Shown piece by piece: positions 1-42,947 of a DNA stretch of 42,947 bases. Below the pieces are notes generated by a model. It searched no databases, had not been told where the DNA came from, and saw only the letters and a program-made list of their open reading frames with translations. Each line of letters begins with the position of its first letter. Within the stretch, counting starts at the first letter, position 1. The position numbers were made by a program, and so were the translations under genes. The DNA is from Gracilaria domingensis (lineage: Eukaryota > Rhodophyta > Florideophyceae > Gracilariales > Gracilariaceae): positions 1-42,947 of the forward strand of contig VCMS01000387.1 in assembly GCA_022539475.1 (NCBI GenBank). The letters are read 5' to 3'.

Positions 1-2806
1 TAGGAAGTGCGGCGGAGGTGCGGACTGCGAAGGGGATTCTGAGGGGACAGAGTGAGAGAAGGGAAGAATGGGAGGGATTTGAAGCCAGTTTCTGGGAGCG
101 AGGCGGTAGTACTACGAGAGGGGGAGAGTTCACCATGACTTCTAACAAAAGAACGCGTGATGGGCGAGAAATGCGTTTAAATAAAGCGTGGGGTGGATGT
201 GGACTGGTGAAAGAAGTGATGGACGTTGAGGTGGGATGAATTAGCGATTGGCATTGCAACATGGAAGTAAAATGGAAATCGCAAAACTAGCCGAGTGCAA
301 GTTTTGAGGAGGTCGGCGGAAAAAAGAGTGCAATGGGGTGGGTGACGGCGATAGTAGAACCGTTACAAAATCTAGGACCAAGCACTAAACTGCGGAATGG
401 GAATCTTAAATATTTCCAAAATTTTCTTTTTAATTTTTTTGTAGTGCAGCTTGCTACCGCCGCGCGCCCAATAGCAAACTAGCTTAGTTTCCAAAGCGAA
501 CAGATATATTTTCACAAGAATCCAGAACGATCTCGCTTTCTGAATCCAGCATTCAAGTCAGCCGTACCTTGTACAAATATGCGTCGCAATCAAATCCTGA
601 TACTGGGGCTTGCAATCACGTAAGCATAGGTGGTACGAACAGTGAGAAGACTTCATCAAAAGAATCGACACTCAGAAAAGACTAATTCAGATTAACTACA
701 ATACAAATAATCACAGATGCGATACTATCCAATGCAGAGAGGGAGAAACGACGGCAAAAGAACTCCGCACATCGTAGGTTCATGAAGAACATGAGTTAGA
801 AAGGGTGCAAATAGGAGGCTTGCTATTTATTATTGATCTCGTAAATAGATCTGCAGTCAAGAACAGAGAAGCAAGCGATGATCACGATTACATATGCATA
901 TCCTACTTACGTACAAAGACAAGCGAAGTAGAAACGACAGGATTGTAAACAAGTTTTAGTGCATGTGCTGATATCATCTGGGAGCAAGTTTGAATTGGAA
1001 GAATATGCGTACAGTTAGAGCTCCATTAAAGTGAGCAAAGTTTTCCTTCCTTACAGTTGATCAGTAATACTGATTTTGAATGTTAGGAAAGCCTTTTATT
1101 CTACTGTCGATTATCTTCTGATGTAAGGTCAGGATTAGAGACCCTCTGCTAGTTCCTTCAATGAAGTTGCAGGCGACTGGTATGCCCTGACAGCCTTGGT
1201 CAGTGATTAAGAAACCAAGGTATCGACAAGAACGTCCAGGACAAAGGGTCAGTAAGCTGTGACGCATACGTGTTTGCCTTGATTGGAATAGGACGTGACA
1301 TATAATTATTACGTGTACAGCTCGTGGACCAACAGAGACTTTGAAACCTGTAACGCATCGATAGCTCGACTATGAATACGTGCCAAAGAAAAGAATATGA
1401 ATGAAGAACGATAGCATGACAGAGTTTGGTTTACGTGGTAACTTCTTTGTTAGATTTGAGAAGTCTTAGTATATTAGCGCTTGACTCCAACTTAATTATT
1501 ATTAATGGAACATCAACGTGCGTGAAAGACTCATGATTACAGATGCGAAGCAAATAAAGTGAGGCGTTCCCCGGAATTGATGGCTTAGTCTCTAACCATG
1601 CGTGCAAGCGTACGCCCATAGCGTACTCCTAATCAAAGTTCTGACTCAATACTAAGCGTCTAGACCTCGCTATGAGAGCTTCCGCTCTCCGTTGGAAAGA
1701 ATTATGTGCCCAAGATGTTCGTACGATTTGTTTCATGGCAAAACAATTGTTGCATGAGAGTTGAGATAGGTGGAGCAGAGTAGGATGCATATCCATTTCG
1801 ATCTGCAAAGCATCGGAAGACAGCGTACAAGCAGAACTAATTCGGTAAATAGCGTTATGTTAGAAGCAAAACAGTTCGTCTCCGTATCTATCAACAAATC
1901 CAGTTTAGTGGTTAGTTATGCCAGTGCACGCCGCGGCATGTTCGTTTCAGAATCTCCAGAGTGCTTATCAGGAGGATTCCCAAACTTCCAAAAGTTGCCG
2001 CAGCCCTACATAGAAATTACTTTGCGCAAATGCATTCCGTTATGAAAAAAGACCCCCTGGTGTCTCTGGATGAGCGTGAATGGAAGTTAAGAGCATAACC
2101 GAAAAGTGCGGGACTGCTACCGCGAGCATGGATGTTGCGAAAGCCGAGCGACTAGATCCTATTTCGTCAAGCTGGTCGCGAGTAGAGATGTGAGAAGGCA
2201 GATTGAAGGAAGTGTTCCTCAGAACGGAAACAACTGCATTGCTGCGCATATTAATGCTGGAAAGCGGGTGGACAAAGAACTAGCCGCCGGTTGAGTGATG
2301 GCGAGCAAGGTGAAGCAGATAAAGCAGGAGATGTGAAACAGCGACGTGGAGAATAGAGAGCGAGAGCGGCAAGCTACTGAAACGAAAACATGCTTCCAAA
2401 AGTTTTGGCTTTTTGATTTTCGGATTAATCTTTGATAGTTTGAATAGTTTTGAGAGTCATGAAGGATTGCCGATTTTGTTCAGCAGCTATTCTTTCGTTC
2501 ATCTCAGATGATATCCATGCATAGGGGAAGTGAGGTCTTGAGTTTCATTCAGTTGCGGAAGAAAATGTTCATTTTGATAGCGTCTTTTCCACACACAGGA
2601 AATTGATTTACTGCAAGTTTTACTGTCTCAGAGATAGAAGACTTAGAGAGTTTTTGGCATCATCCAATTTGGTAGATTGAGTGTTCGCGACGCAGATCAT
2701 GATGGAGAAGCAGACGAACGCATAAAGCTTGCAGTTCTTCAGTAATTGCGTTCCGGAAACAAAGAATTTGAGAAACAAAAAGTGTATCCATACGATAAAC
2801 TTCTCC
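1..2806. other. No supported gene
   Basis: Only short ORFs (under 120 codons) occur here. None shows a recognisable domain or a convincing composition. The stretch is moderately AT-rich and without obvious tandem repeats. It probably holds intergenic DNA and possibly the 3' flank or end of the transposon whose transposase ends at 2807. I searched by eye for CACTA-type terminal repeats and found no convincing pair. Confidence 0.5.
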
Positions 2807-5800
2807 TTACAACAGCCCCTGAAGTCTGTACTCAAACCTATCTTCCGTATCGTAACGGAAATTGAAGTCTGCCAAGGCGTCAACGAAATAAGTTCGCTTC
2901 TGCATCCTTGGCCCTTTGTAGCTCTTGACGCTCTGCTCAATGATAGAAATTTGCCTTGAAATTGTGTCAACAGACTCAACGGAGTACGTGGTGAACACCC
3001 GATCTTCAGTATCTAGACCTTTCTTGAAGAGTTGATTCTGAGCGCCCTTCTCGAGCCCTGAGACGACCCAGCGTGCAAGACAAAGCAAACTCACTGCATC
3101 ATCTATATCCATCTCAAAGAAGATCAGAACTTTTCCGTAAAACAAATCTATCTCCGTTTCAGCGCTGCCCTGGTACTTGCCGACAACATAACAGGAAGCT
3201 CTTGTGTTTGGTTCCTCGCGCCTGAATAACGAGCCAGCATACATAGTATGATATCCGTCGTCGGCCTTTTCGTCCACCAATCTGCCCCAAGTGATAACGT
3301 CGTCCCGATCCTGACATGGAGATCTATGTCCAGGGCCGAACTCGCGGTGCAGGTACGACTCAAGAAGCGCTTTAAAATCGCATCCGATCTTACTCGAGAT
3401 TTCGTGGTATGTGCGAACCATTCTTGGATGGCGAAAGGTGTATCCTTCAAAATATGGCTTCGAACTACACCGAACTAATGAGCTTCTTTGCCCGATCATG
3501 TCATCGTCTGGGAGGCTCAAATTAATATCGTTCAGAACACAGTACATCTTGGCTGACTCGAGTAGTTTGATCTTCTCCAGTACTGACTCCGCCACTCGGA
3601 AAGTGGAATTGCACTGCCGGTTATGAGCACCAACGAAATTTTCGACAGACCACTGCGACAGATATGACAAAGGACCACAGGATCTTACGGAGTCTTCCAG
3701 ATGTAGAAGTAAATGGTACACATACTTGCAGAGATGGACACGCTCTGGAGCTCCTTTGTAGTACGTAGTCACGAAGTGTGAATAGAAACGCTTGGATAAG
3801 TGTCCTATACGGCACAAGTCGGATTCAAACAGGGTCCATTTTGACAATAACCGACAGAGTTTGACAAAATAACTCCATCCAGAGAGAAGATGTGAAGGAA
3901 GAATACCGTCCAAGACGATCAGGCTGAGATCCATTACGAATGCTTTCCACTCTGTGGCTTTCCATCTGTTGCGCTTAGAAAGGTCTTGTGGTCTTCTTAT
4001 TCTATCATTGAACAAACGCCCCGCGTTCCGAAGTCTTTCACTAACCTGCGCTTGGATATTTTTCGATTGCAGAGGAGATATGTATTCAAAGTTAATCGAG
4101 TCGCCACACCAAAGAGCCATCATATCAGGAGCAATGTTCTCAAATAATAGATGCATTAAATCGATCGGAAAACCATGGAATGGTTCGAGAAACTCCATGG
4201 AATCCACGAGAATACAGGTATCAGTCCCTTCTACTCCCAAGTCCTGGCACCTTTTTGCCAGCTCAGCGGCTGAAAGGGAAGAAGCGAATTCTCGAAGTTG
4301 CTGCATGGAGTGCATGAACGCTGTGGGAGTACGAAGAGGAAGGTGATTTGGATCCCATAATTTCCTGTTGATAGTTTTACCCGCTTGTTTCTCTTTGATA
4401 AATGGGGGATAGTAGACATGACGCCTAATCGCGAGATAGTGTCCCTTGATTAGACAAAACCTGCACGGAACCAAGGCATTGTAACCCTTCAGATTTGTAA
4501 GTTTCTTCAGCGCAGCGAGGTCACCCATGAAATAGATGAGGTGAACTCGAATCTTTCTTGTCTTGCCATCCCAAATTCTGACTTCAATACCCGACCGAAG
4601 TTTCTTGAGCTCATGCAAGAGGGGAATAAGGAAAGAATTGAGATCAGATGGAGCGTTCGGGCCAGGAATAATAGATATGGGAAGCACATTCCTGACTTTA
4701 AACCTTTCGGACGGATCTGTATTGAGAAGCATGAGAATTATTGGCCAGTAGCTGTACTCTGTCTTTTTGAACGCGTTGACTCCATCTGTAGAAAGTGCTA
4801 AGAAGATGTCGTACTTGACTTCATTCACACCGCCAAGGCGCGTCACGATGTTCTTGAAAATCCGTCCTGACGTAAAGTCATCATAAACCTCACATCTCTT
4901 CGGACCAAAGCACTGCTTCAATTGCTTCCAATAGTATTCATACAATTGGGGTCCGGTGGATGGGCTCCCTAGTCTTGCTCTGAGACGTCCTTCTACAGAA
5001 ATGTAACCAATCATTGAAATCGGTGCGGGTATTGATTTACATCTCCGATGATGGCACAGTTTGCGCGTCGTAAGATCTTCAGAGAGCAACAACATATGAG
5101 ATTGGGAGCAATACGGATACATTTGGAACGGTAGTTGAGACTCGCGAAACAGTGCCTTTCGCACACCAACCCATGATTTGTAGGATGTTCCGCGATCCTG
5201 GAGCAAATCATTCATCACCTCTGTTGTAACCTGCCCATGTTTAATGGCAAAGGATATGAGAAAACTGTGAGACTTCATGAACTGTTGAAAAGTCGAGTAG
5301 GCTCCTCCCATAGTTGATTCATTGGAAGTGTCATCGGGGAAGTGGTCATCGACGCTGATTCCCAGGTCTTCAATCTCGCCTTTATCTTCATCACTTAGTC
5401 TCAACAGAATTGGGTCACACTCTGGGGAGAAAAGTTCTTCCTCTTCCGGAGATTCCTCAAAGTACGAGATGCTCCCTGATTCAGATATTACTTGTCCTGT
5501 GTCTTCATATTTAGCTGCAGAAGAGGAAAATGTGATCTCATTCGATGAAAAATCCAGCTCAGGAGAGATATGGCTCGGAGCCCTACCAGACCCATTACTT
5601 TCTGGTATCATCGAGTGCCGGGACCTAACGTATCCATTCGAAGCCAACGTAGAGAGTGATTGAGTTGATATGTCGGGCTCATCTCTGGTGCCCTTCCTCG
5701 AATCACTGGAATGAGACTCAGTGTTAAGAACTGGAATTGTTGGATGTCTTGTATTCGTAGATGTCGAAGGAGTTCCTTCTTCGTCGCGATTGGAAAGTTC

Positions 5801-5965
5801 CTCGTCCAATTGTGTTGGAGGCGGAACTACTTTTGGCAGCCGTGGGTTTAAACTTCTTTCGATCTTCAGAGCAGCGCGATAATGTCGAAATGCCGTGAGA
5901 CGACTGATTATCTTTCCAGGAACGCACGGGCATCTACTTGCTGTCGAACATCGATATCCACCCAT
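2807..5965 (-). CDS. tnp2-family (CACTA/Plavaka-like) DNA transposase
   Basis: A 1052-codon ORF without introns. It is predicted to be a cut-and-paste transposase acting in the nucleus on its own element ends. Residues 1-30 hold a Cys-rich, finger-like start (CPC, then His). Residues 50-220 are Ser/Glu-rich and low in complexity. A second Cys/His cluster lies at about 285-310. The tnp2 core starts near residue 385 with DGVNAFKK (D394), followed by YWPIILMLLN and IIPGPNAPSDLNSFL, which are hallmark blocks of the family. MGDLAALKKL (D482) and the CRFC pair (501-504) come next. The block PIDLMHLLFEN probably supplies the third acidic residue. A DUF4218-like block (GPLSYLSQWSVENFVG) and a C-terminal region of about 200 residues follow. 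No frameshift or internal stop is seen, so the copy may be functional. Assignment to Plavaka rather than En/Spm is inference. Confidence 0.88.
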   Translation of the reverse strand: MGGYRCSTASRCPCVPGKIISRLTAFRHYRAALKIERSLNPRLPKVVPPPTQLDEELSNRDEEGTPSTSTNTRHPTIPVLNTESHSSDSRKGTRDEPDISTQSLSTLASNGYVRSRHSMIPESNGSGRAPSHISPELDFSSNEITFSSSAAKYEDTGQVISESGSISYFEESPEEEELFSPECDPILLRLSDEDKGEIEDLGISVDDHFPDDTSNESTMGGAYSTFQQFMKSHSFLISFAIKHGQVTTEVMNDLLQDRGTSYKSWVGVRKALFRESQLPFQMYPYCSQSHMLLLSEDLTTRKLCHHRRCKSIPAPISMIGYISVEGRLRARLGSPSTGPQLYEYYWKQLKQCFGPKRCEVYDDFTSGRIFKNIVTRLGGVNEVKYDIFLALSTDGVNAFKKTEYSYWPIILMLLNTDPSERFKVRNVLPISIIPGPNAPSDLNSFLIPLLHELKKLRSGIEVRIWDGKTRKIRVHLIYFMGDLAALKKLTNLKGYNALVPCRFCLIKGHYLAIRRHVYYPPFIKEKQAGKTINRKLWDPNHLPLRTPTAFMHSMQQLREFASSLSAAELAKRCQDLGVEGTDTCILVDSMEFLEPFHGFPIDLMHLLFENIAPDMMALWCGDSINFEYISPLQSKNIQAQVSERLRNAGRLFNDRIRRPQDLSKRNRWKATEWKAFVMDLSLIVLDGILPSHLLSGWSYFVKLCRLLSKWTLFESDLCRIGHLSKRFYSHFVTTYYKGAPERVHLCKYVYHLLLHLEDSVRSCGPLSYLSQWSVENFVGAHNRQCNSTFRVAESVLEKIKLLESAKMYCVLNDINLSLPDDDMIGQRSSLVRCSSKPYFEGYTFRHPRMVRTYHEISSKIGCDFKALLESYLHREFGPGHRSPCQDRDDVITWGRLVDEKADDGYHTMYAGSLFRREEPNTRASCYVVGKYQGSAETEIDLFYGKVLIFFEMDIDDAVSLLCLARWVVSGLEKGAQNQLFKKGLDTEDRVFTTYSVESVDTISRQISIIEQSVKSYKGPRMQKRTYFVDALADFNFRYDTEDRFEYRLQGLL

Positions 5966-6313
5966 TGGATTGATCTGGACTTTGTTCGAGCTTTATGACC
6001 AGGTGCACTATCCTTACGGTCTTGTTAGAACTTGAATTGTTCCTGCATGGTGAGTTAAAAGAACAGAAGGTGAACAAATGTCCATGAGCTTGGAGTATTT
6101 GTTGCTGGGGACGATGAAGCGAAAAAAGTAAACTTTCAGCGCATTTCAACCATACTTTTCGTTTGGTGGCTCCCTCGTCATGTTTTAAGACCTCTTCACC
6201 GAGCGCTCCTCTCTCTCCCGTGGACTTTCCTTCCCATATTCACACAGTCAGATTGCGTTGTCGATCCCTTGCTGTGTCTCTATCTTCTATTCCTCCGCTC
6301 TCCTTCGGCGATC

Positions 6314-7741
6314 ATGAAGAAGGATGTTCTCTGCCACCCCAACGTGTTTTCTGTGCATGGAAAAGTGTACGTTGGGGAACATCTTGAGCTTGCCATCGTC
6401 AAATACAACTCTTCCGTCTCAGTTGAAGCGGATAAAGTTCCCCCTTTGCCTTGCAGCGCTAAGGCGTACTCCCGGCGGCTCATGAAGTTCATTGGCGGAG
6501 AATTTGAAGCGTCGAGTCCGTTTCACCAATACTATGGCAAACTTACTCTTCAGGAGATGGAATCCCAGTTCTCAAACAGACGATACGAATTTCAGACCGA
6601 GTTGAGGCGGATCATGACGGGGATAGCTGGCAAATTTGAACATGTGGCAGCCACTAAACATCTTTGGGCCGCTCATGAAGCGATAAAGGCGAAGCTAGTT
6701 AACCGAAAGGCTGAAAGAATGGCTGGTAAGAGGAGGAAGGCTGAAAAGAAAGCATCATCTAACGGGAGTATACCCCAAAGATCAGCGGAAGACCTATCAA
6801 AACTGAATGAGAATAAGGTCAAAGCTGAGAGAATGAGGGCTGGAAAGCTGAAGAAGGCGACAAAAATTCTTCGCGCAAGCACATCGGAGCGTGAGGGAGA
6901 GGTCTCCGCTGATTGTTGTGATGCTGCTGGTACTGCAGTTCAGATGCGCGACCCAGCAGCGGCCATGAATACCGCGGCTCAATGTGAAAGCGAGGCAAGT
7001 GGCGAAAAGTTGCCATCTGGTTCTAATCAATCCAGTGAATCGAGTTTGGCTGCTTCAAGCTTATCTCTTGAACATCACCGTAGTATCGGAAAAAGACGAT
7101 TATCAAGTGAAGTAGTGAGACGAAATAGACGAAAGCTGTCACAGGAAGCGCTTCAAACAGAACACGTCTCTAGGAAGAGCCGGCTCCCTCGAGACTCTCA
7201 AGAGGTAACGAAAAAGTCTCAAAAATGCTATGCAAAGCGACGTGAGGATGAGGAAAAGTGCCGTGATGCGGAAGAGTTTCTTTCTGTTACAGATGACGAA
7301 TGTGAACCAATGTCTCCGAGAACAGGCCATAAAACTTCCGACAAGAGCCCCTCTGCCCGTACCACCTCACGTGTAGAACAGAACTATTCTGATGAGGATG
7401 AAAGTGTGATACAGGATGCAGAAAGTGGTTTGCCGGTCAGTGACCAGGATTCACAGGTGGCGAAGTTAAGTTCAACAGTGATTAGGAAAGCAAGGAGCCA
7501 GAGCAAAAAGTTAAAGGTTCATAATCAGACTGCAAAGAGAGCTTGCAATCGATCAATAGGCAAGAATAGGATCGGCAAAGGAAACCAATTGCTAAAGCGC
7601 TTCCGTGGTAATGCAGACCAATGTCATCAGCTGAGTATTGCCAAAAAACATACGAAGAACGGTGGCAGAGCGAAGAAGCCACACAAGTTTGTTTCAAAAA
7701 CGGTTCGGGTTGTTTCGGAGTCGTCATCTGATGAAGCATAA
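6314..7741 (+). CDS. Basic nuclear-type protein divergent from the tnp2 transposase
   Basis: About 475 residues from ATG 6314. An in-frame upstream start at 6269 is possible, but the MKKDVLCHPNVF start reads better because the upstream 15 residues are hydrophobic and look like leader sequence. Residues 1-110 look globular (VHGKVYVGEHLELAIVKYNS, then YSRRLMKFIGGEFEAS and RRYEFQTELRRIMTGIAGKFE). The YSRRLMKF block faintly resembles a BEN-like DNA-binding domain, but I cannot assign it. The remaining two thirds is Ser/Lys/Arg/Glu-rich, with many KRR-type nuclear-localisation motifs and an acidic tail. It lies 348 bp from the transposase start and is divergent. A second ORF encoding a DNA-binding accessory factor is common in CACTA elements, so it may belong to the same transposon. 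It could equally be a host gene. Confidence 0.6.
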   Translation: MKKDVLCHPNVFSVHGKVYVGEHLELAIVKYNSSVSVEADKVPPLPCSAKAYSRRLMKFIGGEFEASSPFHQYYGKLTLQEMESQFSNRRYEFQTELRRIMTGIAGKFEHVAATKHLWAAHEAIKAKLVNRKAERMAGKRRKAEKKASSNGSIPQRSAEDLSKLNENKVKAERMRAGKLKKATKILRASTSEREGEVSADCCDAAGTAVQMRDPAAAMNTAAQCESEASGEKLPSGSNQSSESSLAASSLSLEHHRSIGKRRLSSEVVRRNRRKLSQEALQTEHVSRKSRLPRDSQEVTKKSQKCYAKRREDEEKCRDAEEFLSVTDDECEPMSPRTGHKTSDKSPSARTTSRVEQNYSDEDESVIQDAESGLPVSDQDSQVAKLSSTVIRKARSQSKKLKVHNQTAKRACNRSIGKNRIGKGNQLLKRFRGNADQCHQLSIAKKHTKNGGRAKKPHKFVSKTVRVVSESSSDEA

Positions 7742-8378
7742 GTTGATACATGAAGATCCACGAACAGGCCCCTGCCCAATTGCTATCGAGGATCTGAGAA
7801 TGGGTTTTCGCAGGGTTTTCCTACCTCTTCAATGTTTCAAATTTCTTCTATAAATCATACTTCATAAAGTGTACTTCTTTTTCTCCTTCGTATCCTTCAT
7901 TCCTTGCAGTGATTGAACTTCTCTACGAGTAGGTAAAGAGTCGATGAGGTTTTGACGTGGAAACATAGCAGCTGCAGGTGGGGGAATGGGTTTCGGATTT
8001 GTTATCCTATGTTTATTGTGTCATTTCATGTAGTGGTAATGGTGGCGTACATCTGTAATAGAATCCGCTTCTCTCCAGCAGCAGCGAGAACTGACACACA
8101 GAGTGGCAGCTAGCAAAGAAGCAGTGATTGCTACAAGGAAGTAGCGCCAGCCATGGTATTGATGGGGGCTGAGAGACTTTCCGCCTCACCTCGAGAGAGA
8201 TTGTGAACCATCCGTGGTGCTATTCTGGTGCCGTACCAGCGCAACAAACAAACGCAACCTCGCCACGCAAAGAAAGTTGAACGACGTTATGTTTTCCGGA
8301 ACCATTGCAAATGAAGTATTTGAAAGAGCTAAACGGGTGAAAGGTGATCACACTTCAATCTTATACTTAGTTCTATGG
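7742..8378. other. Intergenic, no gene seen
   Basis: A spacer between two convergent genes. I see no ORF, RNA gene or repeat that I can support. Confidence 0.5.
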
Positions 8379-9662
8379 TTACTCTGAGTCGGAACAAGCA
8401 ACAAACTTCTTAGTTTGTCTGCGCCGAGAAGTGGTTTCTCCATATCTCATTGTCTTGCGCCTTTTAGTTGGTCGCCTGTTACGGCGTCGTTTACCCCACA
8501 CTTGAGTTGTGAGCTCCTTTACAGTGCAGTGGATGAGCGTAAACCCATCTCCAACGCAAGTTTTGAACCTACCCCGCCTCATACGTAATGGGTACATTTG
8601 CTCAGGGTCGATCACGTGACGACGGTGACCATTCACCACCACGCAATGCCGCACGGTCTCGCGATTCTCGCCTTCTGCTTCCAGCTCAACCAAAAATACA
8701 CCGAGGCCCAGAGCCGAGAGTGCCACATCAACGGTATCGGCAATCGGAATTTGTACATTCTGGAGACGGTAGGAACCAGTTATATATGTCAACCAGTTAC
8801 TGACCTCGTTCAAAGTCGCGCCGAAAACGCGTCCCATGTTTAGCAACCTTTTGGCGTGCTCCATTCCTGACATTGCATTTACTGCATTTACAAGGGAAGC
8901 CCGTAGGCAGGAACCTCCTCGGCTCAAGCAAAAGATTCTGCCCAATTGAGGCAGAACGTAACGTTCAGCCCAACGCGATGGCGCTCTGCAGCCGGGACTA
9001 TCCAAGGTAATTACAGTGTTTGGATGTTTCACACAATAACTGTCTAGCTCGTCAAGAAACGCGGCTTCTGCTTTTGCATCTCTTTCAGTGGTCACTGCTT
9101 CAGCATTACCATTTTCGTCGTATATCTTGAATACTGACTCTACTTCGGTGACGCTTCGGATGTTGTCCATGATCTGGGAAAGACGACGACCAACACCGAA
9201 CGTGACATCTGTTCGATGTGTTTGGATCGTATGGAAGTCGATCTTCCATAGGCCACGATATCGCGAGCCCGATCCGCCTGATGCGTAATAGCTGTTGCAC
9301 TCTCGCTTCTCAGTGCTCTTGTCCGAGTATAGTATGGATTTTATTTGATAGTCTACGACATCCTCGATGCCCTCTGAACAATTGATCAGACCAAGCCTCT
9401 CGAGATCAAAATACGAAAACTGTCTGCCAACGCGGAGGGATGCGTACCGCAAGATTGTTTCTCCATGTTCTCGAGACACAGAGACCATGTCCAAGAATGT
9501 CGAGAATGTCATTTTCTTACGACCAACTTTGGCAGACAAAAGTTCCACGTCAACAACATCGTCTTGAACCACCCGTATCCAAGCTATCGGAAACCGAGCT
9601 CTTGTCTTTGGGTCGTGAATAATGCTCAAACGATTGGGCTGTCTGGCGGAGGTCTCGCTCAT
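8379..9662 (-). CDS. Predicted papain-fold (OTU/C39-like) cysteine peptidase-type protein
   Basis: The frame is open to 9968, but ATG 9662 (MSETSARQ) is the likely start because the upstream part is Arg-rich and featureless. The product is 427 residues. With this start, a candidate nucleophile sits in RGGSCLRASLVNAV (Cys252). A candidate catalytic His lies in RHCVVVNGHRRHVIDP (His339) and an Asp in VIDP (Asp352). This Cys...His...Asp order and spacing matches papain-like folds such as OTU and C39 peptidases. The tail (KRRRNRRPTKRRK) is a strong nuclear-localisation signal. Many eukaryotic transposons carry cysteine peptidase ORFs (Ulp1 or OTU types), and the tnp2 transposase lies 2.4 kb away, so it may be element-encoded. 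The triad is read by eye and no family hit was tested. Confidence 0.5.
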   Translation of the reverse strand: MSETSARQPNRLSIIHDPKTRARFPIAWIRVVQDDVVDVELLSAKVGRKKMTFSTFLDMVSVSREHGETILRYASLRVGRQFSYFDLERLGLINCSEGIEDVVDYQIKSILYSDKSTEKRECNSYYASGGSGSRYRGLWKIDFHTIQTHRTDVTFGVGRRLSQIMDNIRSVTEVESVFKIYDENGNAEAVTTERDAKAEAAFLDELDSYCVKHPNTVITLDSPGCRAPSRWAERYVLPQLGRIFCLSRGGSCLRASLVNAVNAMSGMEHAKRLLNMGRVFGATLNEVSNWLTYITGSYRLQNVQIPIADTVDVALSALGLGVFLVELEAEGENRETVRHCVVVNGHRRHVIDPEQMYPLRMRRGRFKTCVGDGFTLIHCTVKELTTQVWGKRRRNRRPTKRRKTMRYGETTSRRRQTKKFVACSDSE

Positions 9663-10250
9663 TTGGCCAACCACAAATCTGGGGACGTCCCTGCTGCACC
9701 GCGCCGCTTCACTCCTTTTTGCTCCTCGGTTCTCGACGCGGCAGCGGAGATTCCGGAGGGAGCTAGAGGCCGTGAGACGACGTGCGCGTGCCCGGGACTG
9801 CCAGTGGTGAGTCTTGGCGAGCGTCCGATCTATCGCGAAAACTCGACCCAAGGGCTGATGACATGTCAAGATCGTGGTTGGCTGGGACAGTCGTGAATTA
9901 GACTGGAAACTCGATCCAGTGGGGGGAAGGTTGTACAACAGTTGTAGACACTGTGTACACGAGTGCAATCTTTCAGCTTGGCAGCAGATCTATATGTTGC
10001 GGGTTTCGTTGCACAGCCAACCAGAGGCTGCAGAGTGTGGCCCATTTCTGTAGAAGTTACCTCCTATATAAGTCGTATCTGGCAGATTGGAACCGCTGGT
10101 CGCTGTTGATCCGCCGTCTTTGGCCCGAGGCAGACATACCCCAGTGCGTGGTAATGCGAAAAACGCCATTGGCGCTATCTTTTCTACACGATCATCCGAT
10201 GCACCCTTCTTGGCGAGCTCGCGGCTGTCAATTTTGGAGCCCCAATCTTG

Positions 10251-10257
10251 TATAAGA
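10251..10257 (+). promoter_or_regulatory. Possible TATA box of the OYE gene
   Basis: TATAAGA lies 105 bp upstream of the OYE start codon in an otherwise GC-balanced stretch. The position is reasonable for a core promoter with a short 5' UTR. It is a motif match only. Confidence 0.25.
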
Positions 10258-10361
10258 TAGCGCATCCCACGCAACTTGCTCTGACTTCATTGCCCGTCAT
10301 TCTCGTCGACCACTGATCATCTAGTTACCAAAGCCTTTGCTGGAGCATTTCACGCTTCAAA

Positions 10362-11510
10362 ATGGCTACTTATCCGAAACTCTTATCCCCCATTGAGCTT
10401 AGCGACTCACTCAAGCTATCAAATCGTGTTGTTATGGCCCCGATGACGCGTGGACGTGCCACAGAAAAGCTCATGGCCAACTAGCTCATGGCCGAATACT
10501 ACGCACAGCGCGCCTCAGCGGGTCTCATTATCACTGAAGGAATCCACACCTCTGTTGTCGCTCGCGGTTGGTTCCAAGCTCCAGATATTTTTACTGCTGA
10601 GCATGCTCAAGCGTGGAAGATCGCCCCAGATCGTGTTCATGAGCGCGACGGAAAAATATTCTGTCAGCTGTGGCATACCGGCAGGGCTAGCCATTCTTCT
10701 TTTCGAGAAAGTATTACTGAGTACGAAGGGGATATGAAACTGGCTGGAGCCCCGTCGGCGATCAAGCGAAGCAGCCATTCCGGTAAGCAGGTTTTCACTA
10801 ATGTCCCGGGCCAGGTTGATATTGAAACGCCTCGTGCGTTGACTTTGGAGGTTGAGGCTCTGCCCGAGGAATACCGTACTGCTGCGCAATGCGCAAAAGA
10901 TGCTGGATTTGATGGCGTCGAGTTTCATGATGCAAACGGTTATCTCCTGGATGAGTTCTTGAAGAGTTGCTCCAACCATAGGACGGACAAGTATGGTGGA
11001 AGTTTTGAAAATCGCTTCAGGGCTATTGATGAGGTCTTGCGAGCTGTACTCACAGTCTACGAGCCTCATCAGGTTGGTATTTGTATCTCTTGGAATGGTG
11101 TCTTTAGCGGAATCGGATCTGATGACTTCAGAGAGTCATTTTTGTACTATGCTGAACGTCTTGCGGAGTATAAGCTGGCATACCTCCATGTTATGGTAGG
11201 TCTTGGATTTGGTTTCCACGAGAAAGGAGAGGCTATGACAATGGCTGAATTTCGCAAGGTGTATCCTGGCAAGCTGATTGCTAATGTAGGGTACGACGCC
11301 AAGTCTGCTGAAGAAGAAATCGCTGCTGGAAACACGGACATGGTTGCTATCGGAAGACCATTCATGAGCAACCCGGACTATGTGGAACGCCTCACGGAAG
11401 GGGCGGAACTTAATGAGCCAGCTCCGCAGTCGGTCTATTACTCTTCTGTGGAGAATGTGTTTGCCAGCAATGGCTACATTGATTTTGCCGCTGTGAAGGT
11501 CACCGCCTAA
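10362..11510 (+). pseudogene. Old yellow enzyme (NADH:flavin oxidoreductase/OPR-like), one internal stop
   Basis: The start ATG 10362 (MATYPKLLSPIEL) and a frame of 383 codons match the usual OYE length. It would be an FMN enzyme reducing activated alkenes such as enones or oxylipins. Family blocks seen in order are RVVMAPMTRGRA, LMAEYYAQRASAGLIITEG, FCQLWHTGRASH, FHDANGYLLDEFL with NHRTDKYGGSFENR, and the C-terminal NVGYDAKSAEEEI and MVAIGRPFMSNPDY (FMN phosphate site). Codon 41 is TAG (10482-10484), in place of the variable residue before LMAEYY. The rest of the frame is undamaged, so the lesion is recent, a sequencing error, or read through. Translation from the ATG just after the stop would lose the first beta strand and probably be inactive. 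An 11 bp direct repeat (AGCTCATGGCC) flanks the stop. Confidence 0.88.
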
Positions 11511-12268
11511 ATCACAGCTTCTACTTCCCTAACCTTCTCTGTGTATTGGCCGTGGAAGTATCCTGAGCTTCAGGACCTGAAGTGAACATAATATAGTTCT
11601 CATGCCAGAAAAAAGGTTATCCCTCCATGACTATTTGACTCTACGAAGGGTTTCTTATGAGTAGAATGATTCTTTTTCTGGGTGATGTACTGTACCGTTG
11701 GTAGTTCAAGAGTGCGGCGGAGCGCTGTTCTTTTATATCTTTGGACACCTCGTGAGAATGGCACACATGCCCACTAAAGATTGATCGGGAATTTGATGTA
11801 GTTCTTTGAATCAAAGATGGCTGCCACTGCACCTTAAGACGTGACGTCGTTGTTTGAGTGGATGTGTACCAGTTTATGTTTTGCAGATCCTTCCGGCCTC
11901 ATCTCAACTTGCTGATGATCTCTCTCTCTCTTTCACCACTGATGCCGTACGCCCCATTAGCCCGGGCTCTGTCTTCAAACGTCATATCATCATGTGGTGT
12001 TATGATAACACCACAAGACATGCTGCAAAATTCTTAGGTATCGCTGACGGGCGTAGTGTATCAGGAACACTCCGGAGTCTTCATTCACGTGCCACTCTCA
12101 GCGCTACGCGGGAACGATGAACATTTTTTCAGACGTACTGTTGAAATGTGGGAAAGAGAAAAAGATGGGCGCGTTCTTGGTGCACGGTGCAGAGAGACGC
12201 AATCGTGTATTGCGTCGATATGAACCCTCGGTTTGAGCGCGCAACTCCGGGGTTCTTATGTGCACACC
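11511..12268. other. Intergenic, no gene seen
   Basis: Holds the 3' flanks of the OYE gene and the convergent 12.3-14.1 kb gene. Only short ORFs without recognisable features were found. Confidence 0.45.
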
Positions 12269-14148
12269 TTAATCCCAGTTGTTTCTACTTTCGTGGTGGA
12301 AAGACACCATCACATCACTCCCAACTGGGACACCGGCCATCCTCACAAACTGCACCATTCCGTTTACCCACTTCCCCAATTGCAGTCCATCACCGCTCGC
12401 CTCCTGCGCCCCTTCTGCGATGCATCGCAGCACACCTGGCACAAACTTGTTCCACACCAACTTCTTACAAGCCACTTTTCTTCGTCCGTCTTCTTTCCCT
12501 CTGTTCAGCTGCAACACAAGCACCTTCATGTACTTCAAACAGAAAGGTGGCCATTCATTTTCTCCAGGATCCACAGAAAAACACACTCCAATCGCCGCAT
12601 CTCCCGCTTTCGAATAGAGATGTACCCACACCTCCAGCAACTCTGCGTTGTCACACTCAAAATATCCCATCTGTGTTGGCGTCCATTCCAATACACCCTT
12701 CCATTTGCTGATCGTAGTTGAAACCAGAACTTCGTTGAGAGTATCTTGATCTCCTGGAGCCATTTTGAATGAGAAACTGGTTCTTTTTACCGCCGTCACA
12801 ACATCATCCACTGGAGTTTGACCGTTTGCTCCAAACTCATGTCTGTTCAATATCTCTCTTTTCGCCCGGAAGATCACGTCCCCGAATTCTTTCCAGTTTC
12901 CGATCAGCATCATATGCCCCGCCATTTCCTCCAACTTAAACAAATCTTCCTGAAACGTTACAACTTTGTCCCGAAATCCTCCCTCTACAGCCACTTTAAG
13001 AATATGTGTCAATGCGAAAGTTGTGGACATTAGACTGCCTCGTTTAAGTGCAATCAGCCGTTCAGAATCATTGCGAACAATATGAAGAGGTTCGTCTCCG
13101 TCACCTACATGCCATGACCTAATTGGCGCATCGAGTATATCATGGTTACAGAATATAAATCCACTTCCAAGGCATCCCATTATTCCTTCCAGGTTGAGCC
13201 AGAAACTTTCTACCCATTCGCGATCGTTTCGTTCACTTGAACTATTTCCAAGGCACAGCACGGGAAACAGATGGTAAGGCAACAGTCCATGACTCATCCA
13301 GCTCTTCTCAGAGATGTCCGGATTCAATTGAAGAGCACTCTTTTCCGATCTACGAAATACAGAGTCCACCCAGATGGAAGCCTTGTCCCCCGCATCAACA
13401 AAAGCACGGAGCGCATGCAAACCCTCAACCAATCGGGTTCGTGACAGACTACAACTTCTGCCATGTTTGTATGAGATTGCGATTCCCAGCACTGTACCCT
13501 TCACGATATCCTCAAAGTCGACGCTTGGTACGTGCGTGTTGTTTTCAATTTCCATTGCCAGCTGTGAGACTCTGCGGTCATCATGAACATCAACAGGTGT
13601 GCAAAGCCCCATTGCCAAAACGGAACTACATCGTAGTTGCATTGATGACGGATCTTCATGACATTATATTCGAGATCTAGCGTAGAAAGCTTCATATCAT
13701 AACCTATGACAATATCTGCATGAGTTGTTGCATAATTTGCGGGATGAGGCAAAGGCTGCTTCTCAATGCCAATGTACCATTCTGAGCGTTTCATCGCTTC
13801 CGTTAACGCAACAACTCGTTCACCTGGTGATACGCTTATCAGTGACGTAATTGAATGTGATGACAATTCTGGAGGAGCTGGTAAATCTCTCGACATATCG
13901 ACTTGCGTATGTGGTTTTTCCGTAGATCTTGAGATCGAAGTGGAGGTTGAGCTTCTCTTCTCTCCGCTTTTTGTTTGTCGTTGAGACTGTATTCCTGACT
14001 TTTCAAGAGCTCGCCCGTGTTCGGCAGAAGGCGATTGTTGAGGTGTTTCATGCTTTCGCCTAGATCTGATACGTTCCGCCAAGCTTTTGAGGCGTCTGCT
14101 ATTCAGCATTGCGGAGGACTGGGCTGACGAGACAGATTCCTTGACCAT
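12269..14148 (-). pseudogene. Unrecognised protein gene broken by one frameshift
   Basis: Two overlapping minus-strand frames read as one protein of about 626 residues. The first runs from ATG 14148 (MVKESVSSAQSS) with a Ser/Arg-rich N-terminus, into a globular stretch (GERVVALTEAMKRSEWYIGIEKQPLPH). The second is open from 13642 to TAA 12269 and ends in a compact domain rich in Trp, Phe and Val (WPPFCLKYMKVLVLQLN). The hand-over lies between about 13600 and 13650, beside a GTTTTGG and GGGG run, and corresponds to a missing base. No nonsense codon is seen in either half. I recognise no family. It could be a real gene with a sequencing deletion, a recent pseudogene, or a gene with a tiny intron, although no GT-AG pair fits well. 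Confidence 0.5.
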
Positions 14149-15837
14149 TGTGAGAATGAACTATTTCGTAGATACAATAGAATAGCTGTCTTGTAACGAT
14201 AGAAGGAGACGAGGTTTAGTAAGATCAGCCGCTACCAACTGCTTCCTATTAGAAGAAATGTTCAATTCCGGGAGACATCCCTGCGTGGCCGGAAAATTCG
14301 ACAAGCCGTCTTGTATTGTTGCTGGTTTGTACAGTATTCGAAAATGGAACGCAGCCGATCCTTAGTATAACGCATGTCGGTGAAAGGACTGGCTTCATGA
14401 TGGACAAGCGGTCGTCCCTTTCGCGGATGAGCAGCATCTCAACAGCTGGTATAGAAAACAAAAGAACCACGTTTCGAAAGCCATTACCCTCAGGCAGTAC
14501 GTTGAACTGGTTCATTCCATCAGATCTGTGCCGCTCTGAACACTGCCCCCATCTCAAAAGAGATTCAAATCTTAGCTATATAGCCCATATCTACCGCAGA
14601 ATGCATACAGGGAGAACTTAACAAATATCGTTTGCCGTAATATGAAGTTCTGATACTACTGTACCAGATGCGGCTATCAATGACTCTACCTCCTATCATA
14701 CTCTTTCACTGCATATTGTGCGACAGGACTGTTGTGATACGCCTCTTAATTGTGACTCTTTTGTTTATTCCGGTGATAGATCGAACGAGCGAACAAACTG
14801 CTCTCTTTACGTGTTTCCAGCGAACGGCTGCTCATGCGAGCGCCGCGTTGGCCGCTGTGCTACTCAGCCGGTGGCGATCGACAGCCACAGCCGTCAATTG
14901 CAGAATCGTTAGTTCTAGCCTCAGCTCTAGATTATGGTATTCTGTAACTGGGTTCATCCTCCTGACTCCGCTGATATGCTCTGCAATGCTGCATAATTCT
15001 TTGGATGAGTTTTCGAAGGCTCTGCGTTTGTCAAAGTCTATTGGCAAAAACTCCATGTCGTTCTGAGCAGCGAGCTGTGCGTACTTCGCTGTCTTCGTCT
15101 TTACCGTCCTCGACGCTGCACCTAACCCTGCTTGACAGCTGCGCTTGTGTACTGATCATTGCGTGGACTAACTACAGTAACACTAATTGTGTATTCTGAA
15201 AGCGGATGTCGTCGATTAGTGACCCATGCGTGAGGACTGTTCAATTTTGAGAAGGTGCTCCTTGAGAGGGAACCGCGACTCACATGCCACAGTTCAGCAA
15301 AGCGGCGGCTGTTAGAGAAATATGTGATCATCACAGAAGGACAAAATATGCTTCGGCGTGGCTCTGTTCACCAACTCGTTTAAGGATGTTCAGCCGCATC
15401 ATGGCGAATCACATCGGCACAGGCGTCTGGCATGTGGGAGTGGGACGAGAGTGAGTGCGTATACAGTCCCACTTCCGTTAAAACATTACAGTGTATTCCG
15501 AAACTCGTGACACCCTGTTTGACTTTTGGCATGTTGGCTGGACTCCCCTCAGGCTTTCTTCTGGTGGCCGCGACGTACGTAAAGCCCGCCATCATGGCAT
15601 GTGATTGCAGACCCTTCTGAGATGTTCGATGATGATGGAGATGGAGGTTGGGACTGAGCTTCAATCCCTTCTTAGCAGCATGTGGCCCAAGCATGCCCCT
15701 GTCCCCAGGACATCCTCAGAAGTGGTGTAGGGCAGATCCCTCAATCTTCGGAATGACCACCAAAGGTTTGCATCGTTTAAGGCGAGGATGGCCATGGTTC
15801 AATGCTTTCTGTATAGTATGGAGATGCTTGACGAATC
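14149..15837. other. Intergenic, no gene seen
   Basis: 1.7 kb between divergent genes. Short ORFs on both strands show no domain, signal or repeat that I can support. The region presumably contains promoters for the 14148 gene (minus) and the carotenoid oxygenase (plus). Confidence 0.45.
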
Positions 15838-17511
15838 ATGCCCAAAACCATTTATGACTTTGCGTCTTTTGCACTGCCCATCCCCATCATATCCCTCCGG
15901 CGCAAGTTGCTGGTAGACATACGTTCCACAAACTTGTATCAGTCGAGAAGGCGCAACTCAATATTTGCGATGTCAAAGTTCTCGACAACAACTACGAAAA
16001 ACGCAATATCGCCGAATATGAACTCTGCAACGAACCCCACTTTTGACATCGGTCTTCGTACCGTGCCCGAACATCCGCAGTTCATAAGCCTCACTGTGAC
16101 TGGAACGCTACCTACATATCTTTCAAATTCCAGTTTGTTCCGAATTGGACCTGGTCGATACGAAGCAACGCATAAGGACGGTCTGGAGTACAAACCGCGA
16201 CATTGGTTCGATGGTCTTTCCGTACTGCATCATTTTGATATTAACGCTCCTCTCAATCAAGTATCGTATCGCAGCCGAAGTTTGGCTGACCCAATGGTGG
16301 GCCGAATTGAGAGCACAAAGGCTTCGTCTTATGCTGGTTTTACGTTTGGAAGATCTGATCCATGCCGCTCTCTGCTGGGAAAATTCTTCCAACTGTGGAC
16401 TCCAGTTACAATCGACCCCGAGACTAGGATCAATACCGCGAACGTCGGCGTCACAGTGCAGTACATTCCCGGAAAAGGAACTTGTGCTCGCACTGACTCA
16501 ACCTCTAGCATCAAGATTGATGAAGAGACACTTGAGATTGACCACTTCTTTAGGGTAAGCGACTTTGCCGGGCCAAAATCAGCTCAAATGTCAGCAGCCC
16601 ATGGTCACTATGATACGCAAACAGGTGACTTCATTAACTTCACGTTCAAGTTTGGGCCTCCTAAGGTGGAATATACTGTTTTTCGAACCGATCGTACTGG
16701 AGCCTCGCATGTTTTAGCGACTTTCCGAGATACCCCAAGGTATATTCATTCGTTCGCAACAACAGAAAAGTATGTTATTCTCATATTGTGGCCTCTTGAA
16801 CTGAATAGTTTGGCCGTAGCATTCAACAAGTCTATCATGGATGGGATGACCTTCCATAAGGAACAGGAGACTAGGTTTGTCGTTATTTCACGCGCACATA
16901 ATCGTATTCAAGCGATATACACATATGACTCCTTCTTTTGCCTCCACAATATTAATGCTTATGATGCTGGTGATTCTGTGGTTATTGACTTATCATTGTA
17001 TGAAGATGCGTCGATTCTATTTGATTTCGAATTGGATAAGTTCCGCACGTCGACAGAAGTATCTCAGTCGTCGTTTGTGCGTTTTACACTTGATTCTGTG
17101 ACTGACGGAACAGCCTTGGCATCGCCACGTCAAGCTCGAATGAAAGTAATAAGTGCGGAACCTTTTGAGCTTATGCGCGTGCGTCCTGACAAGCAGCGTT
17201 GTGAATATCAATATGCATATGGCGTAACAAGGATGGGCTACATGTTTGACGCTGTGGCAAAAGTTTCTGTTTCAACTGGAAACCGGCAGATATGGAAGCC
17301 CAAAAACGGCATTGTCGGTGAGCCCATATTTGTTCCGAACCCAGATGGTGATGATGAAGATGAAGGATGTCTTTTGATCGTTGTATTGAATTCTGAGCAA
17401 GAGCATTCGACTATGTTTGTTGTAGATGCAAAGTGTATGAAAACGATTGCTCAAGCTGACGTTCCTTTCATCGTGCCTCTTGGCTTCCATGGCTTGTTCA
17501 AACATACTTGA
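15838..17511 (+). CDS. Carotenoid cleavage oxygenase (RPE65/BCO family)
   Basis: 557 residues, intronless and undamaged. It is predicted to be a non-heme Fe(II) dioxygenase that cuts a carotenoid or apocarotenoid polyene. The four Fe-ligand histidines can be placed: SAAHGHYD (H255), YIHSF (H304), FFCLHNIN (H370) and the C-terminal GFHG (H551). Other family blocks are LFRIGPGRYE, HWFDGLSVLHHF, DFINFTFKFG, GVTRMGYMFDAVAKV and EPIFVPNPDG. The length is close to animal-type BCO and fungal enzymes. From ATG 15838 there is a 44-residue N-terminal extension rich in Arg and hydrophobics that could be an organelle transit peptide. ATG 15970 (MSKFSTTTT) is the alternative start. Its neighbours are two damaged metabolic genes, yet this one has an open frame. 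The substrate cannot be told from the sequence. Confidence 0.92.
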   Translation: MPKTIYDFASFALPIPIISLRRKLLVDIRSTNLYQSRRRNSIFAMSKFSTTTTKNAISPNMNSATNPTFDIGLRTVPEHPQFISLTVTGTLPTYLSNSSLFRIGPGRYEATHKDGLEYKPRHWFDGLSVLHHFDINAPLNQVSYRSRSLADPMVGRIESTKASSYAGFTFGRSDPCRSLLGKFFQLWTPVTIDPETRINTANVGVTVQYIPGKGTCARTDSTSSIKIDEETLEIDHFFRVSDFAGPKSAQMSAAHGHYDTQTGDFINFTFKFGPPKVEYTVFRTDRTGASHVLATFRDTPRYIHSFATTEKYVILILWPLELNSLAVAFNKSIMDGMTFHKEQETRFVVISRAHNRIQAIYTYDSFFCLHNINAYDAGDSVVIDLSLYEDASILFDFELDKFRTSTEVSQSSFVRFTLDSVTDGTALASPRQARMKVISAEPFELMRVRPDKQRCEYQYAYGVTRMGYMFDAVAKVSVSTGNRQIWKPKNGIVGEPIFVPNPDGDDEDEGCLLIVVLNSEQEHSTMFVVDAKCMKTIAQADVPFIVPLGFHGLFKHT

Positions 17512-18230
17512 TGAAAACAGGGGGCAGTCATTTCTTAGTTACATCTTAGAATTAAGTTTCATGGACAAATAGGTTGGACGTCTAACGAAGATACTGGTGG
17601 TGGAGTGAGAGTGAGTCATGCGCTATCCTGAAGGAAGAAACTGGTGCTAAATAAACGATGGGAACTGATGTTAACCTTTGTTTGCCAGTGAGAACCTGTA
17701 CATGATTTGAAAGGTTCAGTAGAGTCGATCGCAAAGTAGTACTACAATGTAGAAGGTCTACACATTGTTAACGGGCTGTCAGACAGTTGAATTCAATCAT
17801 TGGATTATCGAGCTATGCTGCATCTAGCAAGCCAACTTTTGTCCTACCTTTCACCACATGTGGGCGGGTATAACGTACCATAACCAATATCTATCGACGC
17901 CTGATTCATATCGTGTCACATATAGTATGCACCTTCCGCAAGTTGTGTTGCTCAACTTTTCGTCAGCGTAGTTGAGATGTTTTCCAGAATTGCCGACGAA
18001 AATGTTGTTGCTGTGCTGTGGATTAAGAGCATGTTGTGACAGATATCTGAGATGCAACCCCGGGAAAAAAAACTTCTTCAATCTAAGATATCAAGCTTGC
18101 AGGAAAAGGCTTGAGTGAAAGTGCAGAACTTTTATGAAAAGCTACTTGCCTTGAACTTCCCTTGGGTAATGACAGTTTCTTTGTCATGCTAAACATAATA
18201 CCACAGCAAGGAAACATGAGACCAATTTCG
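17512..18230. other. Intergenic; possible carrier-domain relic
   Basis: The 3' flank of two convergent genes. On the minus strand just past the adenylation gene's last stop, the frame continues in broken pieces. It could be a decayed carrier (PCP) domain, as expected in an NRPS-like enzyme, but no clear phosphopantetheine Ser motif is visible. Confidence 0.3.
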
Positions 18231-19931
18231 CTATAACCAGAGTGCCCCACGTAGCACTCTGGACAAGTGAGATACTGCAGATACAGATAATGGATTACTC
18301 GCATTGGTGATGTCCACCACTTCCTTTGCCTCTTTCTTGGACCCACTCAAGGTGGATTTGGTGTGAGACAACCCCCTGAGGAGAGCACGTTTATCCACCT
18401 TTCCATTTCCGGTTCTAGGGAGATCCTCCATGGACAATACCTGTGAGGGGACACAATAATACGGTAGATGTGCCCGAACCATGCGTACAACGTTCTCGGC
18501 CCTGACGTCAGCAGGTGTGACAAAAGCAACCAAGGACTCGTTGAACTTCAGGACAACGGCTTTCTTGACTCCTGCAGTGTTTTCTACCACTGAAGATACT
18601 CCATCCAACTCAACCCGGAATCCCTATACTTTCACCTCTTCGTCAACTCTTCCAAAATGTTCAAGCTCACCATCAACTGTCCATCGGCCTAAATCACCAG
18701 TGCGATACATTCGTGCCTTACCGCCAAGGAATGGATCCGTCATAAAGCGTTCCTTCGTAAGTGGAGTGTTACCCAAATATCGTCTCGAAACACAGTCACC
18801 ACCTGCTCACATTTCACCGACGTCACCCACACGGCACGGCGCAAGTGCTTCTCGATCCAGCACATAGACAGTGTTGTTGGGAGTTGGTTTTCCGATGGTG
18901 AGTCGGGTCTCGTTAGCTGTGTGCTTTTTTGCTGTATTGATGATTGTAACTTCTGTAGGTCCACAAGAGTTGTAAAACGTACAGAATTTACCCCATTCGT
19001 CCGCAAGAGCCCGGGGGCAGGGCTCACCAGCAACTGCAACAGTTTCAACATGATGCATTTTTGAAGAATCTAACGTTCCGAGAACAGTCGGGGTTGATAT
19101 CACAACTTGAGCATGACGAACAGCATGGGAAATATTTCGATCGCGAATGACTAACGTAGCGCCATGAGAAAGGCAGCCTAACACCTCCCAGGCGCACATG
19201 TCAAATGCAATGCTCAGAATCTGCGACACACGAATTCCGTTTCGCATACCCAAGCTTATGGGATCAGTGAGCAAAACATTTGCCACATTACCATGCGTGA
19301 CTTGAACGCCTTTAGGTAAACCAGTAGTACCAGAAGTGGAGATGATATAACAGGTATCTGACGGACGTACAGAATGTTGAGGCTGCTTAAATTGAGGAAG
19401 CTTCGTTCCTTCTTCCTCTGCCTCCTTGACCGTGAGCACAGCGGTTTCTGAGAATTGCGGAAGTCCTGAGGCATGCACATGGGTGGTTAAGATGACAGGA
19501 GCTTGAGCAGCAGCTGCGACACGGACTAATTGCGCATGGGGTGCAATACGGGCGTCTTGCGGTACGTAGCTGGCACCAAGTCGAAGAATTGCGACGATTG
19601 CGACAAGCATATCAAGCCCTCGAGAAAGAAAGATACAAACAGAATCTCCAGAAGCAACACCGTGAGCTTTCAGAGCAGCCGAAACAAGATTGGCACGTTT
19701 ATGGAGGATGGCGTACGTTATTTGTTCTGTTAGATGTATAGACCCGTTGTGCTGAACTGTGTGGGCAGCCACAGAATGCGGATATTTGGTCATTGCATCG
19801 TGGATTGCTGATATGATAGTTGGGTGGGTGGGCGATATCGATGCGCCCGCTGAAAACTCACAGAAGCGTTTGCGATCATTTGCCGAAAGAGAAACAAGCG
19901 CTGGGTCTTGGGGCCATAGAGAAGTGCTCAT
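18231..19931 (-). pseudogene. Adenylation-domain enzyme (AMP-binding/NRPS-like), two internal stops
   Basis: One continuous frame of 567 codons from ATG 19931 (MSTSLWPQDPALVS). It would activate an amino or other carboxylic acid as acyl-AMP. Core motifs in order are LGASYVPQDARI (A2), CYIISTSGTTGLPKGV (A3, phosphate loop), FDMCAWEVLG (A4 region), YNSCGPTEVTI (A5), IGKPTPNNTVYVLD (A6), MYRTGDLGRW (A7), GRVDEEVKV..GFRVEL (A8) and PRTGNGKVDKRAL (A10, catalytic Lys). TGA at 18807-18809 stands where GEMWAGG is expected (Trp to stop). TAG at 18624-18626 lies inside A8. With two nonsense codons in frame it is almost certainly a pseudogene, though everything else is intact. The sequence after A10 may have led into a carrier domain. 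Specificity residues were not decoded. Confidence 0.9.
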
Positions 19932-21186
19932 CGTGAGTAACAGTCTGATTTGAGGCGAAGCCAGGGTAGGGACCAGTGCGGTGCGGTACTTCACGGGAAC
20001 ACTCCAAGGCCTGGTGGAGAAGTCGAATGGGTAGCAACTTGCTCGGCCAGTTCTTCTTATGTAGTACAATTACGAGAGTATTGAGCAGTTAAAAATACCA
20101 AAAGCGGAACACTTATCCGGGGGATCGATTCATAAATCCTTGAAGACGTAAGAGAAAGTAAAAGAAGCCCAACGAGTTGCACCAAAGACCGAGAGCATCA
20201 CCACATTGCTGAATGGAAAGGAGATAAACAACACATCAGTGTCACACGAAAGAATGCGACGAAAGGATTGTGGAGCTCCCACTCCAGAAACCAACATGCA
20301 CATTTGTCTCTTGTACGTCCGCACGGGTGTGGCTTCTCCACGGTTTTCAGGACCTGAGAAGCCGGGCAAACGAGCATCATCCGAACATTTTGCCGGTGAA
20401 TTGTGATCGCAGTAACTGGAGAACGTGATGTTCGCTGTTCTATTCGAAGATGGCCGAATTCTTCGGCATTCGTCAGCGAAACGGTCCCGTGGCGTATTAG
20501 CGTGCCGCTTCGTAGTCATTACTGCGAATTCATGACGGCAAAAAGGACAACCGCCCAAATCAAGACTTGTTTGCAAGGCAAGCTCTCCCTGGAAAACTGC
20601 TCTAACCACTCTAAGCCTTAGCTTGAGAATGAACAAGCAGTTTTGGTGAGGGCGATCATTATGACTGGTCGTGGTGCAGCGAAGTGGCTGCTATTCGAAG
20701 TGCCACTTGTGTGGCGGGCGAAGAAACGTGGCGGTGGAGAGGGAAGGAAACGAGGCGTACACACATGGGCACACACATGACCACGAAGTCGCTGGCAGCA
20801 AAAAGCGTGTGTGTTGGCAGGAGAGCGCCGCAGTTGTGGGTATCTCGGTCGTGCATTGGCACCATCCTGATGCCTACGGCTGCAGCGATGAACGATATAA
20901 CCAACTGTCTCATGTTCATTATATTTTCATTGATTTCAGTAGCTGATAAAGGAAATTACCGAACTTTCAACGACGGCAGTGAATGTGAAATAAGTTTACA
21001 GAGCATCAATTGAGTCTTCCAATCCAGGGAGCTCTGGAAATGAGAAAGGGCGAGTTCATTTAGAGCTCACTGAAGTTCAATTTTTTAAAGAAACAGTGTG
21101 CACTGACAAGTCACTGAAATTTAATAAAAATTGACCATGTCACTGAAGTTTTACATACAAATTACTGAGATAGAGTTTTGCCTGGG
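19932..21186. other. Intergenic with short TCACTGAA repeats
   Basis: No convincing gene. Near the retroelement junction an AT-rich stretch carries a repeated short motif, TCACTGAA(G/A)TT, at 21067, 21111 and 21140. Partial CACTGA and TTACTGAG versions lie between and after these. They may be remnants of an older repeat or a target hotspot. Confidence 0.4.
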
Positions 21187-22190
21187 GACCCTTCAACTGT
21201 CAGATCGAGCTCCACACTTCCGTGACCAACAGACTGCAACTTGGAATCATTGCCGATACTCACACCCGACGACACCTTTGTCTCGTACGTTTGGAACATT
21301 GAGTCATCATAAGTCATGTGTGCAGTAGCTCCAGAGTCAACAATCCAGTCACTGTTAGTGGCCTTGTCGGCACCATTCGCAATGAGGCATACAAAGTCAG
21401 AATCGCTGCCGCCCGTACCTTGCTCATCGTTGAGCGCGGTATGTACACTTGGGTAAGCAGCATCGATCTGATCCTTGTTAGCCCCATCACGTTGCTTTTT
21501 GAAACAGTTCTTCTGGATATGACCCTTTATGCCACAATAGTAACACACAACCCACTTCAATGACTTCCTACGAAACTGGCGTCCCACGAGTGCATCATCA
21601 CTACCGTACTCCTCCTTGGCAAGATCACTCATACGTTGCCCTTCTTGCAACAGACTGCTCTTCACAAACTCCATAGTGAGTTGGCGATCTCCGATCGTGG
21701 TGTCAATTGCAACAATGAGGTGTTCGAAACGTTCCGGAAGTCCACGTAGAGCAGCCATAGCAATGTCCTCTTTTTCAACGTTGACGTCCATACTCTTGAG
21801 TTCGGAGGCCAAGTGCCGAACACGATTGATGAATTGCAACATCTTCTCGTCCTCGCGCATCTTGACAGAGTAGAAAGCACGTCTGGCGTTGATTCGGTTC
21901 AGAAGAGTCTTGCGTTGAAGCACATTGCAAATGGCCTTCCATGCGTTAGCAGCAGTCTCGATGTCTCGAATGTGATCCAAGTGCTCGTCGGCAAGCGTGA
22001 GTCCAATGATAGCTCTGGCCCTTTCGTCGCGGATTTGCCACTTTACCAGTTCTTCTTCATCCGTGGGTGCAGAAGTGGTGAGATGGTTCTTGAGGTCTTT
22101 CAGTGCAAGTACATACTGAATCTTCTGCTTCCAAGTATGGAAGTTATCCTCAATCAACTTCTCGATCTTGAGCCCACCAACCGAATGCAT
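21162..22190 (-). pseudogene. gag: Copia gag and start of protease (copy B), open but truncated
   Basis: 342 residues, open throughout. The order is the copia gag domain (NNFHTWKQKIQYVL-like start, LADEHLDHI, FYSVKMREDEKMLQFINRV), a CCHC zinc knuckle (CYYCGIKGHIQKNC), then the protease active-site block WIVDSGATAHM. It keeps the Trp before IVDSGA that copy A has lost, and lacks copy A's 13 bp insertion. The last seven residues (PGKTLSQ) come from flanking DNA after the breakpoint. It is closely similar to copy A but not identical. It is labelled a pseudogene because integrase, RT and RNase H are absent. A retained gag ORF could still be expressed. Confidence 0.8.
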
Positions 22191-22496
22191 AATGTAAGAG
22201 AGGAACTGCTGATCAAGTCAAACACGGCAGACGGAAATAGGCAGCAACGGCAGACAACAACAGCAAACAACGATAGCAAACAACAACAATAAACAACAAC
22301 AACAACAACAATAGTAGAAAGAATACTTCAATAGTCGGGACCACTGGCAGGAACTAAATTCCCAGTACCCTAGGGGATCGGACCCCTGACCCCCGGAGAC
22401 CCTCCGGGTAGGAAACGACTTCTGCAGTCTACCTCCTCCTGCGTTCCAGGAGAAGGCGCGTTGCTCTCTACGAGGCGTCCAAAGGATGGTTAATGA
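21187..22496 (-). mobile_element. Inverted fragment of a second copia element (copy B)
   Basis: This stretch is the reverse complement of the leader and gag part of the neighbouring element (copy A, about 24186-25560). It covers the conserved leader block, the GTT-rich tract, gag and the start of protease. It begins exactly at the first base of copy A's 5' LTR and ends near 21186, where homology stops abruptly after the protein sequence VELDLTVEGS. It has no LTR or PBS of its own. The left part of its leader is missing, and it is not found after copy A. So it is either a target into which A inserted, with later loss of one half, or the product of a rearrangement. Confidence 0.85.
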
Positions 22497-23284
22497 TGTT
22501 GGACGTTGACCCTGTGCTGTCACTGAAAACCAAAAGTGCTGGAGAGCATGGGCTGTTTTGGAGGGTGCCGTTGGAAAAGCGCATATGCGCCTCTGAGCAA
22601 AATCAACGTGAAACGGGCTTCTGATTGGTTACTGCAAATGGTCATATGCATTGTGGTTGGTACAAGTGTTGTGGCGCTAATGGGTTGTTTTCAGGGTACA
22701 CGTGTGTAGCTAGTACACTGGGCATGCTGTACATGATGCACAGGGTACACATGTATGTACGTGGACATGTAGGACAGCTTCATGTGACTTTGGCACTATG
22801 GTGAAGAGTAGATGCGCTGTCAAGAGGTTTACACTGTGGTATTGTTGGTGACGTAGGACTTGGAGTGAGTGTGTGGTGACCTGTTAGTTGGTGAGCTTGT
22901 ACGTAACTGTTATGGTGGCGTGCACGGATTACAGTGTGTTGGCACTATGTGAATCTGTACATGGTGATGGTTATGTGTAGGCACGTAACTTGATGTGCAC
23001 GGTTGTGCAGTGTTGTGCGTTGTTGTGCTTTGTTGTTGTAAGCTGTCATGATAGTGTGGCAGTGTTACCATGTTATGTTAGAAGATGATTGGTAGTATTG
23101 AGTGTCTCTAGCTAGTGGTTTAGGTATTGCTTGGAGTTGGAGTTGTGCAATGGTTGCGCAAAGTAGTTCTATATAAGCGGTGACTCGAGCGCCTGCAAGT
23201 AAATTCCGAGCCAGAGCTGGCGAACTTCCCTTCATTCCCCCCATCCTTTCTTCAACCTTCCCTTCTCAGCTACAACCTCTATCA
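22497..23284 (+). repeat. 5' LTR of copia copy A
   Basis: 788 bp starting TGTTGG and ending CTATCA, directly before the primer-binding site. It matches 28610-29360. It contains GTGCACTGTTGTGC-type short repeats and a TATA box near its 3' part. The TG...CA ends agree with integrase-processed LTRs. Confidence 0.88.
23170..23177 (+). promoter_or_regulatory. LTR TATA box
   Basis: TATATAAG, conserved in both LTRs (also 29272-29279), in the position expected for the retroelement RNA start. Transcription would begin in the downstream 30 or so bases. Confidence 0.6.
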
Positions 23285-23306
23285 GGTTATGGGCCTAGCC
23301 CCGCTG
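23285..23306 (+). other. Primer-binding site for a half initiator-Met tRNA
   Basis: Immediately after the LTR the sequence reads GGTTATGGGCCTAGCC. It is nearly complementary to the anticodon stem-loop region of initiator tRNA-Met (GGGCCCAUAACC in the tRNA) rather than to its CCA end. Drosophila copia uses such an internally cleaved tRNA-iMet as primer. The match was recognised by eye from family knowledge. Confidence 0.75.
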
Positions 23307-24540
23307 ACCTCTGCCGTTATCGTTCGTCTATAGCCGCTCTCCCTCACCGCCGTTCACCCGCTTCGCTGTTTTCCCTTCTTTCTCCTTTCGTCGTTGCGTC
23401 GGGTGTGTTGACCGTGTTGTTGGTTGGTGTTGATCTTCTTCTTTCGGTCTTGCGTTCCTCCCTGAGGGCGTTGTAGTGGTAGTGTTTCGACGTTGATTCT
23501 GTATCGTGATTGTGTTTGGGCGCTCGTTGTTGCCCGTGTTGTCGATCGCTATCCGTTTTGTTTGGTCTCCCTCTGTCGTTATTGTTGGGATCCCCGCGTC
23601 GTGTTGCGGGTTATGATCCGAGAGGTTGAGAACCGTTCGTTGTTCAAGTCTGTGCACTGCGTGTGTGCTCAGCAGTTGTTGAGGTCTGTGCACTGTGTGT
23701 GCTCAGCGTTTGGGGTTGTCATCTGAGATCCAGCGACGAGCGGTTGATCCGAGCAATCGGGGACGTTAGTCTGGCGGCTTGAACCAAAGCGGACGTGCTG
23801 TCTAGCGGGCTCCCACCGGTCCTTCGGGTCGGATAACGGTGTCGGTCGGAAGACCTGGTAGTACCGCGAGTGCTGAAGTGGACGGGGTGCCGTGACGCAC
23901 TGTTGGACTTGGGTGGCTGACCTTTGTAGTTGTTGACCTGACTTTGTGTCGGGTTTTTGATCTGTGGTGAAGGCAAAACAAAACGAGCTTTTGATCCGTG
24001 CAACCTCGGTTGAGCGGGGAGGCGACGTACCGAAGGCTGACCTCCTTTTCAGGATCAGGCAGCGTGTGGGCATTATTGTCTGCTCGTTAGGAGCGTACCT
24101 TGGTTTGTCATAGTAGCTGCAGTTTCGAGGTCGCGCAAGTTCTTGCAAGAGGCCAGATTGGGTTAAGTGGTGAAGACATATCTTTGGTCATTAACCATCC
24201 TTTGGACGCCTCGTAGAGAGCAACGCGCCTTCTCCTGGAACGCAGGAGGAGGTAGACTGCAGAAGTCGTTTCCTACCCGGAGGGTCTCCGGGGGTCAGGG
24301 GTCCGATCCCCTAGGGTACTGGGAATTTAGTTCCTGCCAGTGGTCCCGACTATTGAAGTTTTTGTTGTTGTTGTTGTTGTTTGCCGTTGTTGTTGTTTGC
24401 AGTTTTTGTTGTTTGCTGCTGTTGTTTACTGCTGTTATTTTCTGTCGTTGTTTGCCGTCCTTGTTTGCTGTCGTTGTTTGCCGTTGCTGTCTACCTGCCA
24501 CCGTCGTATTTGATTTGCTCCCCTCTTTCCTTCTCACAAC
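23307..24540 (+). other. Long copia leader with GTT-rich tract
   Basis: 1.2 kb of untranslated leader between the PBS and gag. The block at about 24186-24358 is conserved in copy B. It is followed by an imperfect (TTG)n/(TTTGCTG)n tract at 24361-24490. The tract has a different length in copy B, as expected of a microsatellite. The short ORFs here are not credible. Confidence 0.6.
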
Positions 24541-25497
24541 ATGGATTCGTTCAGTGGGCTAAAGATCGAGAAATTGGGTGAAAATAACTTCCACACATGG
24601 AAGCAGAAGATTCAGTACGTACTTGCACTGAAAGACCTCAAGAACCATCTCACCACTTCTGCACCCACCGATGAAGAGGAACTGGCGAAATGGCAAATCC
24701 GAGACGAAAGGGCTAGAGCGATCATTGGACTCACGCTTGCCGACGAGCACTTGGATCACATTCGTGACATTGACACTGCTGCTGACGCATGGAAGGCCAT
24801 CTGCAATGTGCTTCAACGCAAGACTCTTCTGAACCGGATCAACGCCAGACGTGCTTTCTACTCTGTCAAAATGCGCGAGGACGAGAAGATGTTGCAATTC
24901 ATCAATCGTGTTCGGCACTTGGCCTCCGACCTCAAGAGTATGGACGTCAACGTCGAAGAAGAGGACATTGCTATGGCTGCTCTATGTGGACTTCCGGAAC
25001 GTTTCGAACACCTCATTGTTGCAATTGACACCACGATCGGAGATCGCGAACTCACCATGGAGTTTGTGAAGAGCTGTCTGTTGCAAGAAGAGCAACATAT
25101 GAGTGATCGTGCCAAGGAGGAGTTCGGTGGTGATGCAGCACTCGTGGGACGCCAGTTTCGTAGGAAGTCATTGAAGTGGGTTGTGTGTTACTATTGTGGC
25201 ATAAAGGGTCATATCCAGAAGAACTGTTTCAAAAAGCAACGTGATGGGGCTAACAAGGATCAGATCGATGCTGCTCACCCAAGTGTACATACCGCGCTCA
25301 ACGATGAGCAAGGTACGGGCGGCAGCGATTCTGACTTTGTATGCCTCATTGCGAATGGTGCCGACAAGGCCACTAACAGTGACTGTATTGTTGACTCTGG
25401 AGCTACTGCGCACATGACGTATGAAGACTCAATGCTCCAAACGTACGAGACAAATTCACGAGAGAAAGGTGTCGTCGGGTGTGAGTATCGGCAATGA
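24541..25497 (+). pseudogene. gag: Copia gag and protease start (copy A), cut off by a 13 bp insertion
   Basis: It starts at ATG 24541. A gag domain (about residues 10-200) is followed by the zinc knuckle CYYCGIKGHIQKNC and the protease block CIVDSGATAHM. The normal Trp before IVDSGA is Cys here. A 13 bp insertion at 25455-25467, absent in copy B, throws the frame to an early stop at 25495-25497. The inserted bases make an imperfect tandem duplication of ACGAGACAAATTC. In an intact element the frame would continue into pol as one polyprotein. Confidence 0.9.
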
Positions 25498-28400
25498 TTC
25501 CAAGTTGCAGTCTGTTGGTCACGGAAGTGTGGAGCTCGATCTGACTGTGGAAGGGTCCAAACGTAAGTGCAAGCTGAAGCAAGTGATGCACGTGCCTAAC
25601 TTGCGGTACCACCTGTTGTCAGTGCCGCAGATTTGTGATTTGAACTGCACGGTAGTGTTTGACAAAGAAAAGGTATGTGTGTACAAGGGGTCAAAAGTGG
25701 TTGCCGTTGGGCGCCGCGTCAAAGACCTGTACTACCTTTGCACTGCTGCAGAGCAGCTCACGGACACGGACAGTGCACTTGTGTCAGACTTGTCTCTTTG
25801 GCATGCTCGAATGGCTCATGTGAATGTGGAAGGCATCAAGCAGATGGCTCGAAATGGCGTTGTGTCAGATCTGAATGTGGATGTGGCTGAGAAGGTGGAT
25901 GTGTGTGGCTCATGTGTAGTGGGCAAAGCAACCCGTGCTCCGACTCCCAAGCAAGGGGGGAAAAGAGCTGAACACGTACTGGACCTGGTACACTCCGATA
26001 TTTCGGGTCCAGTGAACGTGAAGTCCTTGGGAGACTCGCACTACTTTGTCACATTCATCGATGACCACAGCCGTTACTGCTTCTTGTACATGCTCAAGAC
26101 GAAGGATGAGGTGTTCCGGATGTTCATCAAGTGGCTCAGGTTTGTGGAGAACCAGATGGGCAGGAAAGTGTTAACCATCATCGCTCGCAAGAGTGTGTTG
26201 CGTGCATTGCGCACTGACAATGGTGGTGAGTACTTGTCCAATCGGTTCTCCGAAAAGCTTGAGCAGTACGGTATTGAGCATCAGCGAACTGTGCCTTACA
26301 ATCCACAGCAGAACGGGCTAGCCGAGAGGTTCAACCGCACACTCATGGACTTGGTCAGGTCAATGTTGCATCACAAGAATGTGCCAAAAACCTTTTGGGC
26401 TGAGGCTCTGAATGTCTCTGTGTATGTGCGCAACAGAGTGACCTGCAAAGCGCTTCCGAGTGACGTGACGCCGTTTGAGCTGTGGCATGGACAGAAGCCT
26501 GATCTGAGCAATCTGCGTGTGTTTGGTAGCCGTTGCTGGTACAAGGTGGTTGATCACAAGTTGAAGAAGCTGGAAGAGCGTGCAGTGGAGTGCATCTTCA
26601 TTGGGTACACTTCAGGCTCCCACGGGTACAAGTTGTGGGACAGCCAGAAGAAGAAGGTGATTGTGTCACGAGATGTGAGGTTTGACGAGTGCTCTGCAAC
26701 TGGAAGTGACGAGCACTCTGAAGACGAGGACTACGCGGATATCGACTTGGTTGACAAGTCGAGATCTACTGAAGCCTCAACCTCCGACACATCCGCCGAT
26801 CATTCTGAAGATGACTCTTCTGCACCAGCTTCTCATGAGAGTACCACGAATTCCAGTACGGATGAACACACCACACCAGTTCCACAAGATGAGCCGGAAG
26901 TGACAGAGACGCAGCCCCTTCGTAGATCCACGCGTCAGAGAAAGACGCCATCCTCGTGGTGGCGTGGTGCCAGTGCTTTCCTTACAGCCAGTGATGATAC
27001 TCCTTCGTCGTACGGTGACGCAGTGTCACGTCCTGATTCCGAAGCTTGGAAGAAGGCGATGAAGAGTGAGTATCAATCGTTGATGGAGCACGACACATGG
27101 GATCTAGTGCCAAGGCCAGCAGACAGCAATGTGATTTCGTCCAAGTGGGTGTATGTACAGAAGTATGAGGCTTCGTCATCTGGTGAACCGACAGTGCGTT
27201 ACAAGGCTCGTGTGGTTGCAAGAGGCTTCCTGCAGATCGAGGGTGTGGACTTCTCAGAGACATATGCACCTGTGGTGAAGTTCACATCCATCAGAATGAT
27301 CCTGTCAGTCACTGCCGTACGAGACTTCCACTTGCACCAGATGGATGTGAAGACTGCGTTTCTGAACGGTGACCTTGACGAGACAGTGTACATGGAGCAG
27401 CCAATGGGATTCACACAGCAGGGAAAGGAGGACTTGGTGTGCCGACTGAAGAAAGCGATCTATGGGCTTAGACAAGCACCAAGACAGTGGCACGCCAAGA
27501 TATACGCCTTCCTTGTTGGTGAAATGCACCTCAAGCCGAATGACGCAGACGAGTGTGTCTACACCGGGATCATACTGGGTTTCTTGGTTATCATTGCTCT
27601 GTATGTTGACGACTTGCTGATTGCCAGTCCGAGCATGAAAACCTTGGAGCGTGTGAAGGCAGAGCTGTCAAGTCGTTTCCGCATGAAGGACCTCAAAGAA
27701 GCTCGCATGGTTCTTGGATTTGAAATCCATCGAGACAGAACCAAGCGAGAGCTGTACTTGACTCAGTCAGCGTACACGAACAAGGTCCTGGAGCGATTTG
27801 GCATGCAGCTGTCGAAACCCGTTGACACTCCTATGGAGTGCGGTGTGGACTTGTCTGTTGAGGAGGAAGTGCTCACGCATGTACCGTATCGTCAGGCGAT
27901 TGGCTGCCTCATGTATCTCTCTGTGGGAACTCGTCCGGATATCTAATATGCTGTGGCTAAGCTGGCCAAGTATGTTGAGAAGCCGGGCAACACTCACTGG
28001 AAGGCGGTCAAGCGTGTTGTTCGCTATCTCAATGGCACTACCACGTTCGGGTTGACGTATGGCTCCAGCACTGATTTCCAACTGCACGGCTATGTGGACT
28101 CCGACTGGGCTGGCGATGTTGCCAACCGCAAGTCCACTAGTGGATACTTGTTCATGATGTGCGGTGGTGCTGTGTCGTGGTCGTCTCGTCAACAGGAGGT
28201 AGTTGCTCTGTCGAGTGCAGAGGCTGAGTACGTGAGCTTGTGCTCTGGCACGAAGGAGGCAATCTGGCTTAGGCGACTTTGGAACGGCATTGGCAGTGCA
28301 ATTGGAATCGAGGCAGACGGGTCTGCAAAGCTGCTAATTGAACCAACTCCCATGTATGTTGACAACTAGGGCAGTATTGACCTTGCTCGAAATGGAGTGG

Positions 28401-28588
28401 TGAACAGGAGAACCAAACACATTGAGATTCGGTTCCACTTCACTCGAGAAGCTGTGCAGGCCAAGTCGATTGTACTGTTCTACTGCCCGGCGGATTCCAT
28501 GGTTGCCGACATGCTGAATAAGCCACTTGCCCGAGTGCAGCACGAGAGGTTCCGCGAAGCCGGTGGTGTGATCCACATAGAAGTTTGA
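25468..28588 (+). pseudogene. pol: Copia pol: protease end, integrase, RT, RNase H, with two nonsense codons
   Basis: Resumes in the frame after the 13 bp insertion. The GAG-pre-integrase zinc region (LWHARMAHVNVEG...CGSCVVGKA) is followed by the integrase core DDE residues (HSDISGP, RTDNGGEYLS, GLAERFNRTL). An acidic linker comes next, then RT (LHQMDVKTAFLNGDL, with catalytic YVDDLLIA), then RNase H (GYVDSDWAGD, SSAEAEYVSL). TAA at 27944-27946 follows RPDI where one residue is expected before YAV. TAG at 28367-28369 stands in the YVDN.GSIDLARN block. The first nonsense removes RNase H and the second the last 73 residues. The last stop, 28586-28588, is followed by the polypurine tract. Confidence 0.93.
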
Positions 28589-28598
28589 AGTCAGTGAC

Positions 28599-28609
28599 AG
28601 AGGGGGGGG
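28599..28609 (+). other. Polypurine tract
   Basis: AGAGGGGGGGG directly before the 3' LTR. It would prime plus-strand DNA synthesis. Confidence 0.8.
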
Positions 28610-29360
28610 TGTTGGATGTTGACGCTGTGCTGCCATTGACAACCAAAAGTGCTGGGGAGCATGGGCTGTTTTGGAGGGTGCCGTTGGAAAAGCGCATGTG
28701 CGCCTCTGCACAAACTCAACGTGAAACGGGCTTCTGATTGGCTACTGCAAATGGTCATATGCATTGTGGTTCGTACAAGTGTTGTGGCGCTAATGGGTTG
28801 TTTGCAGGGTACACGTGTGTAGCTAGTACACTGGGCATGCTGTACATGATGCACAGGGTACACACGTATGTACGTAGACATGTAGGACAGCTTGGTGTAA
28901 CTTGGGCACTATGGTGAAGAGTTGATGCGGTGTCAAGAGGATTACAGTGTGGTGTTGTTGGTGACGTAGGACTTGGAGTGAGTTTGTGGTGAAGTGTTGT
29001 TGGTGAGCTTGTGCGTAACTGTTATGGTGTCGTGTAGGGATTACAGTGTGTTGTCACTATGTGAATCTGTGCATGGTCATGGTTATGTGTAGGCACGTAA
29101 GTTGTTGTGCACTGTTGTGCACTGTTGTGCTTTGTTGTTGTAAGCTGCCATGATAGTGTGGGAGTGTTACCATGTTATGTTAGAAGATGATTGGTAGTAT
29201 TGAGTGTCTCTAGCTAGTGGTTTAGGTATTGCTTGGAGTTAGAGTTGTGCGATGGTTGCGCAAAGTAGTTCTATATAAGCGGTGACTCGAGCACCTCCAA
29301 GTAAATTCCGAGCCAGAGCTGGCGAACTTCCTTTCATTCCCCCCATCCTTTCTCTCAACC
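28610..29360 (+). repeat. 3' LTR of copia copy A, end truncated
   Basis: Starts TGTTGGATGTTG and aligns with the 5' LTR, including the TATA box, up to about 29360. There the similarity stops about 30 bases before the expected CA end. The following DNA is unrelated to the copia leader or to copy B. Confidence 0.85.
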
Positions 29361-29739
29361 CTCGTCTGTGTTTCCGGGATGCTAGTTTACAGTTCAAAAA
29401 TCGCAGAAAAAAATGCTAGTATTTCATATGTTAAATTGCGATTAGTGGAAGTTTGAAGTGGAAGAAAAACTAGAGTAAACTCCAGATTCTGCAGTATGGT
29501 TTGAATGGAATACTAGGCTTAACTTTCAAACTACGAGCTATTTCTAAGAAATATGAAAGTTGCTAGAATCTTAGAACTAACTTCCATTTCTGCTAGTTCA
29601 CTAGTACTACCGGTCCATCGGTCCAAAAGAGCCATCGGTCCGAAAGCACGGTGGAAGTTCCATCCTAGCAGAAATGAATGTTATTGATGCAGTATTGCAG
29701 GTTCATGCAAGGTATAGCACCACATGAAAACAGGTCCAA
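29361..29739. repeat. AT-rich inverted-repeat stretch (MITE-like)
   Basis: No ORF. It contains nested inverted repeats: CATTTCTGCTAG at 29585 against CTAGCAGAAATG at 29665, and CTAGTATT near 29413 against AATACTAG near 29508. A direct repeat, CCATCGGTCC, occurs near 29614 and 29632. The composition differs from both sides. It may be a small non-autonomous element or rearranged debris at the LTR breakpoint. Confidence 0.45.
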
Positions 29740-30307
29740 ACCGGTCATCGTACACATCTCCACCCTACTTCCCACCCCCGAAAATCCATTCTGACATCAC
29801 CAAAGAAGCCCTGTATCATTTGGAAGACAATTACGCATCGAAACTCACCGAATAGATACCCTGAAAATGCTCTCGTTGCCCTCAATGTAGACATCCCCTT
29901 GGTTAGTTTTCTGTTGCCTAGTCTCTTCGTCCATCCCAACATGGAAATAAACACACTTACCTCAACATTCTTCGCCATCTTCATCTCCCCAACTCCCTCG
30001 AAAACATCTCAACTGCACAATTTCCAGCACCGCCACCGATCCATTGCCATCCAACGCACCTGCACATGCACAAACACAAGCTAGTCAAATACTCCGTTAG
30101 ATACTTTTCCATCTTCGAAACTTTCCCAAATGCACAGTTATCTACTTACCATGTGTCCCTACCTCACCAATAGCCTCGAAAACACGAATCAAACTGTCCC
30201 GAAAATCCTGCACATACACATAAAACAGTAACCAGTTAGCATTCTTATCAGAAATCGAACAAAAAACATCTCGTACTTACCCCGACGTGTACCTTGCCAT
30301 CCACACC

Positions 30308-30417
30308 GAACTCTGACCAACAAGAATTTGGAGTAATGGAAAAGAATGATTACCTGGAAGGCCTCCGTTGAGGTAATCATTCTTTCCATGACCCCAAACT
30401 CTTGTTCGTCAGAGTTC
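30308..30417. repeat. Long hairpin, about 48 bp arms, 15 nt loop
   Basis: The arms 30308-30355 and 30371-30417 are reverse complements apart from four mismatches and one extra A. The loop is GGAAGGCCTCCGTTG. The outer ends read GAACTCTGAC and GTCAGAGTTC. In an RNA from either strand this folds into a long, nearly continuous stem. It could be a small-RNA precursor, a tiny foldback element or a snap-back duplication of an exon. Confidence 0.8.
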
Positions 30418-30962
30418 AGGGTCATTAGCATGATTCCTCTAGAAACCCAACCACCCAGCCACATCGTAACAATTCTCCCTTATCCACTTCACCTCAAAAA
30501 ACACGTTACACATAGGAAACGAAGTAAACCACCGCCTTCCGCCCCATCCCCATTCCACTTCCAATCCAAAGATCCCGCACGCTATAACTCCATGAACCTA
30601 TCGCGCTCATTCTCGCAAATAGCCCCCGCCGCGCAGTCACATATCCCGTTAGCTAACTCTTCGCTCTTCGAAACATTCTCAAATGAACACTCATCTACTT
30701 ACCATGTGTCCCCTACCTCACCAATACCCTCGACAACACGCATCAAACTGTCCCAAAAGCCCTACGCATACGCATACAACATTATCCAGTTAGCATTCAC
30801 ATCAAAAGTCGAACAAAAAGCTTCTCAAACTTACCCATAGGCCCCCGCTCAAGACATTCACGCTAACCTGCTTCCAAATCCTTTCCGTGCGTCTCGCAAA
30901 ATCACGTAACGTTCCGCAGTTAGACTTCGCAAACACCATCAGCATCAAAAGGTCTCACTTAC

Positions 30963-31097
30963 ATTGAACCCATTCAGTACGCATCCCAAACATAAAAAAC
31001 CTGAACTACTCCGGTTCCAATCCAAAGATTCCGCACGCTGCAGCTTCATGAACCTGTCGCGCTCATTCTCGCACACAGCCGCCGCCGCGCAAAAACA
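30963..31097 (-). other. Intact-looking Cys-rich exon of the duplicated-exon gene
   Basis: 135 nt between acceptor ACCAG and donor GTAAGT, with exactly 45 open codons. Encoded features are five Cys (CFC, VCEN, LCLGC) and the charged helix ENERDRFMKLQRAESLDW. A diverged duplicate at about 30540-30640 keeps CENERDRFMEL, then a TAG. Confidence 0.45.
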
Positions 31098-31210
31098 CTG
31101 GTCAGAGTCGCCCATATTCGCCATATCAAACATTTACGCCTCGACTTACCTGTTTCGCACGTTTCACATCCCAGGACAGGACTCTGGGAGGCAACGCCAC
31201 TGAAGCTCAC

Positions 31211-31501
31211 AGAAAAAGAACTTCAATCGCAGCCACACTGTACGTCAATCATCGCCGGCCTCGTAATGCGCCGTCCGCGAAAATTTTTGAAAGTTGTGTT
31301 CAGAAAAGTTCGAAATCCTCCCCACACTGAAACATGCAGGAAAGGTACGTAAACGATCACGTGCACGGTGGATTTGGTGGCGTGTAAACACACTTTATAC
31401 TCTCCCCTGCAGGGTGCTCCAAGATTCTGCGCCGCACCATCACCACCGACCTCCCTCTGCAAGCAACTTCCCTCACTACTTTCATACCCTCTCACCCAGC
31501 C
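31211..31501. other. Upstream region of the Plavaka-like transposase
   Basis: About 290 bp between the exon-repeat gene and the transposase start. No ORF is supported. The likely transposase promoter and possible left end of the element lie here, but I could not identify a terminal repeat. Confidence 0.35.
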
Positions 31502-34500
31502 ATGCACAACTGTTGTTTCCCCCGCTGCTCATTCCATACACAGTCCCTCGCCTCTCTCGCCCAGCATCAGAAGCGATGCAGACACAGGACTGACCGAAAC
31601 CCGTTTCTCACCCCAACACCTCATCGAGGATCCCACTTCCCTCCCCGAACCAAGCGCCGCAGACTCAACAACACCGAACCCCCTTCCTTCCACCCCTCTA
31701 ACCGCCCGTCCGATAACGTAGCACTCGCAGACGACGACCCTTATCTCCAGGAACAGCTTGCTCTCTCCCTACGCTCATCTGACGCAGCACAGATACTCAG
31801 CCCGCATCACCAACGCGCCTCCCAGTCCCCTTCCACAGGCTCAGGTAACTCCTTCTCCCCCTCTCCACCCTCACAGAAAGACCACATCCATAACCTCGTC
31901 ACCTACATATCCTCCATCGCCACAAAACTCGGAAAGCGTTCTGCTGACGAGCTCATCAACATTCTCAAGCAATCCACCTTTCCCTCTTCCCTCTTCCAGA
32001 CCTCCATCACTTCCGCTGCCGAATGTCTGAAACTGCACTCCAAAATCTTCGAAGAAACAGTCAGCTCCATTCGGTTCACCTCAACCATCATCCATGACAA
32101 AAACCATAACTTCTCCGCCACCCTCTACCTCAGGGACCCCCTTCAGGTTCTCCTACAGCAACTTCGTCTCGCATCCCACAGCAACTCCTTCTTTCATCCA
32201 GTCAAACAAGCTTCAAGAACAGGAACTACGGCAATCGCACACCCTATGGCTTCGGAACTCGGCCGCCATGTCGTCCCGACTATCAAGAGGCATATCATGC
32301 ATTCTCCGGACCCCGACGTCATCTGGCACGATCCCAGTATCACCGGCACAGACTCGTTCGTCGGCCTCGTTCAACTATATTCAGACAAGTCTTCCACCTC
32401 TTTGAAAAGTTCTTCTGTTAGGTCGTATCCTCTTCACATCACCCTCCTCAATTTCAATGACTCCTTCCGCAGAAAGTGCATCACGCAAAACTACACACTC
32501 GTCAGATACATACCCACATCCTTCACCTCCGACTCGTCCTCCACTGACACAGATTCCTTGGAAGTCGCTCCCTCAACCCCCAGCGTGACCCGCATTGTGC
32601 GCATGCAGCTCGTCCAGGAGTCCCTAGAAACCATCCTCAAACCTCTGTATCATATCGGTATGAAGGGTTTTCCCTTCCGCGACGCCAAAGGAGTCCTTCG
32701 TCAATGCCATCCAGTCATCTCCAACTACAGCGCTGACATCCCCGAAGCCAAGGACATTCTCGCAGTACTTCATGGCACAAAGCCAAGCAAACCCTGCCAC
32801 CGGTGTCTCCTCCCTCGTTCCAAACTCAACCTCTACCAACCTACTCTCACAGAGCGAACCCTCTCACACACTTTGCAAACCAGAAGAAGACATGATGACC
32901 TACTTCTGGAGGCAGATTCTGCTCTCCTCTCCCATAGACAACGGGTTGCAAGGAACCTCAAAGAAGAAGCTGCAGAACTTCTCCACTCCACCTCTCTCTC
33001 TCCATACAAGTCCTTTCTGGAATCTTACCCTCTTCTCAACATCTCTTCACTGCTCACTCCTTATTCAATCTTCTCCTTCGAGCCCCTTCACAACTTTCAC
33101 CTTGGCATCTCTAAACTCATCAAACTCGCCACAATCGAACGCCTGAAGTCCGATTCTCTTCACACTTCCGTGGGCTTCAATGGATCCTCCAGGTCGTTTC
33201 GGTCCATCAGAACATCTATTCTTACTCACGCCAACTCCATCCTAGCTGAAATCGAACGCTCGTTTCCGGCTCCAGGGCTTCATATTGATTTCTCGACATC
33301 TGAAAAGGGTAAGTCTCTCAACGGCTTCTTCACCACTGACGGAATCAGAGGCATGCTAGAAGCAAAGGACCATCGCGCCCTCGACATGGTCTTCCCCTTC
33401 ATCGGTGCATTCTTCGACCGTTGCTGCGGTGAAGTGTCTCCCGCCCCAATAACCACCATTTTCACCTCTTACGTCGATCTCGTCAATAACGTTCTTCACT
33501 ACCACACTGCCCCAGAATGGACTGATGATCGCTTACGCTCTTTGGAGACTCTCATCAAGAACTTCAAGACTCAAACTGTCTCAGTTTTGGGTCCATACCA
33601 GGCCTCCAACTTTCGTACTCTCAAATTCCATCTCCTGGATCACATCATTCCAGACATCCGTCGATACGGAGGCCTCCATTTCGGTGATGCAGGTGTGTAC
33701 GAGCACGCGCATCTCCTGTTCAAGAACCACTACCGCCGTACCTCTCGCAGAAGATCAACTGCGCATAAGGAAACAGTGGACTCAATCCAAGAGTCGCAGG
33801 ATTTCTTACACTCCATCTCGGTAAGGAAACACTTCTCTATGTCTACCAACTCGGCCAGTCGTTTGTCGCAGCGGTGTCCCTCCATGGTTCGTGATGGTAG
33901 TTCATTCTCCCTCTTCGACATCATCACGGCCGACAAGTATCTACGGTCCCATCCAAACGTCCCGTCATCTGCTCTCACAGATTTGTTCTCCAAAACTACA
34001 TTGCAGTTCATCAACTAAATCTCTCGCGACGCCCTCTCTTCCTTCCGTACCCTAAGCTTAGAAACTCTTCAACCGTTGGACAACCCCCATGACATCAAAA
34101 TCACCGTCGTTAACTCCGCTTACATTGTTTCTGGATTCTGCCCCTCGCTGGATGACTACGATCGTCACTTTCAATGCATTAGACTGCGAGAGCCGGAGGT
34201 CTCTTTGTGTGAACGTATTTTTGCAACCACTTCTTTCGGCCCTCCCAAGTCCCCAAAATTCTCTACCGTCCTGGTTAATGGAACTCCTCCTCCCGGTTGT
34301 GACTTCCGGACCGCATGGGGCAAAGTCTTTGCTTTGGTTCGCTTTAGCAGATGTAACCAAAGCAATTCCGATTCTGAATTTGCCTTTGTTCGCTTCTTCG
34401 AGGTAACGGAGCCGTTGGATAACATTGACGAATCCTTGAACTGCATTTCCCTCCGCTGGGCCACGGATGACGAGGAAGATCACACATTGCAAACCTCCAA

Positions 34501-34717
34501 TTCTCTAAAACGGTCAACAACTGCATCTGTATCCCCATGGTTCGGTCTCGTCCCATTCTCTTCGATCAAAGGCTCGGTACACATCCTCCGACAAAACTAT
34601 CCCGCACGCCCCTTTTTCCCTTCATTGCACTGGAAGTTCCACCGATTCTACATTAACAGATTCTATCGCAATCCCCGAGCTCGTTTACACTACCTTCCAA
34701 TCACCAAACTTTCGTAA
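31502..34717 (+). pseudogene. Plavaka-like (CACTA-related) transposase with one in-frame stop
   Basis: It starts at ATG 31502 with a zinc-finger-like motif (CCFPRCSF...QHQKRC), followed by a Pro/Ser-rich linker. The catalytic core begins near residue 255. VGLVQLYSDKSSTSLKSSSV carries the first acidic residue (D295), and YPLHITLLNF and the SADIPEAKDIL region follow. A CHRC pair (432-435) and the FEPLHNFHLGISKL block (about 526-539) come next. The layout parallels tnp2/Plavaka proteins. TAA at 34016-34018 ends the 838-residue part. The same frame then stays open for about 232 codons to 34717, ending in a domain with WFGLVPFSSIKGSVHIL and FYINRFYRN, a C-terminal block seen in such transposases. 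One nonsense codon therefore splits a protein of about 1070 residues. Its last stop is 16 bp from the end of the convergent coiled-coil gene. Confidence 0.8.
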
Positions 34718-34733
34718 CGTAAACCATAATGCA

Positions 34734-37286
34734 TTAGTGACGTTCTATCCAATTCTCCTCATGTAATCCTTCTTGCACAGACCTTTCCCTCACATCCCTC
34801 TCTGCAGTTATGTCGTAGAACATACGGTCTCCCCGACTGCAGCATCCAACATAGCAATCCAGTACAGCTCCGAGCTTCTCAGAGATCTCTCCCATAAACA
34901 CATCTTCTCGGACAGCAAGGTACATTTTCCTTTTCGACGGAATCCAGTAAACCGCAGTGCCCACCCGGTCATCATTTCCATGCCGCGCATCTTCAGCATT
35001 CGATGGGCCATTTATGAACTCTGTTGGATAACTCTGCTGCATGCGGACCCTCACGGTCTTCAGTATACTCTCAAGTGCCAGTGGTAGATATTTCCCGAAC
35101 AAGTTGGAGAACAACACTTGTCTCTTACCACCTCTCCCTCGTTCAGACTCTGTCGCGCGAACAACGGACGCTATCCAGGCATCAAGACGTGCCAGATGCA
35201 TAATTGTTCCATCCACTGGATCCCTCTCTTCGGTATTCCTCGAACTTGTTTGTAAAACGTCGTAGCCCATGAACTCACGCAGCACCTCCAAGCTCAGGCT
35301 GTTCCGAAAAAGCAAGTCACATGGTTCATCTTCGGTTGCATGATATGGGTTAAAGCCCGAGAAACATATATCTTCTACCTTCTGAGTTCTCCACGACGAC
35401 AGAATCTCACATCCATTTGCATCTTCGAGTAGAAGTTTTTCACGTACCTCTCTGGTTTGTATTTCATACTTGTTCTGCTCCCTTTCATCATTTTTTATCG
35501 GGGTCCTTACAAGCATGTCGTAACCTAGTCCCATCAATAACTTCTCCTTCGCATGGCGTTTTCGAACACCTATTGCATCACTTAAAGCCTGTTTCAACCT
35601 TCTGCGCAAACAAATTTCGTGCGTTAACTGTTTCACACAGTCATCTTCCATTTTCATTCCTCGGATAGATTCCCAACGTGGCTTCATTACCTCCGTCTCC
35701 ACAATTTGCATCAAAAAATGGTCGCCTCCACGACGTACGGATGGCGTGTACGCCCTCATCTCCATGGCAAGATCCATTGGGCACCGTGGCACTATCTCCT
35801 TCCCATCAACAACCAGCACACTGTCGTCTTTCTCAGGTCCAACTGTCTCACTTCGGTTGCCCCAGTTCCTTGCCGGTATACTCATCTCGAAGCATAGCTC
35901 TCTTGTCTCGTCTTTGGCGTATTGAAGTATGGAGTCATAGATGGTCTTCGCAACACCAACAAACTCGTCGTTCACGTCAATGTTGTACCGCTTCCTGCTC
36001 TTGTTACTGTCACGTTCGTTCCTTTTCCCTCCACGTCTGAGAGCCTCTCTCAAAGAGTGTATGAGAACCTCTTGTTCTCTGACCTTAACCTCCAGTTGCT
36101 CTATGTTCTTCTGAGCAAGTCGTATGCTCATTTTCAGACTTTGCTTGTCCTCTATTGTACGATACAGATCTCCCTTCAGTTTCCCGATCTTTTCCAAAAG
36201 CTCGTATCGCGGAGTAAGGGATTCATCTTCATCTTCTTCCATTGCACCATGCAGGGAAAAGCTCCGTGACAAAGCACCACGATCAACATCTTTATCGTTC
36301 CATACTTCTCTACGGGCGTTTGCTATGACAGGTTGCCGATCGTTCTCCACCCGTCTATTCTCATTTCCATGGTCCGTCCTTCTTCTGACCTGATTGAACC
36401 TGTTTCTCTGTGACTCACCTGTGACTGGTGTCGGTTGTATCTCGTCTTCGTCTTCGTCTTCCTTGTGTCTGGACCCAATATGAGGGACGGAATCATGCTT
36501 GCCTTCGATGGGAGCCATATGCGTTGCATTTCCGGCGTCCACGTTGTCGTTCGCCTCCACGTTATCCTTGTCCTCGACGTCACTTGGGATATCTACTGCG
36601 TCCGTGGACTCCCGCTCCTTTCTTCCACTGCCTTTCTTGGCACGAGAGATACCCTCATTCATTTTCTCGTTCCTCTTCACTTTTCTCGAATCATAACTGT
36701 TACGTTCTGTTCCGGCAGCGCTTCTGGGTATCTCCCTATCCCCAGGTTCGGCTCTAGGTTCGGCTCTCACGATGGCGCAATCCACGGTTTCCATCTCCGC
36801 ACTGTCATCCGCTGTTCTCACCTTGTCGAAACAATCATCGATACGAGGACCTTCTGTTCCTCCACTGCCTCTTGTCCTCCTTACATTCTGACGTACAGCC
36901 GTTCTTCTCTTATTTCCTTTCATCGCTTTGATATCTACATGTCCATCATCACTGACCCTTGGCTCTTCCATTGCAGCCATGTGGCGTGTAACAGGCCCAC
37001 GCATTGCACTATCCTTGGCTTGAACGGTTTCACTTACTGTGCGTTCCGTAGTGCATGTGGAAGCTCCTGACCTCCTTCTCGGTTTTACTTCCGATACTGT
37101 AGATGAAGATTTTGGTTTGCGAAGTCCAGCACGAGGTGCTCGGCCTCGGCTACCTCTCCCATTAGTAGCACTACTTCGTGAGACGACCGCGCTCCTGCGT
37201 TTGGCCACCCCAGTATCCCAGCGCTCCGGCGGTACCGATGCCTTTCGCGGTTTACCACCTGCATGCTCCGCACGTTGAGGAGTCAT
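34734..37286 (-). CDS. Large basic coiled-coil protein, possible transposon passenger
   Basis: The frame is open from 37580. ATG 37286 (MTPQRAEHAGGKPRKAS) is the likely start, because upstream residues look like translated leader. It gives 850 residues without lesions. The N-terminal 400 are disordered, Arg/Lys/Ser/Asp-rich, with several nuclear-localisation-type clusters and an acidic run (HKEDEDEDEI). A coiled coil follows (LLEKIGKLKGDLYRTIEDKQ to EQEVLIHSLREALRR). The C-terminal 380 or so look globular (for example RCPMDLAMEMRAYTPSVRRGG and RVGTAVYWIPSKRKMYLAV). I recognise no family. It is tail to tail with the transposase and upstream of the MTase-SET gene on the same strand, so it could be an element-encoded nuclear partner. 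A host gene is equally possible. Confidence 0.6.
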   Translation of the reverse strand: MTPQRAEHAGGKPRKASVPPERWDTGVAKRRSAVVSRSSATNGRGSRGRAPRAGLRKPKSSSTVSEVKPRRRSGASTCTTERTVSETVQAKDSAMRGPVTRHMAAMEEPRVSDDGHVDIKAMKGNKRRTAVRQNVRRTRGSGGTEGPRIDDCFDKVRTADDSAEMETVDCAIVRAEPRAEPGDREIPRSAAGTERNSYDSRKVKRNEKMNEGISRAKKGSGRKERESTDAVDIPSDVEDKDNVEANDNVDAGNATHMAPIEGKHDSVPHIGSRHKEDEDEDEIQPTPVTGESQRNRFNQVRRRTDHGNENRRVENDRQPVIANARREVWNDKDVDRGALSRSFSLHGAMEEDEDESLTPRYELLEKIGKLKGDLYRTIEDKQSLKMSIRLAQKNIEQLEVKVREQEVLIHSLREALRRGGKRNERDSNKSRKRYNIDVNDEFVGVAKTIYDSILQYAKDETRELCFEMSIPARNWGNRSETVGPEKDDSVLVVDGKEIVPRCPMDLAMEMRAYTPSVRRGGDHFLMQIVETEVMKPRWESIRGMKMEDDCVKQLTHEICLRRRLKQALSDAIGVRKRHAKEKLLMGLGYDMLVRTPIKNDEREQNKYEIQTREVREKLLLEDANGCEILSSWRTQKVEDICFSGFNPYHATEDEPCDLLFRNSLSLEVLREFMGYDVLQTSSRNTEERDPVDGTIMHLARLDAWIASVVRATESERGRGGKRQVLFSNLFGKYLPLALESILKTVRVRMQQSYPTEFINGPSNAEDARHGNDDRVGTAVYWIPSKRKMYLAVREDVFMGEISEKLGAVLDCYVGCCSRGDRMFYDITAERDVRERSVQEGLHEENWIERH

Positions 37287-37750
37287 CCGAGATCCTTCGG
37301 CCTTCGTGCGCGGTAGTATTACGGAACAGATATAGAAACGTGAACGATACTGAAGGTATATGATTGAGAGTGATATGTGAGGGTCACGTACTCGGTGTGC
37401 AGGACTGATATGTGAAGGGGAGGGGAATTTAACCTCGTACTGCATATATGGAGAAAAGCATTCTGCAGCATTTGTGGCGGATCGGCATTCAATTTTTGGA
37501 CCTTTCCCCGGTCCATATTCCGGACTTGCTCCGATTTTCCCGGATGTTGCGCCCTGCATATACAAGTACGGCACTTTCAACGATCTTTCATACCACTATA
37601 TGCATCAATATGTTACACAGTACAGCTTGAGTGTACATATGAGTAGTATTTCTGCAATCATGGCAGAAGTGTTCAATACAATTTACTTCAACAAAAAGCT
37701 TTTCTCACTACATTGAGCCCATACGAAGTTCAAGGACATTGTCTGAGAAC
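37287..37750. other. Spacer between the coiled-coil gene and the MTase-SET gene
   Basis: Probably the promoter of the coiled-coil gene and the 3' flank of the MTase-SET gene. No ORF is supported. Confidence 0.4.
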
Positions 37751-40700
37751 CTAGGTTAACCTTTCCCAAGGATATGTGGGTCCATAGTCAACGTAAATTT
37801 CGTCGTGTTCCTTAATGTCCCTTGAGGCCGTGACTACGAGGAGTCTGTAGTTCTCCAAAAGCCCCAAAGTTGTAGCCTGATACTCTGTGGGCTGGCGAAT
37901 GAATACATTTGGTTTGCGTGCCAGGTTAGAATCCATTTCTTCCAATTCCTTGTCCTCATCACCTTCACGATATGACGCGTCATTGATATAGCCCGCTACA
38001 CAGAAAGGAGCAGGAACTATCCAGGCATGACCAGTGTTGACTTCAGTATCATAATGCGGGAGAGTGTTGTACATTTGCCCCTTCACCCTCACTTGCATGC
38101 AATACTTCCTGAACCGAGATGCAGTGGCCCCCAGCATTCCGTCTCCATACTTCAAATGTGTGGTATTGTGTCGGCTTAGATCATGATACACCAAGGTCCC
38201 ATAAAAGTATCCAATAACCTCCCCTTCGGAAAACGCCCTACTCGTAAATACTCCATTTCCACTTGCTGCATGTTTGATATTCGACTTCTTCACATAGAGC
38301 CATAGCGATGTCGCCTCGACAGAGAGTAAAGTGTGACTGTCCAACGTAGTCATCTTCCCTTGTAAGGCAAGTGGCCACTCATGGAACGGTTTCTCTTTGT
38401 ACGTAGTGATAAGACCAGGTTCATTCCAATAGGTGGATAGGTACGACATGATATGGAATGGGAAAGATTGGTACGATGGGAATCCCTTGGGTGCATTCCA
38501 TATAGTCGAAGTCTTTCGTTTCCGTTCAGGAAATTTGGCATCCACCACATAAGACGCTTGAACTACCTCATTCGTAACCGGTTCTTTCATCTTCAATTCA
38601 TTGCGCCACACCTTTCTTGCGTAATGCACAATAGCATTGTGCTTGGCATGAGAGAAACACTGCTCATCTTGCTCACATCAAATGAAACGCCGAGGCCCTC
38701 AATATCCATACATGCCAGCGCGCACGAGAACGTCCCGGAGTAGAGATCAACCACAACATCCCCGGGATTCGAGAACCTCGCTATCAGCTCCATCAGTAGT
38801 TGCCTCGACTTTTGTTCTGGACGAGCCTTCGCGGTTCGAATTCTTCTACCACTCTTCACTCTCCATCGGAGACTCTCCCCAGGCGTAAGATTTGGAACCT
38901 TGTCAATGATAGAATAGTGCCCAGGATAGCGAGCTGAAACGTAGTTGAAGTTCTGATAGTTCACCATTACCTTCTGTTCCGCGTACGGGTTTCCATTCCT
39001 CACGCCATGCACGGCGTACTCCGTCGCCCCAAACAGGCGAGTAGTATTACGCGCAGGGTTCTTCAAGGGGTTCGAACGAGAACGAATGAAGTTCATGGGC
39101 GTCGAATCCACTAAGAATGATGCGGTTTTCTTTCCGCTTGAGTCCTCCGACTTGTGCTCTCGCGAAATCTCTTCCCAGTCTCCAAACTGGTCGATACTGC
39201 CGAACAAAACAAATGTCCTCCTGGTCGAAGCATGGATGCCATGATGTCCGCAGTATTTTCCATATCATCGTCAGCCAATTCGTCGTACTCGCTGTCGCGG
39301 ATGCCATATGGTGGGTCTGTGAGCACGAACTGAACGTTGCCTTCCAAAGATGTATCCGATGGGAAGATAGTACCATGGGCCTCCACCAGTTCGTCATATC
39401 CGACACAATGCATTGAGAATTGCTTCTCCATGCTTCTTCGCACCACATCTAGAGCATTTAACGTGCGCGTGTCATCAAAGTCATGAGGGGGGAGAACCCC
39501 ATCTGGAACGTTATCTTTCGCCCCAACAGAGGCACCAGGTGTATCACCTTCTTCATTGTCGCTATCGAGGATGACGATGACATCGGAGTTAACTGAGCTT
39601 TTCCCTGCGGCGTTCCTCTTGGAGGAGCTCGGAATCTGTATCGAGTCCTCAACCTTAACCGTGACGGTATTACTTCCTCCATCCTGCCCTGAAGGAGCGG
39701 CCCTAGGGATAAGTCGAGATGGTTGAAGGTTATGTACAGACATCGCTTGACGAATAGAAGACACGTACTCTTTGGAGAATACATTGAAACGGGGTGGTAC
39801 TCGTGCGGGGCGGCTAGGTCTGAAGCTTTCCAACAAATTCCATCTTGACGTTGGGGAATTTTGTATAGGAAGCCATTCAACACAATCTTGCTGAAATCTG
39901 CCAAGAATTCCTTTGCCAACTCCCGTAAGTTGGCGTCGATAGTATCCGGAAGAGTATGAACCCAAGAAACGGTGTCGTTCACATCCAACGTGGGTTTCAG
40001 TTCTTCCCCCAACGTATGAAAAGCTGACTCCGGACTGTACCCAACAGAGCGGGATTCAATGACATGGAACCCAAGCGACTTCTTTTCTACAAGCAGGTAT
40101 GGCAGCAACATCTGCTCACCATCACCAAAGCCTAAGGTTGAGGCAAAGAAATCCCATCCCTTACAAATCGTTTGCACTGCATGTGCCATCCGTCTCCCGT
40201 GCGTCTCATTCGAAGCTATGTAGCCGTCGACGAACTGCACAGCTCTATGGGTTCCCTTCCCGGTCTTTCCTCTCTTCGACGCTGGGAGATTTCTCTCCGA
40301 AGTTATATGCTTCACGAAAGAGAGATAGAGTAACTGCTGAAAACGAGTGGGAGGCCCAATCCTGAACGTAGTTCTCTTCGTCTGCTTACTGCCTGGACCA
40401 TGTCGTTTGAAAAGGTCATTCCAGAAAGCCCGTTCTATGAACGAGTTACCGTTGTCGACATCCTTTTCAAGACTCCAGGTAAACAAATCTCTCACGCGCC
40501 GATCAGAATTCTCGTCGTCTAGATCAGTGATACCCGTATATTTGTAGACCCTGCTCAGAAAACGCACGTCCGGACAGATCTTCGTGACTTCTTTTGCGGA
40601 GTAGTTTTGGAAAGGACCCTTGACCGCAGTGTTGATGAACTCTCGTGCACATGCCAGGTGTTCACGGTTTGATACAGCGTATTCCACAACTTCCGTGTAC

Positions 40701-40914
40701 CCAACTTCACGCGGATTACCAGTACCACTTCTTGAAGCGGCATACGCATCTCGCAACTCAATGAACAACCCCCAACATTTCAAGAAACGCGTTGCCATGC
40801 TGGCTGAATCGAACGACGCGCTAGAGGATGCGCTAGAGAAACCGTGCCGTGGTTCTCATCGGCCAGCACACTCTGCTTAACAGTCCGAGGAGCGCCATTT
40901 CCGGTGGACGCCAT
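37751..40914 (-). pseudogene. DNA N4/N6-methyltransferase plus SET-domain protein, four frameshifts
   Basis: Five successive minus-strand frames read as one protein of about 1050 residues starting at ATG 40914 (MASTGNGAPRTVK). The first 400 or so residues are an unrecognised region (ERAFWNDLFKRHGPGSKQTK, RIGPPTRFQQLLYLSFVKHI), followed by a Ser/Asp-rich linker. An amino-methyltransferase domain comes next: FVLTDPPYGIRDSEYDEL (motif IV, DPPY), LRPGGHLFC, a target-recognition-like stretch, then RPEQKSRQLLMELIARFSNPGD and VVDLYSGTFSCALAC (motif I). Motif IV before motif I is the beta-class order. Last is a SET domain: SGNGVFTSRAFSEGEVIGYF, YINDASYREGDE and RDIKEHDEIYVDYGPTY. Frame changes fall at about 40855-40780, 39965-39840, 39225-39200 and 38680-38630. 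Each equals one missing base. No nonsense codon occurs in the expected frames. This could be a recent pseudogene or sequencing deletions. Confidence 0.75.
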
Positions 40915-41194
40915 GTAAGAACTGAGAATCGGAAAGGACGCGAAGTAAACGAGTATTGTGAAACGGTAGAAGTTTCGGAGATGTTTAAATGGGTGGGAAG
41001 CGTCGGAAACGTCGGGAAGCGTCGGAAACAATGGTGGAGAGCGCAGTTGCGACGGATTACCGAGAACTGAGCGGGTAATGAAATAGAGAGACGAGAGTGG
41101 GATCTAAACACATCAAACCGGTGGGGCACCTCAGTATGTGCAGTGCATTATATGTCTAGTATGTAAAACCAACGTAGAAAACACTGGGTTCGTA
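40915..41194. other. Upstream region of the MTase-SET gene
   Basis: 280 bp, including repeats of GGAAGCGTCGGAAAC-type sequence near 40996-41030. It probably holds the promoter. No ORF is supported. Confidence 0.4.
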
Positions 41195-41224
41195 CATCTT
41201 TGAACATCGCCCGAGCGCGGTGTG

Positions 41225-41300
41225 GGAACCGCGGTTCGCCGAGTTCATAGCCGAGATCATAGCTATGATCTCGGCTATGAACTCGGCGAACCGCGGTTCC
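41225..41300. repeat. Perfect 76 bp palindrome, left copy
   Basis: Two 38 bp halves are exact reverse complements with no spacer. The centre is ATCATAG|CTATGAT, and each half contains the smaller palindrome GAACCGCGGTTC. It would extrude as a cruciform. The next base pair outward is a mismatch. Confidence 0.95.
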
Positions 41301-41403
41301 GGCACGGCGCATCTGACGAAACGCCACGTGTATACCGCCGAAAGGACCCCCCCTGATGACCCCCTGGAGGACCCCTTGCTGGCATTTATGTGGGCAGTGA
41401 CGT

Positions 41404-41542
41404 CGAATAAACGGGAGAGCGATGGAGACGCGGATGACACTTCGGACACATTGTGTAGCAAGCGTGGAAGACGGAGGGGAAGGGCTTGAGGAGGAGAGAC
41501 GATGCGGTGGGAGCGGAGCAGCGCACGGAGGGCGGCGGCCAT
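41404..41542 (-). other. Possible captured gene fragment (N-terminal presequence-like)
   Basis: The unique centre of the inverted-repeat element, read on the minus strand, has ATG at 41542. The codons begin MAALR-like (MAAALRALLRSHRIV) and continue with Pro/Leu/Arg/Ser-rich sequence without acidic residues for 30 or so positions. That is the composition of a mitochondrial targeting peptide. The frame then runs into the arm. It would fit a host exon carried by a Pack-type transposon. Chance is possible because the segment is short. Confidence 0.3.
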
Positions 41543-41721
41543 CGACGGGGCGTCACTTATTCACTGCCCACATAAACTCCAGCAAAACCATCAGGTAGTT
41601 GTGGTGTGGGTGAGAACAGGTGCTTTGGTGCGCATTGTGTAGTAGAAGTGGTCTCCAGGGGGTCCTCAGGGGGGGTCCTTTCGGCGGTATACACGTGGCG
41701 TTTCGTCAGATGCGCCGTGCC

Positions 41722-41797
41722 GGAACCGCGGTTCGCCGAGTTCATAGCCGAGATCATAGCTATGATCTCGGCTATGAACTCGGCGAACCGCGGTTCC
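41722..41797. repeat. Perfect 76 bp palindrome, right copy
   Basis: Identical in sequence to the left copy, inside the opposite arm of the inverted-repeat element. Confidence 0.95.
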
Positions 41798-42077
41798 CAC
41801 ACCGCGCTCGGGCGATGTTCAAAGATGATGAAAGGCGGGGACAGTGGTCAACCAGGACGGAATCAGACATTGATCCAACCATTTATAACCATCAGGAACT
41901 GTACCCACACTGCTCACGTGGGCACTGCAGCCGTTTTGAACGTGAGTGGTTGCGTCCATTGTGCTCACGCGAGAAAAGGCGGAGATTCGAACACGAGCGG
42001 TTGCAACTTCACGGGAGCAAACGTACGATTTGAAGAACACCAGGACTCGTGTATATCACACACACTGGCACCATATA

Positions 42078-42530
42078 ATGGATATGAGGGGACTGGGAAA
42101 GGGTCAAATGAGACGCTCTCGAAAGGTGAGAAAGCCTCGACGAACCATGGCACCACAACTTCGGAGCGGGACCAGAACTGCTGAACCGAACGCAGCGACG
42201 GGGAACGCATCCACAGCTATGAAGTCGAAGCCCGCACCAGGCGAAGAAGTGACCTTGTTGTTGGGAGGGGCAGGAGGGAACAAAGCAGCGATTGGGAAAG
42301 CTGTTCTCGTTGAAGTGGACGCTGGTGGAGGGAAGACAACGTTCAGAAGGGAAATGCATGGACATGCTCTGCAGGGAAAACCAGGGGAAGATGTAGTTGG
42401 TATATGGCGAGCGAAGATATCTCATGAGCTTGACACTCCCTATCCCTATCCCTTTAAGTGTACCGATGAAGATTCTGTTCCGAAGACATTGAAGGACATG
42501 ACAGGCCCGGTTTCTACGCCTGGGACCTGA
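42078..42530 (+). CDS. Small basic protein of unknown function
   Basis: ATG 42078 (MDMRGLGKGQMRRSRKVRKP) gives 150 residues. The N-terminal 40 are highly basic and look like a nuclear-localisation or nucleic-acid-binding tail. The rest contains GEEVTLLLGGAGGNKAAIGK and KAVLVEVDAGGGKTTF, a weak nucleotide-loop lookalike without a true Walker A. HELDTPYPYPFKCTDEDSVP follows. A second in-frame ATG at 42144 (MAPQLRSGTR) is an alternative start. I recognise no family. Coding potential is suggested only by the length and orderly composition. Confidence 0.35.
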   Translation: MDMRGLGKGQMRRSRKVRKPRRTMAPQLRSGTRTAEPNAATGNASTAMKSKPAPGEEVTLLLGGAGGNKAAIGKAVLVEVDAGGGKTTFRREMHGHALQGKPGEDVVGIWRAKISHELDTPYPYPFKCTDEDSVPKTLKDMTGPVSTPGT

Positions 42531-42947
42531 ACTTAATGTCTAAGGTTGGTGACGTCGTAAGCGCTGATGAAGGAGACAAGGGTGCTCCGAGTTCCAAATT
42601 CGTCGCCCCTGAGAAGCCATTCGAATACTGCTGGGAAACGGGTGCGAGTGGACAACCTAAAAACTCCATCCAGTGCCCGAAAGCGAATGCAGATGAAAGT
42701 GGCTCATGTGAAAACCCCGTCGAATGCTAAAAAACCCCTGAGGCGGGAAACAAGCGCCAGTACCAAAGCTGTTTTAAAACACCAAATCGAACGGTTCACG
42801 CGGTGGTGGAAGCTAGATGCAAGGAATTCAAGATGACCACGAGCCCCAGAGAGTGCTGTATCGGCATTTCGTAAACAAACTGCTTACGATTGTGGCAGTC
42901 TGGAGCATCGAGAAGCAGCAACTAGGCGGAAGCTATTAATCAGGCTG
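42531..42947. other. Unresolved sequence at the window end
   Basis: Short ORFs in two frames (from 42536 and 42567) could be a continuation or exon of the preceding gene, because they share its Lys/Ser-rich character. The window ends before this can be judged. Confidence 0.3.

Follow-up and report, generated by a model that had tools for sequence, protein, structure and literature searches.

Features of the window

The window (the whole stretch of DNA that was analysed, 42,947 nucleotides from Gracilaria domingensis) contains a gene which joins a DNA amino-methyltransferase to a C-terminal SET domain (MTase-SET), together with the left end of a DNA transposon, a Plavaka transposase and two further open frames, ORF2 and ORF4. 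The positions, strands and matches of these features are presented in Table 1.

Table 1. Features found in the window, with the basis for each assignment (MTase, methyltransferase; TIR, terminal inverted repeat)
Feature	Position	Strand	Basis or remark
Left TIR, CGTCTGTGTTTCCGG	29363..29377	plus	Homology among window, C12 and C399 starts here; inverted copy at C12 right end
Plavaka transposase, main open frame, 876 aa	31388..34018	plus	Pfam PF18759, 3.2e-22
Transposase continuation, 232 aa	34019..34717	plus	Same reading frame beyond one in-frame stop
ORF2, 953-aa open frame	34734..37595	minus	Coiled-coil-like by eye; no known family, Pfam match sub-threshold
MTase-SET gene, broken copy	37751..40914	minus	Frame shifts between four pieces and also near 5' end
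Piece D, C-terminal SET domain	37754..38677	minus	Pfam SET, 4.5e-7
Piece C, remaining MTase domain, motif I DLYSGTFS at 38725-38748	38596..39264	minus	Pfam N6_N4_Mtase, 7.5e-7
Piece B, start of MTase domain, motif IV DPPY at 39306-39317	39114..40055	minus	Sub-threshold Pfam MTase matches
Piece A, N-terminal region and linker	39461..40855	minus	Open frame; no Pfam family
Palindromic stretch inside element	41195..41827		Two 175-nt arms, each with a hairpin of 48-nt arms
ORF4, N-terminal piece	41946..42530	plus	95% identical over 189 aa to start of C140 ORF4; rest beyond frame and window

Pieces A–D of the MTase-SET gene are four overlapping open frames with a change of reading frame between them, which makes the copy in the window a gene with a broken frame. 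When the pieces were scanned separately, N6_N4_Mtase (piece C) and SET (piece D) both exceeded the curated Pfam cut-offs; piece A matched no Pfam family, and piece B, which carries DPPY, gave nothing above threshold when scanned alone. Introns are ruled out as the source of the frame changes: another copy in the genome, C12, is one open frame across the same stretch, so the changes are breaks of the window copy. The preliminary description of this DNA had placed DPPY, DLYSGTFS and a C-terminal SET domain on one strand in successive frames, and all three were confirmed at the minus-strand positions of Table 1.

Intact copies and copy number

The genome assembly examined comprises 77.9 Mb in 680 contigs. 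In copy C12 the MTase-SET gene is spanned by a single open frame of 1,118 codons, and its protein (P0004, 1,058 aa) contains both N6_N4_Mtase (residues 531-762, 1.3e-14, 55.2 bits vs a Pfam cut-off of 26.7) and SET (residues 890-1049, 2.3e-6, 28.4 bits vs a cut-off of 22.4). Both domains also score above these cut-offs in P0003, from copy C164 (57 and 32.3 bits). Based on identity to P0004 over the alignment, P0002 (C157, 64%) represents a second subfamily and P0003 (35%) a third; in the third subfamily, four places (C164, C597, C171 and C47) have an open frame of 1,055 aa without a stop. Many further copies of the gene are broken, with stops or shorter frames. The claim of the preliminary description that a beta-class amino-methyltransferase and a SET domain form one polypeptide is borne out by the intact copies with both Pfam domains and by the architecture of 23 public proteins (see below). 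The HMM search which it had proposed gave significant matches to both models in a single intact protein, which excludes the outcome that neither model matches.

All copy counts are lower bounds because only the best candidates were scored. The SET piece of the window has at least 135 matches in the genome, fragments counted (best 128 of 639 candidates scored), and PF01555 has at least 150 (best 150 of 328). A few of the PF01555 matches were inspected, and these were MTase-SET genes or pieces of such genes. A chance joining of the two domains is ruled out, because the architecture is found in 23 public proteins and the SET piece is matched at least 135 times in the genome.

The transposon and its other genes

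From position 29363 through the Plavaka transposase, ORF2, MTase-SET and further, the window, C12 and C399 show 98-99% identity; between the window and C12 the identity falls to 96.8% in the final 1.3 kb of the contig. The C12 element is 19,977 bp long and has the 15-bp TIR at both ends. An 18-mer of the left end (from 29367) occurs 50 times in the genome with at most one mismatch, and a 17-mer of the right end 40 times with one mismatch allowed, against 0 and 1 occurrences of the respective reversed controls. Eleven end pairs were examined, ten picked from the lists of left and right ends plus C12. Matching 2-bp flanks, as expected of the 2-bp (or 3-bp) target-site duplication of Plavaka transposons, are found in six of them (C202 AT, C266 TA, C25 AA, C96 TA, C120 CG and C277 TT) and are absent in C140, C469, C233, C12 and C293, the last of which has an altered left end. 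At 1/16 each, six or more matches out of 11 would arise by chance with a probability of about 3e-5 (hand calculation), the boundary having been picked after the flanks were seen.

Concerning the position of the gene, for 28 left ends out of 50 SET is matched at 7.5-10 kb inward (median distance about 8,436 bp), in antisense orientation in all 28; for four left ends the nearest SET match is outside this range and for 18 there is none among the matches listed. This count used mainly SET matches of at least 70% identity, taken from the best 128 of 639 candidates. The MTase-SET gene thus belongs to a many-copy Plavaka-type DNA transposon of about 20 kb, which starts in the window at 29363. Among the six copies whose flanks match, C96, C120 and C202 belong to these 18, having no SET match among the matches listed; transposase and ORF4-dioxygenase matches are found in C120 and C202, and a transposase match in C96. 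These copies may be internally deleted, or their SET match may be missing from the list of best candidates. Otherwise, the 18 left ends would mean that MTase-SET is dispensable in some copies or supplied in trans. The palindromic stretch differs in form among copies.

The transposase frame is open for 1,110 aa in C12. Its assignment to Plavaka is based on PF18759, which scores 79.6 bits in the window (cut-off 26.3) and 69.6 bits in a copy of a second family, L013. The ends of the element, CGTCTGTG..CACAGACG, are neither the TGT..ACA termini of PlavakaA nor the CATCA..TGATG termini of PlavakaB, as given for TET-carrying (TET+) fungal transposons in the available text of PMC12730594; the element is therefore called Plavaka-type by its transposase and is assigned to neither subgroup.

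The order transposase, ORF2, MTase-SET, ORF4 recurs in the family of about 35% identity, in copy L028 (contig C296), where a transposase piece is 54% identical to that of the window over 305 aa and is by itself unmatched in Pfam. Copy L013 has the Plavaka match (3.6e-19) in a truncated transposase and lacks ORF2. In the subfamily of 64-67% identity, L012 and L027 contain DNA matches to the transposase, ORF2 and MTase-SET, with the order unchanged. ORF2 occupies the same place in the two families compared and is 32% identical between them, as is ORF4.

A single open frame encodes ORF4 in C140 (1,326 aa) and in C79 (1,294 aa); the frame is disrupted in C12, C8 and C164. The two whole ORF4 proteins match no Pfam or NCBIfam family, and a profile of the C-terminal part has no meaningful match in the PDB. 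Against PHROG, one of the two proteins gives weak ParB-like matches (0.005 and 0.034) and the other gives none. The motifs HTD and GDVxHAG are invariant in the C-terminal part of four sequences and presumably correspond to motifs of Fe(II)/2-oxoglutarate dioxygenases; this putative domain has at least 150 matches in the genome (best 149 of 521 candidates scored). ORF4 may therefore be hypothesised to be a ParB-like protein with a putative dioxygenase domain.

The suggestion of the preliminary description that the protein is a transposon's own epigenetic tool is upheld as to place only, by the inverted ends, the fixed position and the conserved gene neighbours; its other option, a new eukaryotic chromatin writer, is a candidate reading. 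Its interpretation is supported in part: the fusion stands. The broken state of the window copy, one of many inside a large transposon, had escaped it.

Distribution of the fusion across public proteins

A search of public proteins with P0004 retrieved one relative, P0001 (27% identity). A profile of four sequences retrieved none, although P0001 is in the database; this null is therefore a miss of the tool, and misses of this kind carry little weight. With P0001 as the query, 23 proteins including P0001 were found, of 638-1,167 aa and from the sources 'ena' and 'lgn'. Precomputed annotation gives both PF00856 and PF01555 in 21 of the 23, and PF01555 alone in P0019 and P0024. On rescanning, SET is below the cut-off in P0024 (17.8 vs 22.4 bits) and is not matched in P0019, whose C-terminus is cut short; both proteins align across the SET region. 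Homologues in which the two domains are always separate genes, which the preliminary description had named as evidence against a fusion, are not seen among the 26 aligned proteins (the 23 public ones and P0002-P0004), the candidates being limited to 0.55-1.75 times the query length, a range which excludes short single-domain relatives. In the maximum-likelihood tree, the proteins of the window genome group with P0022-P0026 (100/100), separate from the large P0001 group.

Looking at viruses, a first scan yielded 49 stretches, none of them a relative, and a second yielded at least 599, with at least 106 relatives, both with limited sensitivity. The relatives listed (80 of the 106) match residues 551-873 of P0001, i.e. 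the methylase and the stretch just beyond, and none of these matches SET. Among phages 23 records match, and the matches listed (15 of 23) all lie within residues 574-874. A viral origin of the fusion is unsupported, since the viral and phage matches listed reach the methylase region and never SET. In prokaryotic genomes, a scan with two back-translated patterns, of limited sensitivity, yielded 74 stretches, none of them a relative. Bacterial contamination is ruled out by the neighbouring genes (Plavaka transposase, Copia pol and tnp2 transposase), by the at least 135 matches in the assembly, fragments counted, and by the prokaryotic scan. Eukaryotic PF01555 may be discarded as bacterial contamination; the MTase-SET family shows that some of it is not.

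No description of an MTase-SET fusion was found in the open-access literature, to which that search was confined, subscription papers lying outside it. We know of no protein which joins a DNA amino-methyltransferase to a SET domain; transposons with a single chromatin enzyme are known. Judged by sequence, the element would be of a known kind, transposons with chromatin enzymes, and what appears to be new is the fusion itself.

Catalytic motifs, predicted chemistry and selection

The methylase has the permuted motif order: in P0004, DPPY (motif IV) precedes motif I (GTFS). DPPY is present in 24 of the 26 aligned proteins, with DPPF in P0003 and YPPY in P0019. DPPY is usual in N6-adenine enzymes and SPPY in N4-cytosine enzymes. 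In profile matches, the nearest named solved structures are DpnA (3e-13) and CcrM (1.6e-9), followed by two chains named only 'Methyltransferase' and by RsrI (1.7e-7) and MboIIA (3.7e-7). DPPY and the nearest N6-adenine structures favour, without proving, N6-methyladenine as the probable product. N4-methylcytosine as the product is quite improbable: PF01555 covers both chemistries and there are weaker profile matches to N4-cytosine enzymes (8s9m 0.0027, PvuII 0.057), but the prevalence of DPPY and the N6-adenine enzymes among the top named structures speak against it.

Canonical SET domains contain GxG-F, the Asn of NHS and a C-terminal YG. The SET domains of P0002-P0004 retain GxGVF, the N of IND (which stands where the canonical domain has NHS) and YG. 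Across the 26 proteins these motifs are mostly retained; YG is lost or altered in P0022, in P0025 and in P0019, which ends early. The SET matches to solved structures cover short stretches of EZH2-containing chains (6e-5) and SETD8 (7.8e-4).

C12 and C157 were picked for the selection analysis as intact copies. Their dN/dS over 1,008 codons is 0.09; SET and the N-terminal part each give 0.11, and the linker gives 0.21. The methylase has a saturated dS, with a pN of 0.143 vs a pS of 0.783. When C12 is compared with C164, dS is saturated outside the methylase; within it dN/dS is 0.17. Both enzyme domains are under purifying selection.

Possible role of the MTase-SET protein

We are highly confident that the gene encodes a transposon-borne MTase-SET fusion. 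Concerning its function, a cargo protein of about 1,060 aa, comprising an N-terminal region, a permuted DNA amino-methyltransferase and a C-terminal SET domain, would act at or near the transposon copies, where the methyltransferase part would put N6-methyladenine on DNA and the SET part would methylate a lysine of a histone (or of another protein). The resulting marks could serve as an anti-silencing or self-marking device of the transposon, and ORF4, weakly ParB-like and dioxygenase-like, could aid the targeting or editing of the marks. We lean towards an anti-silencing role because gene and transposase stay together across families of about 35% identity, with the active sites of the protein conserved, and because the TET/JBP dioxygenases of fungal DNA transposons have been read as counter-silencing (PMC12730594, available text). 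The whole statement, that this cargo fusion is an active bifunctional writer on DNA and lysine used for anti-silencing or self-marking, has in our judgement about an even chance of being correct. Weighing against it are the left ends with no SET match among those listed, the broken state of the window copy and of many others, the IND which SET has in place of NHS, the lack of a Pfam or PDB family for the putative ORF4 dioxygenase, the ParB match, weak and confined to one of two proteins, and the absence of a palindromic 4-mer that would mark a methylation target. A broader reading is more tentative and somewhat short of even: the two-substrate writer and its ParB-like dioxygenase partner may form a self-marking cassette which shields the element from silencing and has spread across many eukaryotic lineages. 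A self-silencing or a transposition role would give an identical sequence picture.

In the case of transposition, methylation of DNA and perhaps of lysine would time or license the movement of the element, e.g. by marking replicated or excised ends, and SET would tether or modify nucleosomes at the target site. Dam methylation controls some bacterial transposons in that way, the gene stays with the transposase in unchanged order in families about 35% alike, and partners of the ParB-like and coiled-coil-like type would fit assemblies on DNA. We nevertheless regard this role as rather unlikely: C96, C120 and C202 combine a transposase and matching flanks with no SET match among those listed, so the element may move without MTase-SET or with help in trans, and no recognition motif was found at the element ends. 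No palindromic 4-mer stands out as a methylation target when element and flank are compared, and neither these 4-mers nor the shared subterminal 8-mers of the ends yielded a candidate recognition site.

Alternatively, the protein could place repressive marks on the element which limit its copy number. Retrotransposon-borne cytosine methyltransferases are thought to do likewise; the two classical silencing activities are likewise those of a DNA methylase and of a SET domain, and the protein is under purifying selection. The high copy number (at least 150 PF01555 matches) argues against such dosage control, as do the nearest named DNA enzymes, which are N6-adenine ones (in fungi, N6-methyladenine usually goes with active chromatin), and we consider it unlikely. 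Purifying selection by itself would also fit a family of host proteins multiplied by duplication, with the transposon often lying next to it, a reading hardly credible given the fixed distance and orientation to the TIR ends and the identity of about 98-99% over more than 10 kb, transposase included.

Returning to the anti-silencing or self-marking role, an active protein would be one enzyme which marks DNA and protein alike and is spread by a mobile element. It would also provide 6mA, a disputed mark in eukaryotes, with a concrete eukaryotic source. The family would then offer a system in which the coupling of DNA and histone marks could be tested through separate point mutants.

Comparison with known systems

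One parallel is with the TET+ fungal DNA transposons (Kyakuja, Plavaka and others; Kojima 2025), which, like the present element, are large, include Plavaka and encode an epigenetic enzyme in addition to the transposase, read as a counter-silencing tool (PMC12730594). Their enzyme is a TET/JBP dioxygenase, and the available text describes no amino-methyltransferase or MTase-SET fusion. The HarbingerS and MuDR transposons of Phytophthora, cited in the same paper, are likewise DNA transposons with a SET histone methyltransferase gene; in that text the SET is not described as fused to a DNA methyltransferase, and the transposase superfamilies differ (PMC12730594).

The N4CMT of bdelloid rotifers is likewise a eukaryotic protein in which a permuted N6_N4_MTase of bacterial type is coupled with a chromatin domain (PMC8885841). 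Its chromodomain reads, whereas SET writes, and it is a host-kept gene of bacterial origin, in contrast to the transposon gene described here; the sections available state that N4CMT has no eukaryotic homologues (PMC8885841). The giant Plavaka repeats of Amoebidium share with the present element the large clusters, intron-poor genes and Plavaka transposase, but the cargo named for them is tyrosine recombinases, and the term 'SET domain' is absent from the main text (PMC11244446). A review of fungal DNA methyltransferases, in its available part, mentions 4mC and 6mA in the introduction only (PMC7862722).

For phrog_67 no SET was seen, and among the phage matches listed (15 of 23) the methylase region and the adjoining stretch alone match. 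Among PHROG families, this group of phage DNA methyltransferases gives the top match for the methylase part of three proteins (3.6e-23 to 3e-27).

Sequence quality at the contig end and the nested palindrome

Aligned with copy C12 of the Plavaka-type element, positions 41646-42947 of the window are 96.8% identical, with many small indels (23 gap openings in 1.3 kb); the interior of the same comparison has 12 gap openings in 10.8 kb. Because such indels abound in this terminal stretch, assembly errors are likely near the end of the contig. The frame changes of the gene fusing a DNA methyltransferase (N6_N4_Mtase) to a SET domain (MTase-SET) all lie outside the indel-rich stretch. The nested palindrome (coordinates in the table below) varies in form from copy to copy of the element, and is possibly a foldback insert.

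Features of the window and of related sequence stretches (L numbers) of the same genome
Feature	Location	Details
Frame encoding a tnp2 transposase domain	2807-5992	PF02992, 5e-14; frame open for 1,061 aa
FMN oxidoreductase, RPE65-family (carotenoid-oxygenase-like) and AMP-binding enzyme	10485-20069	Ordinary host-like genes
Large inverted duplication with gag-like frames	21277-22301 and 24430-25454 (arms)	Near the Copia retrotransposon
Copia retrotransposon	22497-29353	LTR-like copies 22497-23251 and 28610-29353; pol 25418-27946
Nested palindrome	41195-41827	175-nt arms, 99% complementary; in each a hairpin with 48-nt arms, 94% complementary
MTase-SET frame, 1,170 aa	L136:914-4423 (contig C382)	EPPY in place of DPPY
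HAD-like hydrolase frame	L053:2125-3069	PF08282, 6.1e-5; adjoins ORF4 of the second, related element family
435-aa frame	Contig C8 (join of L023 and L054), 12350-11046 in joined coordinates, minus strand	Near the element's right end

Mobile elements in the window

The frame with the tnp2 domain is a second element in the window. Close to it, at position 2752, lies a sequence that resembles the right terminus of the Plavaka-type element. The Copia retrotransposon stops about 10 bp short of the left terminus of the Plavaka-type element.

Additional frames in or beside related elements

Matches to PF01555 are found in at least three places on contig C382. Judging from its motif, the EPPY-bearing frame on this contig may perhaps be a catalytically dead yet retained version of MTase-SET. 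The 435-aa frame contains hydrophobic stretches, as judged by eye, and a Pfam scan of the C12 pieces matching it returned no family above threshold.

Insertion site and GATC content of the C12 copy

The C12 copy sits within ORF4 of a member of the other family (L030:4323-4892), and copy C233 shares its right flank. Concerning GATC content, the window flank at 6000-21000 contains 65 sites (58 expected) and shows no under-representation; within the C12 element (L009, L029 and L030) the motif is under-represented, with 45 sites observed and 71 expected.
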